DNA of 64,000 nt. Origin: Cellvibrio sp. KY-YJ-3 (GTDB lineage Bacteria > Pseudomonadota > Gammaproteobacteria > Pseudomonadales > Cellvibrionaceae). This document shows, in pieces, positions 1 through 64,000 of this stretch. The translations under genes and the position numbers were made by a program. The DNA lies in contig NZ_CP031727.1 in assembly GCF_008806955.1 (NCBI RefSeq), forward strand, positions 2,742,001 to 2,806,000, read 5' to 3'. A model generated the notes under the pieces. That model saw only the letters and a program-made list of their open reading frames with translations. It ran no database searches and had not been told where the DNA came from. Position 1 is the stretch's first letter. The number at the start of each line of letters is the position of its first letter.

Positions 1-731
1 CCGGAATCATTGCCATTAATATTTTTGCAGCGAGGAATAGCGGCAATTTCTTCGTGGCTATAAGCAAAGTCAGGTTTGGTGAATACCACTGGACGGTCTA
101 ATTTTTTACTGTAAAAAAATAACGAATGACCGAGTAAGTCGGTACTTTCATTTTTAGGCGCCATGAGTTCGCCAAACTCATCGCAAGACTCTGCACCCAT
201 ACGAAAACTTGCACCAGCATTAAAAGCCAGTATGCCATCACCACTTGCGTCACAAAATAACGGGGCATTAATATGGTATTGAGTAGAGTTTTGGCTACAA
301 AAGGCTAAAACGCTGTCTATGTGTGTAGCTAAGGTTTTATTTACTTGAAATACTGCAGTGTTTAACAGCAGAGTGATATTAGCTTCAGCGGCAACTTTAT
401 TTAACAAAATACTATCAAAAATTAGCGCATTACCCAGTTGATTTTGTTTTAAGTTGTCAAGCATGATCTCATCAATCACGCCTCCCTCACGCGACCAGCG
501 ATTATTATTGCCCATGTGAGAGGTGGCACCGAGGGCCCAGAGTCTAACTTCGGAAGAGGCATTGCCACCGAGCACAGGACGATCTTGTACTAATACTACA
601 CGGCTGCCTGCGCGCGCTGTAGTTATAGCTGCACAAACTCCCGCTAAACCACCACCTGCAATCACTAAGTCGGTATTAATAACTATTTCTTTGTTTAAAC
701 GTGATGTTGAACTAAAGGGTGTAGTAATCAT
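1..731 (-). CDS. FAD-dependent oxidoreductase, N-terminal part (runs off left edge)
   Basis: The minus-strand frame is open from the ATG at 731 to the window edge, giving about 243 N-terminal residues. After a short polar leader the protein has a dinucleotide-binding motif (VIAGGGLAGVCAA) and then a GGNASSEVRLWALGATSHMG stretch. Both are typical of the FAD_oxidored family (flavoproteins with succinate-dehydrogenase-like FAD domains). No signal peptide is visible, so it is probably cytoplasmic. It is the last visible gene of a minus-strand run: GH16, symporter, GH117, then this gene 37 bp downstream. Members of this family occur in polysaccharide-utilisation loci, but the substrate is not known and is not assigned here. 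Confidence 0.75.
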   Translation of the reverse strand, partial: MITTPFSSTSRLNKEIVINTDLVIAGGGLAGVCAAITTARAGSRVVLVQDRPVLGGNASSEVRLWALGATSHMGNNNRWSREGGVIDEIMLDNLKQNQLGNALIFDSILLNKVAAEANITLLLNTAVFQVNKTLATHIDSVLAFCSQNSTQYHINAPLFCDASGDGILAFNAGASFRMGAESCDEFGELMAPKNESTDLLGHSLFFYSKKLDRPVVFTKPDFAYSHEEIAAIPRCKNINGNDS

Positions 732-768
732 GAAGGGACTCTGAAAATTCTATGTTTTAAAATTTAGA

Positions 769-1947
769 TTATGGATTGGATTTTCTAGCTTTTATTTGAT
801 CGGGGCTTAGACTCTGATAGAAATATACCTCAGGTTTATGCACCAGATCTGTTTCTTTCATGTCAGTGTTATTGCTGTCGGGGATTAAATTACAATCAAA
901 TCTGCCGAGAAAGCTGAATTTTTTATCAGATTTTTCTTTGTCGCAAAAATGTGCTAGCCCCCAGCGGATTCCTTGCCCATTACCGGAGTCATCAAACGCA
1001 TCTGGCACATAGGGGCCTGCTGCAATCGGCATTAAAGAGCTGACAGCCGCTAAGCTAAAGTTCACGCCATCTTCTGCATATTGAATCGTATTGTTTTCAT
1101 TGCCATTGCGTGTAGCTAAGGCAGCAATACCTTTTTTAAAGGGGAAAAAACATGTTTCATGCCCTGAATTTAATACGGGGTTTAAGGCGTGTTTTTTAAA
1201 GGGTCCCAATGGTGATTCTGCGATAGCCAAACCATTAGCCACTAAATATTCAGGCCTATCACCAAAGGCGGCTTTGTAATAAAGATGAATTTTATTGTTA
1301 TAGATAAGTAAATAAGGATCATGAATGGAGTATTGATCCCACTCACCGGGTGCACCATTAGGTACCACCACATTGCCGCAGGCTTGCCAGGGGCCATTGG
1401 GTGAATCAGACATCGACATGGTTACCGGGCAGTGATCACCCTTAAGTCCACTTGCTTCCATGAACGCCTGATAATAAAGATAGAATCTACCCTTCCAAAT
1501 TAGAATGTCAGGAGTGCTCACGGAGCGCCAGCCAAGCTCAGGTTTTTGTGGGCGTTTGATTGCCACTCCTTGTTCTTGCCAACTAAAGCCATCTTTGCTT
1601 GTCGCGTACCATATTTCTGCTAAATCCCAATCTGTTGATGGAATTTCATCGCTACATTTAAGCGGCCCTTGGGGTGCTGCGATGGTGTGACGTTTGGTAT
1701 ACCAAACATAAAAAATTTCATTGTGTTTAATGATTTTAGAGGGGTCTCGACGAGAAACTCTCCCTGTATCACCTTGGTAATCAAAACCTTCTATTCGCGT
1801 ATATTTAAAACTGCTGAATAGATCATTGTCCTCTGGGCGAGGGCTTTGGTAATTATCATAGAGTCTACTCATTGCGGCACTTAACTCACGCTTAGGGCGC
1901 TGTTGAGGAATGTCCCATGGAAATCCGCCAGAATCTTGGTCGCTCAT
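769..1947 (-). CDS. GH117 alpha-neoagarooligosaccharide hydrolase (3,6-anhydro-alpha-L-galactosidase)
   Basis: Predicted to remove the non-reducing-end 3,6-anhydro-L-galactose from neoagarobiose, giving AHG and D-galactose. The 392-residue length fits GH117. Seen in the sequence are five-bladed-propeller strands with family motifs: RRDPSKIIKHNEIFYVWYTK, TPDILIWKGRFYLYYQ, HDPYLLIYNNKIHLYYK, and NSGHE, which holds the histidine acting as general acid in characterised members. No signal peptide is present, so the enzyme is cytoplasmic and acts after sugar uptake. It overlaps the upstream symporter gene by one base (stop and start share position 1947), which indicates translational coupling in one operon. 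Family assignment is secure; exact substrate preference is inferred. Confidence 0.9.
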   Translation of the reverse strand: MSDQDSGGFPWDIPQQRPKRELSAAMSRLYDNYQSPRPEDNDLFSSFKYTRIEGFDYQGDTGRVSRRDPSKIIKHNEIFYVWYTKRHTIAAPQGPLKCSDEIPSTDWDLAEIWYATSKDGFSWQEQGVAIKRPQKPELGWRSVSTPDILIWKGRFYLYYQAFMEASGLKGDHCPVTMSMSDSPNGPWQACGNVVVPNGAPGEWDQYSIHDPYLLIYNNKIHLYYKAAFGDRPEYLVANGLAIAESPLGPFKKHALNPVLNSGHETCFFPFKKGIAALATRNGNENNTIQYAEDGVNFSLAAVSSLMPIAAGPYVPDAFDDSGNGQGIRWGLAHFCDKEKSDKKFSFLGRFDCNLIPDSNNTDMKETDLVHKPEVYFYQSLSPDQIKARKSNP

Positions 1948-3623
1948 TAATTGCTCCTTGAAAACAATTTATCTTTACCTAAAAGTATCAGAGCAATTGC
2001 AGTAATAGCTAAGCCCATGGTGGTAATAATAAGGGTGCCAGTTTCAGCTGTTACACCTAAAATAAACATCGTTAAACCCACGGCGGAAATTCCAATAGCA
2101 ATCACCCGAATACCGCGGTTATTTTCAGTTGTGTTTTTTGTTTCTAAGTTGGAGGAGTTTTTTTCATGAATTTTTTCAGCTGAAAATTCGCCTATCTTTT
2201 TATGACCAGGCGCTTCGTAGCCACGCACTCTAAGCCGCCATTCAAATATAGCTAGTAGGAGCGCAGGCAGGAGCACGCCTAATAACATTTCTTCTGTGCG
2301 ATTTAAGGTGATATTGAACAGAGTGGGGGATATAAATTTAAAAAAGATATTGACAGATAAGCTTATGAATGTGGTTGCCAAAATGCTCGCGCCAGTTTGA
2401 AAACGAGAAAATAACAACCATACCGGAGGCAAAAATAATGCGCCTCCCGTTAGTGCTGCCATGGTCATAACTACATTTACCACACCGCCTAAAAAGGGCA
2501 CCAGTAGTGCAACTGTAATAGTGCCAAACCCTAATAAAACAGTGGCTAGTCGGCCCACAAATACTAAATGACTTTCTGATGATTTGGGTCTAAGAATACG
2601 GTACACATCATTGGTGATTACGCCTGCAGTAATATTTAGTGCAGTATTGATTGAACTTGAGGTTGCGAAAACCATACCTGCAACAATTAACCCTAACATG
2701 CCTGCCGGTAAAACTTCTTGGCACATCAATAAGTAAGCTCCCTCGGCTTCACTGAGGGATAAATTAGGATTTATCAAACGATAAGCCATAGGCGCGATCA
2801 TCCAAATTAAGGGGCTAACCAAGTAGAGTGCGGCAAATAACCATGCTACTTTTTTTGCGTCTTTAGGTGTGGATACACAGGTGAAACGTTGAATGTAGGC
2901 CCAGTTCCCAGCAATAAAAAATAAATTAAATAATCCAAATGCAAAGATGAATGACCAAGTAAATTCGCCCGCAACAGGTGCAAAAAAATCCTCTGGCGCC
3001 TGTTGAATAAATTCATTTAATCCGCCAATACGATCAAGCGCTAAGGGTACTACAATTAATACCGCCGCCGTCAGCACTACAAATTGTAAAATGTCGGTCA
3101 CAATGACGGCCCACAAACCACCCACTGCAGTATAAGCGAGAATAATTAGCCCTAAAATAATAATGGTTTCAGTGATCGGAATGCCTGTAGATACTTGTAC
3201 AATTTTAGCGACAGGGTATAAAAATGTTCCGGTAGAGAATGTGCTAATAATTAAAAATGTTACCGTATATACTTTTTGCACTCTTAAACCAAGCCGAATT
3301 TTAATAAATTCGGCTGCTGTTAAGACCTGAGTCGCCTGCCATTTTCCCGCGATAAAAAATCCAATTAAAAGTCCAGCTATACACATAGTCCATTGAATGG
3401 TGATAGCTACCCATCCGTAGCTATAAGCGATAGAACCCCAAACAACAAAGGTACCGGCGGAAAAAAAACTCATGAATAGCGATAAGCCACTCATCCACCA
3501 GGGCAGCGCGCCACCGGCGGAGAAAAAACCACTGAGGCTTTTCCCTGCACCGGAAAAACTAAGGCCACAAGACACTACAATAAACGTAAATATGGCAATG
3601 ACACTTAAATCAATTACACCCAT
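1947..3623 (-). CDS. Sodium:solute symporter (SSS family)
   Basis: This 558-residue inner-membrane protein has about 13-14 hydrophobic segments and belongs to the SSS family, like sodium/glucose and sodium/galactose symporters. Visible landmarks are the long helices from residue 5 on, a helix with GGLWAVIVTDILQF (typical of SSS TM6), and a charged loop near residues 465-500 before the last helices. It starts at an ATG and lies 64 bp after a GH16 agarase gene, and it is coupled to the GH117 gene. From this context the likely cargo is neoagarobiose or another small agar oligosaccharide, or AHG/galactose. That substrate assignment is inference only. Confidence 0.88.
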   Translation of the reverse strand: MGVIDLSVIAIFTFIVVSCGLSFSGAGKSLSGFFSAGGALPWWMSGLSLFMSFFSAGTFVVWGSIAYSYGWVAITIQWTMCIAGLLIGFFIAGKWQATQVLTAAEFIKIRLGLRVQKVYTVTFLIISTFSTGTFLYPVAKIVQVSTGIPITETIIILGLIILAYTAVGGLWAVIVTDILQFVVLTAAVLIVVPLALDRIGGLNEFIQQAPEDFFAPVAGEFTWSFIFAFGLFNLFFIAGNWAYIQRFTCVSTPKDAKKVAWLFAALYLVSPLIWMIAPMAYRLINPNLSLSEAEGAYLLMCQEVLPAGMLGLIVAGMVFATSSSINTALNITAGVITNDVYRILRPKSSESHLVFVGRLATVLLGFGTITVALLVPFLGGVVNVVMTMAALTGGALFLPPVWLLFSRFQTGASILATTFISLSVNIFFKFISPTLFNITLNRTEEMLLGVLLPALLLAIFEWRLRVRGYEAPGHKKIGEFSAEKIHEKNSSNLETKNTTENNRGIRVIAIGISAVGLTMFILGVTAETGTLIITTMGLAITAIALILLGKDKLFSRSN

Positions 3624-3687
3624 TTTATTATTCTCACTGATTCATCCCCACTAGGATCTCCCTCGGCAGAGAGATCGCATAAGTACA

Positions 3688-4953
3688 TTATTTTTTACGT
3701 GTGTAATAGCGCACATAATCAATTTTCATACTGGTACCATTGATGGCGTCGGTAACGGGCCCGGCTATTTCAGCTTTTAAAATAGCCAAGCTAAATAATA
3801 TTGTCTGCTCACTGAAGCAAACATCATTGCGCATGCTGTAATACAATTTTCCATCCATATAAAAATGGAAATAATCTTGGTCCCACGCCATGCCGTAGGT
3901 GTGCCAATCACTAGAGTAGTCAGCAACATCGGCGGCATCATACTGGCTGATAAGCTTCCATTTTTTTCCGTCAAAATATTCAAGCGTATAGTCGGTAATT
4001 AAATTGCGATATTTTCCTAGTGACGGACCGCTTTCTTGCAGCCAACCATTGGTGAATTGGATCGCTCCAATTTCCTTAGGGGTGTCCCAACTCAGCTCCA
4101 ACCATTTGAGACCATGCTTGCCAGACACCCAACGTGTATCTAGACGATTATCAATTGCAAAGCTTTCTTTTGAGGGGAGCTTATCGAATACACCACTGGT
4201 TTTGAGATTGGTATCTTTGGCAAGCGCATAATTTGTAACACTTGTTGAGTCCAATGGGCTCATTACATTGGGATATTTGGTCGCAGGGGGGAATACTTGA
4301 AATTCATGAATGTGTATTGATTCTGGGCTAGTGCTACGCAGACGAATTTTGGTTGTTTTGATCGGGGCCTTTAGCACAATGTTGTGTCCCGGCTCGCCAT
4401 CTAAGGTGTGGTGCAATTGATTGTCATCATGGCTTACCTGACCATTGGGCAGAGTATAAGTATCGGTCCAATTGTGCACATTGGTATTAATGATATTGGG
4501 ATAATGGCCTTCATTAATGTCGATTTCACAAGCCTTTTGTCCTGCCGCAACCCCTTGTTTCGGCCATAACCAAAATGAATTATTCGTACCGTAGGCACCG
4601 GCATATTTATAACGCGCCTCAAAATACCCATAATGGAAAGTTCGTTTGCTCCAAATGTTTCCCGTGGTCCAGGGCTGCGATTCTGCACGAGTCTCTTTTT
4701 TACTCAGTAATTCAAGTACGCCATTTTTCACCACTGCGTTTTCACGCCAGCGGCTACTCAACACCCACTCATTTTCAGTTGCACCATTCTGACTGATCCA
4801 ATTATTCTCCAAATCCGAGTTTTTATAATTAAATTCGTCGCTCCATTCAAGCTTCCACTTTTTAAGGTCTAACTGACTTTCTTGGGCGAGTACTGTTGAT
4901 GATGCCAATACAACTACCAGCATATTTATAGTAAAAAAACTTTTTTTAACCAC
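3688..4953 (-). CDS. GH16 agarase-type enzyme with an F5/8 type C-like domain inserted inside the catalytic domain
   Basis: This secreted beta-glycanase is probably a beta-agarase or relative. It starts at a GTG with a GAGG ribosome-binding site 7 bases upstream, followed by a Sec signal peptide of about 23 residues. The GH16 N-half (residues ~33-160) carries the catalytic motif E-I-D-I-N-E, with acids at residues 143, 145 and 148. The jelly roll is then interrupted at about residues 162-346 by a discoidin (CBM32/F5-8C)-like module (KTTKIRLRSTSPESIHIHEF, FAIDNRLDTRWVSG, WLELSWDTPKEIGAIQF). GH16 resumes with SDWHTYGMAWDQDYFHFYMD from about residue 348 and ends with the usual KIDYVRYY strand. 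It leads the symporter-GH117 run. GH16 membership is clear; the precise polysaccharide is not. Confidence 0.85.
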   Translation of the reverse strand: MVKKSFFTINMLVVVLASSTVLAQESQLDLKKWKLEWSDEFNYKNSDLENNWISQNGATENEWVLSSRWRENAVVKNGVLELLSKKETRAESQPWTTGNIWSKRTFHYGYFEARYKYAGAYGTNNSFWLWPKQGVAAGQKACEIDINEGHYPNIINTNVHNWTDTYTLPNGQVSHDDNQLHHTLDGEPGHNIVLKAPIKTTKIRLRSTSPESIHIHEFQVFPPATKYPNVMSPLDSTSVTNYALAKDTNLKTSGVFDKLPSKESFAIDNRLDTRWVSGKHGLKWLELSWDTPKEIGAIQFTNGWLQESGPSLGKYRNLITDYTLEYFDGKKWKLISQYDAADVADYSSDWHTYGMAWDQDYFHFYMDGKLYYSMRNDVCFSEQTILFSLAILKAEIAGPVTDAINGTSMKIDYVRYYTRKK

Positions 4954-5362
4954 CGGTTAACCTCGCATTAATATAAAAATATAGTAACTGAATTAATTGA
5001 GCTGAAACCCTATTGTTAGACTTATCATGGCGGCGCTGAACGCAGGTTCATGGCATAAATCTTCACAAATGCACTATTTCGAATAGCGAATACTTACCTT
5101 AGTGTGTTGGCTCTGCTCAGTTGACACATAATTTTATGAAAAATTTATATTTTATGCGGGAGCTCCCCTGATCCTGTATGGAGTAGACTTAGATAAGAGG
5201 TAAGGTTTAGCTAGAGAGTAAGATATTTATGCATATATCCATATGTATTTTATTGTTGGGTAAGTCTCATTGCGCCGCAGGGTTCAAAAGGTCACGTTAA
5301 TATCTTGGCCTGTGTAGATGCTCTACCATGCGTTTCTTATTTTTACGAAAGTTGTAGCACTT

Positions 5363-5482
5363 ATGATTGATATTCCCATAGATACCATTCTTTTTGTTTT
5401 GTTATCGATATTGTCGGTACAGTTGATCTTGGTGGTGCTAATTTATTTTTCATTGGTGAGTCTTCATCAGCATGTTTTCTGA
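5363..5482 (+). CDS. Possible small single-pass membrane peptide (39 aa)
   Basis: This short open frame lies within the otherwise empty 806-bp gap 4954-5759. It encodes an acidic N-terminus (MIDIPIDTI) followed by about 25 almost uninterrupted hydrophobic residues and a short histidine-containing tail, so it would be a single membrane helix. No convincing ribosome-binding site precedes the ATG. I do not recognise a family. It may be chance in AT-rich DNA. The rest of the gap holds no other gene that I can support, apart from a terminator at its right end. Confidence 0.2.
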   Translation: MIDIPIDTILFVLLSILSVQLILVVLIYFSLVSLHQHVF

Positions 5483-5659
5483 GGCAGGCGATAAACTTAG
5501 CCGTTTGCAGATAAGGGAATAAACATTGGATATGGAGAGTTCTGGTTTTTATGGAGACATAAAAATTTTAATGACTTAAAAATAACACACAGAGATAAAT
5601 AAGGGTTCATCGTTGATGAAGCACTTAGGTGGTAGGAGTTGAAGCGTTTAAAGAAACTC

Positions 5660-5710
5660 TAAAAAAAGCCCGCGCCTACAAAATAAATCTCTATCCTGTT
5701 GGAGCGGGTC
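5660..5710 (-). terminator. Rho-independent terminator downstream of the GH16-CBM6 gene
   Basis: Read on the minus strand, an imperfect GC-rich stem (arms at 5697-5710 and 5668-5680) is followed by a run of seven T. It lies 50 bp after the stop at 5760 and should end that transcript. Confidence 0.65.
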
Positions 5711-5759
5711 AGTTATTTTCCAATAAAATAATGGGTAATTTCTACGTGTGTGAAATTTA

Positions 5760-7496
5760 CTAGGGTACTAATTCAAATTTATCCGCGTTCCATTCCCATG
5801 TAGATGCGGTAGTACCCGCACTGGCCACACGAATGGTATGCGTGCCTTTGGTGAGTGCGATTTTGTTACTTGAACTTATTTTTTGAAAGTTATCCCAACT
5901 GCCGTTATTCGGCACAGCTTGGGTTAATACTTTTACGCCATCTACGGTCACTTCCAGTGCGGCGCCAGTCATAGGTGAACTTACGTAAGCATTAAAACTG
6001 TAGTTACCATCGGCAGCTACATTCACGGTGTAATTCGCCCAATCGCCACGTTGATTGTAATTAACCGCGCTCACGCCATTAACCGTGTAGATTTTAAAAC
6101 CATCGTATACACCGCCTGTTGCGGCAAAATTTTCGGCTTGTAAGGTCATGCTTACGGGTGTGGGAGTAACCGGTGAACCTATAGGATCACTGCCTACTTT
6201 GGTCACTCGAATTACATCACCATTCCATTGCCATGCGCTGGTGCCTGTGCTTTCAATACGCAGAGTATGGGTGCCTGCGCCAATAGACAGATTATTGACA
6301 AGTGTGGTTGTAGTGTATGTTTCCCAGTCGCCGGTTGTGCCCAGGGTAATTGTACCCACCGCAATACCATCAATGCTCAGTTTTGCACCAATGCCGCTGG
6401 TCATAGGTGATGCGGTAACAATTTCAATTTTATATTGGCCGTCTGTTGGCAGTGTGACTAAATAATCGCCCCAATCACCAACAGAATTGTAATTAATATT
6501 GCCGCCGCCGGATTTATTGAAACCGATAATGGTATCGCCCGCTACCGCACTGGTTGCTTTACCGGTATCAAAATAATTCGCGAAATCGATGGTTTGTGTA
6601 GCGCCACTGGCAACACTGCTGTTGGCACTAGAGCTTGATTGTGCACTAGAGCTGGATGAACTACTTGCAACACCATCGACCAACTTGTAAGTATTAATCC
6701 AATCAACGTACATGGTATTCATTGAATCATCGTTGAGTTGGCTTTGAACAGCAAGGCCACCCAGCCAAGAAAAATCGGCAGTCCATAAATCCCAAATAAT
6801 ATTCATATCTCTGGTGAAATCCCGTGCAGAAACAACGCTACCTGCAGGATAACCATTTAAATAAAATTGAATATTTCGGGCATCTTTTTGCCATACACCG
6901 AACGTAAAATAAGCCTCGTTCCATCTAACCCCTTTTCCTGGCGCGCCATCCGGCAGGTTTCGGTTATCAAAGTTGCCATGGGCTCTTTGGGTATCGCCAT
7001 TTACAACATGAAAATACTGAGAGTTCATTTGCCATGGAAAATTAGGCTGACAGTTACACGAAGGGTTAGGATTGTTTTCGATGATGTCTATTTCATCGCG
7101 ATTGTTAATGTCCCCGTTATTCAACCAAAAGGTGCTGTACGCAGAAATGTTCGCGCTTTTAATTCTAGCCTCTGTGTAGTAAGGATATTTAATTTGTGCA
7201 TTAGACATTACCCGAGAACCATTAAACCACCTTGCACCAGTGCCAAGCGTTCCCTTGATCCATAAGTTTCCGTTTGAAACACCAGAGTTTTCAGCCACCA
7301 TATTAACGGGTTCGCCATAATTCCATAAAGGCTTCTGCCATTTGCTCGTGTCAAAGCCACTATTAAAATCATCCGAAAGATTACTTTGTTTCTGCCACAT
7401 TTTTCCCGCAGGAGGCGTTGGTTGAGCAAAAATGCTGGTACTGAACAATGTTAGTGTCAGTATATAAAACAACTTTCTTTGTGTTAATTTTTTCAT
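5760..7496 (-). CDS. GH16 beta-agarase with two CBM6 modules
   Basis: This is a secreted endo-beta-agarase candidate of 578 residues. The start chosen is the ATG at 7496, preceded by GAGGAAA and followed by a clear Sec signal peptide; a longer in-frame extension lacks both. Order: signal (1-25), GH16 (about 30-270) with the catalytic motif E-I-D-I-I-E at residues 135-140, a serine-rich linker near 278-300, a first CBM6 (about 305-435) and a second CBM6 (about 445-578) with the typical NYNQRGDWANY and WEWNADKFE ends. The architecture equals that of the Saccharophagus Aga16B type. CBM6 modules in such enzymes bind agarose chain ends. It stands alone between terminators. Confidence 0.9.
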   Translation of the reverse strand: MKKLTQRKLFYILTLTLFSTSIFAQPTPPAGKMWQKQSNLSDDFNSGFDTSKWQKPLWNYGEPVNMVAENSGVSNGNLWIKGTLGTGARWFNGSRVMSNAQIKYPYYTEARIKSANISAYSTFWLNNGDINNRDEIDIIENNPNPSCNCQPNFPWQMNSQYFHVVNGDTQRAHGNFDNRNLPDGAPGKGVRWNEAYFTFGVWQKDARNIQFYLNGYPAGSVVSARDFTRDMNIIWDLWTADFSWLGGLAVQSQLNDDSMNTMYVDWINTYKLVDGVASSSSSSSAQSSSSANSSVASGATQTIDFANYFDTGKATSAVAGDTIIGFNKSGGGNINYNSVGDWGDYLVTLPTDGQYKIEIVTASPMTSGIGAKLSIDGIAVGTITLGTTGDWETYTTTTLVNNLSIGAGTHTLRIESTGTSAWQWNGDVIRVTKVGSDPIGSPVTPTPVSMTLQAENFAATGGVYDGFKIYTVNGVSAVNYNQRGDWANYTVNVAADGNYSFNAYVSSPMTGAALEVTVDGVKVLTQAVPNNGSWDNFQKISSSNKIALTKGTHTIRVASAGTTASTWEWNADKFELVP

Positions 7497-7572
7497 TTTA
7501 ATGTTTTCCTCTTTATTATCTATTAACTGCATTTAAACATTGCGGGATATTATCCTGCTCTTTTAAAAGGTA

Positions 7573-7602
7573 TAAAAATTCCCGCTTCAATCAAGAGGCG
7601 GG
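7573..7602 (-). terminator. Rho-independent terminator after the large GH16 gene
   Basis: On the minus strand the hairpin CCCGC(C)TC...GA(A)GCGGG is followed by AATTTTTAT. It lies 31 bp past the stop codon at 7633, so the two neighbouring GH16 genes are probably separate transcripts. Confidence 0.75.
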
Positions 7603-7632
7603 AAAATACCTCAATTTAATTTTTATCTACAT

Positions 7633-10600
7633 TTAATTTACTGGCACAAACTCAATGCGGTCTGCATTCCATTCCCAAGTTGAAGCCGTGGCGCCTGCAG
7701 AAATAATACGCACGTTGTGCATACCCTGCGTGAGGCGAACACTGTTGCTGACTTCTAAGGCGGCAAACACATCCCAATTGTTATTATTCGGTACTGTCTT
7801 TTTCGCGACCGAAATGCCATCAACTAATATCTCTATCGCACCACCAACTTGAGTGGTACCCAAATAAGCATTGATACGATAGTTGCCGGTTGCGGTGACA
7901 TTGATGGTGTAGTCAGCCCAGTCACCGCGTTGGTTGTAGTTAACTGCAGCTACGCCCGTTGCGGTGGTGTACTTTTGTAGGCCTTGATAGGCGCCGCCGG
8001 TAGTGGTGTAAGACTCGGCTTGAACCACTATCGGAGTTGGAGTAGCAGATGAGCTAGACGCGGCTGATGAGCGTGATGAAGATGTTGCCGCTATTTGAGT
8101 AAATTCAATGCGATCTGCATTCCACTCCCACGTTGAGGCAGTAGTGCCTGCCGACACAACGCGCAGCGTATGAGTGCCTGCACTCAACTGCACACCGGTG
8201 TTTAGGGTTAATGGCACAAACGCATCCCAATTATTGTTATTGAGTACTGTCTTTTTACCGACCGAAACATTGTCGATGAAAAGCTCAATTGCACTATCCG
8301 CTAGTGTGGTACCTAAGAAAGCATTAATTGTGTAAGTGCCGGCACTGCCGATAGTGAAACTGTAATCAGCCCAATCACCACGTTGGTTATAATTGATTGC
8401 CCCAATACCATTTGCAGTGGTGTATTTTTGGAAGCCTTGATAAGTGCCGCCCGTTGCAATGAAGTTTTCTGCTTGCACAATCACTTTAGCGCCTATGCCA
8501 CCAATGCTTGATGCAACTGACGAATTAACGGCTGAGGATGGCGCAATGGATGACTTAGCTACTGAGGACGGAGCTGCCGATGACGTAGGTACTGACGATG
8601 CTGCAACGGAAGACTGTGCCACGGATGAGCGCGATGACATTGTTGATGCACTTGCCGCTGAACTGGAAGGAGAATTTGTGCCGTCCAATAATTGTAAAAA
8701 TTGCGCGCTGTGACCAAACCACTGCCATTCCGATGCGCCCGCACTCATAATTTTCACCCAATGTTTGCCTGGGCTTACTGTAAAGGTAGTTGGAAACCAA
8801 TTTTCAAAGTGTGCATCCCAATCGCCTGAAATATTATTTAAATTTTCAGACAGCACTTCTTCGTCATCAATAAATACTTTTACTCCGGTGCCAGTTTGAA
8901 TAGGCGTGCCAGCACTGAGCATAAAACTAAATTTACCGCCGCTACCAAAATCGATTTGATAACTACCAAACTCACCGCGAGTATTGTCGGTGATGGCTGA
9001 TGGAAAACCTTTTGTACCCCAACCCACAGCACTCGCTGCATAGCCTTCAGCAACGGTCGCATTGCGCCCGGTGGTGCTAAAGTTCGCAAGCGTGATGCTA
9101 TTTTCACTGCCCACTTCAACCAATTTAACGCGCAGCGTGAAAACGTTACCCGGTAAATCTGCATGAGTGCCGGTTAATGTAACTTCACCTGATGCGATAT
9201 GGGTAAGGCTACCGGTTTCAGCATCATAAGTTTGTGCAGGAACTATCACGCCGGAAGCAGTCACTGTTGCGATTGCGGGGTTGTCAGAAACCCATTTAAT
9301 ATTTTTGTTGGTGGCATTACTTGGCGTGATGATGGCATCAATCACGTGGCCGTAATGCGCGTAGTAGTAACGAATATTGTCAGCTGCTGCGCGATAAGGG
9401 CTAAGACGGCGCTCAGAAAGCACTAACAAATCCGTTGTTTTAAAATTCACTGCAGTGGCTTTTACCGGGTTTTGGGTACCAGATGTTGCGCTGCCAATAT
9501 AACTTTCGACCGTGCCAAAGGGTTTGCTATGTTGTTGTAAATATTCTAATGGTTGATTGGCACCTTTGCCGTTTTGATGACCATCTCCATCGCGAGCTGC
9601 AACGCGCATGCTGTAGCGTGCGTTACCGTCTGCTTGAATTGCACGCCAGCCTTTACCGTTGTGATTTTCGAGGGCGTCGGTTGTCCATACACGCACATAA
9701 TCAATTTCGTGGTCATGTTGTAGTTCAGCTGGAGTGGGCAAGCCAAACCAATCGGGCATGGTTTCGGTGTCGAGCAAAATATACAGCGGAGTATGGTGAT
9801 AACGGTTTTTCATCGAACGAATTAATTTACCATCTACATACCAGCGAAGTTCATCTGGACCCCAATAGAGTCCATATACGTGGAAGTCGGCAGCAAAATC
9901 TATGTCGGCTTTCCAGTGGCCGCCGTTTTGTAGCCCAGCTGCATGGGGCAGCAGATCATCGCCACCTTGCCAGCCTTCACGACCGCAACTTTGACCAGAA
10001 GCTTTTTTACTGAAAATACGGTGATCGTCACCTTGGTATTCAAATACCCAAGTATTCATATTGTAATAAGGGGCCCATTCAGGACGGCGCCCCGCTTGTT
10101 CGTATACATCGATTTCAAGATTATGGTCTACCAAGGCTTTGGTAAATACTCGCTCGCCTTTGATGTAGCGCACATCTTCCATTGATTTTGAATACAACCA
10201 AAAAGCACTAGAACCGACCCCTACTTTAGAGCGCACCTCAAAATAACCATAACGCACAGGTGTAGCGTTCATGGCGGTGGCTGCGCTCCAACCATTCATA
10301 AAGTTAGCGTTCAAAAAACCATAAATTTGCGACTCTACTTTTTGTTTAAGGCTGAGTTTTAGTAGGCCGCTTTCCTGGCGCACATTTTTTGGCAAAAAAG
10401 GCGCTGGCTCACGCCCGCCCCATGTGTGGTTATTAGTCACCCATTTACCGGTGCTGTCACTTGGGCTTTTAAGTACATCTAACGTGGCTTGATTAAATTC
10501 ATCACTTGCGGTTGGAACAAAACGCCAACCCGCTTTGTTGCTCAAATCAGACAGCGGGAAGCTTTGTGCGGCGGGAGTGTTATCGCGCACTATGGCTTCT

Positions 10601-10932
10601 GTAGCAGACCAAGGTGAGCGAATACGCATATAAGGGTATTCATAGGCTTCGGTGACTGAGTGGCCGTCTTTATCCCAATAGGTGTTGAGATTCCAAGGGG
10701 AACCATCGCACTTGAATTTATAAGACCAAGGATCACCGCCACTAAAGTCATCGGCTTTGGCTGCTGGGTTTTCTTGGTCCCAATAATTGACACTTTCAAC
10801 GCGGTAATCGTGGAAGTTACCTTCCCACGCAGTAGATTTTGCTGCATACGCGGTGGGTAATATGGCTGTACTTGCGGCAATCACAACGAGTGATCGCGCC
10901 ACACAGAATAGGGGGCGAGATAGTTTTTTCAC
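7633..10932 (-). CDS. Large multimodular GH16 glycanase (Big_2-like domain, three CBM-type modules)
   Basis: A secreted 1099-residue enzyme, starting at GTG with GGAG 7 bases upstream and a Sec signal ending near AYAA (residue 31). The GH16 domain spans about 130-425, with catalytic motif E-I-D-V-Y-E at residues 273-278. It is followed by a bacterial Ig-like (Big_2) segment around 520-610 (VIDAIITPSN, ITPSNATNKNIKWVSDNPAIATV), a CBM6-like module ending WQWFGHSAQF (about 610-755), a long Ser/Ala linker, and two typical CBM6 modules (about 820-950 and 970-1099). The subfamily (agarase, porphyranase or other) cannot be fixed by eye. Its last two CBM6 modules closely resemble those of the GH86 enzyme at 41841-46343. 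A TGTTGACA palindrome-like site lies about 90 bp upstream. Confidence 0.88.
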   Translation of the reverse strand: MKKLSRPLFCVARSLVVIAASTAILPTAYAAKSTAWEGNFHDYRVESVNYWDQENPAAKADDFSGGDPWSYKFKCDGSPWNLNTYWDKDGHSVTEAYEYPYMRIRSPWSATEAIVRDNTPAAQSFPLSDLSNKAGWRFVPTASDEFNQATLDVLKSPSDSTGKWVTNNHTWGGREPAPFLPKNVRQESGLLKLSLKQKVESQIYGFLNANFMNGWSAATAMNATPVRYGYFEVRSKVGVGSSAFWLYSKSMEDVRYIKGERVFTKALVDHNLEIDVYEQAGRRPEWAPYYNMNTWVFEYQGDDHRIFSKKASGQSCGREGWQGGDDLLPHAAGLQNGGHWKADIDFAADFHVYGLYWGPDELRWYVDGKLIRSMKNRYHHTPLYILLDTETMPDWFGLPTPAELQHDHEIDYVRVWTTDALENHNGKGWRAIQADGNARYSMRVAARDGDGHQNGKGANQPLEYLQQHSKPFGTVESYIGSATSGTQNPVKATAVNFKTTDLLVLSERRLSPYRAAADNIRYYYAHYGHVIDAIITPSNATNKNIKWVSDNPAIATVTASGVIVPAQTYDAETGSLTHIASGEVTLTGTHADLPGNVFTLRVKLVEVGSENSITLANFSTTGRNATVAEGYAASAVGWGTKGFPSAITDNTRGEFGSYQIDFGSGGKFSFMLSAGTPIQTGTGVKVFIDDEEVLSENLNNISGDWDAHFENWFPTTFTVSPGKHWVKIMSAGASEWQWFGHSAQFLQLLDGTNSPSSSAASASTMSSRSSVAQSSVAASSVPTSSAAPSSVAKSSIAPSSAVNSSVASSIGGIGAKVIVQAENFIATGGTYQGFQKYTTANGIGAINYNQRGDWADYSFTIGSAGTYTINAFLGTTLADSAIELFIDNVSVGKKTVLNNNNWDAFVPLTLNTGVQLSAGTHTLRVVSAGTTASTWEWNADRIEFTQIAATSSSRSSAASSSSATPTPIVVQAESYTTTGGAYQGLQKYTTATGVAAVNYNQRGDWADYTINVTATGNYRINAYLGTTQVGGAIEILVDGISVAKKTVPNNNNWDVFAALEVSNSVRLTQGMHNVRIISAGATASTWEWNADRIEFVPVN

Positions 10933-11022
10933 AGTTGGCTCCAGGTATTATTAATTATTAACGCCGGCTGCCAAATGCTTCATTGAGGTTAAAACCGCAC
11001 GAGGCAAATAACCAACAATTAA

Positions 11023-11032
11023 ATGTTGACAA
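11023..11032. promoter_or_regulatory. Candidate operator ATGTTGACAA upstream of the GH16 gene
   Basis: One of a family of near-palindromes (WTGTTRACAW) seen upstream of several agar genes. This copy is 91 bp before the GTG at 10932. The identification rests only on recurrence and position. Confidence 0.4.
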
Positions 11033-11090
11033 TTGACAGGGGCTGACACTGTAAGCCACATGCAGGGGGTAGGGCAAGTAATTGGTATTT

Positions 11091-11130
11091 TTAGGCAATA
11101 AAATGCTACTCAGGTAACATTTTATTGCTT
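11091..11130 (-). terminator. Hairpin, likely terminator after the ferredoxin reductase gene
   Basis: There is a perfect 11-bp inverted repeat GCAATAAAATG / CATTTTATTGC (11095-11105 and 11118-11128). T-rich tracts lie on both sides (TTTTG on plus, CTAAAAATA on minus). It would act downstream of the P450 operon. The stem is AT-rich, so its strength is uncertain. Confidence 0.5.
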
Positions 11131-11155
11131 TTGAGGGGGTTGGGGCGGCAGGTAG

Positions 11156-11244
11156 TTATCGAATATGGATGTAATCAATTTCCCATTGGCCACTTTCACT
11201 CGCGCCGATAAACTCAATGCGCAGACGTTTCAGTACCGCATGTA
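11156..11244 (-). pseudogene. C-terminal remnant of a carbohydrate-binding domain
   Basis: In the gap between the large GH16 gene and the ferredoxin reductase, a minus-strand frame of about 28 codons ends with LRIEFIGAS, ESGQWEIDYIHIR and a stop. That is the pattern of the final beta strands of a CBM6/CBM-type domain. There is no start, and stops lie immediately upstream. I read it as the tail of a deleted multimodular enzyme gene. The segment is too short for a firm family call. Confidence 0.4.
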
Positions 11245-11264
11245 TGCGCGCTCATCAATAATAC

Positions 11265-12524
11265 CTAACCTGTTGTTAGTAAATTTTCTTGTGTTAATTC
11301 GTACTGAGAATTAGCAAGGTTGGTTTTGTTAATTTTGCTATTTGTTTTAATCAATTTGGTTCCGAGAACATATGCTTTGGCATTGTTAATTGCATCTACC
11401 GCCAGCAATTCATCCCCTGCAAAATACCAAGTGGAAAATTTCTGTTCAGTGGTGTTTTCGCGCCGAATTATGATTTGATCATAACCACTGGAGAGCCCTA
11501 CCATTTGTAATTTTACATCGTACTGATCCGACCAGAACCAGGGTAGGGCATTATAATGTTGCGCTTTACCACAAATATCCAGCGCCGCAATTTTGGCTTG
11601 ATCGACAGCATTTTGTACCGATTCCAAACGTATGTGACGTTGATAGTGTGGATTAAAGTGATAGCTGCAATCGCCAATGGCATAGATGTTTTCGTTGCTG
11701 GTGCACGCCTGTGCGTTGACACAAATGCCGTTTTCAATGGTTAAACCAGCTTGTTCTGCGAGGATTTTATTGATCCGCACCCCGACCCCCACAATAATAA
11801 TATCAGCTAGATATTCTGCACCGTCGCTGGTATGCACTTTATTAACGCCAGCATCGGTGGTGATGGCACTGACATTTTTCTCGGTAACAATTTTTACACC
11901 ATGAGCTTCATGCAGTTGTAAAAAAAAGGCCGACATTTCAGGGGCGGTGACACGGGCGAGAATGCGATTTTCACGCTCTAGTACCACCACAGATGCGCTC
12001 AATTTTTTCAGCGAGGCCGCCGTTTCCAAGCCAATATAACCACCGCCAATAATCACAACACGTTTGTTTGAGCTGCTGTGAAGAGCCGCTTTGATGCCAA
12101 GGCTGTCTTCCAGATTGCGCATAAAAAAAAGATTGTGCGCATCAGTTAAGCCACTGATCGCCGGCACTATAGGGCTTGCGCCGGTCGCTAGAATTAATTT
12201 GTCGTAATAGAGTTCATCACCACTATAGGTAGAGATTTTTTTTGCCTTAGCATCCAGCTGGGTGACTGTAACTCCCAGCAATAATTCGATGTCATCTTGT
12301 GTGTAACTGGCTTCTGGCTTGAGCGCCAGTTTTTCGATTGGATCATTGCTGGTGATATAAGTTTTTGATAGTGGCGGGCGGTGATAGGGCAGCCTTGGGT
12401 CACTATCGATAAGTACAATTTTTCCTGCCCAGCCCTCTTTGCGCAGTGCAAAGGCGGCGTTAACACCGGCGTGACTGGCGCCGACGATAATACAAGTTGC
12501 TGTTGTAAGCGGATGCTTAGTCAT
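11265..12524 (-). CDS. Ferredoxin reductase of the P450 system (FAD, NAD(P)H-dependent)
   Basis: This 419-residue flavoprotein resembles putidaredoxin reductase. It has an N-terminal FAD-binding motif (IIVGASHAGVNAAF), LPYHRPPLSK just after it, a second dinucleotide-binding motif (VVIIGGGYIGLETAASL, about residues 155-170), and the family motif IYAIGDCS near residue 280. It passes electrons from NAD(P)H to the 2Fe-2S ferredoxin encoded 62 bp upstream, which then reduces the P450. It is the third gene of the P450-ferredoxin-reductase operon. In marine agar and porphyran degraders this trio demethylates 6-O-methyl-D-galactose. That role here is inferred from synteny. Confidence 0.88.
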   Translation of the reverse strand: MTKHPLTTATCIIVGASHAGVNAAFALRKEGWAGKIVLIDSDPRLPYHRPPLSKTYITSNDPIEKLALKPEASYTQDDIELLLGVTVTQLDAKAKKISTYSGDELYYDKLILATGASPIVPAISGLTDAHNLFFMRNLEDSLGIKAALHSSSNKRVVIIGGGYIGLETAASLKKLSASVVVLERENRILARVTAPEMSAFFLQLHEAHGVKIVTEKNVSAITTDAGVNKVHTSDGAEYLADIIIVGVGVRINKILAEQAGLTIENGICVNAQACTSNENIYAIGDCSYHFNPHYQRHIRLESVQNAVDQAKIAALDICGKAQHYNALPWFWSDQYDVKLQMVGLSSGYDQIIIRRENTTEQKFSTWYFAGDELLAVDAINNAKAYVLGTKLIKTNSKINKTNLANSQYELTQENLLTTG

Positions 12525-12586
12525 AGCCTTTAACCCACAAATAATTGTTTATTGTTGTTTGAATGTTGTTGATTGGTTTGGATTGT

Positions 12587-12895
12587 TTAGCCAACAACTT
12601 CGAGTACCAAGCCATCTACCTGAGGGGTGATTTCAATTTGGCAACACAAACGACTGAACTCATTTACATTGTCGTCCAGCTCCAGCATGTCTTTCTCAAT
12701 GTCACTGGCAGCGGTTAATTTACTGGCATGCTCTGCTGGAACATAAACATGGCAAGTTGCACAGGAGCAAACGCCACCACAGTCGCCGCCAATACCTGGA
12801 ATGCCGTTGTTAACCGCCAGTTCCATTGCATTGCCTGAAGTTGCCTCTAAAGTGATGCTGTCTTTACCGGGAGTAATAAAGGTAATTTTGGCCAT
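12587..12895 (-). CDS. 2Fe-2S ferredoxin (adrenodoxin/putidaredoxin type)
   Basis: A 102-residue soluble ferredoxin. Cluster ligands are visible as C-x5-C-x2-C within CGGVCSCATC, plus the distal cysteine in SRLCCQ near residue 88. The region AEHASKLTAASDIEKDMLEL matches the acidic partner-binding helix of vertebrate-type ferredoxins. It sits 51 bp after the P450 gene and 62 bp before the reductase gene, so it is the electron carrier between them. The length is normal for the family. Confidence 0.9.
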   Translation of the reverse strand: MAKITFITPGKDSITLEATSGNAMELAVNNGIPGIGGDCGGVCSCATCHVYVPAEHASKLTAASDIEKDMLELDDNVNEFSRLCCQIEITPQVDGLVLEVVG

Positions 12896-12946
12896 TTTGG
12901 TTTCTCGTGTAAAAATGTTATATTCAAGAATTGTTCGAGTAAGAGA

Positions 12947-14116
12947 TTATTTTGATAATTGCAGCTGCAACTTGTGGTAACCCACCTTGCGCTGAAATTC
13001 ACCCCAGTTTTCAATATTTTCCTGTGCATCACCTAGGGTTATTTTATCGACTTGTTGGCACAGCTCATCCAACAGAATTTGCATGATTACCCGCGCGTGA
13101 GTTGCACCAAGGCAATTGTGATGACTAAAACCAAAACCGACGTGCGGGTTTAATTTACGATCCAACACTACCTCGTTGGGGTTTTCAAAAACGGTTGCAT
13201 CGCGGTTGGCGGAGGCCCAGCAAAGTGAAATTCGGGTGTCGTTTTTGACTGCATGGCCACAAACTTCACTGTCTTTAGTCGCAACTCTTCCCATATGGGT
13301 GAGTGGTGAGAAATAGCGAATTAATTCTTCAATTGCACGGTTATGAATTTCAGGTTCTTTGCGTAAACGTGTCAGCGACTCGGGGTTTTCACCCAAGTAA
13401 GCGAGAGTATTGGTGACCATATTAATTACTGTGTCGCGACCGCCAGCAAAGGTGAGCACAATGATGCCTTTAATTTCGTCGTGAGTTAATTTTCTGCCCT
13501 GTAATTCAGTGGCTAATAAAACGGAAAAAATATCGTCACTGGTTGATTTTTCTGCCGCAGCGATTTTTTTATCAATATAGTTATAAAGTACCTGAGCTTT
13601 GCTGCCATCTAATGGATTATCTTCACTGCGGAAAACGTGTGTTCCCCAACTGATAAATAAATCTGCTTCTTCATAAGGAATGTTGAGCAATATGGTTAAT
13701 GCTCGGGATTGTAAGGGCAGCGCAAAATCGTAAATGGCTTCAATTGAATCCTGTTGTAGAGATTCTTGCACCAATGCCGAAATTTGTTGGCGCAACGCTT
13801 GGCGATAAGTTTCTTCAAGTGGCCGTTTAAGCCAAGGCTCTAAAAAAGCGCGGTAATCGCCGTGTAGGGGCGGGTCTACTTCAAAGGGAACCTGGCGAAT
13901 ATCGCGAATGTTGACTTCGGACGGCACCACAATTCTGCCGGGGGTGGCAGCGGAGCTAAAGGTTTTCCAGTCGTGCGCACATTTGCGTAAATCTTTATGG
14001 CGCAGCACCATCATCACCGGGTCATTTTGATCATCAATAAACCCAACGCCTTGCTTTGCGCGAGCTTGCTCAAAAGGGTCGGGAATACCAGTGTGATTAA
14101 ACGGGCACTTACTCAT
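12947..14116 (-). CDS. Cytochrome P450, probable 6-O-methyl-D-galactose demethylase
   Basis: This 389-residue soluble bacterial P450 starts at the ATG at 14116, preceded by GGAG at 9 bases; an upstream in-frame TTG lies on that ribosome-binding site. The I-helix motif is FAGGRDT, the K-helix E-x-x-R is in EELIRYFSP, and the heme-cysteine loop is FGFSHHNCLG, with serine where glycine is more common. It heads an operon with ferredoxin and ferredoxin reductase, inside an agar locus. Reisky and co-workers described such CYP systems that release formaldehyde and D-galactose from 6-O-methyl-D-galactose. The P450 call is certain; the substrate is inferred from context. Confidence 0.88.
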   Translation of the reverse strand: MSKCPFNHTGIPDPFEQARAKQGVGFIDDQNDPVMMVLRHKDLRKCAHDWKTFSSAATPGRIVVPSEVNIRDIRQVPFEVDPPLHGDYRAFLEPWLKRPLEETYRQALRQQISALVQESLQQDSIEAIYDFALPLQSRALTILLNIPYEEADLFISWGTHVFRSEDNPLDGSKAQVLYNYIDKKIAAAEKSTSDDIFSVLLATELQGRKLTHDEIKGIIVLTFAGGRDTVINMVTNTLAYLGENPESLTRLRKEPEIHNRAIEELIRYFSPLTHMGRVATKDSEVCGHAVKNDTRISLCWASANRDATVFENPNEVVLDRKLNPHVGFGFSHHNCLGATHARVIMQILLDELCQQVDKITLGDAQENIENWGEFQRKVGYHKLQLQLSK

Positions 14117-14268
14117 GGTGGGAGTCTCCAAGCGATCATTGATGGCTTTTATGATAGAGCGGAGACCTTGCGGCTAATACACAGATAAGGTGAAAAAGTA
14201 TCAGAAATTTGACATGAACTTCAATGGACTAGTTGAGCTAATACAGAGTTGCTTGTTCGCCGCGAGTA

Positions 14269-14308
14269 GTAAAAACGACACTTTCAACGGCTAGCTGAAA
14301 GTGTCGTT
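14269..14308 (-). terminator. Rho-independent terminator after the CBM6/hydrolase-like gene
   Basis: A perfect 12-bp inverted repeat, AACGACACTTTC (14274-14285) and its complement (14297-14308), is followed on the minus strand by TTTTT. It lies 33 bp past the stop at 14341. Confidence 0.8.
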
Positions 14309-14340
14309 AATTTATTCAATATAGCAATTTATTTAACATT

Positions 14341-15771
14341 TTACTCTTTTAAGAATTCATCAAAAAATGCTTTGGAGTTGTTAAGTGTTAAGAATCCAAA
14401 TATCCAGGCATTTTCAACGCAGTCGGAAAAATCAAAACCACCGGCTTTAATTGAGGGGTTTTCGTATCCGCTGATATTGTTGTTTGCATCCGCAACTCGT
14501 TGCGCTTCACTCCAGATATTGCCTACACCAACATCGGCTTTTGCTCTCTGCCAATCACTACCGTCTTTGGTGTTAAATCCCGGTGTGCCGTTACCCGTTG
14601 AATTGCCGTCTGCAATTTTGTTGTATTGCGCGGTATTTTTCACATAGGTTAAATCGGCGGGTGTTGTTTTATCTTCGTTCCAGTTGCTGTGTTGTACAAC
14701 ATGAAAGCGCGTTTTCAAATTAATACCGGGATTAGCCTGCTGAATGGCTCTGAGTACATCGGCGGTAAAATCCGATTGACCCGCTTCTTGTACCCAAATA
14801 TCGCCGCCGGCATTCAATGTTGCCAACGCTTTTTGCGTGACGTTATTAACGGCAGCATTCCAATTGGTAGAAGCGTTAGACCAATTGCTTCCAAACGCTA
14901 AGTTAAAAAGTTGTGGCGCATCTATATAGCGGCCACCTTGAGTGCCGATAGTTCCAGCTACTGCATGGTATTTCACATTATTAAAGCGTGAATCGCGCAA
15001 CATGGTGGCTAGGGCAGCAACTGCGTGCACATCATCTAGATCAGGTTTTTGATCGAAGTGGGCGAGCAATAAATCCTTGGTTGTATTGAATTTTCCGAGA
15101 ATGACATTATCCACTGGTGGATTGTTGGTGTCTGGTTCTACTTTTTTAATGTCGATCCAATTGATGTTGAATCCACCTGTGAGCATATTTAAACGCAGCA
15201 TTTTTTTGCCTGCGGTCAGACTTTTTTTAGCCGAGCTGAGTGTTTGCCAGCTTTGCCATCCGCCTGTGTTTGGAATAGACAGCGTGCTACCCAACAGAGC
15301 GCCATCAATATCAATACTGAGTGTGCCGGAAGTATCGGGCGATGCAACGCGGAGTTGAAGTTGGTATTCGCCTGAACTAGTGATATTGATGGGGTATTCC
15401 AGCCATTCTCTACTATTAATCCAGCCGATATTGAGGCCACCGCCAGTGTCAGTTGTCGCTTGAATATCAACATTGCCGGATTGCCCTTGTCCGCCTTGAT
15501 TGCCGGGTGTTGTATCAAATGCTGTAAAAAAATCCTCTGCCTGAATGTTGGCTGGGACATTAGTGTAGTTAATAGTGGGGTGGCCAAAACTGTCGCAGCG
15601 CAGTTCGCCGCACATGCAAATACTAAGGCTGGATTTGCTGTTGGCACAATCTGTCGCAGAGCTGCCGTAGATGTTTTTACACTCGCTAGTAGTGTTGCAC
15701 TGATCCTGTGCCAATAATGTGCTTGAAAACAATAATGCAGAAATAGAAAAACAAAATTTTATTTTATTCAT
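14341..15771 (-). CDS. Secreted CBM6 protein with nucleoside-hydrolase-like C-terminal domain, function unknown
   Basis: A 476-residue exported protein with GGAG before the ATG and a Sec signal ending at LLAQ (about residue 22). A small six-cysteine segment follows (about 24-60), then a CBM6 (about 72-210; WLEYPINITSSGEYQLQLRV, NINWIDIKK). A C-terminal domain of about 250 residues begins LLLAHFDQKPDLDDVHAVAA. The D-x-x-x-D-x-D-D pattern resembles the calcium- and ribose-binding loop of inosine-uridine nucleoside hydrolases, and DIWVQEAGQSDF fits the later strand of that fold. The CBM6 suggests that it acts at agar. No catalytic role is established; it may be a new glycan-active hydrolase. Confidence 0.7.
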   Translation of the reverse strand: MNKIKFCFSISALLFSSTLLAQDQCNTTSECKNIYGSSATDCANSKSSLSICMCGELRCDSFGHPTINYTNVPANIQAEDFFTAFDTTPGNQGGQGQSGNVDIQATTDTGGGLNIGWINSREWLEYPINITSSGEYQLQLRVASPDTSGTLSIDIDGALLGSTLSIPNTGGWQSWQTLSSAKKSLTAGKKMLRLNMLTGGFNINWIDIKKVEPDTNNPPVDNVILGKFNTTKDLLLAHFDQKPDLDDVHAVAALATMLRDSRFNNVKYHAVAGTIGTQGGRYIDAPQLFNLAFGSNWSNASTNWNAAVNNVTQKALATLNAGGDIWVQEAGQSDFTADVLRAIQQANPGINLKTRFHVVQHSNWNEDKTTPADLTYVKNTAQYNKIADGNSTGNGTPGFNTKDGSDWQRAKADVGVGNIWSEAQRVADANNNISGYENPSIKAGGFDFSDCVENAWIFGFLTLNNSKAFFDEFLKE

Positions 15772-15947
15772 GTTTATCTCCTTTTAGCTAAAGCTGACAG
15801 TAGATGGGTGTGTTTGAATAGATGTAGCGGAAGCCGCTAACAGATTGAGTTTATGCTTATGATGGAATTATTTTGTGTTGTTGTTCGCAGGTATAAGAAT
15901 GAATAAATAATGCCGATTTATAATTATTTTATTTGTGATCTGCACTG

Positions 15948-15972
15948 TAAAAGCTCCAGTTGAACTGGAGCC
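15948..15972 (-). terminator. Terminator after the KDG kinase gene
   Basis: A palindromic stem, GCTCCAGTT / AACTGGAGC (15953-15961 and 15963-15971), is followed by TTTTAC on the minus strand, 46 bp past the kinase stop. A plus-strand T run after it may make it bidirectional. Confidence 0.65.
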
Positions 15973-16017
15973 TATTTACTTTTTTTGGGGACAAAAAAGG
16001 AGCAGCAATAATTAATG

Positions 16018-16956
16018 TTAATAATGTAATTTGCTGATGTGACGCTTGAAAAGTTCGCGATTAAGAATGGCCCCTTTGTGCTGAATCACCAGTGCAGATA
16101 TTTTTGCTGCAAAACGAATGGCATTTTCGGGGTTTAGCCCGCGTGCGCGCGCCGCCAGATAGCTGCCGTTAAACGAATCACCTGCTGCAGTTGTATCTAT
16201 AACCTGAGTGACAGGTTCTATAGCGACTTCCAAATGATCTTGGCCTGACTGATAAATAATAGGGGCAGGGCCATCTTTAATAATAATTTCATCAATATTA
16301 TAGGCACTTAAAAATTTGCTAACCGCGATTGCGGAGTCTAGCTGATAAAGATTGGTGAAATCCTCCAAACTCGGTAAAACCAAATTGCTTGCATGAAAAG
16401 CGAGTTCGTATTGGGCTTTACAATCCTCAATGGAGCCCCATAATTTTGCGCGATAATTAGGGTCAAAAATGACTTGTGTGCCCTGTTGTTTTAATCGATG
16501 GATAAAATCCCAAAAGAGGTCGCGGCTGTCTTTTTCTAATATGGCCAAAGAAATGCCCGAAAAAAACACTTGATCGGGAGCTGTGAAAGTCGCAGCGGAA
16601 ACTTGCGCCTGATGTAAATGCATGACCTGTTTTGCCGCTGAGTCATTGCGCCAATATTGAAAACTGCGCTCGCCACTGGGGGTATTGTTGATCATATAGA
16701 GCCCCAACGTTTTACTCGGGTGCTTATAGATCAAAGAGGTATCTATATCCTCTTGCTGCAGGCTGGAGATTAGTTTAGTGCTAGCGGCGTCTATCCCGAC
16801 CGCACTCATAAACGATACTTGTATTGCTTCAGGGGCGCAGCGTTTTAAATATACCGCCAAACTGTGCACATCCCCCGCAAATGATTGTTGCCATAAATCT
16901 GGGCTAGCGGGGCTTAGTTCCAGCATACTTTCGCCAATAATCACAATTCGTTTCAT
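16018..16956 (-). CDS. kdgK: 2-keto-3-deoxygluconate kinase (PfkB family)
   Basis: A 312-residue cytoplasmic sugar kinase. It has N-terminal IVIIGESMLEL, a substrate-side strand VIFDPNYRAKLWG (about 160-173), and PfkB signature 2, DTTAAGDSFNGSYLA, with the catalytic Asp and anion hole near residues 250-265. It should phosphorylate 2-keto-3-deoxy-D-gluconate, the endpoint of the AHG branch, to KDPG for Entner-Doudoroff cleavage. It lies alone, away from the AHG operon, with its own terminator and a candidate operator (17029-17038) about 75 bp upstream. The assignment to KDG rather than a related keto-deoxy sugar acid is inferred from the pathway. Confidence 0.8.
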   Translation of the reverse strand: MKRIVIIGESMLELSPASPDLWQQSFAGDVHSLAVYLKRCAPEAIQVSFMSAVGIDAASTKLISSLQQEDIDTSLIYKHPSKTLGLYMINNTPSGERSFQYWRNDSAAKQVMHLHQAQVSAATFTAPDQVFFSGISLAILEKDSRDLFWDFIHRLKQQGTQVIFDPNYRAKLWGSIEDCKAQYELAFHASNLVLPSLEDFTNLYQLDSAIAVSKFLSAYNIDEIIIKDGPAPIIYQSGQDHLEVAIEPVTQVIDTTAAGDSFNGSYLAARARGLNPENAIRFAAKISALVIQHKGAILNRELFKRHISKLHY

Positions 16957-17028
16957 CGCATATTCGCTTGTTTGGGGTAGGGTTAAAGGGTTGCTTTCTA
17001 TTCTATAGAGCTATGCCTTTTATGTAAA

Positions 17029-17038
17029 ATGTTGACAA
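17029..17038. promoter_or_regulatory. Candidate operator ATGTTGACAA between kdgK and a solute-binding-like gene
   Basis: Matches the recurring WTGTTRACAW site. The context AAATGTTGACAAATGTGG is close to that upstream of the GH86/TonB pair. It could serve the divergent genes on either side. Confidence 0.4.
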
Positions 17039-17164
17039 ATGTGGTATGAGGCATGTTGGTAGAATTACAGTATCCAAGCTATGCTTTTTCAGTTGATGAG
17101 CAATGATCTACTCTTCTCTAGGATGATATTGCTGGTTAACAGCGTATTCAGTGGGAGAAAAATT

Positions 17165-18076
17165 GTGTGTTTACATCTGCGCCGTATAATCGGGATTGTA
17201 CTGTTGTCGGGAGTAGGGGCTTCTTGTAGCTGTTTGGGTATGCAAGTTGTCAATTATCGCATTCCCAGCACCCCTATCGATCAATACGAAAATTACACTA
17301 TTGAGGTGCTGAGGCTGGCGCTCGAAAAAACTCGCGCTAGCTACGGTGACTATCAGCTCCGACCTTTGCCTGAAGGAGTTAATAGGCTTAGGGCTAAAAA
17401 AGCGCTTGCTAGTAATGAGTATTCTGATTTGGTTATTGAGGATAGTTATGATGGATCTGAAAGTGCTGATGTAAGTTATATAGAGTTTCCCATCGATTTA
17501 GGTGTTTTGAGTTATCGAGTATGTTTTGTGAATCCAGATGTGGCTCCAGTAGTGGCTGCGGCTAAAACCTTGGAGGAATTGAAGCGTTACCGTATTTTGC
17601 AGGGCATTCACTGGGCCGATACGAAAGTTCTGAATGCCAATGGATTTAAAACACTTGAGGTGTTTGCTTATAAAAGCTCCTTTCGCATGGTGGCGTCTGG
17701 TCGGGCGGATTTGTTTTGTTTGGGGGCCAGTCAAATTATGAATGAATACCTGAATAACAATACGGGCTTGCAGCTAAGTATTAATGATAGTTTCTACTTT
17801 TATTACAAATTGCCGCGCTTTTTTTTCCTTAGCTCCCGGAGCAAGGTATTAAAAAGGAGGATTGAACAGGGGTTGCTGCTTGCCTATCAGGATCAAAGCC
17901 TACAAGCACTATGGGATAAAAAATTTTTAACTAGTTTGAGGTTTATACAACTGGATAAGCGGAAAAAGTTTGCTCTCAATAATCCATTAAACAGTCATTT
18001 AAATCCAGCCTACGAACAATACTTTGCTCCGTTGCCAGAGATTACCCAGGCAATTGATACTTCCTCCAAAAAATAA
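17165..18076 (+). CDS. Periplasmic solute-binding-like protein (SBP_bac_3 type)
   Basis: The start chosen is the GTG at 17165, with GGGAG 8 bases upstream. It gives a compact signal peptide (VCLHLRRIIGIVLLSGVGAS), whereas the ATG at 17081 gives a longer N-terminus with no ribosome-binding site. The mature part (about 280 residues) has the pattern of amino-acid-binding-like periplasmic proteins: IEVLRLALEKT early, LKRYRILQGIHWADTKVL after a CVN strand, RADLFCLGASQIM, and a C-terminal helix LLLAYQDQSLQALWD. There are no ABC transporter genes nearby, so it may be an orphan sensor or binding protein. The ligand is unknown. Confidence 0.6.
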   Translation: MCLHLRRIIGIVLLSGVGASCSCLGMQVVNYRIPSTPIDQYENYTIEVLRLALEKTRASYGDYQLRPLPEGVNRLRAKKALASNEYSDLVIEDSYDGSESADVSYIEFPIDLGVLSYRVCFVNPDVAPVVAAAKTLEELKRYRILQGIHWADTKVLNANGFKTLEVFAYKSSFRMVASGRADLFCLGASQIMNEYLNNNTGLQLSINDSFYFYYKLPRFFFLSSRSKVLKRRIEQGLLLAYQDQSLQALWDKKFLTSLRFIQLDKRKKFALNNPLNSHLNPAYEQYFAPLPEITQAIDTSSKK

Positions 18077-18081
18077 TCGCT

Positions 18082-18115
18082 AAAAATAAAAAAGCCATAC
18101 TCGGGTGAGTATGGC
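18082..18115 (-). terminator. Terminator between convergent genes, mainly for the minus-strand GH86
   Basis: A 9-bp stem, GCCATACTC / GAGTATGGC (18094-18115), is followed on the minus strand by TTTTTTATTTTTA. It is 22 bp past the GH86 stop at 18137. Confidence 0.85.
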
Positions 18116-18136
18116 AAACGGCACGACAAAGAATGT

Positions 18137-20272
18137 TTAGTGGGTAAAGTTTCGGCTGTAGTGAAATGCTCTTAATGCCGCTGAGCTTATGTGGCCGCCA
18201 TCATCCGCAAAGGTCACCTCAATCTGATTGTTAGCTTTGAGGATTGAATAGGGCACAGGGATTTCAATTACACCAAAAAAGTTTTCCCGCCCTTTGCCTT
18301 GGTGGTATTGATCATAGCCGCGATAATCTTTTGGTACAGTTACTTCGGTGCCATTAATGGTCACTTTAGGCTGCAAGGATTTTCCGTGATCCCTACCTAT
18401 GCCCAAGCGTAACGTAGCCTCTCCAAATGCTGCTGGAGTGATGCCGTTTATCGCAAAGTTAAGGGGACTATTGGTTTTAATTGCCTGCAAATAATTTGTT
18501 GCATATGTTTTCTGTTCAACTTTAGTTTGATCGATTACTACTGCACTTTCATAGTTCATGGTAATGATCATGGTGCCACTACCTCCAATGCTTAACGAAT
18601 CTGGAAACTTGTCGCTAACCGTTTCGCTTAAGACCGGCGCGTTTTGGCTATCCAGATGTAAGTGTTTAATCGTCGCATTGGCAAAGGCAGGATTATTTAA
18701 TGAATAATCATTCAGTGTGAATTCTTGCGCGTTAAATTCCAAATTGTTAATGATGAGATACACCCGCTTATTGTCGGCATAAGCATTGACGACCAGATCG
18801 GGATCGCTAGAGGTAATATCAATACGTGTTCCTTTTACGTCTGACCACAATTGATAAAACTTGATCATGTCAGTGAAAACCCATTCGTCACCAGTTTCGC
18901 CGGGTGCCTCTTTGCGTTGACGCATAAGGCGGTCATTGTAGGGTATGCCATTAACGCGGCCCCACTCGGCTTTTATCGGCAGAAACGGAATCGTTTTAGC
19001 AATATTGTTGGGGCGTTCAAGAAAACTCATCAATAGACCGTTAAATGCAATCAGGCGTAATCCGTCGCGCTGTGGGGTCCAGGGATCAGAAAACATGGAG
19101 TGAATGCTGGCGCCATATTCCGATATCACTAAGGGCTTGATCTTGCCAAATTTAATCGTGTCATATTGCTCGAGCAGATCGAGGGTTGCCTCGACGTTGC
19201 TGCCGCGACGATATTTCTCGCGATTATTGTGCGCCGGAAAGTCATAGAGATGGATTGAGTAAAAGTCCATATTGGCACCGGCCAGATCAATAAAAACTTT
19301 GTCGCGGTTTAGCCATTGTTGAAAGTCATTTTTATCGTAATCGGGAAAGGCCACTGTGTAGCCGCCAATTAAAACATCGCTATTGGTTTTGCGAATTTCT
19401 GCGGCCACCGTATTATGAAATTGAAACACCTTTTCTACTGGCACTGGTGATGCGCTAGCATCCACCAGGTCATAAAGAGGTTCATTCATCACTTCAACAT
19501 AGAGTGGTTTGGGTTGGCCAAATAAATCGCCAGCGCCTTTACTAAAGTATTTTGCCAGATACTGCCCCATGTAGTGGCCAGTGGCAGTTCCAAAAGGTTC
19601 ACTGGGGGTATCGGTCTGTGAGAGTGCCCAGCCTTTGCGGGTCAGTTTGCCATCTGGCCAGAAGGGGTGTTGCTGCGCCCCTATAATCATATCTGTTAGC
19701 CGGTTTTCAAACTGACGAATTTTGGCACTGTTGGCGTTGTTGCTATACACCCAGCGTGCGTCGCCACCTTTGGTTTGGGCGTGACTCTCGCTGACAAAAC
19801 CCGGGCGAGCGGGGTCTTGATTGAGTTCCCCGAGTTGCCAGGTGATGCCGCCGGTATCGCGGCCGAAATACACGTCATAGCCGTCCATGACTTCGGTAAT
19901 CAGGTCAGGTGAGGCGTTGGGGGCTCCCAAACTTTGGGCGTTTGAACCAAACCAGTCGGCTTCGGTGTTGGACGAGTGAATGGTGATGAATTTGCGCCGA
20001 TCAAAACTGTGGATATCGCCAACAATATGTTTGATGTCTCTATTGAAACTGATTTTCGGCCTGCTGTCTGTTGAAGCGACTGAGCTGTTCGGTGTGCTCG
20101 ACAGGCTAGTGCTGCTACTTGCGACTAAACTGCTAACGGAGGTGGACGATTGTGTGGGGCTGACACTGGCTTTGCTTGATGCTGGAGGAGTTGATGTTCC
20201 GCCACCGCCACCGCCACAGCCGCCCAAAATAAGGGTATAGGTTGCGATGCTAATTAGTTGAGTGAGTTTCAT
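18137..20272 (-). CDS. GH86 beta-agarase/porphyranase lipoprotein
   Basis: This 711-residue surface or periplasmic lipoprotein starts at the ATG at 20272, with AGG 7 bases upstream. The signal ends in a lipobox (LILGGC) followed by a glycine run and a Ser/Thr/Ala-rich linker to about residue 70. The GH86 TIM barrel follows, with the acid/base Glu264 in VMNEPLYD and nucleophile Glu385 in ISEYGAS. The C-terminal beta domains end near residue 711. Compared with the other GH86 of this locus it has no CBM6. GH86 enzymes cleave agarose or porphyran endo-wise; which one cannot be told here. It is divergent from the sugar-porter gene, with a TTGTTAACAA site 90 bp upstream. Confidence 0.88.
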   Translation of the reverse strand: MKLTQLISIATYTLILGGCGGGGGGTSTPPASSKASVSPTQSSTSVSSLVASSSTSLSSTPNSSVASTDSRPKISFNRDIKHIVGDIHSFDRRKFITIHSSNTEADWFGSNAQSLGAPNASPDLITEVMDGYDVYFGRDTGGITWQLGELNQDPARPGFVSESHAQTKGGDARWVYSNNANSAKIRQFENRLTDMIIGAQQHPFWPDGKLTRKGWALSQTDTPSEPFGTATGHYMGQYLAKYFSKGAGDLFGQPKPLYVEVMNEPLYDLVDASASPVPVEKVFQFHNTVAAEIRKTNSDVLIGGYTVAFPDYDKNDFQQWLNRDKVFIDLAGANMDFYSIHLYDFPAHNNREKYRRGSNVEATLDLLEQYDTIKFGKIKPLVISEYGASIHSMFSDPWTPQRDGLRLIAFNGLLMSFLERPNNIAKTIPFLPIKAEWGRVNGIPYNDRLMRQRKEAPGETGDEWVFTDMIKFYQLWSDVKGTRIDITSSDPDLVVNAYADNKRVYLIINNLEFNAQEFTLNDYSLNNPAFANATIKHLHLDSQNAPVLSETVSDKFPDSLSIGGSGTMIITMNYESAVVIDQTKVEQKTYATNYLQAIKTNSPLNFAINGITPAAFGEATLRLGIGRDHGKSLQPKVTINGTEVTVPKDYRGYDQYHQGKGRENFFGVIEIPVPYSILKANNQIEVTFADDGGHISSAALRAFHYSRNFTH

Positions 20273-20361
20273 ATCACACCTGCAATGGTTATGTTTATTT
20301 GGCCAAATGATTGGCTGCGATGCGAAGGTTAACAGTAGATTTATAATTTGTATATATTTAA

Positions 20362-20371
20362 TTGTTAACAA
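20362..20371. promoter_or_regulatory. Candidate operator TTGTTAACAA between GH86 and MFS genes
   Basis: A perfect 10-bp palindrome in the divergent intergenic region, identical to the site at 41517-41526. Both are followed by AAAGTGG/AAATGTG on the plus strand. It is the best pair of the recurring operator candidates. Confidence 0.5.
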
Positions 20372-20532
20372 AAGTGGCGCGTGTTACACTTGATTTAGAG
20401 TTTCGATTAAAGTGGTGTGTGTTCTGCAGATCTGCCCCTGATGCACCAGAGTAATTGCAGTAGGTTTGATTTTGTCGGTATTTATGGGCTGGGCGATCAG
20501 TTCAAATAATAACTATTGAGTGGTAATTAGAT

Positions 20533-22110
20533 ATGCAGAGAGCAAATAGAAACGCATTTTTCTTTTCCTTTATTGTGGCTCTAGGTGGATTTGTATTTGG
20601 CCTGGATATAGCACTGATTTCCGGCACCATTAAATACATTATTGCTGAATTTAGTTTAACGGCCTTTCAGGTGGGTGCCATTGTTGGTGGTTCTACGGGG
20701 CTTGGGTCAATTGTTGCGCTTCTTTGTGCGGGTTATTTTTGTGAGCGATTTGGGCGTAAAAATACCCTATTGTTCATTGCTGCATTGTATTTAATCTCTG
20801 CGTTGTGGTCGGCATTTGCTGTTAGTTTTGAGACGCTTTTTGCTGCGCGCTTTTTGGGTGGTTTAGCCTTTGCCTCTCTTACGCTTGCGTCAATGTACAT
20901 TGGTGAGATTGCACCGCCAGACTTGCGCGGTAAGTTGGTGGGCCTGAATCAAATGAATATTGTGTTGGGGATTTTTATTGCGCAGCTATTAAATTTCTAC
21001 ATAGTGACAGTAATTAGCACGCAACCTGCTTGGGCAAATTGGATTGGTTTGACCGAGTTAACCAGTTGGCGTTGGATGTTGGGCTCGGAGATTTTGCCTG
21101 CGTTAATCTGGTTTTTACTGCTCTTTTTCATTCCGGAGAGCCCGCGCTGGCTGGTGATGAATGGTAAAAAGCATAAGGCGGAAGCGGTAATTGCCAAAAT
21201 TGCACCTGCTGAGATTGTTGCCCAGCAGTTCAAACAAATTTGTGACAACTTAAAAGGTGCTGAGCATTCGCTGAGTGTGAGTGAGCAGCTGGGGTTGTTG
21301 TTTAAATCCAGGTTGCGTATCGCGCTATTCATTGGCGCTGGTGCGGCCATGTTGCAATCTTTGTGCGGTATGAATGCTGTTTTAGGTTATATGCCATTTA
21401 TTTTTTCGCAGGTGGGCGGTGGCGATGCAAGCGCCTTTCAGCAAACCGTATGGGTTGGTGCTATAGGGTTGTTCTTTACATTTCTGGCGCTGGTGATGAT
21501 TGATCGCATGGGGCGCCGTCCTATTTTGCTCTGGGGTTCGGTCTGGGCTGCTGTGAGCATGGGAGTGGTGACTTATTGTTTTGCGGGGGCGACTTATATG
21601 TTGAGCGCAGAATCCGTCGCAGCCTTCGCTGATCGGATTGATACGTCACTATTGGCCCCTATGTTTGGGGTTGAGTATGCCAGTGATCTGGAATTTAAAG
21701 GGGCATTGGTGACTCATTTAGGATCGGCAGCGCTGGGTTCACTTCAGGTTGATTTGCTGAATACGGCTGCGCATATGCAGGGTGTGCTGGTGTTTATTGG
21801 ATTAATTAGTTTTGTGGCGGCATTTAACTTTTCCTTAGGCCCAGTCATGTGGATTTTGTTTTCCGAAATATTTCCTACGCGCATCAGGGGTGTTGCCATT
21901 CCTGCTTGTGCGCTGGTCTGTACACTCTTTGGTGGCGTATTGGTGCCTACATTGTTCCCGTGGCAGATAGAGGTTCAGGGTGTTGCGGTCACATTTTTGA
22001 TCTATACCTGCTTTTGCGTGTTGGGTGCTATTTTTGTTCTAAAAATGGTGCCGGAAACCAAAGGGAAAAGTTTGGAGGAAATCGAGAGTCAACTTGTCGC
22101 CGTCAAATAA
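20533..22110 (+). CDS. Sugar porter family MFS transporter (galactose or related hexose)
   Basis: A 525-residue, 12-helix inner-membrane carrier. Sugar-porter signatures are visible: FGLDIALISGTI in TM1, GRKNTLL and ERFGRK in the 2-3 loop, PESPRWLV after TM6, DRMGRRPIL in the 8-9 loop, and PETKGKSLEEIE at the C-terminus. The 9-10 region has an unusually long loop (about residues 355-410). It probably imports a monosaccharide such as D-galactose or AHG by proton symport. It precedes the AHG catabolic genes by 240 bp and is separated from them by a hairpin. Confidence 0.88.
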   Translation: MQRANRNAFFFSFIVALGGFVFGLDIALISGTIKYIIAEFSLTAFQVGAIVGGSTGLGSIVALLCAGYFCERFGRKNTLLFIAALYLISALWSAFAVSFETLFAARFLGGLAFASLTLASMYIGEIAPPDLRGKLVGLNQMNIVLGIFIAQLLNFYIVTVISTQPAWANWIGLTELTSWRWMLGSEILPALIWFLLLFFIPESPRWLVMNGKKHKAEAVIAKIAPAEIVAQQFKQICDNLKGAEHSLSVSEQLGLLFKSRLRIALFIGAGAAMLQSLCGMNAVLGYMPFIFSQVGGGDASAFQQTVWVGAIGLFFTFLALVMIDRMGRRPILLWGSVWAAVSMGVVTYCFAGATYMLSAESVAAFADRIDTSLLAPMFGVEYASDLEFKGALVTHLGSAALGSLQVDLLNTAAHMQGVLVFIGLISFVAAFNFSLGPVMWILFSEIFPTRIRGVAIPACALVCTLFGGVLVPTLFPWQIEVQGVAVTFLIYTCFCVLGAIFVLKMVPETKGKSLEEIESQLVAVK

Positions 22111-22167
22111 AACCCTGGTTATTGATCGCCGCTGTTTTTATCTCTTCTGTTTAGTCTCTTATCGCTC

Positions 22168-22200
22168 GCCAGATGTAGGCAAAAAGTGCCGCCATCTGGC
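22168..22200 (+). terminator. Nested hairpin between the sugar porter and AHG operon
   Basis: Outer arms GCCAGATG / CATCTGGC and inner GGC / GCC make a compact stem-loop 58 bp after the porter stop. The T tract is weak, so it may be a Rho-independent terminator, an RNA-stabilising hairpin, or an attenuator before the AHG genes. Confidence 0.45.
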
Positions 22201-22352
22201 CGTATTGGTAAGTATTACCTCGCGCTTTAGTGCTTTTCTATCGTTATTGCATTTCCGTATCCCACTTTTGAAATTATCAGACTTTTCTCCTTTACAAGTG
22301 TTTATCCTGAGTGTAGATTGTTAGCAATAAACAAATGCATCAGGATAGGTCT

Positions 22353-23492
22353 ATGCTAAATACAATTTCTTGCGTGAGTCACAACGAACTCTCTGCAACA
22401 CATATCAAAGCCGTCAAAGTTGAATACTACCAAGTGCCACTGGCCGAGGTGTTATCCGATGCAAAACACGGCGATCACACCTGCTTTGAATTGCTGGTGT
22501 GCCGCATCTATTGTCAGGATGGCACCGAAGGTGTTGGTTACACTTATACCGGCGGCAAGGGCGGACGCGCCATTTACTCACTTTTGGATGACGAACTAAA
22601 GCCAATGCTGATTGGTCGTGATGCATCGGATATTCATGCAATTTGGGAGGATTTGGGTTGGCACCTGCACTATGTGGGTCGCGGCGGTTTGGTTAGTTTT
22701 GCAATTTCTGCGGTCGATATCGCCCTGTGGGATATTCGCTGTAAGCGCTTGAATTTGCCTTTGTGGAAATTGGCTGGCGCCGCCAGTAATAAAACCCGCT
22801 GCTATGCGGGTGGAATTGATTTGAATTTCAGCGAACAAAAACTATTGAAGAATATCGATAGTTATTTGGATCGCGGTTTTAACGCGGTAAAGATCAAAGT
22901 CGGTAAAGACAATTACAAAGAAGATGTTGCGCGCGTTGCTGCGGTTCGTGAACTAATTGGTAAGCAGACCACCTTTATGGTCGATGCCAATTATTCAATG
23001 ACCGTTGAAAAAGCTATTCGTTTTGGCCGGGCGATAGAGCAGTACGATATCACCTGGTTTGAAGAGCCAACCATTCCCGATGACTATGAAGGTTATGGCC
23101 GGATTGCAGACAGCATTAACATCGCTTTGGCGATGGGTGAAAATCTGCACACCATCCATGAGTTTACCTATGCCATCAGACAAGCCAAATTAGGTTTCTT
23201 GCAGCCAGATGCATCCAATATCGGTGGCATCACCGGCTGGTTAAAAGTCGCTGAGCTTGCTTACGCGCACAACTTGCCTGTTTGCAGTCACGGCATGCAT
23301 GAGTTGCATGTATCGCTGATGTCTTCCCAGCCGCACGCGGGTTATCTAGAAGTTCACTCCTTTCCTATTGATGTTTACACCACGCGTCCAATTGTGATCG
23401 CCGATGGCCTTGCAATCGCTTCCGATGAGCCGGGAACCGGTGTGACATTTGATGAAAAATTATTACGTCCACATTTAATCAAACAATCCTGA
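22353..23492 (+). CDS. Enolase-superfamily enzyme, probable 3,6-anhydro-L-galactonate cycloisomerase
   Basis: A 379-residue protein of the mandelate racemase/muconate-lactonizing group. The start at 22353 has AGGA at 7 bases; an ATG 18 bases upstream has none. Motifs: catalytic lysines in VKIKVGK, metal ligands in VDANYS, WFEEP and AMGEN, and a C-terminal [10 protein letters not shown] where a histidine can act as acid/base. Its gene is first in an operon with a zinc dehydrogenase, a KduD-like SDR and an aldehyde dehydrogenase. From that order it should convert 3,6-anhydro-L-galactonate to 2-keto-3-deoxy-L-galactonate (EC 5.5.1.25). The superfamily is certain and the reaction is strongly suggested by context. 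Confidence 0.82.
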
Positions 23493-23505
23493 GGGGATCG
23501 AAATT

Positions 23506-24525
23506 ATGTTAGCTGCTCAATATGTTGGTAATAAAGGCTTTCAGGTTGTTGAAGGTCAAATGGTTGCTCCTGCTGCGGATGAAGTGCGTTTGCAAGTAGG
23601 GTTTGTAGGTATCTGTGGAACGGATATGCACATTTATCACGGTGTTATGGATCAGCGCGTTGCACCGCCGCAAATTATCGGCCATGAAATGTCGGGCACC
23701 ATTGTTGAGATGGGAGCCAATGTAAAAGGTTTTGCCATTGGTGATCGCGTTGTTGTGCGCCCGCTCGATTATTGTGGCGAGTGTCCTGCGTGTGCTGCAG
23801 GCCACAGCCATGTGTGCCACAAATTAAAATTTATGGGTATCGATAGCCCGGGCGCTTTCCAAAATTCATGGACTGTAAAGGCGCGCACTTTGCACAAACT
23901 GCCTGAGAATATTGACTTAAAACAAGGTGCGCTTATTGAGCCACTGTCGGTAGCGGTGCACGATATTTCCCGTGCGCGTTTAACGGCTGGTGAAAAAGCG
24001 GTTGTGATTGGTGGCGGCCCCATTGGTCAGTTGGTTGCATTGGTAGCAAAAAGTGTTGGCGCTGAGGTCATGATTTCGGAAGTGAATCAGGTGCGCAATG
24101 AATTTGCCCAGAAAAATGGTATTAAAACCGTTAATCCGCTTGAGCAAGATTTAGATGCAGCTGTCAAAGAGTGGACCAACGGCAAGGGCGCAGATGTTGT
24201 GTTTGAAGTGTCTGGTGTGAAAGCGGCGATTGAAGCTATGACCAAGATTGCCTCGGTGCGCGGTCGTATTTGTATGGTGGCGATTCACTCACAAAAGCCT
24301 GAAGTGGATTTGTTCCAATTCTTCTGGAAAGAACTGGAGTTAGTGGGCGCGCGCGTTTACGAAGCGGCTGACTTTGATATGGCCATTGAATTGGTTGCAT
24401 CCGGTAAAGTCAAACTGGAGCCATTCATTAGTTCGGTATCTAGCTTGAACAACATTGGCAGCGCTTTTGCGAGCATGGATAACAATCCTGCTGGTATGAA
24501 AGCCCTTGTGTCTTGCGCGGAGTAA
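23506..24525 (+). CDS. Zinc-dependent dehydrogenase, probable 2-keto-3-deoxy-L-galactonate 5-dehydrogenase
   Basis: A 339-residue medium-chain dehydrogenase. Catalytic-zinc motif GICGTDMH with GHEMSGTI, structural-zinc cysteines in DYCGECPACAAGHSHVC, and the nucleotide-binding motif AVVIGGGPIGQLVALV (about residue 165) are all present. It lies 13 bp after the cycloisomerase gene. In the AHG pathway of agarolytic bacteria, 2-keto-3-deoxy-L-galactonate is oxidised at C5 (EC 1.1.1.389) and the product is then reduced to KDG by a KduD-type enzyme; the next gene supplies the latter. The specific substrate is inferred from operon content. Confidence 0.78.
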   Translation: MLAAQYVGNKGFQVVEGQMVAPAADEVRLQVGFVGICGTDMHIYHGVMDQRVAPPQIIGHEMSGTIVEMGANVKGFAIGDRVVVRPLDYCGECPACAAGHSHVCHKLKFMGIDSPGAFQNSWTVKARTLHKLPENIDLKQGALIEPLSVAVHDISRARLTAGEKAVVIGGGPIGQLVALVAKSVGAEVMISEVNQVRNEFAQKNGIKTVNPLEQDLDAAVKEWTNGKGADVVFEVSGVKAAIEAMTKIASVRGRICMVAIHSQKPEVDLFQFFWKELELVGARVYEAADFDMAIELVASGKVKLEPFISSVSSLNNIGSAFASMDNNPAGMKALVSCAE

Positions 24526-24533
24526 TCACGATT

Positions 24534-25298
24534 ATGTTGGAACAATTTAGCTTAAACGGTAAAGTCGCTTTGGTCACTGGCTGCAAGCGCGGCATCGGTA
24601 AAGCAATGGCGGTGGCCTTGGCAGAAGCGGGTGCAGATATTATTGGTGTATCTGCATCACTGGAGTTGCAAGGCTCAGAGATTGAAAAAGCGGTAACGGC
24701 TACCGGAAAAAAATTCAGTGCTTATCAATGTGATTTTGGTAATCGCGACAGTCTTTATGCCTTTATTGAAAAAGTAAAAGCAGAGCATCCGGTAATTGAT
24801 ATTCTGGTCAATAATGCCGGTACAATTTTGCGCGCCCCTGCGGCCGAGCATAGCGATGAGTATTGGGATCAGGTGATCAATGTAAATCTGAACTCGCAAT
24901 TTATTTTGAGCCGTGAAATTGGTAAAACCATGCTTGCGCGCAAAAGCGGAAAAATTATTTTCACTGCTTCATTGTTAACCTATCAGGGTGGTGTGACTGT
25001 GCCTGGCTATGCGGCAAGTAAAGGTGCTTTAGGCCAGTTGGTGATGGCGCTGTCAAATGAGTGGGCATCACAGGGTATTAATGTGAATGCAATTGCGCCT
25101 GGTTATATCTCTACCGATAATACAGAAGCTTTGCGTAATGACAAAGATCGTTCTGCGTCTATTCTTAGTCGTATTCCGCAGGGCCGCTGGGGCACACCGG
25201 AAGATTTTAAAGGGCCGGTTGTCTTTTTGGCATCAAGCGCCTCTAACTATATGAATGGCAGCACCGTGTTGGTTGACGGTGGCTGGATGGGGAGATAA
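24534..25298 (+). CDS. kduD: KduD-like short-chain dehydrogenase (2-keto-3-deoxygluconate 5-dehydrogenase type)
   Basis: A 254-residue classical SDR beginning [16 protein letters not shown]. The ATG at 24534 is preceded by GGAG 11 bases upstream. Visible are the Rossmann motif [17 protein letters not shown] (residues ~90), catalytic serine in FTASLL, and YAASKGA with Tyr and Lys (about 155-160). KduD enzymes interconvert 2,5-diketo-3-deoxygluconate and KDG (EC 1.1.1.127). Here the reductive direction would finish the epimerisation of 2-keto-3-deoxy-L-galactonate to KDG started by the preceding zinc dehydrogenase. It lies between that gene and the AHG dehydrogenase. Confidence 0.82.
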
Positions 25299-25303
25299 GC
25301 ACC

Positions 25304-26746
25304 ATGAAAAATGATCTCAACTTTATTAATGGCCAATATGTGCCATCAAAAGCGGCTGGGCATATTGTTGTTTACAGCCCAAGCACGGGTGCTGAAATTG
25401 GCCGCATCCCCGAAGGTTGCAAAGAGGATGCACAAGATGCATTAGAGGCTGCGCAGGCAGCACAAAAGCCTTGGGCTGCCCTTACCGCGCGTGCGCGTGC
25501 AACATTGCTGCGTAAATTTGCGCAGGCTATTCGCAATGAAACTGAATTGCTGGCTACTATGTTGGTGCAAGAGCAGGGCAAGTTGCTCGATGTGGCGCGC
25601 GGTGAAGTAACTGCAACGGCCACGTTTATCGAATACGCCTGCGACAATGCACTCACGATAGAAGGCGATATTTTGCCCTCCGATAAACCCAATGAAAAAA
25701 TCTACATCCACAAAGTGCCGCGCGGTGTTGTGGTGGCGATTACTGCCTGGAATTTTCCACTGGCATTGGCAGGCCGAAAAATTGGCCCTGCGTTAATAAC
25801 AGGCAACACCATTGTTATTAAGCCGACTCAGGAAACTCCGTTAACTACTATGGAGTTGGGTCGTATTGCCAATGATGTTGGCATTCCTGCGGGGGTGTTA
25901 AATATCGTCAATGGTTCTGGTTCGGTGGTGGGGCAGCATTTGTGTGAAAGCCCGATCACTCGTTTAATTACCATGACCGGTAGTACGCGAGCTGGGCAAA
26001 TTATTTATAAAGCCAGTGCGCAGCATTTAACCCCTGTGATGTTGGAGTTGGGCGGAAAAGCACCGTTTATTGTGATGGAAGATGCCGATTTGGAGTTGGC
26101 TGCCGAAGAGGCGCTCTGGGCCCGTTTTGCCAACTGCGGACAAGTGTGCACCTGTGCTGAGCGCTTGTATGTACATGAGAATGTGTACGATGATTTCGTT
26201 GCCAAGTTTGTGCCCAAGGTGAAGGCCTTGAAGGTGGGCGACCCAATGAATCCTGCGACGCAAATGGGCCCCAAGGTTAATCGCCGTGAAATCGAGCAAA
26301 TCGATGGGTTGGTAAAACAGGGTTTGGCGCAAGGGGCTGAATTAGCCTGTGGCGGTAAACCTGCGATAGTGCCTGGTTTTGAACAGGGTAATTGGTATGA
26401 GCCAACAGTCTTGGTGAATGTGAAACAAGATAATATTTTGGTTCATGAAGAAACCTTTGGTCCTATTTTACCGATAGTGAAAATTAGCAGTATTGATGAG
26501 GCCATCGCTTACACTAATGACAGTGAGTACGGTCTTTCGGCCTATTTATTTACCCAGAGCTTGAACTACATCCATCGTTCTATCGCGGAAATGGAAGTAG
26601 GGGAGGTCTATGTCAATCGCGGTATTGGCGAGCAGCATCAAGGCTTCCATAATGGCTGGAAAATGAGCGGCGCTGGCGGTGAAGATGGCAAGTACGGTTT
26701 GGAACAATATTTGGAAAAGAAAACTGTTTATTTAAGTGAGAAATAA
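25304..26746 (+). CDS. Aldehyde dehydrogenase, probable 3,6-anhydro-L-galactose dehydrogenase
   Basis: A 480-residue NAD(P)-dependent aldehyde dehydrogenase. Seen are [11 protein letters not shown] (about 148-158), the nucleotide-binding [10 protein letters not shown], catalytic glutamate in LELGGKAPF, and catalytic cysteine in [16 protein letters not shown]. It closely resembles the lactaldehyde/glycolaldehyde dehydrogenase (AldA) branch, to which known AHG dehydrogenases (EC 1.2.1.92) belong. It is last in the operon, 5 bp after the SDR, and would supply 3,6-anhydro-L-galactonate to the cycloisomerase encoded first. Alternative: lactaldehyde dehydrogenase, made less likely by the operon. 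Confidence 0.82.
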
Positions 26747-26779
26747 GTCGTTAATCTGCCGTTTTATAATGGCCGGGCT

Positions 26780-26828
26780 CAATGGGTAGGTGTGCTTTTT
26801 GGAAGCAAATAGTCACATCTACCCATTG
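26780..26828 (+). terminator. 15-bp inverted repeat after the AHG operon
   Basis: Arms 26780-26794 and 26814-26828 (CAATGGGTAGGTGTG and a matching arm with one G-U pair) enclose a 19-base loop. There is no long T run, so termination is possible but unproved. The loop holds GCAAATAG, a motif repeated just downstream. Confidence 0.45.
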
Positions 26829-26829
26829 T

Positions 26830-26896
26830 TATTTGCAGAGATTATTGTCTAATGTCTGCAAATAGCTTAGCCTTATATCACTATCCAATAAGGCTA
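26830..26896. promoter_or_regulatory. Two adjacent perfect inverted repeats upstream of gntR, candidate autoregulatory operators
   Basis: TATTTGCAGA (26830-26839) pairs with TCTGCAAATA (26855-26864), and TAGCCTTAT (26868-26876) pairs with ATAAGGCTA (26888-26896). Further CTATTTGC/GCAAATAG half-sites occur at 26804 and 26894. All lie within 120 bp of the regulator start at 26919. Confidence 0.5.
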
Positions 26897-26918
26897 TTTG
26901 CGAAAGGTCATCCAGATC

Positions 26919-27527
26919 ATGAAAGAAACAAAAAAAATCATTCCGGTTCGGGATCAAATTGCTGATCAAATCAGATCGGACATTATTGCGGGGGATATGC
27001 CACCCAACGCCAAATTAAATGAAGTGGCTTTGGCTGAGCGCTTTGGTGTTTCACGCGGCCCAGTTCGCGATGTATTGCTGCAACTCACCAAAGAAGGATT
27101 GCTGGTCGCCAAAAATAATTGCGGTGTTTCAGTGAATAGCGTGCTCTCACCAGAACTACAGGAGCTGATGATCGATATCCGAACCAAAATTGAGCTTCAC
27201 GCGTTAAAAAGTTTGAAGGGCAAGTTGCAGGAAGCAGATTTTGCTGAAATTGATGCAATTCTGGATCGCCTACAAGATGCTTTTGATAACGAAGATTATA
27301 CAGAAGTGACAAAGGCTGACATGGACTTCCATCGCTATCTGGTTATGAAAGCAGGTGGGGAAGAGCTGGTTAACTTATGGCAGCCTATTATTTTGCGTAT
27401 GCGCATGAACTACAAACGAATCACCAAGCCAGTGGATTGCGTTAATGAGCATAGGGCGATTAGTGATGCATTGCGCAAAGACAATATCCGCGAAGCAACT
27501 GCTGCGCTCAAAGCGAATATTCGCTAA
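26919..27527 (+). CDS. GntR-family (FadR-type) transcriptional regulator, AHG branch
   Basis: A 202-residue regulator. The ATG at 26919 is chosen over an upstream TTG. The winged helix-turn-helix spans about residues 8-70 (VRDQIADQIRSDIIAGDMPP, LAERFGVSRGPVRDVLLQL). An all-helical FCD-type ligand domain follows, with metal-binding-type residues in DMDFHRYLV and the final NEHRAISDALR. The C-terminus is short: the last helix ends at KANIR. It follows the AHG catabolic operon directly and has its own intergenic inverted repeats, so it probably senses an acid-sugar intermediate and represses that operon and itself. Confidence 0.85.
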   Translation: MKETKKIIPVRDQIADQIRSDIIAGDMPPNAKLNEVALAERFGVSRGPVRDVLLQLTKEGLLVAKNNCGVSVNSVLSPELQELMIDIRTKIELHALKSLKGKLQEADFAEIDAILDRLQDAFDNEDYTEVTKADMDFHRYLVMKAGGEELVNLWQPIILRMRMNYKRITKPVDCVNEHRAISDALRKDNIREATAALKANIR

Positions 27528-27566
27528 GGTAAAATACTGTTATTTAGCTAATTAAGTTACCAACTA

Positions 27567-27627
27567 CCTGAGCTTAAATTGCGACCAACCTAGTACCGCG
27601 GGTGGCAATTTAAGTTCAGGTTTTTTA
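27567..27627 (+). terminator. Strong Rho-independent terminator after gntR
   Basis: A 16-bp stem (27567-27582 with 27605-27620, one G-U pair) is followed by six T. It ends the AHG regulator transcript 40 bp past its stop. Confidence 0.9.
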
Positions 27628-27670
27628 TTGTGTAAGCGTTTGTTTAAATATTGCCGATGTTTACAGTTCA

Positions 27671-27735
27671 TAAAAAACGCCAGACCGACAACTTGCTCAA
27701 GTTCAATGATTGAGTCAGTCGTAGGTCTGACGCTT
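27671..27735 (-). terminator. Long terminator hairpin after GH50
   Basis: On the minus strand, GCGTCAGACC (27724-27733) pairs with GGTCTGGCGT (27677-27686), with further inner pairing GAC/GTC and CTCAA/TTGAG, and a T6 run follows. It is placed 28 bp beyond the GH50 stop, facing the previous terminator between convergent genes. Confidence 0.85.
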
Positions 27736-27760
27736 TTATTGCCGCAATGATTTTCGGTAA

Positions 27761-30073
27761 TTATTGTATGGGCGCTATTTTACTGCGACGTTTATAGAGT
27801 GATTTATTCACCCGCTTGGCAGCATCCACCATGGGTTGATAGGGAATATCGGTATTACTTACCCAGCCTACGTTGTAATTTTCGCCATCATATGCGCGGC
27901 CGGTGACTGGGTCATCAATATATTGGAACCAATGCGCGCCCACCATATAAGGGTTGTCGATTACGCTATTCATGTAGTTTTCATACATTTTTGCGCGGTC
28001 AGTTTGGTCGGCAGCAATCACTAATCCTGGATGATAAAAATCTGTATCCGACGTTGAGCCTATGTGGTATTCACCGATGATGGTGGGAAAATCCAAATCT
28101 TTTAAAAATTCCCAAGTGTCAGGGTGCATGCCTTCGCGATAATTATTAAAGCTCAATACATCGCTGTATTTTTTTGCAGCGGCGACCACTTCAGTCGGCA
28201 TACCCCATTCGGCGGCGATTCTTACACCCATGTACATATGGTTGGGCAGGGCGCGTTTTAGTTCGCTGCTGACAATGCGGAAATAGGTTTCTGCGTAATC
28301 GGCGTAGAGCATAGAAAAATCTGCGCGAGAAGCATCATTCAACTTGTCCATAGTGATGCCAGTTGCAAAACTTGACCATGAGTCAATCTTCGTTCCCCAG
28401 GCTTGGTTAAGCGTCGCTATATCGCCGTATTTTTTAGTGAGCAATTGGGTAAATTGTTTCTTTGCAGGGCTTTCATCGGCAGTTCTGCTGAGTGCGTAAT
28501 AGACAGCGCCGAAGTGAGCGCGGTCATTTTTCATCGAGCCCCAACCTTTTTCATTATCGACAAATACGCCGACACACCAGGGCGTATTTTTTACTTCGCG
28601 AGCAATTTGTTTAATAGTCAAATGCGCGCGACGTTTAAATTCCGGGTCGTAAACATCGGGTAGCGGCGACCAATAGTCTTGCCCGGAATAGATCACTTTA
28701 AAGTCGCCAATAATCCAACCGTTGGCAAAAAATGGCATGCGCTGGTTGTCGTAAAACATGGGATCAATCCAATTGCCAAATGAGGTAAAGCCCCAGTCGA
28801 CCATACGATCCAGAGTCACATCGCGCCAGATTTTTATGTAGGAATTGGGTGAACTTTGGCCGTAGCGGCGTTCCAGATTGGCTTTGTAAAAGCTGTAGAC
28901 TTCGCCCTGTTCGAGTACGCCTTGGTGCACTGTGCGACGGTAGCCATAGTGTTCGCCCAGCTCGTGATCGTAAGGAGGCAACCATTCAAACATTTCTCGG
29001 CGCAAAGGCGACGCGAGAAAGCGCGAATTCAAGGATTTTTTACCGACAGGAATAATATCGCGCGAGTCTTCCGGGGTTAATTCTTCCGGATCTATTTTGC
29101 GCACGCTGGCATCGTTGAAATCATAACCGGTGATGGTTTCCAAATTGGCCATACGTACATTGGCGATAGCGCTGGAAAAAAACAAATAGCCTTCCGGGTC
29201 TACCATCCACCAGCGGCCATCTACTTTTGCGGTGCGGAAATAACCTGTGCCTTCCAATTTAGGGCCTTTGCTCCAGCCACCAAAACGCGATCTGTCTTCC
29301 GGTTGTTTGGCATTGGCCAAACTGGCTAACTCGGCATCTGCCGCTGCTTTTAATTGTTTTTCTGAATGAATTTTAGTGGGGTAATTTTTTTTGGCGGCTT
29401 GACCAAATTTATCGACTATCCCTACCAGATATTCAGGATCTTGGGCTGGATTAACACGCAGCTCTAGGTTGTCCACAATTAAGGTATTGGTTTCAAATTG
29501 GGCGTAAGCTTTGAAAATAATTTTAGTCACTTTAGTGAAATCAAAATCGCGATCGCCTGAGCGCCACGCCAATTTCTCTTCGCTGGTTTGCCATGCTGGT
29601 GGAGTTTCACGCATGCCGGTTTGCGCATTGGCAACACGCCCGGTTAAGAGTGCATAAAAACGGGCAGATTGCCCCGCATTAATCACTGCGCTGCGCTCTT
29701 GTTTGCGGCCGCTTGCATCCATTAATGTCAGCCAAAATTGAAATGATTGGCTGCCTGGATTGGTAACATCCAGTGCCAGATTTAAATCACCTGCGTATTC
29801 CCAATTCCAATAACCTTGTGCGGGAGTAGGTAGCTCAATTGTGGATTCCTCGCGCGGCTCGAATACCAGTTTTAATGCCTTGCCATATTTTTTCTCTTGT
29901 CCCTCTATCAAGCTTGCCTTGACGTTATTTTCCACAGCTTTATTCAGCGAAAAACTATCAAAGTTTTCGACGCTGCCAATTGGGGAATCTTGATTGGCGG
30001 CGCAGCTGAGTGACAACCCCGCCAGAGTGCCAGCAAGTATCTGCTTGATTAAACGTAGTTGATTTTTTTTCAT
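27761..30073 (-). CDS. GH50 exo-beta-agarase lipoprotein
   Basis: A 770-residue enzyme with GAGGAG before the ATG and a lipoprotein signal with cysteine in LSLSC near residue 24. A CBM-like beta domain covers about 30-210 (FQFWLTLMDASGRKQ, TNTLIVDNLEL). The GH50 barrel follows, with acid/base Glu508 in VDNEKGWG and nucleophile Glu668 in IIGEYHIG. GH50 enzymes of this length release neoagarobiose from agarose or neoagarooligosaccharide ends. It would feed the symporter and GH117 with the disaccharide from an outer-membrane or periplasmic position. A TGTCAACA site lies 78 bp upstream. Confidence 0.93.
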   Translation of the reverse strand: MKKNQLRLIKQILAGTLAGLSLSCAANQDSPIGSVENFDSFSLNKAVENNVKASLIEGQEKKYGKALKLVFEPREESTIELPTPAQGYWNWEYAGDLNLALDVTNPGSQSFQFWLTLMDASGRKQERSAVINAGQSARFYALLTGRVANAQTGMRETPPAWQTSEEKLAWRSGDRDFDFTKVTKIIFKAYAQFETNTLIVDNLELRVNPAQDPEYLVGIVDKFGQAAKKNYPTKIHSEKQLKAAADAELASLANAKQPEDRSRFGGWSKGPKLEGTGYFRTAKVDGRWWMVDPEGYLFFSSAIANVRMANLETITGYDFNDASVRKIDPEELTPEDSRDIIPVGKKSLNSRFLASPLRREMFEWLPPYDHELGEHYGYRRTVHQGVLEQGEVYSFYKANLERRYGQSSPNSYIKIWRDVTLDRMVDWGFTSFGNWIDPMFYDNQRMPFFANGWIIGDFKVIYSGQDYWSPLPDVYDPEFKRRAHLTIKQIAREVKNTPWCVGVFVDNEKGWGSMKNDRAHFGAVYYALSRTADESPAKKQFTQLLTKKYGDIATLNQAWGTKIDSWSSFATGITMDKLNDASRADFSMLYADYAETYFRIVSSELKRALPNHMYMGVRIAAEWGMPTEVVAAAKKYSDVLSFNNYREGMHPDTWEFLKDLDFPTIIGEYHIGSTSDTDFYHPGLVIAADQTDRAKMYENYMNSVIDNPYMVGAHWFQYIDDPVTGRAYDGENYNVGWVSNTDIPYQPMVDAAKRVNKSLYKRRSKIAPIQ

Positions 30074-30150
30074 TTTTATCTCCTCTTTTGGGTTGGTAGT
30101 GGCTCGCGTGATCTTTCAGAGAGTTGGATTCTTCTTAGTTAATGGTGGTT

Positions 30151-30160
30151 ATGTCAACAA
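30151..30160. promoter_or_regulatory. Candidate operator upstream of GH50
   Basis: ATGTCAACAA on plus, TTGTTGACAT on minus. It belongs to the WTGTTRACAW set and lies 78 bp before the GH50 start. Confidence 0.4.
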
Positions 30161-30229
30161 TTTACAATGTAAGGTTTTGTAAGTTGCACTTATTTATCGG
30201 ACAACCCAAAGAACTCTTGATTATTTAAG

Positions 30230-30262
30230 ATTGTATACAATAGTATGTTAATTGTATGCAAT
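30230..30262. promoter_or_regulatory. Twin 12-bp palindromes upstream of the second gntR
   Basis: ATTGTATACAAT (30230-30241, perfect) and ATTGTATGCAAT (30251-30262, one change) have centres 21 bp apart, that is two helical turns. They sit immediately before the GAGG ribosome-binding site of the gene at 30273. TTGT-NN-ACAA fits the operator style of FadR-type GntR proteins. Confidence 0.65.
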
Positions 30263-30272
30263 ATGAGGCGCA

Positions 30273-30941
30273 ATGATGGCGTTGGTAGATACGGAATTGG
30301 CTTTTTCGGTGCTCTTGGGGCGGGAGCAGGGGCTGGTAGAGCAAATATTGGCAGATATCGCTCTGGGAACTTTTGTAAGTGGTAATCGCTTGGTTACGGC
30401 TCAATTGGCCGAGCGCTATGGAACCGGCGTAAACCCTGTGCGCGAAGCCCTTAAGCAGCTAGAAGGTGAAGGGTTTGTGACCTCGCAAAAAAATAGTGGT
30501 GCGCGTGTGGCAAGTTTTGAATACACCAGCATGCGTGATCTATTTGAGATTCTGCAATTGCTCGAACCGTATTTTATGGCTTGGTTTGTGGATCATTACA
30601 GTGATGAAAATGTGGCAAGGCTAGATCAACTATTGCAGCAGATGCGTGGTTTAACGACTAATGATCGGGTGGGTTTTTTGCATTTAGACAATTTATTTCA
30701 TTGGGAAATGTATCGCCATCACTACAACAAGAGTGCACTAAAGATTTGGAAAACAAAACGGTTAATGCTGCTTGCGATGCATGGAAATTTAGCGGTCAGT
30801 CGTACGCGTATTGAGCATTCAATTGGTGAGCACCAGCAGATAATTGACGCACTGCGTGCGGGCAAGGGGGCGCAATCAGTGCAGGCATTAGCGTTGCATT
30901 TATCTTCCAGTGAAGATTACTGGTCAAAATTAATTCGTTAA
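30273..30941 (+). CDS. GntR-family (FadR-type) regulator, galactonate branch
   Basis: A 222-residue regulator. The winged helix spans about residues 20-78 (LVEQILADIALGTFVSGNRL, LAERYGTGVNPVREALKQL), followed by a helical FCD domain with putative metal ligands in DNLFHWEMYRH and GEHQQIIDALR. The start has GAGG a few bases upstream. It heads a plus-strand run of galactonate dehydratase, MFS carrier, kinase and aldolase genes, so it is likely their repressor, with galactonate or a keto-deoxy acid as inducer. Two palindromes directly upstream would allow autoregulation. Confidence 0.87.
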   Translation: MMALVDTELAFSVLLGREQGLVEQILADIALGTFVSGNRLVTAQLAERYGTGVNPVREALKQLEGEGFVTSQKNSGARVASFEYTSMRDLFEILQLLEPYFMAWFVDHYSDENVARLDQLLQQMRGLTTNDRVGFLHLDNLFHWEMYRHHYNKSALKIWKTKRLMLLAMHGNLAVSRTRIEHSIGEHQQIIDALRAGKGAQSVQALALHLSSSEDYWSKLIR

Positions 30942-30954
30942 TACAGAGCAAAGA

Positions 30955-32109
30955 ATGAATATAGTGGATATTAAAACCTATGCTTTTTGGCTGGGGTTTC
31001 GCAACGTCTGTTTGGTTAAAGTGGAGACCGATGAGGGTATCTATGGCTGGGGCGAGTCAGGCTTATCAGGGCGTGAAAAAGCGGTAATAGGCGCTATTGA
31101 ACATTTTAAACAATTTCTGATTGGTCGCTCGGCATTGGATATAGGTGCACTGTGGCAAGAGTTGTATCGGAGTCATTATTTTGAAGGTGGGCGAGTATTG
31201 GCTGCTGCAATTTCTGCTCTGGATATTGCTCTGCACGATGCCTGCGGAAAACATTTGAAGGTGCCTGTATATCAGTTGCTGGGTGGCAAGCAGCGCAACA
31301 GCATTCCGCTGTTTGTTACTTCTGCCTTGGATTTTGGCCCCGCTTTTGTTGACCATCTACTGCAATTACAAAGTGATGGTTGGCAAACCATTCGGGCGAC
31401 TACCGGTGAGCATGGTGTAAGTCATAGGCCGACTGTATTTGACGTGCGTAAATCGATTGCCAAATCTTCTCACTGGCTCACGCAGGCACGCGAAGCTTTG
31501 GGAAGTGAAATAATGTTAGGGGTGGATTATCACCACCGTTTGAGCGTGGCCGAAGCGGCTTCTTTTTGTCAGCGGATGCCAGCAGGCACTTTGGATTTTA
31601 TTGAAGAACCTATTCGCGATGAATCCCCTGCGGCCTATCAAGCGTTGCGCACTATGGTAGATATACCCTTCGCTATTGGTGAAGAGTTCACCAGCAAGTG
31701 GGATTTTTCTCGCTATTTGGAGCCGCTGTTAACCCAGTTTGCTCGCGTAGATATTTGTAATGCGGGTGGTTTTACTGAGGCGATGAAAATTGCTGCGTTA
31801 TGTGAAGCAAAATATGTGGACATGATGCCACACAATCCACTTAGCCCTATTTGTACGGCTGCCTCCATTCATTATTGTGCAGCTATTTCCAATCTCGCGA
31901 GTTTGGAATTGTCGCCTTACGACGGGGATATGTCTGAATTCGATCGCATTTTTACTCATCGCCCGCTCGTGCAAGCTAATGGTTTCAGTATCCCCACTGA
32001 CCCGGGATTAGGTGTGGATGTTAATGAGCAATTAATTAAAAATCTTTCCTTCAAATATTGGGAGCCACCGCGACTTATAAAACCGGACGGCTCCTATACC
32101 AATTGGTGA
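30955..32109 (+). CDS. dgoD: D-galactonate dehydratase (enolase superfamily)
   Basis: A 384-residue enzyme. Metal ligands and catalytic residues fit the galactonate-dehydratase type: GVDYHHRLS (Asp and His two apart), FIEEPI, AIGEEF, MPHNP with the second catalytic His, and LELSPYD near the end. This differs from the lysine-bearing KxK type of the enzyme encoded at 22353. It converts D-galactonate to 2-keto-3-deoxy-D-galactonate in the De Ley-Doudoroff pathway for agar-derived galactose. It follows gntR by 13 bp and precedes a galactonate-type MFS gene by 8 bp, forming one operon. Confidence 0.82.
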   Translation: MNIVDIKTYAFWLGFRNVCLVKVETDEGIYGWGESGLSGREKAVIGAIEHFKQFLIGRSALDIGALWQELYRSHYFEGGRVLAAAISALDIALHDACGKHLKVPVYQLLGGKQRNSIPLFVTSALDFGPAFVDHLLQLQSDGWQTIRATTGEHGVSHRPTVFDVRKSIAKSSHWLTQAREALGSEIMLGVDYHHRLSVAEAASFCQRMPAGTLDFIEEPIRDESPAAYQALRTMVDIPFAIGEEFTSKWDFSRYLEPLLTQFARVDICNAGGFTEAMKIAALCEAKYVDMMPHNPLSPICTAASIHYCAAISNLASLELSPYDGDMSEFDRIFTHRPLVQANGFSIPTDPGLGVDVNEQLIKNLSFKYWEPPRLIKPDGSYTNW

Positions 32110-32117
32110 ATAAAATA

Positions 32118-33377
32118 ATGAAAAAAAATGCACCTGCAAGTAAAAGTGGAATTTTGATTCTGCTGTTTTTGACAGTCGTTATAAATTACATGGACAGAAC
32201 CAATATATCGGTTGCTGCCAATGCTATTGCGCAAGATCTTGAATTAACTAAAGTGCAAATGGGAATTATCTTCTCGGCATTTGGTTGGACTTATTCAATT
32301 ATGCAAATTCCTGGTGGATTATTGGTTGATGCGCTGCGCATTAGAATTTTATATCCCATTATTTTGGTTGCTTGGTCATTAGCGACTTTAGTTCAAGGTG
32401 TTGTAAGTAGTTTTGCCGCTTTGGTGGGGTGCCGTATGGCGATTGGTTTATTTGAGTCGCCATCCTATCCCGCCAATAACAAAATTGTGACGCAATGGTT
32501 CGCAGAGCAAGAGCGTGCTGGAGCTATTGCTGTTTATACCTCAGGCCAATTTATTGGGTTGGCATTTCTAATGCCTGTTTTAGCATTCATTCAAGAGTTA
32601 TTTGGCTGGCGCGGGTTGTTTATTATTTCAGGCTTAATCGGAATTGTTTGGGCACTGGTATGGCACTACTTTTATCGTGACAAAATAATTCAGTCTACCG
32701 CTTCGGTCATATCATCACCGGCTACATCAAAAAAAGAACCCATCGAAATACCTTGGAGCAATATCAAATTAGCTTTCTCCAATCGTAAACTTTGGGGCAT
32801 TTATATTGGTCAGTTTTGTTTGGGTGGTACCTTAATTTTTTTTCTAACCTGGTTTCCTACCTATTTAGCCGAATATCGTGGCTTGAGTGATTTAAAAACC
32901 GGAATTTACGCGTCTATTCCGTTTTTGTTTGCTTTTTTCGGCGTTCTGTTTGCTGGGTTTTTGTCAGACTATTTGGTGCGGCGTGGTGTTTCTACTGAGG
33001 TTTCAAGAAAGGCGCCTATTATTCTTGGCTTTATATTATCTGCCAGTGTCGTTGGTGCAAATTATGTCGACAGTATTTCCTGGGCAACTTTTTTCCTGTC
33101 AATCGCTTTTTTTGGTAATGGATTAACGTCTATCGCCTGGGTTTTTGTATCACTGCTTGCCCCGCAAAAAATGGTGGGATTGGTCGGCGGATGTTTCAAT
33201 TTTATTGGTGGACTTTCAGCCGTTATTGTGCCGATTGCAATTGGCTATTTGGTACAAGATGGTGACTTTAAGCCTGCGCTATTATTGATTACCGGTTTGG
33301 CATTGGCAGGCTTATTTTCCTATGTTTTTTTGGTGGGAAAAATTGCTCCCATTACAGCCGTTAATCTGGAGAAATAA
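32118..33377 (+). CDS. MFS anion:cation symporter, probable galactonate/sugar-acid transporter (DgoT/ExuT-like)
   Basis: A 419-residue carrier with 12 helices. The start at the ATG at 32118 gives MKKNAPASKSGILILLFLTV. Family marks are VVINYMDRTNISVAA at TM1, IFSAFGWTYSIMQIPGGLLVD in the 2-3 region, GLFESPSYPANNKIVTQWF, and GWRGLFIISGLIGI. These belong to the ACS family that imports galactonate, glucarate or hexuronates. It lies between dgoD and a kinase gene in the galactonate operon, so D-galactonate is the likely substrate. Uptake of the acid fits a periplasmic lactonase encoded in the same region. Confidence 0.85.
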   Translation: MKKNAPASKSGILILLFLTVVINYMDRTNISVAANAIAQDLELTKVQMGIIFSAFGWTYSIMQIPGGLLVDALRIRILYPIILVAWSLATLVQGVVSSFAALVGCRMAIGLFESPSYPANNKIVTQWFAEQERAGAIAVYTSGQFIGLAFLMPVLAFIQELFGWRGLFIISGLIGIVWALVWHYFYRDKIIQSTASVISSPATSKKEPIEIPWSNIKLAFSNRKLWGIYIGQFCLGGTLIFFLTWFPTYLAEYRGLSDLKTGIYASIPFLFAFFGVLFAGFLSDYLVRRGVSTEVSRKAPIILGFILSASVVGANYVDSISWATFFLSIAFFGNGLTSIAWVFVSLLAPQKMVGLVGGCFNFIGGLSAVIVPIAIGYLVQDGDFKPALLLITGLALAGLFSYVFLVGKIAPITAVNLEK

Positions 33378-33378
33378 A

Positions 33379-34383
33379 TTGAGCATTACATTTTTTGGTG
33401 AGCTTATGTTGCGTTTAACCCCAGCGCAACCACAGCAGCGGCTCATTGTGGCACAGCAATTGTCGGTAGATTTTGCAGGGGCTGAAGCGAATGTTGCGGC
33501 CGCATTGGCTCGGTTAGGTGTGGCGACGGATTTCATTACGAAATTGCCAGACAACCTAATTGCGGAACAGGCTATTGCCAGTCTCCATCGCTGCGGTATA
33601 GCTACGAATAATGTCTTGTTCGGTGGAGAGCGCATGGGTACTTATTTTATCGAATTAGGTGCTTCGCTTCGTCCAACGCGAGTGGTTTATGACCGAAAAT
33701 ACTCCGCTATTTCAACCATCGTTGAAAATGAATTTAATTGGAATGAAATATTGCAGGGTAAACAGCGATTGCATTTGAGTGGCATAACGCCAGCACTTTC
33801 AGAGCAGTGTGCACTAGAAACAATCAAAGCTGCAAAAATTGCACATGGCATGGGGGTCAGAGTAAGTTTTGATCTCAATTTCAGGCGCAGTCTTTGGCCA
33901 GAACCGGCATTTGCCAAGCACTATTTTAAACAAATTATGCAGTATTGCGATTTGGTATTTGCCAATGCAGGTGTTATCAGTGATGTATTTGGATATCAAT
34001 TTTTTAATTCTGATGCACTTGCAGAAGTTCAGGCTGTGGCTGAATTTTTAGGTGATGAGTTTAATGTAGATGCCGCCGTTACTAGCCGTATTCATCACAG
34101 CGCTTCAGTTAATTCGCTCACTTCACTGTTAAGGAAAAATGCCGACTCGTTTAAGAGTACCGAGTTGCGGGTAGATATCCTTGATCGATTAGGTACAGGG
34201 GATGCATTCGCCGCAGGAGTTTTATACGGCTATCAGCAAGCCTGGTCAGCGCAACAAACTATTGATTTTGCCAATGCCGCCTTTGCGCTGGCGCACAATT
34301 GTTATGGCGATCAGGCTTGGATGAGCGAGACAGAAATTAATGAGGTGGCGCGGGGTAATACTGCTGGTTATGTGGTGCGTTAA
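33379..34383 (+). CDS. PfkB-family kinase, probable 2-keto-3-deoxygalactonate kinase
   Basis: A 334-residue sugar-acid kinase. I place the start at the TTG at 33379, 1 base after the upstream stop and 7 bases after GGAG. The mature frame begins LSITFFGELMLRLTP, the normal PfkB N-terminus; a start at 33322 would overlap the carrier gene. Visible are VDFAGAEANVAAALARLG, the strand RVSFDLNFRRSLWP and signature 2 DRLGTGDAFAAG near residue 270. It would form 2-keto-3-deoxy-6-phosphogalactonate. E. coli DgoK is a different family, so this is a non-homologous solution for the same step. Confidence 0.8.
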   Translation: MSITFFGELMLRLTPAQPQQRLIVAQQLSVDFAGAEANVAAALARLGVATDFITKLPDNLIAEQAIASLHRCGIATNNVLFGGERMGTYFIELGASLRPTRVVYDRKYSAISTIVENEFNWNEILQGKQRLHLSGITPALSEQCALETIKAAKIAHGMGVRVSFDLNFRRSLWPEPAFAKHYFKQIMQYCDLVFANAGVISDVFGYQFFNSDALAEVQAVAEFLGDEFNVDAAVTSRIHHSASVNSLTSLLRKNADSFKSTELRVDILDRLGTGDAFAAGVLYGYQQAWSAQQTIDFANAAFALAHNCYGDQAWMSETEINEVARGNTAGYVVR

Positions 34384-34457
34384 TTCGTGTTTTGTTGAGC
34401 GCAAGTAATAGATGCAGCCAAAGTTTAAGGCTGCTGGATTAATAGTGGAATACATCG

Positions 34458-35093
34458 ATGAAGTTTGAACGAGTCAACAAGTTACTTGCCGAAAAGCTAA
34501 TTGTCATTTTACGAGTAAAACACTCAGAAGATATTATTCCCATTGTGCAATGTTTGGCGGCTGCGGGAATAAAGGTATTAGAGGTGACTGCCAATACGCC
34601 CAACTTTTGTGCGGCGATTAGTCTTATTCGTGGCGAGTTTCCTGAGGTTTTGGTAGGGGCGGGTACTATTACCAATGTGTCGCTTGCGCAGCAAGCGATG
34701 GCGGCAGGCGCCCAATTTTTAGTGACGCCGAATACCAGTTCCGCGGTTGTAAAGGTTGCTCATGAGCAAGAAGTTCCAGTTGTGATGGGAGCATTCACAC
34801 CAACGGAAATTGTGGCTGCAATTGAGGCGCAAGCTGATATTGTAAAATTATTCCCGGCTGAGCCAATGGGCCCTGATTATTTAAAATCTCTGGCTTTTGG
34901 ACCATTTAACAACACAATTTTTTTTCCGGTCGGTGGTATTAATGAACTCAATGTCGAACGCTGGGCGAATTCAGGTGCTAAAGGAATCGGTGTGGGTGGG
35001 AGTTTGGCTGCGCCGGTGCGTACACCAGAAGAAGCGCAGCGCTTGGTTGAGCGGTTAAAAATACTAATAGAAAAAGTTGCAACATTATTTTAA
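34458..35093 (+). CDS. dgoA: 2-keto-3-deoxy-6-phosphogalactonate aldolase (KDPG/KDPGal aldolase family)
   Basis: A 211-residue class I aldolase. Schiff-base lysine lies in DIVKLFPAE (about residue 133) and the catalytic glutamate in VLEVTANTP (about 44). ANTP at the phosphate-binding turn and MGPDYLKSL resemble DgoA (LNSP, GPDY(I/L)K) more than Eda, where that turn carries an arginine. It cleaves KDPGal to pyruvate and glyceraldehyde-3-phosphate. It follows the kinase after 74 bp that contain a small GCAGCC/GGCTGC hairpin (34414-34434). It could also serve KDPG from the AHG branch, since no other aldolase is in view. Its 3' end overlaps the convergent lactonase gene by 9 bp. Confidence 0.85.
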   Translation: MKFERVNKLLAEKLIVILRVKHSEDIIPIVQCLAAAGIKVLEVTANTPNFCAAISLIRGEFPEVLVGAGTITNVSLAQQAMAAGAQFLVTPNTSSAVVKVAHEQEVPVVMGAFTPTEIVAAIEAQADIVKLFPAEPMGPDYLKSLAFGPFNNTIFFPVGGINELNVERWANSGAKGIGVGGSLAAPVRTPEEAQRLVERLKILIEKVATLF

Positions 35094-36131
35094 TGACAGG
35101 CTCATTAAGGTGTCGTGGGCGGTAATAAACAAAGTTTTTTCATCGCTGGAAAGTGTGCAATTGGCGGTGAGTTTTTCAGTGTAAATTTTAGCGAGCACTT
35201 CACCCGCCGGAGAAAAGATCCACACACCACCGGGGCCTGTCGCAAATAAAACGCCGGATGAATGTGTCGCCATTCCATCAGGTACACCTTGGTGTTCGAT
35301 GTTATTTTTAAATTTGGTCGCATCATAAAAAACACGTTTATTCGATGTGTTTCCTTGCTCATCAAGGTCATAGGCCAACCAATGGGGATGTTCTGGATCT
35401 GACACGCCGATGTATAGCGTTTTCTGATCTATTGAGAGGCCTATACCGTTAGGGGACTTTACTTGATCATCCAGCAGTACGCTTTCCCCTGAGGGTGTTA
35501 CTTTATAAATACCTTGAAATGCAATGGCTCTACGCTTGTCAGTCATGCCACCTGCCAAGCCGTAGGGAGGGTCAGTAAAGTATAAATTTCCGCTGCGACT
35601 GAGCACGGCATCGTTAGGGCTGTTGAGTCTTTTTCCTTTGAACTCGCTGGCAACATTTTTGTATTGTGGCGCAGGGCGGTTTAACGGGGCGTTCATAAGT
35701 GCAATGCGTCGGTCGCCTTGCTGCAACAAAATCAATTCATTGTTGTTATTGAGTAATAATCCATTGGAACCACCGTTATCATCATCGGGAAAGAGTGCAG
35801 TTGCACCAGCGGGCTCTAAATAAAGGCGAGTTCCTATGCCGGGTTGATATTGCATAATGCGGTTGTTGGGAATATCTGAGAATAGCAATGCTTGCAATTC
35901 ATCAACCCATAACGGCCCTTCAGTCCAGCGAAATCCATCGGCACGAATAAAGATTTTTTTCGTTGGGTCGATCAGCTGCAAAGCACGAGGATCAATAATC
36001 TCAATGGATCCTATCGCTTGGTTGAGTTCTGGCGCTAAGTGGCCTTCACTTTTATCCCATTTGTTTGTCGTGCAAGCAGCAATAGTGCAGGTCATAAAGA
36101 AAAGTATTGCAATTACATTAAGCTGTTTCAT
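35085..36131 (-). CDS. SMP-30/gluconolactonase-type lipoprotein lactonase
   Basis: A 348-residue protein. The start at 36131 has AAGGA at 7 bases and gives a lipoprotein signal with lipobox IAAC; a longer frame lacks this. The SMP-30 beta-propeller is seen in FTEGPLWVDELQALLFSDIP-like spacing: WTEGPLW, LNSPNDAVLSRSGNLYFTDPPYG (metal-binding Asn/Asp) and SPNGIGLS near residue 225. It hydrolyses sugar-acid lactones and is predicted outside the cytoplasm. With the galactonate carrier this suggests galactono-1,4-lactone hydrolysis in the periplasm. It overlaps the SapC-type gene upstream by 14 bp, making it the last gene of the TonB-partner operon. Confidence 0.83.
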   Translation of the reverse strand: MKQLNVIAILFFMTCTIAACTTNKWDKSEGHLAPELNQAIGSIEIIDPRALQLIDPTKKIFIRADGFRWTEGPLWVDELQALLFSDIPNNRIMQYQPGIGTRLYLEPAGATALFPDDDNGGSNGLLLNNNNELILLQQGDRRIALMNAPLNRPAPQYKNVASEFKGKRLNSPNDAVLSRSGNLYFTDPPYGLAGGMTDKRRAIAFQGIYKVTPSGESVLLDDQVKSPNGIGLSIDQKTLYIGVSDPEHPHWLAYDLDEQGNTSNKRVFYDATKFKNNIEHQGVPDGMATHSSGVLFATGPGGVWIFSPAGEVLAKIYTEKLTANCTLSSDEKTLFITAHDTLMSLSLK

Positions 36132-36879
36132 GTGTTGATCCTTGCAGGCGATTGTTTTTAAAATCAATTAGACGTTGTAATTGCTGTAAGGATTGGATAA
36201 TAAATTTTATGGGAGCCAAAAAATGTTGCTCTTGTAACCGGTTTATTTCCACTTCACTTAAACTATTCAATCTATCGGTGTTGATGGTATAGATACCTTC
36301 GTAACTAAAACTTGATCCGTCATTAAGCGCGATGTTAATGCGCGCCGATTCCAGCAACTGATGGTTTAATAGCTGTGCAATAAATACTTTTGTCATGGTT
36401 TCACTGGGTGTTAATTGACTCAGTAATTCATTGATGGAATTTAAATAAGCGGTGGGTGTTCCGTCGCTATTAAAAAGCGACTCTCCTTGTGTGTGGCTAA
36501 TACGTTTGCTCTGAGTGTTGATGCTAATAAAACCACTGTCGTGTTCTGTGTTGGGTGCTTGGGTATTCTCAGTAGCATGGCGACGCCCAACAATAAATGG
36601 CTGACGTTGGATATGGAGCGGAATATAATTGGCGTTCCATTGGTGTTGATCTAAATAAAGATTCTCTTCAGGCGCAAAACCTAATAGGGCATATAGATTA
36701 AACTGACCTGTGTCTGGGTCTTTCATAAAACATATCGGGTATTCATGGGCTAATTTTTTTAGCTCATGGATCAATACCGGAACGTTATTAATATTTTCAC
36801 CGTATTCTGCACCATGCTCAGTAATCACTTTCAGTTGCGTGTGTATTTGGTGATTCAGTATTTCAATAGAAGTGCTCAT
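36118..36879 (-). CDS. SapC-family protein
   Basis: A 253-residue protein of the SapC family commonly encoded beside TonB-dependent sugar receptors in Caulobacter, Xanthomonas and Cellvibrio. Visible are VPVLIHELKKLAHEYPICF near residue 30, NLYALLGFAPEENLYL around 65, and YIPLHIQRQPFIVG near 87. No signal peptide is clear. Its biochemical role is unknown. It lies between the halogenase-like gene (37 bp upstream) and the lactonase gene (overlap 14 bp), so the three are likely co-transcribed with the receptor. Confidence 0.78.
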   Translation of the reverse strand: MSTSIEILNHQIHTQLKVITEHGAEYGENINNVPVLIHELKKLAHEYPICFMKDPDTGQFNLYALLGFAPEENLYLDQHQWNANYIPLHIQRQPFIVGRRHATENTQAPNTEHDSGFISINTQSKRISHTQGESLFNSDGTPTAYLNSINELLSQLTPSETMTKVFIAQLLNHQLLESARINIALNDGSSFSYEGIYTINTDRLNSLSEVEINRLQEQHFLAPIKFIIQSLQQLQRLIDFKNNRLQGSTHETA

Positions 36880-36916
36880 ATGTTCTCGCTATCGTAATTG
36901 GATAATAAAGTCCAAA

Positions 36917-38470
36917 TTAAACGGGCTGTAATCCATATTCTTTAATTTTGTTAATAAGTTCTCTGTTGCTGGGAAGTTGGCTTTTGAGTTGTTGCGCCAA
37001 CGTTGCATTTTTGTTGAATAACACTTGCGCTAATTGTTGATTGTGTTGCGACATACCTAGAGTGCTGGCTTCTGTTGTGTAGCCCATTCCGTACAGTAAA
37101 TATTGATAGCTGGCAGCGGGGAATACCTCAGCCGCGCGATCAAAATCCATATGCCAAGGCGGTTGGTAGCGCCACAAAGTCATTAACTCTTGCAAGCTTT
37201 CTGGAATGCTACTTAAGCGTCGATTGTCTCTCCAAAAATCACTGTCGTCGCGTTTGCTAAGGGTGTAATGCAATTTCAAAAAATCAATAATGCGTTGCCA
37301 GCGATATAAAAAAGTTTCATTAAATCGTTTTGCGATGATGTCCATCGCGGGGCGTGTTGCTGGTAGTTGGTCGGCAATCATCGCGGCTGATATTTCAATC
37401 AATACCAATGCCGATGCCTCCAGCGGTTCAAGAAACCCTGCGGATAACCCTACAGCGACACAATTTTTTTCCCAAAACTTTGCTCTGTGCCCTGGTGTTA
37501 TAGGAATTTTTCGCACAGAAATTTGCTCGGTGTTGGAGGAGTGTTGTCTGAGGTATTGGTGCAGTTTTTCTTCGGCTTGCTCTGTGCTGGTGTGCGCGCT
37601 GGAAAATACGTGGCCTATACCGTGTCTGCTTGGCAGGCCTATATCCCAAATCCATCCGGAATCCTGCGCGGTAGAAATGGTGTGCGAGGCGATAGGGCTG
37701 TTGTCATTTTCATAGGGCAGGTGGACTGCCAAGGCTGTGTCGATAAAAAGTACATCTTTACAGGATATAAACGGCACTTTGTAGTGTTTGCCAAGCAACA
37801 GCGAATTAAATCCACTGCAGTCTATAAATAAATCGCCTGCAATATCGCCCTGTGTATCGGTAGCAATTGAGGTGATATCGCCATTGTCGGCGGCATTAAC
37901 ATGAATAACATCGGCTAATAAATGGGTGACACCAAGGTTGGTAGTGCAATGCTTTTTTAAAAATTCGGCAAATGCACCGGCATCCAAATGGTAGGCATAG
38001 TTTGCAACAGCGGCATATTCCGGTGTGGTAATTAATTTCGGCGCTAAGCCCGCTTCACAAAGGGTTTCTTGTACGCAGACGGCGTTGGAGAAAGATTGGT
38101 TGTGTGGATTAGCTAACCAGTGGGGCGCAAGATTAATCTCGGAAAAGCCTTGCGGTAAAACTAAAGGGTGATAATAAAAATCGTCTTTTTGGCCAGTGCA
38201 CCAATGCACAAATTTTGCTCCCTGTTTAAAGGACACATTACATTCACGCAGAAAATCTGTTTCACGCACGCCCATTTTTTTTAAGGTGTTACGCATGGTG
38301 GGCCAGGTTCCTTCACCGACGCCAATGATGGGTGTTTTGGGTGATTCTACGAGGCTAATTTGTATGCCTTCGCTATGCTGGCTGCGTATTTTGGCTGCGA
38401 GCGTGCCTGCGGTAATCCAACCGGCTGCACCACCGCCAACAATGACAATGGATTTTATTGCTTTTGTCAT
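36917..38470 (-). CDS. Tryptophan-halogenase-like flavoprotein of the TonB-receptor cluster
   Basis: A 517-residue FAD protein related to flavin-dependent tryptophan halogenases. The FAD motif is IVIVGGGAAGWITAGTLAAK at the N-terminus, and VGEGTWPTMRNTLKKMG and LFIDCSGFNSLLLGK are typical of the fold. The WxWxIP halogenase motif appears as GWIWDIGLP, with glycine at the proline site. The start is set at the ATG at 38470; an ATG 27 bases upstream is possible and neither ribosome-binding site is strong. Such genes recur next to TonB-dependent glycan receptors, and whether they halogenate anything is not established. It follows the receptor gene across a terminator hairpin. Confidence 0.78.
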   Translation of the reverse strand: MTKAIKSIVIVGGGAAGWITAGTLAAKIRSQHSEGIQISLVESPKTPIIGVGEGTWPTMRNTLKKMGVRETDFLRECNVSFKQGAKFVHWCTGQKDDFYYHPLVLPQGFSEINLAPHWLANPHNQSFSNAVCVQETLCEAGLAPKLITTPEYAAVANYAYHLDAGAFAEFLKKHCTTNLGVTHLLADVIHVNAADNGDITSIATDTQGDIAGDLFIDCSGFNSLLLGKHYKVPFISCKDVLFIDTALAVHLPYENDNSPIASHTISTAQDSGWIWDIGLPSRHGIGHVFSSAHTSTEQAEEKLHQYLRQHSSNTEQISVRKIPITPGHRAKFWEKNCVAVGLSAGFLEPLEASALVLIEISAAMIADQLPATRPAMDIIAKRFNETFLYRWQRIIDFLKLHYTLSKRDDSDFWRDNRRLSSIPESLQELMTLWRYQPPWHMDFDRAAEVFPAASYQYLLYGMGYTTEASTLGMSQHNQQLAQVLFNKNATLAQQLKSQLPSNRELINKIKEYGLQPV

Positions 38471-38512
38471 ATTTGCACCGCCGTTTTTATTATCCATTTA
38501 ATCTGTTTCGTT

Positions 38513-38549
38513 TTAAAAAAAAGGTCGCCAATAGTAGGCGACCTTTTTT
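38513..38549 (-). terminator. Bidirectional-looking terminator after the TonB receptor gene
   Basis: A GGTCGCC / GGCGACC stem (38523-38529, 38537-38543) is flanked by A8-10 and T6 runs. It sits 35 bp after the receptor stop and before the halogenase-like start, so it may lower expression of the downstream partners relative to the receptor. Confidence 0.8.
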
Positions 38550-38584
38550 GTACTCAATCATAATTGGGTGTTAAACACTGACAA

Positions 38585-41332
38585 TTAGAATTTCGCACGT
38601 ACACCTACGTTGTAACGAGAACCGTATTGCTCGTAATCTTTAATTTGATTAGTCCAACGGCCGTAACGATGGGTTGCTTCATCGGTTACGTTCAAGCCTT
38701 CGATAAATACGGATAGATTCTCATTGATTTCATAACTTGCGTTGATATCAATTTGATCATAGGCCGCAGTAAAGACGGGTTCATTGCCGGATGACAGGAG
38801 GAACTTGTCGCGCCAGTTATAGGCAATACGAATTTGGAAACCATTATTTTCGTAGAAGCCGACAAAGTTGGCTGAATCGCTCAAGCCTTGTAGCGCCAAA
38901 TCATTGTCCAAACTGTAGACGTCGTAACTGTCATCGCTATCTACCATGGTGTAGTTAACAATGGTGCCGAAGCCTGAGTCGCCGAACATATGCTGTACAT
39001 TAAATTCCCAACCATCAACCAAAGAGTCGTTCAGGTTTTGTGGTGTGGAAACTTCCCAGACAATAGCTTGATCACCAGGTTGTGAAGTACAGGCTGATGT
39101 TGGGTTGGCTACTGAGCCACCTGGGCAACCAGGGCGCGGATTGGCGCTGGGGTTAGTCAGTGGGCCATTGGGGCTGTTGATGATGCGGTCTTCTTGGCCT
39201 ACAGCAATAAAGTTATCCACTTTCTTGCGGAAGTAACCACCGGATACATAACTGCCTTCGCCGTAGTACCACTCAAGTGACAAGTCGAGGTTTTCGGATT
39301 CGAACGGTAATAAACCCGGGTTGCCTTGATTTGCTTTGAATGGGCCGGTTGATAAGTGCGTGACTAAATCTGTGCCGGGATACATTGCATCAATATTGCT
39401 GCGCGCAATGGTTTTGCTGTACGAGAAACGCGTTACCAGGTCATCGGTTAAATTTAAACTTAAATCGAAGTTAGGTAAAAAATTATCGTAATTTCCTTTG
39501 AGTGTGTCCGACTGTTCGGTATCAGCGTATATCTTCGACATCTCCAGTGGCGATACCCAATTAAAACCTATCACTGGTTTAGTGATGGTGTAGGAGCTAA
39601 CATCGGTTTCTTCGTAGCGCAGGCCAACATTGGCTTTAACCGGCATTTGGTTAAATTCCGCATCAAAATCAAATGACAGATAAAGCGCGTTAGTCTCTTC
39701 TTCAATACCATTGGTGCCATAGTTCATTGGATTATTAAGATTTTGCGCGTACACCAAATCAATAAATTCATTGGCGCTAAATACAGGTACATATTCAAAA
39801 CCTATATCGCCTGTTTCAAAACTGAGATCCAGATTGGTCAGGTCCATGCCGCTTAATGCAAAGTTCGCGCTGTAAATATCTTTTACATCTACGGTGTTTT
39901 TGGTTTGTGCTACACCAAAATTAATCGCCGTAAGTGCACCTGCATCGGCATTTTGCCAAACGCCGTGCAATTGAACTTGTTGAATATTATTTTCCAGTTC
40001 ATGACCGCGCTCTTGATACAGGTCGCCGACAATATTGGCTTTGTTGTAGGCGCCGCCGGGTAAGTCTGAATCGTCATAGGAAACGCTGGGCAATTTGCCA
40101 GAGAAATCCGCTGCGATATCCACTGCACCAAACGGGTTTTTGGTATTGGCAATGCGCTCGGCAGGTTGTGCTCCTGGGTTCGCATGAGAGGTTGAGTCAT
40201 GTGCATCCAGAGTGAAAGACAATTGATCATTAACGTCCCACTCTACATTTACACCGAATGAATCATTTTCAGTATTAAAACCGTATTCCCAGGCCCAAAA
40301 GTTCAACTCATCGTTGCTGCGCGCCGGGTTAATGATGGTGCCATTGGCATCGGCTTTACCGGTTTGTACATCATCAAACCAAAAGCTCATGCGATTCATC
40401 GCGCCGTCTTCTTCAAGGCGTGACATGGTGTAATCAACAGTCGCGGTCAGGTTGTCGGTTGGGGCAAATTGCAATACCAATTGACCGTTTTGGCGGGTGC
40501 GCTCGTAGTTGGCATTTTCCAAATCGACAGTGGGGATGCGCCATGTCGCTTTAGTGGGGTTGCGATCAGTATCAATAGCGCTGGTGTCAGGATTTTGTTG
40601 GCCGGGATAGCCGCGGCTCCAACCATTTTGTGTGCCGATACGATCGACATGGAAGTTGCGTTCGGCGTAGGAATAAGATGCGAGTACGCCAAATTTTCCA
40701 TCGGCAAAAGTGTTGCTAATCATGCCGGAAATTTCCGGTGTTACTTCATCGCCTGTTTCAACAGTGGGCTCGATTACACCTTTCACGCTCGCGTGAGCAA
40801 CCAATTCATTAAAATCAAACGGCTTGGCGGTTTTCAAGTTAATGGTTGCGCCCAGTCCGCCTGAGGCCACGTTTGCTTTGCCGGTTTTATAAACCTCTAC
40901 GCCGGAAACACTTTCTGCGGCTATTTCACGGAAATTAAAACTGCGAGAAATGGGTGTGCCATCCAACGCGGATGAGTTGGGCATTTGACGGCCATTTAAA
41001 GTCACCAGATTAAAACTGGGGCCGAAGCCCCGAACGGTCACTTGGTTACCCTCATTGTTGCTCCGGTCGATGGATACACCGGTAATGCGTTGTAAAGATT
41101 CAGCGAGGTTGGTGTCGGGAAATTTACCTATGTCTTCGGCACTGATGGCATCTACTACGCCGCTTGCTTGCCGCTTGGTTTCCATTGCGCCGGTGAGTGA
41201 GCTTCTAATCCCGGTCACTACAACTTCTTCCACAGCGCCGGAATCTTGCGCATAAATATTGATGCTGGATGCAGCAATCACTGCTGCTGAAAGTACTTTT
41301 AGTTTGAAGCGGTCTTGAATAATCATCGCCAT
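38585..41332 (-). CDS. TonB-dependent receptor, agar oligosaccharide uptake
   Basis: A 915-residue outer-membrane receptor with AGGAG before the ATG, a signal peptide ending at NIYAQ, then a TonB-box-like VEEVVVTGIRSSL. The plug domain (about 45-165) has DTNLAESLQRITGVSIDR and NQVTVRGFGPSFNLVTLNGR. A 22-strand barrel ends with a final aromatic strand (YNVGVRAKF). It belongs to the TIGR01782-type receptors that import oligosaccharides in Xanthomonadales, Caulobacterales and Cellvibrio. It is divergent from the large GH86 gene; two TGTTAACA sites sit between them. It should import neoagarooligosaccharides, with the substrate inferred from location. Confidence 0.9.
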   Translation of the reverse strand: MAMIIQDRFKLKVLSAAVIAASSINIYAQDSGAVEEVVVTGIRSSLTGAMETKRQASGVVDAISAEDIGKFPDTNLAESLQRITGVSIDRSNNEGNQVTVRGFGPSFNLVTLNGRQMPNSSALDGTPISRSFNFREIAAESVSGVEVYKTGKANVASGGLGATINLKTAKPFDFNELVAHASVKGVIEPTVETGDEVTPEISGMISNTFADGKFGVLASYSYAERNFHVDRIGTQNGWSRGYPGQQNPDTSAIDTDRNPTKATWRIPTVDLENANYERTRQNGQLVLQFAPTDNLTATVDYTMSRLEEDGAMNRMSFWFDDVQTGKADANGTIINPARSNDELNFWAWEYGFNTENDSFGVNVEWDVNDQLSFTLDAHDSTSHANPGAQPAERIANTKNPFGAVDIAADFSGKLPSVSYDDSDLPGGAYNKANIVGDLYQERGHELENNIQQVQLHGVWQNADAGALTAINFGVAQTKNTVDVKDIYSANFALSGMDLTNLDLSFETGDIGFEYVPVFSANEFIDLVYAQNLNNPMNYGTNGIEEETNALYLSFDFDAEFNQMPVKANVGLRYEETDVSSYTITKPVIGFNWVSPLEMSKIYADTEQSDTLKGNYDNFLPNFDLSLNLTDDLVTRFSYSKTIARSNIDAMYPGTDLVTHLSTGPFKANQGNPGLLPFESENLDLSLEWYYGEGSYVSGGYFRKKVDNFIAVGQEDRIINSPNGPLTNPSANPRPGCPGGSVANPTSACTSQPGDQAIVWEVSTPQNLNDSLVDGWEFNVQHMFGDSGFGTIVNYTMVDSDDSYDVYSLDNDLALQGLSDSANFVGFYENNGFQIRIAYNWRDKFLLSSGNEPVFTAAYDQIDINASYEINENLSVFIEGLNVTDEATHRYGRWTNQIKDYEQYGSRYNVGVRAKF

Positions 41333-41516
41333 ACAACACTCTCCTAATGGTCTTTCATTTTTCTATATCGGCTTGTTTTGCCTTTGTTCGAATCAAAACA
41401 GGCCTTATGGTTGATTCGAAAGTAAGGGCGGTTTGCTAAAGATTGAAACGTTTGGTTTCCGCGCCTTGCCTTGCGCAGGTATCATCTGCCCACTTCTTTT
41501 TAATGTCAAACATTAA

Positions 41517-41526
41517 TTGTTAACAA
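41517..41526. promoter_or_regulatory. Candidate operator TTGTTAACAA (TonB receptor/GH86 divergent region)
   Basis: A perfect palindrome identical to 20362-20371, about 185 bp upstream of the receptor start. ATGTC / GACAT-like bases nearby add local symmetry. Confidence 0.5.
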
Positions 41527-41642
41527 AATGTGTGGTTGTTGGTCGAAGTGATGGGGCATGGGCTGTGACAGTGAGGAGAGTGGGTATCAGCTGCGCATGG
41601 GCGGGAGGCGGGAGCGTAAAAAAGTTAAAGATTAACTGTGAA

Positions 41643-41652
41643 ATGTTAACAA
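41643..41652. promoter_or_regulatory. Second candidate operator ATGTTAACAA in the same region
   Basis: One base differs from the preceding site. It is located about 190 bp upstream of the GH86 start, so each divergent gene has a nearby copy. Confidence 0.42.
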
Positions 41653-41840
41653 GGTTGTGTTAATGCAAAAAATATCGGTGTAAGATTCTATTTCTGCTAC
41701 TGGCACAGCTTCACCAGCAGGGGCTTGGGATTCGCGTAAATCAGAATCGTCTTGGCCAATCATTAATAACAATAATATGTTCTTCAGCTGTTAGTGTTTT
41801 TTCCAATAACGATAATTATCATTTCATCAAAGAGGCAATT

Positions 41841-44800
41841 ATGTTTAAACAACATAAACTCCGCCTTGCTGTTGCCGCTATTACTACTGGGGTTTTAAGT
41901 AGCATGGCGTCTTTAGCATTGGCGCAGAACGTTAAGGTTGATATCAACGCGAATATCAAACACTCGGTCAATGGCGTTTCTGATTTTGGACGCGAGCGGC
42001 GCATTACCATTCATGCCAGCCCAATGGAAAATGATTTCTTGGGTGAAAAAGAAAAGCTCGATTACCTGATGGATTTAGGTGTGACCTTTGGTCGCGATAA
42101 TGGTTTGTCGATGTACTATTTCAGCCAAACCGGTGGTGATAAGGCGCGCTCTACCGATACCCCCAGCCCATTTCCTTTTGGTTATGCCAACAAGCCTAAT
42201 CTGGCACAGTTGAGTGCTCTCTCGGCGCAATACAAAGAAAATTTGGATACCAAATACGCCGATGCGCAGGAATATTTTGGGCGCACTTCTTCATTGATTA
42301 TGGGGTCACAACCCAGACCCGCTTACCCTAACTGGAGTTCGTATTCCTGGTTTGGTGGTGGCTTGACCAGTGAAACTCCGTGGCGACCACGCACCGCACA
42401 AGATGCAGCAGAATGGTATGCGGAATTTTTAAATAAATTTTTTGTGCAATACGAGAATGATCCTACGGCTATTCCTATGCCCAAATATTGGGAGGTAGTC
42501 AACGAACCCGATATGTTGATGAACGTTCCCAGTCATGAAGGTCATGTATCTACTTGGGAAGAACTGTTCGAATTTCACAACGTGGTTGCCAATACTGTAC
42601 GTAGCAAGCTGGGTAACAAGGCTCCAAAAATCGGCGGCATGACCTGGGGTCTGCACGATTTGGAAAAAGGCGATGCAACTGCAACAGGTTCGCCGCGCAA
42701 TCGTGGCGATGCATTATTGAATATGTTTTATGGCTCGGATGCGGGTAGTGAGGCGATCAAAAATGCTATCCGTGTAAACAGCTTTAATAAATCGCCCACG
42801 ATGTCGCTCAATGGCCCAAGCCCAAGTTCGGATTGGTATCAATGGGATGTAATCTGGAAAGGCTTTATGGATGCCGCCGGTAAAAATATGGATTTCTATT
42901 CAGTCCATTTGTATGACTGGGCTTCTTGGGACGGAGCATCTACTCGCACCGGCGCTTTGCGTACGGGTTTCCAATCTGAAGGGGTTTTGGATTTGCTCGA
43001 ATGGTACGACATGAAAATGCTCGGTCAACGCAAAGAAGTGGTGATGTCGGAATACGGCAATATTACCGGCACCGACATTACTAAATTGGATCGTCAGCGC
43101 ATGCGCTGGGAAGTATTAAAGCCCTTCTCGCAAATGATGATGCAATTTATGGAGCGCCCTGATTACGTCACCTTGTCTATGCCGTTCATCGTGGTTAAGG
43201 GTGAGTGGGGCGATGAGGACAAAACCCATCCTTACGGCCAAAGTCTGTTGGATCGTGACTACTCAACTTGTACCGAAACACCTACGGCTTATACCAACTG
43301 TACCTGGAACTTTAACCCTTCCATTAAATGGTATGAATTGTGGCGTGACGTTGATGGCACCCGTGTAGATACCTATGCCAGTGACCGCGATATTCAAGTG
43401 GATGCCTATGTTAAGGGCAAACACATGTATGTCATTTTAAACAGTTTGGAAGCAAAGCCGACCACCGTAGACATGAACTTTGCGGGCATCAGCGGCAATG
43501 CGATCAAGAGCATCAAAATGCGCCACTTATATTTAGACGAGGCCATTGATGATGATAACAATCCAGCCAACGGTGTGGGTAAGCCAATTCTGGCCGATGC
43601 CACTCTGACCAGCCTGCCTAAAAACATCACAATTGGCGCAGATGCAACGGTGATTTTGGATATTGAGTACACCAATAACCCAAACCCCACACTCAACAGC
43701 AAAGAGCAGAAATACCCGGCTGAACCACTGACCGCCAATGCCCCGTATCGCGTTGCAGCCGCAAATGTGAGTGCGCAGGTGAACGGTGTGCCCAAACCGG
43801 CTAAAGGTGAAGCGCAACTGCGTGTGACCGGCGCCTTCTTTATGAATACCGGCATAGCGACTGGCTCGTCCGACAGCCGCGTATCGCTCAAAATTAACGG
43901 CAATACAGTACCGGTGAAAACCGATTGGCGCGGCGATGAGTCGAGAAGAAACGGGCGCTCCATGGCAACCTTGGAGATTCCGTTTGATGTAAGTTATCTA
44001 AGCGCAAGCGGCAATAACAACATTCAGTTAACGACGATTGCCCAGGGTGAAGTTGCGGCGGTGAGCCTGCAAGTGTGGGATATGGATACTCAAGTTACCC
44101 GTAGCATTCCCGCTGCTTGCAGCCCATGCACGGCCGTTACTGGCTTGAGCCTGAGCCAAACCAGCGTCAGCAATTTGTTGGTGACTCAATCGGTAGCGCT
44201 TCAACCAAGTGTTAGCCCAGCCAATGCCTCCAACCAAAACGTCACTTGGGTTTCATCTAACCCCAGTGTGGCCAGTGTTGATCAAAATGGTTTGGTGACC
44301 GGTAACAAGCCAGGTTCTGCCACTATCACCGCAAAAACAGTGGACGGTGCGTTAACTGCTACGGCTTCGGTATCTGTCAGCCAGTTGGTGCCTGCCGCTG
44401 TTTCTGTCGTGGGTTTGCCTAACCCTCTGTATATAGGCGCGAGCAAACAGCTAAGTGCGGCAGTTACGCCAATTCATGCACCTAACCGTAAAGTGACCTG
44501 GAGCAGCTCTAATCCGACCATTGCAACTGTGGATGCCCAAGGGGTAGTCACTGGCCTTAAGGCAGGCAATGTCACCATTACCGCAAAAACGGTCGCGAAC
44601 AACATAGTGGGCACGGCAAACATTCAGGTGAAAGCCAAGTTGTTGACCGGGATGGCCATATCGCCCGCGAGCACCTTGATCCCACAAAATGATAGCCTGC
44701 AAATCCAAACCAGTTTCACTCCGGCAGACGCCAGTGATAAGTCGGTCACTTGGACCTCCAGTAATACTGCAGTTGCAACCGTGAGCAGTACCGGATTGGT

Positions 44801-46343
44801 GAAAGGTGTTGGGTTGGGTGTGGCAGAGATTACCGGGCGCAGTAACGACGGTGGCTTTAGCGGTAAAACCCGAGTGGAAGTTGTTGCCTCCAATACCACA
44901 CTGACCTACGTCGAAGCCGAAGCTTTTAATCGCACCGGCGGAGCCTATGGCGGTTTTGTGAAAAGCACCACTGGTGCCGGCAATATCAATGACAACCAAA
45001 CCGGTGACTGGGTGGAGTTCGATATTAACTTTGCGCAGGCGGGTATTTACCAATTGGTATTGGCAACCGGTACACCTTTAGATGGCGCGGGTGTGGAGTT
45101 CCTGGTGGATGGTGTTTCCAATGGCCGCTCCTCCTTGCCTAACAATGGCAATTGGGATCAGCACGTGACGACGGTAGTAACCAATGGTCTGCAGATTAAC
45201 TCTGCAGGTACCCATACGCTGCGCTTGCTCAGTGTGGGTGCTGGCGGTGCTTATCAGTGGAATTTGGACAAGATTGGTTATCGTATTTTGAAAGCGACGA
45301 CTGGTGGGGCATCCTCAATTGCTTCATCGACACCGGCATCTTCTTCACCTTCATCAACGCCGTTGTCATCTTCATCGCGTTCATCGACACCATCCTCGTC
45401 TTCCGTCTCATTGAGTTCATCATCGCGCTCATCCACACTTGTATCTTCAAGCTCGTCGGTTGCATCCAGTGTGGCAACGGGTGGCTTGAAGTTGGTGTTG
45501 GAGGCTGAAGCATATACCGCGACGGGCGGTGTCTATCAAGGCTTCCAAAAATACACAACGGCAGCTGGAGTAGGGGCTATTAACTACAATCAACGTGGCG
45601 ATTGGGCCGATTACACCTTGAATGTCACCAGTGCGGGCACCTATAGTATTGACGCCTTCCTGGGTACCACACAAGACGGTGGTGCTATAGAGGTGTTGAT
45701 TGACGGTGTGTCAGTCGCGAAAAAAACCGTTGCCAATAACAACAATTGGGATGTGTTTGCCAAGTTAGTGGTAGCGAGTGGCGTGCAATTAAGTGCCGGT
45801 ACGCACAGTGTGCGCATTATCTCGGCGGGCACTACCGCATCGACTTGGGAGTGGAATGCAGATCGCATTGAGTTCACTCAAGTGGCAGTCGCTACTCCTT
45901 CCTCTTCATCGCGTGCTTCAAGTTCGGCGCCAGCGGCAGTACCGGTAGTGATGCAGGCTGAGTCGTACATCGCAACTGGCGGAACCTATCAGGGCTTCCA
46001 AAAGTACACCACTGCGGCGGGAGTAGGTGCTATTAACTACAACCAAACCGGTGACTGGGCGGACTACAGCATCAATGTGACTGCAACTGCTAACTATCGT
46101 ATCAATGCTTATCTCGGCACCACCCAAACTGGTGGCGCTATTGAGGTGTTGGTGGATGGTGTGTCAGTGGCGAAAAAGACTGTGCCCAACAATAACAATT
46201 GGGATACGTTTGCACTGCTGGAAGTTGGCAATAGCGTGCGTCTGACTCAGGGCACGCATAACGTGCGGATTATTTCTGCTGGTACGACGGCATCAACATG
46301 GGAATGGAATGCTGATCGCATCGAGTTTATTCCGGTAAATTAA
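41841..46343 (+). CDS. Giant GH86 beta-agarase/porphyranase with three Big_2-like and three CBM6 modules
   Basis: A secreted 1500-residue enzyme; GAGG lies 6 bases before the ATG and the Sec signal ends near ALAQ (residue 29). The GH86 barrel and accessory beta domains cover about 30-755, with acid/base Glu222 in EVVNEPDM and nucleophile Glu404 in VMSEYGN. Three Ig-like Big_2 repeats follow (about 764-1015; each with VTWxSSNPxVAxV and GxxTITAKT). Then come a CBM6 (about 1018-1145), a Ser/Pro linker, a second CBM6 (about 1210-1345), a short linker and a third CBM6 to the end. It is the longest depolymerase of the locus and is divergent from the TonB receptor. Specificity within GH86 is not resolved. 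Confidence 0.93.
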   Translation: MFKQHKLRLAVAAITTGVLSSMASLALAQNVKVDINANIKHSVNGVSDFGRERRITIHASPMENDFLGEKEKLDYLMDLGVTFGRDNGLSMYYFSQTGGDKARSTDTPSPFPFGYANKPNLAQLSALSAQYKENLDTKYADAQEYFGRTSSLIMGSQPRPAYPNWSSYSWFGGGLTSETPWRPRTAQDAAEWYAEFLNKFFVQYENDPTAIPMPKYWEVVNEPDMLMNVPSHEGHVSTWEELFEFHNVVANTVRSKLGNKAPKIGGMTWGLHDLEKGDATATGSPRNRGDALLNMFYGSDAGSEAIKNAIRVNSFNKSPTMSLNGPSPSSDWYQWDVIWKGFMDAAGKNMDFYSVHLYDWASWDGASTRTGALRTGFQSEGVLDLLEWYDMKMLGQRKEVVMSEYGNITGTDITKLDRQRMRWEVLKPFSQMMMQFMERPDYVTLSMPFIVVKGEWGDEDKTHPYGQSLLDRDYSTCTETPTAYTNCTWNFNPSIKWYELWRDVDGTRVDTYASDRDIQVDAYVKGKHMYVILNSLEAKPTTVDMNFAGISGNAIKSIKMRHLYLDEAIDDDNNPANGVGKPILADATLTSLPKNITIGADATVILDIEYTNNPNPTLNSKEQKYPAEPLTANAPYRVAAANVSAQVNGVPKPAKGEAQLRVTGAFFMNTGIATGSSDSRVSLKINGNTVPVKTDWRGDESRRNGRSMATLEIPFDVSYLSASGNNNIQLTTIAQGEVAAVSLQVWDMDTQVTRSIPAACSPCTAVTGLSLSQTSVSNLLVTQSVALQPSVSPANASNQNVTWVSSNPSVASVDQNGLVTGNKPGSATITAKTVDGALTATASVSVSQLVPAAVSVVGLPNPLYIGASKQLSAAVTPIHAPNRKVTWSSSNPTIATVDAQGVVTGLKAGNVTITAKTVANNIVGTANIQVKAKLLTGMAISPASTLIPQNDSLQIQTSFTPADASDKSVTWTSSNTAVATVSSTGLVKGVGLGVAEITGRSNDGGFSGKTRVEVVASNTTLTYVEAEAFNRTGGAYGGFVKSTTGAGNINDNQTGDWVEFDINFAQAGIYQLVLATGTPLDGAGVEFLVDGVSNGRSSLPNNGNWDQHVTTVVTNGLQINSAGTHTLRLLSVGAGGAYQWNLDKIGYRILKATTGGASSIASSTPASSSPSSTPLSSSSRSSTPSSSSVSLSSSSRSSTLVSSSSSVASSVATGGLKLVLEAEAYTATGGVYQGFQKYTTAAGVGAINYNQRGDWADYTLNVTSAGTYSIDAFLGTTQDGGAIEVLIDGVSVAKKTVANNNNWDVFAKLVVASGVQLSAGTHSVRIISAGTTASTWEWNADRIEFTQVAVATPSSSSRASSSAPAAVPVVMQAESYIATGGTYQGFQKYTTAAGVGAINYNQTGDWADYSINVTATANYRINAYLGTTQTGGAIEVLVDGVSVAKKTVPNNNNWDTFALLEVGNSVRLTQGTHNVRIISAGTTASTWEWNADRIEFIPVN

Positions 46344-46369
46344 TCCTACAAAAATCCCCTTGCTCGTTT

Positions 46370-46400
46370 GGCCCACACTTTAATCGGTGTGGGCCTTTTT
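46370..46400 (+). terminator. Strong terminator after the giant GH86 gene
   Basis: GGCCCACAC / GTGTGGGCC (46370-46378, 46387-46395) with TTTTT following, 27 bp past the stop. It marks the right end of the agar locus. Confidence 0.93.
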
Positions 46401-46603
46401 ATTGGGCTGAACTCTCACGATTTTAGTCAGTTTAATTTAAAAAACGATTCTTTTGAGTTCCGCACAATTGCTGCAGATTTCGCCAGAAATAACGCAGACG
46501 TGAAACGCTACAATTGGCAGCTAGAATTCAAAAAACACGATTTAGTTAAAAACCTTGATGGGCTTCCCAGGTTCTAGTGGACATACTTAGGCTACTCCGA
46601 AAA

Positions 46604-47281
46604 TTCTTTCAGTTTTGACAAACTGCGATTGCTCTTGCTCGCGCCTTTAAGGGTGATCCGATAGTAATAGCTGGCTTTGATGGTATGGTATAAAAGTCGC
46701 TGAACATATTGACCATCAAAATTGGCATATCCGCCGACGCAGGGTGTTAGAAAATGCTCCTGTCTATAACGACTTTGAACAGCTCATTATTGATAACAAG
46801 TCTGATCGCGGGATATTGCTCGCTACGTTTAAACCATCAGCAATTATCAGAATGGAAATTGTAGAAGATGACCGGGAATGGAGTGCAGAGAAGCTCGAAA
46901 AAGTAAAATTGAGGTCAAAACAAAATAAATTATTCGAAGACAATGACAAAGTCTTCTCCGTGGTTTCAAAACTGCCCTATAAATTCAAGTATGTTTTTAC
47001 TGACGTTACAGGGCGCGAACGAACGCTGACGATTAATGATTGGGAAATCGGTGCACTATTCTGGAAAGAAGAAAAACGCTTTGGTGGTGATGAAGCCAAG
47101 GCATTGGAAAGCGTGAAGCACATGTACCTTACACAACATATTAAAGACCGTGACGTTCATTTTTTTTGTGGGCACCACCCAATCCTGGGACAGCATGAAC
47201 GCGCCAAATCCGTTCATGATCATTGGTGTGTTCACACCGCCCCATGAATTTCAACAAGCTTTGTTTTGAGCGTGTTACATG
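46604..47281 (+). pseudogene. Degraded gene of unknown family, several frameshifts
   Basis: Coherent protein is recovered only by changing frame. YSENSFSFDKL continues in another frame as QTAIALARAFKGDPIVIAGFDG. A third frame gives WYGIKVAEHIDHQNWHIRRR, joining directly to ENAPVYNDFEQLI and then EEKRFGGDEAKALES. An eight-T run at 47160-47167 shifts the end: with seven T the frame reads HFFVGTTQSW, APNPFMIIGVFTPP and a stop at 47281. The regular composition shows a real ancestral protein of about 220 residues. I do not recognise the family. It is the first element of a decayed region. Confidence 0.6.
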
Positions 47282-47362
47282 TTTGCAAACGCGCTTCGGT
47301 GACTGCTTATTCCAAGGTGCCGGCCATGAATAATACTTAAGGAATACGAGGAAAATAATCAG

Positions 47363-47714
47363 ATGATTAAAACGGAAATTACATCCATCGCTGAATATTT
47401 AGAATGGACCGAGCAATTTCGCCACGATGCCGCGCAGGAAAATTCGATCACCTTTTATCGCGGGCACGCAGACATTGCTTATCAGCTAGCTTGTTCCATG
47501 CGTTTACCGTGAAAATAGCACTGGCGAAAGCTTATAGGACGGTAGAGCATCATTTGTATCAGGAAATGTACGACAGGATCTCACAGGATTTGTTAAAGAC
47601 CCTACTGTGTTTGAAAGACTGGTTAGAATGCAACATCATGGGCTGCCCACCAGATTATTGAATATCACTACCAACCCCCTGGTTGCGTTGTATTTTGCTT
47701 GCGAAGCTGAGCCC
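47363..47714 (+). pseudogene. Broken FRG-domain gene
   Basis: The start at 47363 gives IAEYLEWTEQF and ITFYRGHADIAYQLACSMRL, the N-terminal FRG motif, and then a stop near 47510. A second frame gives AYRTVEHHLYQEMYD and a third gives FERLVRMQHHGLPTRLLNIT and NPLVALYFACE, the classical FRG core. At least two frameshifts separate the parts. FRG proteins are common in genomic islands and plausible in phage defence or toxin roles, but none is demonstrated. After about 47714 the similarity pattern ends; 47715-48131 holds no gene I can support. Confidence 0.7.
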
Positions 47715-48131
47715 CAATATCATGATCGTCAAGCTAAACACATCAACCTGCGAATAGCCAAGCTCTCCAATGACGAGCCAGTACAACCCGGTCGGGTATC
47801 GTTAGCGGAATCTAACTCTGGAGTTGAGCTAAACGATTCCTGCCTTTCGGTAAGTCCCGGCTTGTAAGTCTTGGCGAGATCAGGGCCAGGAGCTGCGAAT
47901 AGGAGATCAGCTGCTCTACGGGATTTAAGAGAAGATATGCGACGGAATAGCGCTTCAAATTCTGGATCTATATCGGGAACCATATTTCACCTTCAGCATG
48001 TGCGATAGCTAGCATTCAACCAAGCATACCTGCTGCCTACCAATTACGGAAAGTAATTTCCGATGCAGGCCCAACGCCCCAATAGTTGTTGCCTGCGAGA
48101 GCGTTATATCATCCGGCAGATCAAGTGACGA

Positions 48132-48193
48132 TAATTAGAATCATTGCTATAGATATAATACCGGTTTGTTTAAAGTTGGCCAAATGTGCTGAA
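48132..48193 (+). repeat. Imperfect direct repeat, copy 1
   Basis: About 62 bp sharing TAAT-AGAATCATT, ATAGA and TTTGTTTAAAGTT with the copy at 48221-48282, spaced 89 bp apart. No gene covers it. Confidence 0.5.
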
Positions 48194-48220
48194 ACCCCAT
48201 CAAATGGGCAATCAGCATGG

Positions 48221-48282
48221 TAATAAGAATCATTTGCCATAGAAAAAATCGAGCTTTTGTTTAAAGTTAACCATATCTGAAG
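48221..48282 (+). repeat. Imperfect direct repeat, copy 2
   Basis: Second copy of the repeat beginning at 48132, just upstream of the coiled-coil pseudogene. It may be a duplicated promoter or recombination region. Confidence 0.5.
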
Positions 48283-48318
48283 GAACTAGCAGATGAAAGC
48301 CCACTGAATTCCGGCAAA

Positions 48319-49146
48319 ATGCCTGCTATCAGCGAGGCATTCGGCTCACTGATTGAGCAACTCGCTGCTCACCTACACCAGGAAGCACAAGAGTTGATTG
48401 CCGAGCGGGAAGCCAGTCTGCAAGCAATGACTGATAGTTTGAAAAGCCAATTGGAATCCCAACAAAAGGCGCTAGCTAGTACGACCGATGAAAACCAACA
48501 GCTTAAAGCCCAGTTAGCCAACTATGAGAAAAACTATAATGCTTTGACTGGGGCAGAGGCTCAAAAAATTTTGCTGGTACGAGTGGATCAGCAATTAGCA
48601 GACAAAGACGTATTGATAGTGGAGAAGGATAACCACATTCGCCCTCTGGAAGAAAAACATCAACACGCCCGAGAAGCCCTGGAACACTACTGCCAGTCAG
48701 TCAAAAACCGGCGCGACCAAGATCAGCGTCGTCACGAGCAACAGTTACAACAACTATAGGCAGAGATCCGTCAGTTGAACCAGACCTTATCGATCAGACA
48801 AACTGAGGTGACCCAACTCAGTACCGCTAATGCCGAGCTAATCGCCGAAGTGCGCCAGCTTCGCAAGGCTCTGAATGATGCAGGGCAGCAGCTACAGACA
48901 GCGGAGTCAAAATTGTTCACCGTCAATGAACAATTCCAAACCGGAACCGCCCAAATCGTCGAGCTGAGAACTGCACGGGATCAGCTGCTTAGTGAAAAAT
49001 CTTATCTTGGCGAACGACTGGGACAGATGGAAAAATCCTTTAAAGCTATTGAGATTGAACTTGTGTCGGTCAAAACCGAACTTGCAGTGAAAAACCAACT
49101 GCTGGAATCATTTCGCCACCCTCTCCAAACTAAAGCCCATGGGTGA
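48319..49146 (+). pseudogene. Coiled-coil (KfrA-like) protein gene with an in-frame amber stop
   Basis: One frame runs from 48319 (open back to 48271) to 49146, interrupted only by a TAG at 48757-48759. The product is almost wholly charged heptad-type helix (LKSQLESQQKALAS, VRQLRKALNDAGQQLQTAES). This resembles the long coiled-coil part of KfrA-type plasmid and integrative-element proteins. The usual N-terminal DNA-binding domain is missing. Without the stop it would be about 275 residues. Its stop overlaps the start of the HAD gene (49139/49151), so they were once an operon. The KfrA link is a resemblance only. Confidence 0.55.
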
Positions 49147-49786
49147 GCAAATGAATACTTCACCGGCATTAATTGTTTTCGATCTCTATGGAACACTGGT
49201 TCAGTTTGGGATTAAGCACCATCCTTTTCGAAAGATTCTACTTTGGGCCAGGGAGCAGGGGCGCAACCCACAACCAGATGATGCACGAAAAATGATGACG
49301 ATAGACAAGGATTGCGGTGAGTTGCTAGCAACACTTGGGATATTCCCGCCCGCCAATATACTCGCATAATTACACCAGGATATTCAGGAAGAGCTAGCCA
49401 GCCTGACGCTCTTTGATGATGTGTTACCAGCTCTGGACATATTGGCCAAGCAAGGAATTCCACTGGCCATTTGCTCCAATTTGGCCAAACCCTACGGAGT
49501 AGTGATTGATAAGCTATTACCGCAATTCAAATTCTCCAGACACCTCAGCTATGAAATTGGCGCAATAAAGCCTGACAGAGAAATTTACGAATCGATTGTA
49601 GCGGGTACCGGCTCAGCACCGGGGCAAATCCTCTTTATTGGTGATACATGTCTAGCCGACTATGAGGGGCCAACCGAGTTTGGGTTTCGAGCTAAACATC
49701 TAGTCAGAAGCCAGCCATCAGAGGGCAATACCATTGCTTCACTAAAAGACGTTTTGCGGTTGCTGACTCACCAAATGACCGAATGA
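49139..49786 (+). pseudogene. HAD-family hydrolase gene interrupted by one stop codon
   Basis: A frame of 216 codons with a single TAA at about 49367-49369; both sides are in the same frame. Motif I is VFDLYGTLV, motif II lies in ICSNLA, the motif III lysine in IGAIKPDREIYE, and motif IV in ILFIGDTCLADYEGP, so all HAD catalytic motifs survive. The probable start is the ATG at 49151. A subclass IA HAD phosphatase is likely; the substrate is unknown. The single lesion suggests recent inactivation. Confidence 0.7.
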
Positions 49787-49789
49787 TGA

Positions 49790-50236
49790 CACGGCATTCG
49801 CGCGGGATCTCAAAGCGCCCGGGGCGTAAATGTCATTAAAGAAGTTTCACGTGAAAACTATCACTTTCGGAGCTTTTTGGCTGAGCCGCTTCAGTCGCTG
49901 GCTGGTCAATTTGACCTTAAATACTGGCCGTATCTTCCTGCAGTGATCAAGGAAATAGGCGATAATGCCGACGCAGCCGAAATCTACGCAACAGACCCAA
50001 TAACGCAGGCGGCAACATCTTCAAACCGCTCATCAAAAGCAGATTTTGTCAGAGCAGTGCTGTCGATGATTGATGAACTCAAGGACAAGCCTAGTTTGGA
50101 TTTCCCCCAGAGTTTCTGCTTAAGTGATTCAGCAATGGCAGATATCGTCAATACATGCCTAATGCTGAGTGCAGAAGAGCTGGTTGATAGCACCTATGTT
50201 AAAAATTTACGGCATAGGGAAAAGCGCTCCCTGTAA
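49790..50236 (+). pseudogene. Gene fragment, C-terminal part of an unrecognised protein
   Basis: An open frame without a proper start, beginning just after the HAD stop: HGIRAGSQSARGVNVIKEVS and RENYHFRSFLAEPLQSLAGQ, then a mixed helical region ending YVKNLRHREKRSL. The composition looks like real protein. I cannot name the family. It is probably the 3' end of a gene whose 5' part was deleted. Confidence 0.45.
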
Positions 50237-50274
50237 ACAAAACCTACTTTCAATTGTAGGAATTCAAGGGGGCA

Positions 50275-50299
50275 GGATTTGGCGGATCTCGCCAAATCC
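50275..50299 (+). terminator. Perfect 10-bp hairpin, terminator-like
   Basis: GGATTTGGCG / CGCCAAATCC with a 5-base loop, followed by TTTAATG, 39 bp after the gene fragment. From here to about 50660 I see no gene, only short palindromes such as GGGATCATCCC. Confidence 0.5.
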
Positions 50300-50668
50300 T
50301 TTAATGACAAATAGTCGCTATGGATAAAATTGGGGTTTAAGCTAAATAGCATTGGACAGTTTTATGCTGAAAGCCTTATGCCGTAAGGGTTTCAAGCTAT
50401 TTATGTAATATTTGACGGGATCATCCCGGTACCCCTTTAAAAGGATGTTGTGAATATTACATCGACGCTGCGTCGGTCAGTTTCCGGCCGCGTAAGGTAA
50501 GTGTATCGGCGTCAATTTGCTAGGCATGGCAGAGCAGATCGAAATCGATAGACGCTGAATTGGGAGTCAAGTCTCACTGATATGTAATCAGCACCTTTTG
50601 TCGAAAACTCCAATTCAACCCCTTTCAGATCGGGGTATTCTTAAGCCAAGACTGAACGAAAGTTTTTC

Positions 50669-50890
50669 TTGGCTTCTGAAACCGCATTGGTTTTTCATAA
50701 AAGTATGCATAGATTTTCACTTGTTGTCGATTGCATAATGAAACACAAAACCACTAATGAAATGTTGAAACCTACTCAATGGATAAAATACCTAAACAAT
50801 GAACGGACTCGTCTAGGCAGGATGTGCTACGGTAGAGCACCACTGGAAATATTGCTTGATGGAGGACGGATTTGGGCGGAAAAAATTTAG
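50669..50890 (+). pseudogene. IS481-family transposase, C-terminal remnant
   Basis: The end of the frame reads KPTQWIKYLNNERTRLGRMC and YGRAPLEILLDGGRIWAEKI, the typical C-terminus of IS481-type DDE transposases (integrase core, rve). The N-terminal helix-turn-helix and most of the DDE core are missing. The following bases to about 50955 (GTCAGATAAAGTCTGAG) look like the element's terminal sequence. The IS256 copy has inserted right beside this end. Confidence 0.65.
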
Positions 50891-50964
50891 CTCAAGTCTA
50901 ATCTGACAGATACCTGTAAAAACCGGTAACCGTCAGATAAAGTCTGAGCCAGTACTGCTGAGCA

Positions 50965-52265
50965 GAGACTGTAAACAAATCTGTGTAACTGTTTATCATT
51001 CACCTAAAAAGGTAAGGTAAACAGCATGAACAAAAAAGACCTCGAAGCCTTTGCGCGCGAAGCCGCAAAGCACATGAAAACAGAAAAAGATCTGAGCGAT
51101 TTTAGCCAGATGCTCACCAAAATCACTGTTGAAGCTGCCCTCAACGGTGAGCTTGATGCACACCTTGGCTACGAAAAACATCAAAAATCATCTGCGCCTA
51201 ATAGCCGTAATGGCTACACCACCAAAACACTGAAAACAGAAGATGGGGAATTTGAATTACAAACTCCGCGTGACCGCGAGGGGAGTTTTGAGCCGCAGCT
51301 GATTAAAAAACACCAAACCCGCTTTACCTCCATGGATGACAAAATCCTAAGCCTTTACGCCAAAGGCATGACCACGCGGGAAATTGTTGCCACATTTAAA
51401 GAAATGTACGGGGCAGATGTATCGGCCACACTCATTTCAAAAGTCACCGACGCCGTAATCGAACAGGTGATCGAGTGGCAATCGCGCCCACTGGATGCGG
51501 TTTATCCCATTGTTTATCTCGATTGCATTGTGATAAAAATCCGGCAGGACAAGCAGGTCATCAACAAATCCATCTATCTCGCGCTAGGCGTGACGATGGA
51601 GGGGCAGAAGGAGCTTTTAGGTCTGTGGATATCGGAAAATGAAGGTGCAAAATTCTGGTTAAGCGTATTAACCGAGCTACAAAATCGCGGCGTTCGCGAC
51701 ATCCTGATCGCCTGTGTTGATGGTCTTAAAGGATTCCCCGACGCGATTGCAGCTGCCTATCCGCACACGCAAATTCAGCTCTGTATCGTGCACATGGTTC
51801 GCAACTCAGTGAAGTACGTGCCTTGGAGGGATTACAAAGCGGTAACAGCGGATTTAAAACGAATTTATCAATCCGTCACCGAAGAAGAGGCGCTGCTGGC
51901 GCTGGAACAATTTGGTGAGAGATGGGATGAAAAGTATCCGCAAATTAGCCGATGCTGGCATACACACTGGCACAATGTGAGCACGCTCTTTCGTTATCCA
52001 GACGACATTCGCCGTGCGATTTATACCACCAATGCGATTGAGTCTCTGAACAGCGTGATTCGGCAGGCGATTAAGAAGCGAAAATTATTCCCCACTGATG
52101 ATTCTGCCAAGAAGGTTATTTTTTTGGCCATCCAAGATGCATCAAAAAAATGGACAATGCCGATTCGCAACTGGAAGGCGGCATTGAATCATTTTATGAT
52201 TGTGTTCGATGATCGCCTGGCCGACTATCGTTAAAAGGCAGTTACACAGAATTTTTTACAGGCTC
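50965..52265 (+). mobile_element. Complete IS256-family insertion sequence
   Basis: 1301 bp. Terminal inverted repeats of 27 bp at 50965-50991 and 52239-52265 match at 24 positions (GAG-CTGTAAA and CTGTGTAACTG blocks). The 8-bp target duplication GCTGAGCA flanks it exactly (50957-50964 and 52266-52273), as expected for this family. The duplication and the intact transposase point to a recent insertion. Confidence 0.95.
51026..52234 (+). CDS. IS256-family transposase (mutator type)
   Basis: 402 residues, full length for the family. The DDE triad is visible at Asp166 (VYLDCIVIK), Asp232 (IACVDGLKGFPDAI) and Glu339 (TTNAIESLNSVIRQ). The N-terminal region has HLGYEKH and RNGYTTKTLKT, usual for IS256. 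It lies between the element's inverted repeats, with no frameshift, and is probably active. Confidence 0.95.
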   Translation: MNKKDLEAFAREAAKHMKTEKDLSDFSQMLTKITVEAALNGELDAHLGYEKHQKSSAPNSRNGYTTKTLKTEDGEFELQTPRDREGSFEPQLIKKHQTRFTSMDDKILSLYAKGMTTREIVATFKEMYGADVSATLISKVTDAVIEQVIEWQSRPLDAVYPIVYLDCIVIKIRQDKQVINKSIYLALGVTMEGQKELLGLWISENEGAKFWLSVLTELQNRGVRDILIACVDGLKGFPDAIAAAYPHTQIQLCIVHMVRNSVKYVPWRDYKAVTADLKRIYQSVTEEEALLALEQFGERWDEKYPQISRCWHTHWHNVSTLFRYPDDIRRAIYTTNAIESLNSVIRQAIKKRKLFPTDDSAKKVIFLAIQDASKKWTMPIRNWKAALNHFMIVFDDRLADYR

Positions 52266-52308
52266 GCTGAGCATAGCCTACGTTGCTTCTGGGCAATTCA
52301 AGGCATAA

Positions 52309-53202
52309 TTAACTCAAATTTAAAACATCAATAAGCTCAGCTTTCGAGTTAATATTGGAGGAGCTTATGGTCGCTTCGTTAAACAGATAGTCTGCTTTGC
52401 TGCCCGATCTATCAATTTTGAGCGCTTCAAAATCGAATAATTTAGTGTCAGCCAACTGACTTCCGGTCACATTTTGAATTGCTCCAAAAATATTTTCAAT
52501 TCGGCCAGGATGCTCCTTCTCCCACTCTTGCAACATGTTTTTAATCTGTTGTCGCTGCAAGTTTTCTTGGCTACCGCAAAGATTACACGGAATAATAGGA
52601 AACTGCATATATTCTGCGTACTCAGTAAGATCATCCTCTCTGCAGTAGGCTAAGGGTCGTATAACGATGTTTCGTTTGTCGTCAGATAGTAGTTTAGGCG
52701 GCATCGCTTTTAACTTAGATCCGAAAAACATATTTAAGAATAGTGTTTCAACTATGTCATCACGGTGGTGTCCAAGCGCAATCTTGGTGGCCCCAATATC
52801 TTCAGCGAATGAATAGAGGGTGCCTCTACGAAGGCGAGAGCATAGCCCGCAAGTAGTTTTTCCTTCTTCAATCTTAGATCTAACGACAGAGTAGGTATCT
52901 TTATCGATAATATAATATGGAATTTCGAGGCGACTTAGGTATTCGGGCAAAACGTGCTCGGGAAATCCTGGCTGTTTTTGATCCAAGTTAACTGCAATGA
53001 CTTCAAATTTGATTGGAGCTGTTTTTTTAAGATGAATAAGTATATCAAGCATTGCAAATGAATCTTTACCGCCCGACAAACAGGCCATGACAACATCGCC
53101 TTCTTCAATCATGTTGTAATCTGAAATGGCGTTCCCAACGTTTTTTCGAATCCTTTTCCTTAGCTTGTTAAATTCGACTTTCTCTCTATTTGCATCCGAC
53201 AT
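52309..53202 (-). CDS. ttcA: tRNA 2-thiocytidine(32) synthetase TtcA, complete copy
   Basis: A 297-residue cytoplasmic enzyme that thiolates C32 of certain tRNAs using ATP and a 4Fe-4S cluster. The PP-loop SGGKDS lies at residues 43-48, the cluster cysteines in [12 protein letters not shown] and [10 protein letters not shown], and [17 protein letters not shown] between them. It is about 70% similar by eye to the truncated plus-strand copy at 53625, so it is a divergent second version, not a tandem duplicate. It lies at the end of a mobile region and in opposite orientation. It probably replaces the function of the disrupted host gene. Confidence 0.92.
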
Positions 53203-53624
53203 TTGGGCTACCAGTTAAATAAATTATCTATTGAAAATTAATACATGAGGCTAAAGTTGGGGTGATCGACTAGCAAGGAAAGCATCTAATTAATTGCGGC
53301 AATCAGGCAGTGGTCAATAGATGGATAAAACAGTCGATCTAAGATATGAGCCTTATTGGCGACTGCAGGCAGTTAGCTAATTAACACAATTAAAAAGTTG
53401 CAATTCTATCTCATTCTCGACGAACCAGCAGTAAAAAGTGCAATTCGTTCGAACCAGAATGAAAACAAAAGGATGAGTAGAATTGATTCACAATAATGGC
53501 TCTCGATTTAATATGAAAACCCACTTTCTTTACAAATTTCCTTCTTTTTGTAAATATTTATGTTGTTGCAGACAGCTCCAGTCATGGGAGAGTTGATTTT
53601 TTTAACAGTATTTATTGGCTTTAC
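53203..53624. other. AT-rich gap between the two ttcA copies, candidate attachment region
   Basis: 422 bp with no supported gene. It ends exactly where ttcA homology begins (GGTAAGGACTC at 53625). It contains many poly-T/A tracts and TTGCAATTC-like repeats (53397, 53440). It would hold the att junction if an element integrated into ttcA. No integrase gene is visible here. Confidence 0.4.
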
Positions 53625-54386
53625 GGTAAGGACTCTTACACCATGCTCGATATTTTATTGAGCCTGCAAAAGACCGCGCCCATTTCGTTTGAAATAGTGG
53701 CGGTGAATATGGACCAAAAGCAGCCTGGTTTCCCCGAGCATATCCTGCCGCAGTATTTGGCAGAGCTGGGTGTGCCTTATCACATCATCGAGCGCGACAC
53801 CTACAGCATCGTAAAAGAAGTCGTGCCCGAAGGTAAAACCACCTGCGGTCTTTGCTCCCGTTTGCGCCGCGGTACGCTGTATGGTTTTGCCGATGAAATC
53901 GGTGCGACCAAAATCGCTTTGGGCCATCATCGCGACGATATTATCGAAACCCTGTTTTTGAATATGTTCTTTGGCGGCAAGTTAAAAGCCATGCCACCCA
54001 AGCTGCTTTCGGACGATAAGCGCAACATCGTCATTCGCCCCTTGGCCTATTGTTCGGAAGAGGATATTGCGCATTTTGCGGAGTTGAAGGGCTTCCCGAT
54101 TATTCCCTGCAACCTCTGCGGGTCGCAGGAAAACCTGCAGCGTCAGGTGGTTAAAGACATGCTGGTGCAGTGGGAGCGTCAATTCCCCGGCCGCACCGAA
54201 ACCATTTTTACCGCCATCCGCAATGTACAGCCCTCGCAGCTGGCTGATTTGAACCTGTTTGATTTCATCAATCTGGAAACCAACAAGCACGCTGCCGAGG
54301 AAGATGACGACAGCTGCGCCATTAGCGCTCCGCTTGGTCGCATAGAAGATGCAGTGCAATACGTGGATGTGTTGGATATTCGCTAG
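53625..54386 (+). pseudogene. ttcA: 5'-truncated ttcA (host copy remnant)
   Basis: ttcA homology begins at GGT AAG GAC TCT (the GKDS of the SGGKDS PP-loop) and continues unbroken to the stop at 54386. About 45 N-terminal codons, including the start of the ATP-binding loop, are missing, and the preceding bases are unrelated. The internal ATG at 53643 would give 247 residues without the PP-loop, which could not bind ATP normally. The cluster cysteines ([18 protein letters not shown]) are intact, and composition matches the core genes to its right. It is the likely right-hand junction of an element integrated in ttcA. Confidence 0.85.
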
Positions 54387-54410
54387 GTCAGCAGAATAAG
54401 GTCGTCTGGA

Positions 54411-54914
54411 TTAGGCGACCTGACGGTGTAAATAAGGTGTGATCAACTTGTTATAGGACTGGATAAACCCGTCGGTATTTCTTACGGCACCGGTGCCATT
54501 ATCAAAATGCGCAGCCCAAAGTTGGGCGAGGGTCGGCAGGTCGGGGAAGTTATTGCAGTCGATATGGGCGCGGCGGTAGATCATCCATGCCATGCCAGTG
54601 CTGTAACTCAGGTTGGTAACCAATTCGCGTTCGGGGTCGAGTAAAAACTGCTGCTGGCTTGCTAAACCGCGCTGGCGCGAGGCGAGGTCGGGAAACTGGA
54701 TGAGATAGAGGTCCCACAACTCGCGGTGTTTATTTCTGGTTATTCGATAGAGCCCCAGCCCTTGATATTGCTCGCTGTAACAGTGCAGCCCCAGTTGTGA
54801 TTCCTGAGCTGCCGTAGCCAGCAGTAACTGCTCGGCGAAGGGGGAATAATCGCCCAAGGCTTCCAGGCAGGGTTTGATAATCCATTGCTGTAAATCACTG
54901 GCACATATGCCCAT
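54411..54914 (-). CDS. Small lytic-transglycosylase-like protein
   Basis: 167 residues from the ATG at 54914, which has GAGG 5 bases upstream; a much longer frame overlaps the ald promoter and is rejected. Residues about 30-60 (LLLATAAQESQLG ... QGLGLYRIT) resemble the ES...GLxQI core of soluble lytic transglycosylases. The C-terminal part (AQLWAAHFDNGTGAVRNTDG) would complete a lysozyme-like fold. There is no signal peptide. It may be a domesticated phage-type lysozyme. It is divergent from ald and convergent with the ttcA remnant. Confidence 0.5.
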   Translation of the reverse strand: MGICASDLQQWIIKPCLEALGDYSPFAEQLLLATAAQESQLGLHCYSEQYQGLGLYRITRNKHRELWDLYLIQFPDLASRQRGLASQQQFLLDPERELVTNLSYSTGMAWMIYRRAHIDCNNFPDLPTLAQLWAAHFDNGTGAVRNTDGFIQSYNKLITPYLHRQVA

Positions 54915-55077
54915 AACTACCTCGTTACGCCCTATTTTGTCATCACTACGCGCGGCAAAACTGCGCTGATCACAACTTGGCGTCAAAAAACTACTACATT
55001 CTAATTGAAGCATAAGTCGAGCCACTTTGCCTGCTGCGCCCTTAGCTATACTCCCATTTATAAATACGGAGGTAGTT

Positions 55078-56187
55078 ATGCAAATAGGTATACCCAAAGA
55101 GATTAAATCTGGCGAAAACCGTGTTGCGCTCACTCCCGCCGGAGTTGCTGAATTGGTACGCCGTGGTCATCGGCTAGTAGTCATGACAGGGGCAGGTGCC
55201 GCTGCCGGATTTAGTGATGAGCAATATCGCGCGGCAGGTGCACTGATTGTGGGCACTCTCGCCGAGGTTTATGCCACGGCCACTCTTGTCGTCAAAGTCA
55301 AAGAACCGCAGCCAGAAGAGTACGCGTTGCTGCGACCTGCCCATATCCTATTCACTTATTTACATTTGGCGGCGAGTCGGCCGCTGACCGAGGCTTTGCT
55401 CGCCTCGGGTGCTGCCTGTCTTGCCTACGAAACCCTGAGTGATCAGCAGGGGCGTTTGCCGCTGCTTGCCCCTATGTCTGAAATTGCCGGACGGGTTGCA
55501 GTGCAGGCGGGCGCGCATCATTTACAAATGGCGCAGGGCGGCAAGGGAGTTTTACTCGGCGGTATTCCCGGCGTAGCGCCCGCCAATGTATTGATTCTGG
55601 GAGGCGGGGTAGTCGGTGCAAATGCTGCCGCTATGGCGGTGGGGTTAGGCGCGCAGGTGCGTATTATGGACAAATCCATCACCCGCTTGCGTCAGCTGGA
55701 TGACTTATGGCGCGGCCGGGTAGTGTGTGAGTATGCAACCCAGGAGCGCATCGATGAGTGTGCGCTCAGTGCAGATCTGGTGATTGGCAGTGTATTGAAT
55801 ACCGGCGCCAGTGCGCCGCGCTTGCTTACCCGCATGCAAATTGCGCGAATGGAAAAGGGCAGTGTGTTGGTGGATGTTGCTATCGATCAGGGCGGCTGTT
55901 TTGAAACCTCCCGCGCTACCACCCATCAACAGCCAACCTATGTAGAAGAGGGGGTGATTCACTACTGCGTCGCCAATATTCCCAGCGCGGTGGGGCGCAC
56001 CGCAACTCTGGGTTTAACCAATGCAACGCTCAGCTACATTCTGCGTTTGGCCGATGCGGGCGTGGCGGCGTTAAAAGGCGATGTCGGTTTTACCGCAGCG
56101 CTCAACACCTATCGCGGCGAGTTGACCCAGCCAGCGGTGGCAACGAGTTTTTCCATGTTATGGCGCGACCCACAAACCATTCTCTAA
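55078..56187 (+). CDS. ald: Alanine dehydrogenase
   Basis: 369 residues from the ATG at 55078, with GGAGG 6 bases upstream. It catalyses NAD-dependent interconversion of L-alanine and pyruvate plus ammonia. Landmarks are [21 protein letters not shown] at the N-terminus, the substrate lysine in VVKVKEP, the active-site histidine in FTYLHLAAS, and the NAD-binding [20 protein letters not shown] (about 170). The length is normal. It stands alone, divergent from the small transglycosylase-like gene. Confidence 0.93.
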
Positions 56188-56282
56188 CGCTGGAAATATG
56201 GCGATTAGCTTATGAAAAATAAATTTATTGATTCAGGCGCCAGTGATTAGTTTGTTCTATACTCTCGCGAAGACAAGGATAC

Positions 56283-56329
56283 ATCCGGGGTGATGTCGGC
56301 GATTACGCCACGAGGTTGCGCTCCCGGAT
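56283..56329 (+). other. Stem-forming leader upstream of the GGDEF-EAL gene
   Basis: ATCCGGG (56283-56289) pairs with CCCGGAT (56323-56329), and GGCG/CGCC can form inside. It lies 54 bp before the start codon. It does not match the c-di-GMP riboswitch consensus I know. It could be a terminator of ald without a T tract or a structured 5' leader. Confidence 0.3.
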
Positions 56330-56383
56330 ATAACGTAAAAGCCCTCCAGATAAAACAATTCAAATCCCGGAAGTCCAAGGTCA

Positions 56384-58840
56384 ATGAGAGACAAAGCGCC
56401 TTCATTTTTTAATGGCATTTCTTTTCAGCTTGCCAAAATCGGTATTATTTTGGCGTTTGTGCTGAGTTTTTTACTGAGTTCCGTGCAGCTGTATCTGGAT
56501 TTCCTGAATCAGGAAAAAGAACTTAAATCCCTTATTGACCGTGTTATTCAAGTTGCCACGCCACCGGCCGTGCGCTCAGTGTCCACTTTGGATGACGAAC
56601 TTTCCTACGAAGTGGTTAACGGCTTACTGCGTTACGGTTTCATTTACGAAGTAGTTATTTACGACGATACCGGCAACGTACTCGCGCAGGGCAGCAGCAC
56701 CCGCCCGGAAGTCCCCACTCGCTGGCTCACCAGTAAAATTACCGAAAATACCCGCGAATACACCGCCAACCTGTTGCTGCCCGGTTATAGCGACGGCACT
56801 TCCGGCAGTATCCGTTTTTCAGTGGACATGGATCTGGCGCTGGAAGGTTTTTACAACCGCTCCAAAACGGCACTCATGACCGGCTTGCTGCGCAACATGT
56901 TTTTGGTGCTGTTATTGTTTGTGGTTTTTTATTACACCCTCACCAAACCGCTGGTACGTTTATCCCGCGAGATTAACAACATCAACCCCGATCACCCCGG
57001 CGTAAATCGTCTCACGCAATTGCCGCCGCAGCGCAAAGACGAACTCTCGCAACTTATTGCCAGTTCTAATCAATTGCTCGACGTAGTGGAATTGTCGCTC
57101 GCCAAACGCCGTGCGGTGGAATTGGCGCTGCGCAAAAGTGAAGAGCATTTGCGCCAAATTATCGATCACCTCCCGGTAATGATTGGTGCGCGCAATATTG
57201 CTGGCTATTACTTGTTTGCCAATAAAGCCCTCGCCACTGAATTGGGTTATACCCCTGAACAAATGCGCAATTTGCACGTGCGCCAGTTACTTAAAAATTC
57301 AGTATTCGATATAGATACCATGCTGCAAAACGATTACCGCGTGATTCGCGGCAACGAAGAGTTGGATGTAATTGAAGAGCGTTTTGTCACCGCCACGGGT
57401 AAACAATTATTTTTACAAACCCACATTATGCCGCTCGCGTTTTACGATGAAAAAGTTGCGCTCATCGTGTCGGTCGATATTACCGAGCGCAAAAACGCCC
57501 AAGCCAAAATGGAATTTATGGCGCACCACGATGCGCTCACCGGTCTGCCGAATCGTTTGCAATTGGTGGAGCGTTTGGAACACGAACTGCGCCGTGCCGA
57601 ACGTCACGGTTATTATGGTGCGGTATTGTTTATCGACCTGGATCAATTCAAAACTATCAACGATTCTCTCGGTCATCCGGTGGGTGACCGCGTGCTTGAA
57701 GTAGTTGCCGAGCGTTTGCAGCAATCGGTGCGCGAGGAAGATTTAGTCGCGCGGTTGAGTGGCGATGAATTTGTTGTCGTGCTCACGGTGCTGGATCAGG
57801 ACATAGAAACCGCTGCACTGCGCGCCGGTGAAATCAGTGAAAAAATTCGCGCCATCATTTCCCAGCCTTACCTCCACGACAATATGGAATTGCGCGTGAC
57901 CTGCTCCGTGGGGGTGGTGGTGTATCCGGATAAAAATAATTCGGTGCACGAATTGCTGCGTTACGCCGATACTGCTATGTATCAGGTAAAAGAAAAAGGT
58001 CGCGACTCCATCGAATTTTTCAACGAGGAAATGGCTGATAAAGTCAGCCGCCAACTCACCATGGAAGGCGATTTACATCGCGCACTGGATGAAGCGCAAT
58101 TCAAACTCTATTACCAGCCCAAAATTGATATTCAAACCGGTCATGTGGTTGGCGCTGAAGCACTGCTGCGTTGGAATCACCCGATTAAGGGCATGGTATC
58201 GCCAGTGGATTTTATTCCCGTACTGGAAACCTCCGGCATGATTATCGATGTTGGTCAGTGGGTATTGGAAGATGCGTGCAAAACCCTCGTCGCCTGGAAA
58301 GAATCCGGCCTGTGGCAAACCGGGATGAAACTCAGCATTAACATCAGCCCGCGCCAGTTCCGGCGCGATGCGTTTGTGGATGACGTGTTGGCAGCACTCG
58401 ATAAATATGCCATTCCGGAAAATTCGCTGGATATGGAAATTACCGAAGGTATTGTTATCCAGCGGGTGGACGATGCGATTGTCACCATGACCACACTCAG
58501 TAATCGCGGCATTAGTTTCTCGCTCGACGATTTTGGCACCGGCTACTCGTCCATCAGTTATCTCAAACGTTTACCGGTGAGTACATTAAAAATTGATCAG
58601 GGTTTTGTGCGCGATATTATCGAAGACCGCAACGACCGCGTCTTGGTAGAAACCATTATTACCATGGGCCGTTTGTTGGATATGGAATTGGTGGCCGAAG
58701 GTGTGGAAGAGCAAGAGCAGTTGGAAATTTTAAAATCGTTTGGCTGTAATTATTATCAAGGTTATTTGTCCAGCCAAGCGGTGCCTATTGATCAGTTTGA
58801 AGTAATTCTCGCGCGCGCCAAATCAGAACAGTCGACCTAA
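56384..58840 (+). CDS. Membrane PAS-GGDEF-EAL cyclic-di-GMP protein
   Basis: 818 residues. TM1 is at about 15-36, a periplasmic sensor region at 37-165, TM2 at about 168-192, then a HAMP-like linker and PAS (about 255-370). GGDEF (about 380-545) has the active-site loop as SGDEF. EAL (about 560-810) has AEALLRW, NISPRQF, EITEG, DDFGTGYSS, LKIDQGFV and VAEGVE, all the usual metal and catalytic residues. The EAL domain is therefore probably an active phosphodiesterase. SGDEF is often still active in a cyclase. The signal sensed is unknown. It overlaps the convergent rsmE by 18 bp. Confidence 0.93.
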   Translation: MRDKAPSFFNGISFQLAKIGIILAFVLSFLLSSVQLYLDFLNQEKELKSLIDRVIQVATPPAVRSVSTLDDELSYEVVNGLLRYGFIYEVVIYDDTGNVLAQGSSTRPEVPTRWLTSKITENTREYTANLLLPGYSDGTSGSIRFSVDMDLALEGFYNRSKTALMTGLLRNMFLVLLLFVVFYYTLTKPLVRLSREINNINPDHPGVNRLTQLPPQRKDELSQLIASSNQLLDVVELSLAKRRAVELALRKSEEHLRQIIDHLPVMIGARNIAGYYLFANKALATELGYTPEQMRNLHVRQLLKNSVFDIDTMLQNDYRVIRGNEELDVIEERFVTATGKQLFLQTHIMPLAFYDEKVALIVSVDITERKNAQAKMEFMAHHDALTGLPNRLQLVERLEHELRRAERHGYYGAVLFIDLDQFKTINDSLGHPVGDRVLEVVAERLQQSVREEDLVARLSGDEFVVVLTVLDQDIETAALRAGEISEKIRAIISQPYLHDNMELRVTCSVGVVVYPDKNNSVHELLRYADTAMYQVKEKGRDSIEFFNEEMADKVSRQLTMEGDLHRALDEAQFKLYYQPKIDIQTGHVVGAEALLRWNHPIKGMVSPVDFIPVLETSGMIIDVGQWVLEDACKTLVAWKESGLWQTGMKLSINISPRQFRRDAFVDDVLAALDKYAIPENSLDMEITEGIVIQRVDDAIVTMTTLSNRGISFSLDDFGTGYSSISYLKRLPVSTLKIDQGFVRDIIEDRNDRVLVETIITMGRLLDMELVAEGVEEQEQLEILKSFGCNYYQGYLSSQAVPIDQFEVILARAKSEQST

Positions 58841-59533
58841 TAAATACGGCACGGCTGTTTCCACGCGCATAATGCGTTCACCCAAATGCACCGCTTCAAA
58901 TCCGCATTTTTCCAGCAGTGCGATTTCATATTCAATAAAACCACCTTCCGGGCCAACTGCGAGCGTGAGTGCGTAATCAATTTGGCTGGGGCAGGTGGTT
59001 GCGGTGTAGGGGTGTGCTACCAGCGCGCGGCTACCAACAATTAACCCGGGCAATTCATCCTCCACAAAAGGTTTAAAACGCTTGTGCAAATGCACCTCTG
59101 GCAAGCGCGTATCACACCCCTGTTCCAAACCCAGCAATAATTGCTCGTGAATACTCGCCGCTTCCAGAAACGGTGTTTGCCAATAACTTTTTTCCACGCG
59201 GTAAGAATTAATCAGGTGTAATTTTTTTACTCCCAAGGTGGAAATGGTTTGCAAAATACGCCGCAACATTTTCGGGCGCGGCAATGCCAATACCAGTGTT
59301 AAGTCCAGCGCAGGTGGCGGCGTTTGTGGCAAATCCAACTCCAGCCTAATTCCCGTATCCTCCAGCGCTATAACCTTGCCGGTACCCATATTCCCGCCCA
59401 ACAACCCCACCTTGAGCGCATCACCCGCTACTGCACCATGAATATTTTTAATATGCGTCACCCGGCGCGCATCGCTAATAAATGCACTGTGGCTGGAGGT
59501 TAAATCATCGGGGGAGAGCAAAATTAAATTCAT
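58823..59533 (-). CDS. rsmE: 16S rRNA m3U1498 methyltransferase RsmE
   Basis: 236 residues, normal for the family. It methylates N3 of U1498 in 16S rRNA using S-adenosylmethionine. The SPOUT-fold motifs are visible as LTLAVGPEGGFIEYE and HLGERIMRVETA at the knotted C-terminus. A PUA-like N-terminal domain includes DARRVTHIKNIHGAVAGDAL. It starts at the ATG at 59533 and is divergent from the SOS operon. Confidence 0.93.
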   Translation of the reverse strand: MNLILLSPDDLTSSHSAFISDARRVTHIKNIHGAVAGDALKVGLLGGNMGTGKVIALEDTGIRLELDLPQTPPPALDLTLVLALPRPKMLRRILQTISTLGVKKLHLINSYRVEKSYWQTPFLEAASIHEQLLLGLEQGCDTRLPEVHLHKRFKPFVEDELPGLIVGSRALVAHPYTATTCPSQIDYALTLAVGPEGGFIEYEIALLEKCGFEAVHLGERIMRVETAVPYLLGRLF

Positions 59534-59635
59534 GGTTTTTGGTAGTCGGCTGAGGGAGAAGCGTTAAAACGCCGCGCGATTGTAACAAAAAAGTTCTAAC
59601 GCGGCTTGTTGACTATCCAGTGGTTTGCTGGACTA

Positions 59636-59655
59636 TACTGTATGTAAATACAGTA
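59636..59655. promoter_or_regulatory. LexA (SOS) box of the imuA-imuB-dnaE2 operon
   Basis: TACTGTATGTAAATACAGTA, a near-perfect match to the gammaproteobacterial LexA consensus (CTGT-N8-ACAG), ending 11 bp before the imuA start. DNA damage should induce the operon. Confidence 0.93.
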
Positions 59656-59666
59656 TAGTGATCGGC

Positions 59667-60425
59667 ATGAATGAAACTCCCCTTGAAACTCCCAGCGCTG
59701 CATCTCTTGAGCAATTATTGCTCCGGGATGATATGTGGATGGGGCACTCCCAGCGCTTCACCACGCGTGCGGCGGTGGAGACGGGGTATGAGCAGCTGAA
59801 TGCGACTTTGTTGAATCGCGGCTGGCCCTTGGGCAGTTTGGTGGAGGTGTGCCAGCAGGGTATGCAGGGGGAATGGCAATTATTCACTCCGGCACTGCTT
59901 GCGCTGCCGGGCTTGGTGGTTTTAGTGAACCCGCCAGCAGCACCCTTTAGTCAGGCATTTATTCAGGCGGGGATCGATCTTGAGCGCCTGGTTGTAGTGG
60001 CTGCAGCGGGTAAAAAACATTTTATATCCTGTTTTATTGAGCTCTGCCGGGCCAGTGTCGGGGCAGTGCTTGCTTGGCAACCTCAGGAGACAATGAGCTA
60101 TACGGAGCTGCGTAAATGCCAGTTAGCCGCAGCGGAAGGTACGGGCTTGTCGGTGGTGTTCCGGCCCGTGGCGATGCAACAACAAAGTTCACCAGCGACT
60201 TTACGGCTGTACGCGCGCTTGGCATCAAGCGGTTTGGAAATCACGGTATTTAAACAAAAGGGACACCTGCAAACACAGCAGGCCAAACCCATAGTGTTAC
60301 CGCTGCCTGCGCAGTGGAAAGCCGCCACACCTCACGCTGCACTCATGCAAAAAACCGCAGGTGCTAAAACGGATTCCAAACCCCAGCTGCTTGCCAGTGT
60401 TATTCCTTTGCGAGGTAAAACGTGA
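59667..60425 (+). CDS. imuA: ImuA, SOS mutasome accessory protein (RecA/SulA-like)
   Basis: 252 residues from the ATG at 59667; an upstream in-frame start would lie inside the LexA box. The RecA-like beta strands and PxGSLVEV-type turn appear as RGWPLGSLVEVCQ, followed by LLALPGLVVLVNPP and LRKCQLAAAEGTGLSVVFRP. It interacts with ImuB and DnaE2 in damage-induced mutagenesis. It overlaps imuB by 4 bp (GTGA). Confidence 0.9.
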   Translation: MNETPLETPSAASLEQLLLRDDMWMGHSQRFTTRAAVETGYEQLNATLLNRGWPLGSLVEVCQQGMQGEWQLFTPALLALPGLVVLVNPPAAPFSQAFIQAGIDLERLVVVAAAGKKHFISCFIELCRASVGAVLAWQPQETMSYTELRKCQLAAAEGTGLSVVFRPVAMQQQSSPATLRLYARLASSGLEITVFKQKGHLQTQQAKPIVLPLPAQWKAATPHAALMQKTAGAKTDSKPQLLASVIPLRGKT

Positions 60426-61981
60426 ATGAATCCAACTCACGGTTGTGGCTGGCTATCCGCTTTTCTGATCTTCCCTTAACCGCGCTTTCTTTTACAGAGC
60501 AGTTTTTTACAGAGCTGTCTTTAACTACACCTGGCCTTGATGGTGCTACCGACAAGCCGCAAGTTGTTATCCAAAAAAAGCGCGTTATTTTTGCCAACAG
60601 TCTGGCGCAGCAAGCGGGTGTGCAACCGGGTATGGATATCACCACTGCGCAGTTGCTAAGTGGTTGCGAAGTATTGCCGCGCGATGAAACAAAAGAGCAA
60701 TCGGTGCTGCATGCGCTGTCGGAGCAGTGTTATCAATTTAGCCCTTACATTGAGCGCTACAGCAGTGAGGCACTGGCGCAATCCGGATTGCTGCTGGAAA
60801 TTTCTACCTGCCTGAAGTTATTCGGCGGCATCCACGCGCTGTGTGAAAAAATAATTACCCAGCTGGCCCAAACACCTTACGGGTTTAATTATGGGCTGGC
60901 CCATTCTGCACCAGCAGCTTGGTATCTCTCTTTTGCGGATTACGCTATTAGCGGCGCTGAAACCAAAGCACTGTTTATCGCGCGATTAAATAAATTATCT
61001 ATTGCGCTCTTGTGTGATTACCCCCGCGCGGTAGAGGCTTTGCGTAAAACCGGATTTAACACTTTGGGCGATATTGCCACCCAGATTAATGCCAAGTCGA
61101 TCAGCAGTTTTAAAAAGCGATTGGGTGCGGAATTCACTGATTTGCTGTGCGACATTTACGCCATTGATCAGAATTTTCAGCAGGCTGCGCTGTTTGAAAC
61201 ACCGCGCAATAATTATCGCCCGGTGGAGTGGTTTGCGGCGGAAATACAATTTGAATATCCCGTCACGCTGGTTGCGCAATTAGAACCGGCCATTGAAAGC
61301 CTGCTGCAGCAACTCAGCACTTATCTGCGTAAACGCCAGCAGCAATGTCAGTCCATTGAATGGCGTATTGCCGATATTTATCACCACCAGGAATTAATTC
61401 AGGTGCATAGCGATGAGCCGCAAAGTCATTGGCAATTGTTGTATGACTTGTCACTAATCCAGTTCAATAACAAAGCGCTGCCATTTGAAGTGGATACTCT
61501 CAAACTGGTGTGTGAGCAGGCGATGCCGCTCCAGCAGCGCAGTCAGGTATTGGATTTTGAACAGCGTCGTCGCAAAAGCACCCTGCAGGATTTCACCGTT
61601 ACCATTGCAAAATTAAAAGCGCGTTTGGGGGATGGTGCTGTGTACAAACTGGGCTATCGCGATAGCCGTGTACCAGAAATTACCAATGCAATTCTTGCGC
61701 TCGCGGAAAAATGCAATCAGCAACTGCCAGACGTGCATTTAAAAAGTTTGCGCCCCACATGGTTGTTAACAACGCCGGAATTAATAGAGCAGCGGCACGA
61801 GCGACTCTATTGGCATGGTTACTTGACGCCACTGGTTGGCCCTGAACGGGTGATTGGCGATTGGTGGCAAAAACCGGTGGCCAGGGATTATTTTTTGGCG
61901 CAGCGTCAGGACCATTTACCGGTATGGATTTTTTTTGATCTGTATAACAAGCAGTGGTACGTGCATGGAGTATTTGCCTGA
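60422..61981 (+). CDS. imuB: ImuB, inactive Y-family polymerase-like protein
   Basis: 519 residues starting at GTG 60422, overlapping the imuA stop. It is a Y-family fold without the catalytic acidic residues of DinB/UmuC. It retains [35 protein letters not shown] and a helix-hairpin-helix-like segment ([15 protein letters not shown]). It bridges DnaE2 and the sliding clamp. It shares one base with the dnaE2 start, so the three genes are translationally coupled. Confidence 0.92.
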
Positions 61982-64000
61982 TGCGCTACGCCCAACTTCA
62001 CACCACCACCAATTTCACTTTTCTCACCGGCGCCTCGCACCCCGCTGAGTTTGTGCAGCGCGCTGATGAATTAGGTTATGACGCGCTGGCGATTACCGAT
62101 GAGTGTTCACTGGCTGGTGTCGTAAAAGCATTTGTTGCGGCGGAGGAGCTGGGGGTTAAATTAATCATTGGCAGCCGTTTTCGTTTATCCAACGGCATGG
62201 ATCTAATTGCTATTGCGCCTTCGCGAATTGCCTACGCCGAACTTTCCGGTTTTATCACTCTGGCGCGGCGGCGTGCCGACAAAGGAACTTATGAAGCGCA
62301 CTTTGACGATTTACGTTTTCGTTTGCGTCATTGCCTGATTATTTGGGTCGCAAAACTCAGCGACACCATTGTGGATGCAGTGGCAACTGAATTAACGAAT
62401 GCGTTTAAAGACCGCTTATGGATTGGCATTAATCATCGGCTACAGGGGGGAGAGCAGCAGGATTTTGCGCGCTGGCAGTTGCTTGGTCGTGAAAAAAATA
62501 TTCCACTGGTCGCCTGCGGTGAAGCCTTAATGCACAGTGCCGAGCGAAAACCCCTGCAGGATATTGTGACCGCTATTCGTCACAAAACACCCATTCAGGA
62601 AATGGGCACCAAGCTGGAATTAAATGGTGAGGCTTACCTTAAATCCCTGCATCAGTTAGCGCGCCTCTATCCGCCGGAATTGCTTGCTGAAACCGCGGTG
62701 ATTGCCGACCTGTGCCACTTTTCCATGAGTGAATTGCGCTACCAATATCCGCGTGAGTTGGTGCCCGGTAATCTAACGCCTATTGCACACCTGCGTTGTT
62801 TGGTTGATGCCGGTAAACAGCAGCGTTGGCCACAGGGTGTGCCTGCTGAGGTTGAAAGTTTGTTGGAAAAAGAACTCGCGTTAATTGAAGAGCTGGAATA
62901 TGAATATTATTTTTTGACGGTGCACGACATTGTGCGCTTTGCGCGCGAGCAGGGAATTTTGTGCCAGGGGCGCGGTTCTGCTGCCAACTCGGTGGTGTGT
63001 TATTGCCTGTTTATCACTGAAATTGCACCGGGTTTAATTGGTGTTCTGTTTGAGCGGTTTATTTCCCGTGAGCGCGACGAGCCGCCGGACATTGATGTTG
63101 ATTTTGAACACCAGCGCCGCGAAGAAGTGATTCAATATATTTATCAAAAATATGGGCGTGAGCGTGCGGCTATCGCGGCGGTGGTTATTACTTATCGGGG
63201 CAAAAGTGCGGTGCGCGATGTGGGTAAAGCCCTGGGCATGGATGAATCACTGCTCGATCATCTATCAAAAAATATGGCCTGGTGGGAGCGCGGGGCAGAT
63301 CTGCCAACAACGCTTAGCGGGATCGGCGTAAAAATGGACAGCGAGCTGCTCACACATTTTTTTAACCTGTTGCAATTAATACAGGGTTTTCCCCGTCACC
63401 TGAGCCAACACACCGGCGGCTTTGTTATTTCTGAAACCCGAATCAGTGACCTTGTGCCTTTGGAAAATGCGAGCATGGCCGAGCGCACTATTATTCAATG
63501 GGATAAAGAAGACCTTGAATCCATGCGTTTATTAAAAGTGGATGTACTGGCATTGGGCATGTTGTCGGCACTGCGGCGCGCGCTCGAATTAATCCACAGC
63601 TATGACTCGCGCATTCGTTCACTGCAAGACATTCCCCGGGAAGACAAAGACACCTATGCCATGTTGTGTCGCGGTGACAGTGTGGGGGTATTCCAAATTG
63701 AATCGCGCGCGCAAATGGCCATGCTGCCGCGCCTGCAACCGCGATGTTTTTACGATCTGGTGATTGAAATTGCCATTGTCCGGCCGGGGCCAATTCAAGG
63801 CGATATGGTGCACCCTTATCTTCGTCGTCGCGCCGGGTTGGAGCCAATCAGTTTTCCCAGCGACGCCATTAAAGACGTGTTGCTGCCCACGCTGGGTGTG
63901 CCTATTTTTCAAGAACAGGTGATGAAACTCAGTATGGTTGCCGCCGGGTTTACCGGTGGTGAAGCAGATCAATTGCGCCGCGCGATTACCAACTGGGGAA
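61981..64000 (+). CDS. dnaE2: Error-prone DNA polymerase DnaE2, N-terminal part (runs off right edge)
   Basis: 673 codons are visible. The PHP domain begins [20 protein letters not shown], with TDECSLAGV shortly after. The polymerase palm motif [17 protein letters not shown] with catalytic aspartates lies near 63089-63130, preceded by [12 protein letters not shown]. It replaces the replicative polymerase at lesions, with ImuA and ImuB. The start overlaps the imuB stop by one base. The C-terminal third is outside the window. Confidence 0.93.

Follow-up and report, generated by a model that had tools for sequence, protein, structure and literature searches.

A putative integrative element that split the ttcA gene of Cellvibrio sp. 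KY-YJ-3 and carries a second ttcA and an agar-use locus

Split ttcA gene and borders of the element

The analysed stretch of 64,000 nucleotides (here called the window) corresponds to positions 2742001-2806000 of contig C1 in the genome G000, which is a single closed contig of 4,489,528 bases. In its right part, ttcA homology on the plus strand begins abruptly within the PP-loop codons at 53625 with GGT AAG GAC TCT (Gly-Lys-Asp-Ser), directly after 422 bp of unrelated DNA (53203-53624), which bears out the reading of the first-pass annotation. The features of the locus are listed below, in window coordinates unless C1 is given.

C1 2684999-2795624, 110,626 bp: whole predicted element, both borders matched to the uninterrupted ttcA of the relative G007
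1..53624, plus strand: right 53.6 kb of the element, the left 57 kb lying outside the window
1..46485: right part of the agar-use block, the whole block being C1 2690959-2788485 (pairwise blastn)
46486..53624: right end of the element, with broken island genes, an IS256-family transposase, the element ttcA and the C' end
49152..49812, plus strand: broken HAD hydrolase, common to the right flank of the agar block in the relative G014
51026-52234: IS256-family transposase (profile match)
52309..53202, minus strand: complete element-borne ttcA of 297 codons, with SGGKDS and both Cys motifs (Pfam PP-loop family)
53608..53624, plus strand: right terminal motif C', GTATTTATTGGCTTTAC, an imperfect inverted repeat of the left end ATGTAGCCAATAAGTAT
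53625..53630, plus strand: right-border hexamer GGTAAG (Gly-Lys), identical to the left-border hexamer ending at C1 2684998
53631..54386, plus strand: 3' piece of the split host ttcA (sequence homology, joined-flank gene)

It had been proposed that an integrase cut within the PP-loop codons and that the missing 5' piece of ttcA lay left of position 1. With the ttcA 5' region and the upstream neighbour of G007 as the query, this piece was found in G000 at C1 2683529-2684998, 57 kb left of the window, in the predicted orientation and with the same divergent neighbour gene as in G007 (a weak YcgR-type match). The same search also located the 3' piece, from window position 53624. When the two flanks were joined by script, a gap-free TtcA was obtained that agrees with the uninterrupted G007 gene at 293 of 306 residues, and both flanks are syntenic with that genome at a DNA identity of 77-78%. 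Since the 5' piece is present in the same genome in the predicted orientation and the joined gene is gap-free, the junction is not a chance one; the borders, the joined flanks and the recombinase operon described below support the proposed cut and split.

The left border reads ..TCC GGC GGT AAG/ATGTAGCCAATAAGTATT.. and the right border ..AGTATTTATTGGCTTTAC/GGTAAG GAC.., with the slash marking the border. The short direct repeat that had been expected around 53625 is thus present as the hexamer GGTAAG, with one matching C before it, and the element ends form imperfect inverted terminal repeats (ATGTAGCCAATAAGTAT against GTAAAGCCAATAAATAC). No near match to the right border was found in E. coli genomes.

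A ttcA match was observed in all 57 genomes searched (G000 included), in two of which interruption could not be judged, the gene being split over two contigs in G020 and lying at a contig end in G002. As predicted for a relative without the agar genes, G007, which lacks the agarase tested, has an unbroken ttcA. Neither of the two arrangements named beforehand as contrary to an insertion was seen, as the junction is absent from G007 and the 5' piece does not lie beside 46344. Relaxed selection was not seen in the G000 host fragment, which is about as distant from three outgroups as G007 is; the split is therefore recent, or constraint on the fragment persists. The host gene itself is presumably dead after the split.

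The insertion sequences and decayed genes noticed earlier beside the inverted ttcA correspond to the IS256-family transposase and the broken genes to its left. Among the latter, the DNA of the broken HAD hydrolase (49152-49812) matches a region with a single ORF in G014 at 82.6% over 661 bp, and its second ORF (49421-49786) also gives HAD matches.

Recombinase operon at the left border

No integrase was seen in the window ORF lists, as the first-pass annotation had stated; the recombinase operon is located about 51-57 kb beyond the left end of the window. Its four ORFs, of 415, 553, 768 and 136 aa, follow immediately on the left border of the element, and each overlaps or abuts the next. The 415-aa protein has a phage-integrase domain (E 4.1e-13), and the 553-aa protein matches a site-specific integrase model (E 5.5e-23, below the model cut-off). 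A structure predicted for a homologue of the 553-aa protein from locus L054 (11 sequences, mean pLDDT 74.8, pTM 0.53) had Cre (E 1.4e-5) and XerA as its best PDB matches, with low TM-scores. In alignments read by eye, the catalytic residues are kept in the 415-aa and 768-aa proteins, and Asn replaces the box II His in the 553-aa protein.

This gene order, in which the non-catalytic protein takes second place, is that of SEs, which have intA-tfp-intB-srap at their left end (PMC10214605); the corresponding proteins of SE-6945 on pSEA1 have 408, 581, 720 and 135 aa. The SE feature of 13-19 bp imperfect inverted repeats with a 6-bp spacer is likewise found in the element ends and their GGNAAR hexamers. 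In hhalign comparisons with SE-Pda04Ya311 and SE-6945, in which alignments of 4-14 rows were set against single sequences, the first protein (IntA) reached a best E of 0.0084, while Tfp and IntB gave no significant match to either; Srap, with a shallow alignment against a single sequence, gave none to SE-6945. Judged from sequence, the element is built like an SE, the likeness being one of operon order, terminal repeats, spacer and hexamers.

None of the four G000 proteins matched the NCBIfam models of GmtX, GmtY and GmtZ at E up to 10 with the HMMER filters on. The large recombinase had no match in 50,697 phage records, and a scan of IMG/VR gave 52 candidate stretches, none of which was confirmed as a relative. 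No conjugation genes were noticed on reading the ORF lists of the window and of the left-border region.

Agar-use block between the two ttcA halves

The agar-use block begins about 200 bp after the last operon gene and gives Pfam matches to Agarase_CBM, GH16, porphyranase domains, a GH43-like domain, aldehyde dehydrogenase and KDPG aldolase. It had been reasoned that the agar system would be island cargo if the 5' piece of ttcA lay left of the window; the agar genes do lie between the two ttcA halves, which makes them island cargo that may have come in with the element or been added later. Cellvibrio sp. KY-GH-1 is known to have an agarase cluster of 77 kb, and the part of that report drawn on here mentions no mobile element (PMC10163192).

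In pairwise blastn, the block is collinear, with gaps, with G014 (C1 531,615-630,526) and G004 (C2 812,951-908,579), and partly collinear, in inverted orientation, with G019 (C4 57,293-136,335); the long aligned pieces are 82-98% identical. In these three genomes, the block lies away from ttcA, which is an uninterrupted open frame of 310-345 aa. A relative of the second operon protein was found in only one of 21 genus genomes, G000 itself, and in none of these three. The G014 block is flanked by ffh and by ORFs of 678 (a weak integrase match), 553 and 133 aa, and the G004 block adjoins a 434-aa integrase next to a mutS-like ORF. One agarase of the block was matched in 7 of 57 genomes, G000 included.

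Second ttcA of the element

The complete, divergent and inverted ttcA reported at 52309-53202 was confirmed, with an NCBIfam TtcA score of 477 bits against a cut-off of 272 and 66% identity to the host fragment. That it would be the working copy in G000 is plausible. SGGKDS and both Cys motifs are kept in all 14 element copies checked. Among the eight Pseudomonas-type element copies, pN/pS was 0.014-0.082 for all but one of the 28 pairs (the exception being a pair that differs at two positions), and eight host 3' pieces gave 0.058-0.248; by this sequence measure, the Pseudomonas-type copies are under strong purifying selection.

In a careful tree of 82 rows, the G000 host fragment joins G007, and 14 element copies form one group with three host rows (Photobacterium L082 and L083, and L129; support 98/82), with the fragments L112 and L113 as its sister. 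A clade of element copies alone was rejected in this tree (p-AU 0.0055), which was filled by motif patterns that left out both deltaproteobacterial copies and several hosts, including the best class match. A wider quick tree recovered the same group of element copies and the same three hosts with support 83, now with the deltaproteobacterial copies inside. It holds 91 rows from a blastp filter (16 element, 58 host and 17 fragment rows, with L120_m1488, the G000 element copy, and L116_m16512, the G423 element copy, counted as element), and three matching ORFs without the motif were left out.

In the quick tree, the serine before the loop is encoded by AGY in 13 of 16 element copies versus 3 of 58 hosts, those three lying inside the element group, and the loop lysine by AAA in 16 of 16 versus 26 of 58; the G000 element copy has the host-like TCG serine before the loop. 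Recoding of the site by selection is only suggested by this pattern, which shared ancestry can explain.

A single foreign source of the G000 element ttcA was not found in a search of 321 genomes of the class, where 248 gave a match and the best was 72% identical; over 200 residues the copy is 79% identical to that of a Photobacterium. Its orientation is inverted and a sister relation to the Pseudomonas copies is not clear, whereas the G000 recombinases have the Pseudomonas ones as their closest kin. This mismatch in kinship, together with the inversion, leaves room for a later exchange of the G000 ttcA.

Recurrence at the same codon in other genomes

Relatives were sought with the large recombinase in a single scan of the genome collection, which yielded 27 loci. 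In 19 of them, the 5' piece of the host ttcA breaks off at one and the same PP-loop codon, immediately ahead of the operon (tblastn), and the same SGGK border was read by eye in L060 and L075, giving 21 loci in all. The hosts are named as Pseudomonas, Stutzerimonas, Vreelandella, Spongiibacter, Neomelitea and Marinobacter, and include bins of Halomonas, Halothiobacillus, Pseudohongiella and two deltaproteobacteria. The remaining six are L071, a short contig, and L072, L074, L076, L078 and L079, which are without a ttcA piece, have 27-31% identity and belong to Photobacterium, Ferrimonas and Idiomarina. The large recombinase was matched in 7 of 390 genomes of the order, three of these (G174, G305 and G408) lying outside the closer examination.

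The second ttcA was searched for in 25 genomes, the short contigs L071 and L079 being left out. A PP-loop-site element is present in 21 of them, and an intact second ttcA in 18 of these 21, which comprise every genome with an identified 3' side (18 of 18). In the metagenome bins G424, G427 and G431, which make up the rest, only the 5' piece was seen, with neither a second ttcA nor a 3' piece, and the four genomes without a PP-loop-site element have one close TtcA each. The second ttcA directly follows the fourth operon gene in L067-L069, L073, L075 and L077; the remaining copies lie near the right border, 170-340 bp from the matched 3' piece. The G000 copy is also near the right border, but inverted. 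With both borders on one contig, element sizes are 21,643 (G434), 25,559 (G423), 28,304 (G429), 35,760 (G442), 53,355 (G428), 61,183 (G425) and 110,626 bp (G000), and that of G426, worked out by hand, is about 31.1 kb.

Both borders were read in 18 genomes, G000 included, and the hexamer is GGNAAR (Gly-Lys) in 36 of 36 borders. The left and right hexamers differ in 11 of the 18, and solely at third codon positions. Eight genomes have both borders on one contig, three of them with different hexamers; in the other ten, the borders lie on different contigs and were paired on the assumption of one element per genome. The SE pattern is a left hexamer from the target and a right hexamer from the donor, so the right hexamers can be read as codons of an earlier site. 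By analogy, the hexamer difference is a carry-over mark of SE/Tn554 movement. In G000 both hexamers are GGTAAG and thus uninformative on carry-over.

A related element of 35,708 bp is present on the P. aeruginosa plasmid pPA942-IMP45, with a large recombinase 55% identical and the first two genes broken. It sits in a different PP-loop gene (..VVAWSGGK/ and /GKDSSVTLN..), which gives a weak PAPS-reductase match (E 0.009, below cut-off), and its ttcA matches that of the P. otitidis element at 100% over 305 aa. On a second plasmid, the right border of a 97% copy was read in this PP-loop gene as well.

Proposed mechanism and alternative explanations

The locus is very probably explained by a 110.6-kb integrative element with an SE/Tn554-like operon that split the host ttcA, whose function the element's own ttcA would take over, with the agar locus as cargo. 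The sequence features behind this reading are the divided host gene, the two element ends, the operon with its recombinases, the additional ttcA, the recurrence at one codon, the hexamer pattern and the purifying selection on the Pseudomonas-type copies. The element would have entered at the Gly-Lys codons of the ATP-binding PP-loop (SGGK/DS) through two tyrosine recombinases (415 and 768 aa), the recombinase-fold protein of 553 aa, in which a catalytic His is missing, and a small 136-aa accessory protein. A circular form, which we infer together with the order of strand exchange and present mobility, would recombine with the target over the 6-bp spacer, the target's own hexamer becoming the left border and the hexamer from the previous site the right border. 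The host gene would thereby be split, and the complete, diverged element ttcA, if expressed, would take over and rescue it, so that insertion into a conserved gene would cost the host little.

That the second ttcA is a chance passenger, TtcA being dispensable and rescue unneeded, is improbable. An E. coli ttcA deletion mutant is in use, showing dispensability there (PMC4632033), the G000 copy is inverted and of unsettled origin, and the position and orientation of the second ttcA vary between element types; against this stand its intact presence wherever the 3' side was found, the single tree group under strong purifying selection and the two plasmids that also carry an element ttcA. A larger share of doubt concerns the cargo: nested insertion or recombination may have brought an old agar locus and a ttcA element together at a later time, and the element within its present borders may never have travelled as a whole. 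This is possible, though less credible than transport as cargo. It would agree with the finding that G014, G004 and G019 have the block but not this operon, two of the three having it next to other recombinase genes, with the six other exact-end elements (21.6-61.2 kb) and the seventh of about 31 kb being well under 110.6 kb, and with the broken genes and IS in the right 7 kb. As expected for cargo, however, both borders, the hexamers and the inverted repeats are intact, and about 200 bp separate the operon from the start of the block; late joining would in any case not alter the split of the host ttcA or the presence of a second copy.

A Rac-like prophage or its remnant is hardly conceivable, even though ttcA is the Rac attachment gene (PMC4632033), since Rac has its borders at the TtcA N-terminus and leaves the protein whole, whereas here the PP-loop is cut and a four-gene operon is present, and the phage and IMG/VR searches confirmed no relative of the large recombinase. 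Similarly, only one assembly of G000 was the basis, but an artefact joining two ttcA-bearing regions has next to no probability given a single closed contig, the same border anatomy in 19 other loci of many species and the gap-free joined gene.

Beyond the preferred reading of a split and replaced ttcA, we tentatively suggest, while holding it rather doubtful, that the lineage homes on PP-loop DNA, mostly that of ttcA but also that of other PP-loop genes, with ttcA as an obligatory fifth core gene whose own PP-loop DNA is recoded and so escapes insertion, and that its copies can outlive the element. Element copies that become a host's only TtcA would, if this is true, explain the Photobacterium TtcA within the element group.

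With ttcA, one more target would be added to bcp, recA and tgl, so far a short list of conserved genes that an element both breaks and replaces. As the pattern recurs in many genera at one codon, the idea of rescue becomes open to testing; such an element would be a natural parallel to engineered home-and-rescue drives. An agar-use pathway could sit on a movable unit, the same block lying beside other recombinase genes in relatives, and as the right-border hexamer would keep codons of the previous site, transfer history may be readable from sequence. In titles and abstract starts of open-licence papers on ttcA with integrative elements, genomic islands or replacement copies, the element was not reported.

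Comparison with known systems

The first-pass annotation had taken the Rac prophage of E. coli as the model for the vehicle, and this did not hold in view of the SE-like four-gene recombinase operon and the PP-loop border. Rac shares ttcA as the attachment gene; unlike the element, it uses an N-terminal site, leaves TtcA whole, with four N-terminal residues changed on excision, and has excisionase-driven excision and phage genes (PMC4632033). GInts likewise have three recombinase-type genes and a small fourth gene at the 5' end and a large cargo, but their degenerate recombinase is third and their targets include an ABC transporter gene and ssb ends (PMC5385486); a GInt was rejected here, as the degenerate protein is second and the third keeps its catalytic residues (GInt: ginA, ginB catalytic, ginC degenerate, ginD). 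A gamma-mobile-trio island was also rejected on the lack of GmtX, GmtY and GmtZ model matches (NCBIfam).

The Tn552-II/Tn554-related transposons of Staphylococcus have the donor att at the right end and a target-gene-like gene (tgl) proposed as rescue, but differ in a three-gene tnpABC without a Tfp counterpart, a 7-bp att, a size of 9 kb and their occurrence in Firmicutes (PMC12486829). The recA-mobile elements, as told in PMC5991714, disrupt recA and carry a divergent recA, but are described as ICEs, and their target is recA. The largest of 37 SEs is 58,529 bp (PMC10214605). SE-6283 resembles the present element in that it lies in the conserved gene bcp and carries a diverged bcp proposed to compensate (PMC9345347, PMC5991714), and both have a four-gene operon at one end, a 6-bp spacer and imperfect terminal repeats; it differs in its target and its size of 13.8 kb, and for the operon sequence the comparison was made with SE-6945 and SE-Pda04Ya311 instead, without clear kinship. 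Breaking a conserved gene and bringing a replacement is, with bcp, recA and tgl, an already known strategy.

Probable spread of the element and its ttcA

Spongiibacter pelagi, Neomelitea salexigens and a Spongiibacteraceae bin (loci L067, L068 and L069) share the same element ttcA for 150 residues or more from its start, and their host ttcA pieces differ; recent transfer between genera is the probable reading. Element-type TtcA genes that were single, or had no fragment seen beside them, were observed in genome G481 (locus L129, 1480-2358) and in Photobacterium (L082 and L083); the element copies may derive from such genes, or these genes may be what was left after an element was lost.

In two deltaproteobacterial bins (L075 and L077), which may be contaminated, the element was located inside the bin's own ttcA, a divergent gene with about 41% identity. 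Strand-biased circularizing integrative elements (SEs) are reported from Gammaproteobacteria only (PMC10214605).

Insertion into other PP-loop genes

In a Halothiobacillus bin (L060 near 1707; L090), the element was inserted at the same SGGK codons, here in a PP-loop gene that resembles ttcA but is divergent (36% identity), with border hexamers GGCAAG (attL) and GGTAAA (attR), and was accompanied by an intact ttcA. Two plasmids of P. aeruginosa have related elements that lie in a PP-loop gene of PAPS-reductase-like type instead of ttcA; both elements carry a ttcA.

Related elements on P. aeruginosa plasmids
NZ_CP129201.1, 458,624-494,331 (loci L049, L181): related element
NZ_OR283034.1, near 238,780 (locus L182): related element, second plasmid

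Genes adjoining the agar block and distant relatives

The left cargo edge was occupied by a 2,081-aa protein with DUF4347 and cadherin-like repeats, directly after the helicase (L037, 10977-17222). Other recombinase-like genes adjoined the same agar block in the relatives G014 and G004.

Recombinase-like genes next to the agar block
G014, L160 15376-19401 and L176 9463-13613: three clustered ORFs (678, 553 and 133 aa), opposite ffh
G004, L178 10164-11468: integrase of 434 aa, close to a mutS-like ORF

On a Photobacterium toruni plasmid (L053, 5034-11230), an operon distantly related to the four-gene recombinase operon is followed by a VPA1267-family gene, a type of neighbour associated with gamma-mobile-trio islands.
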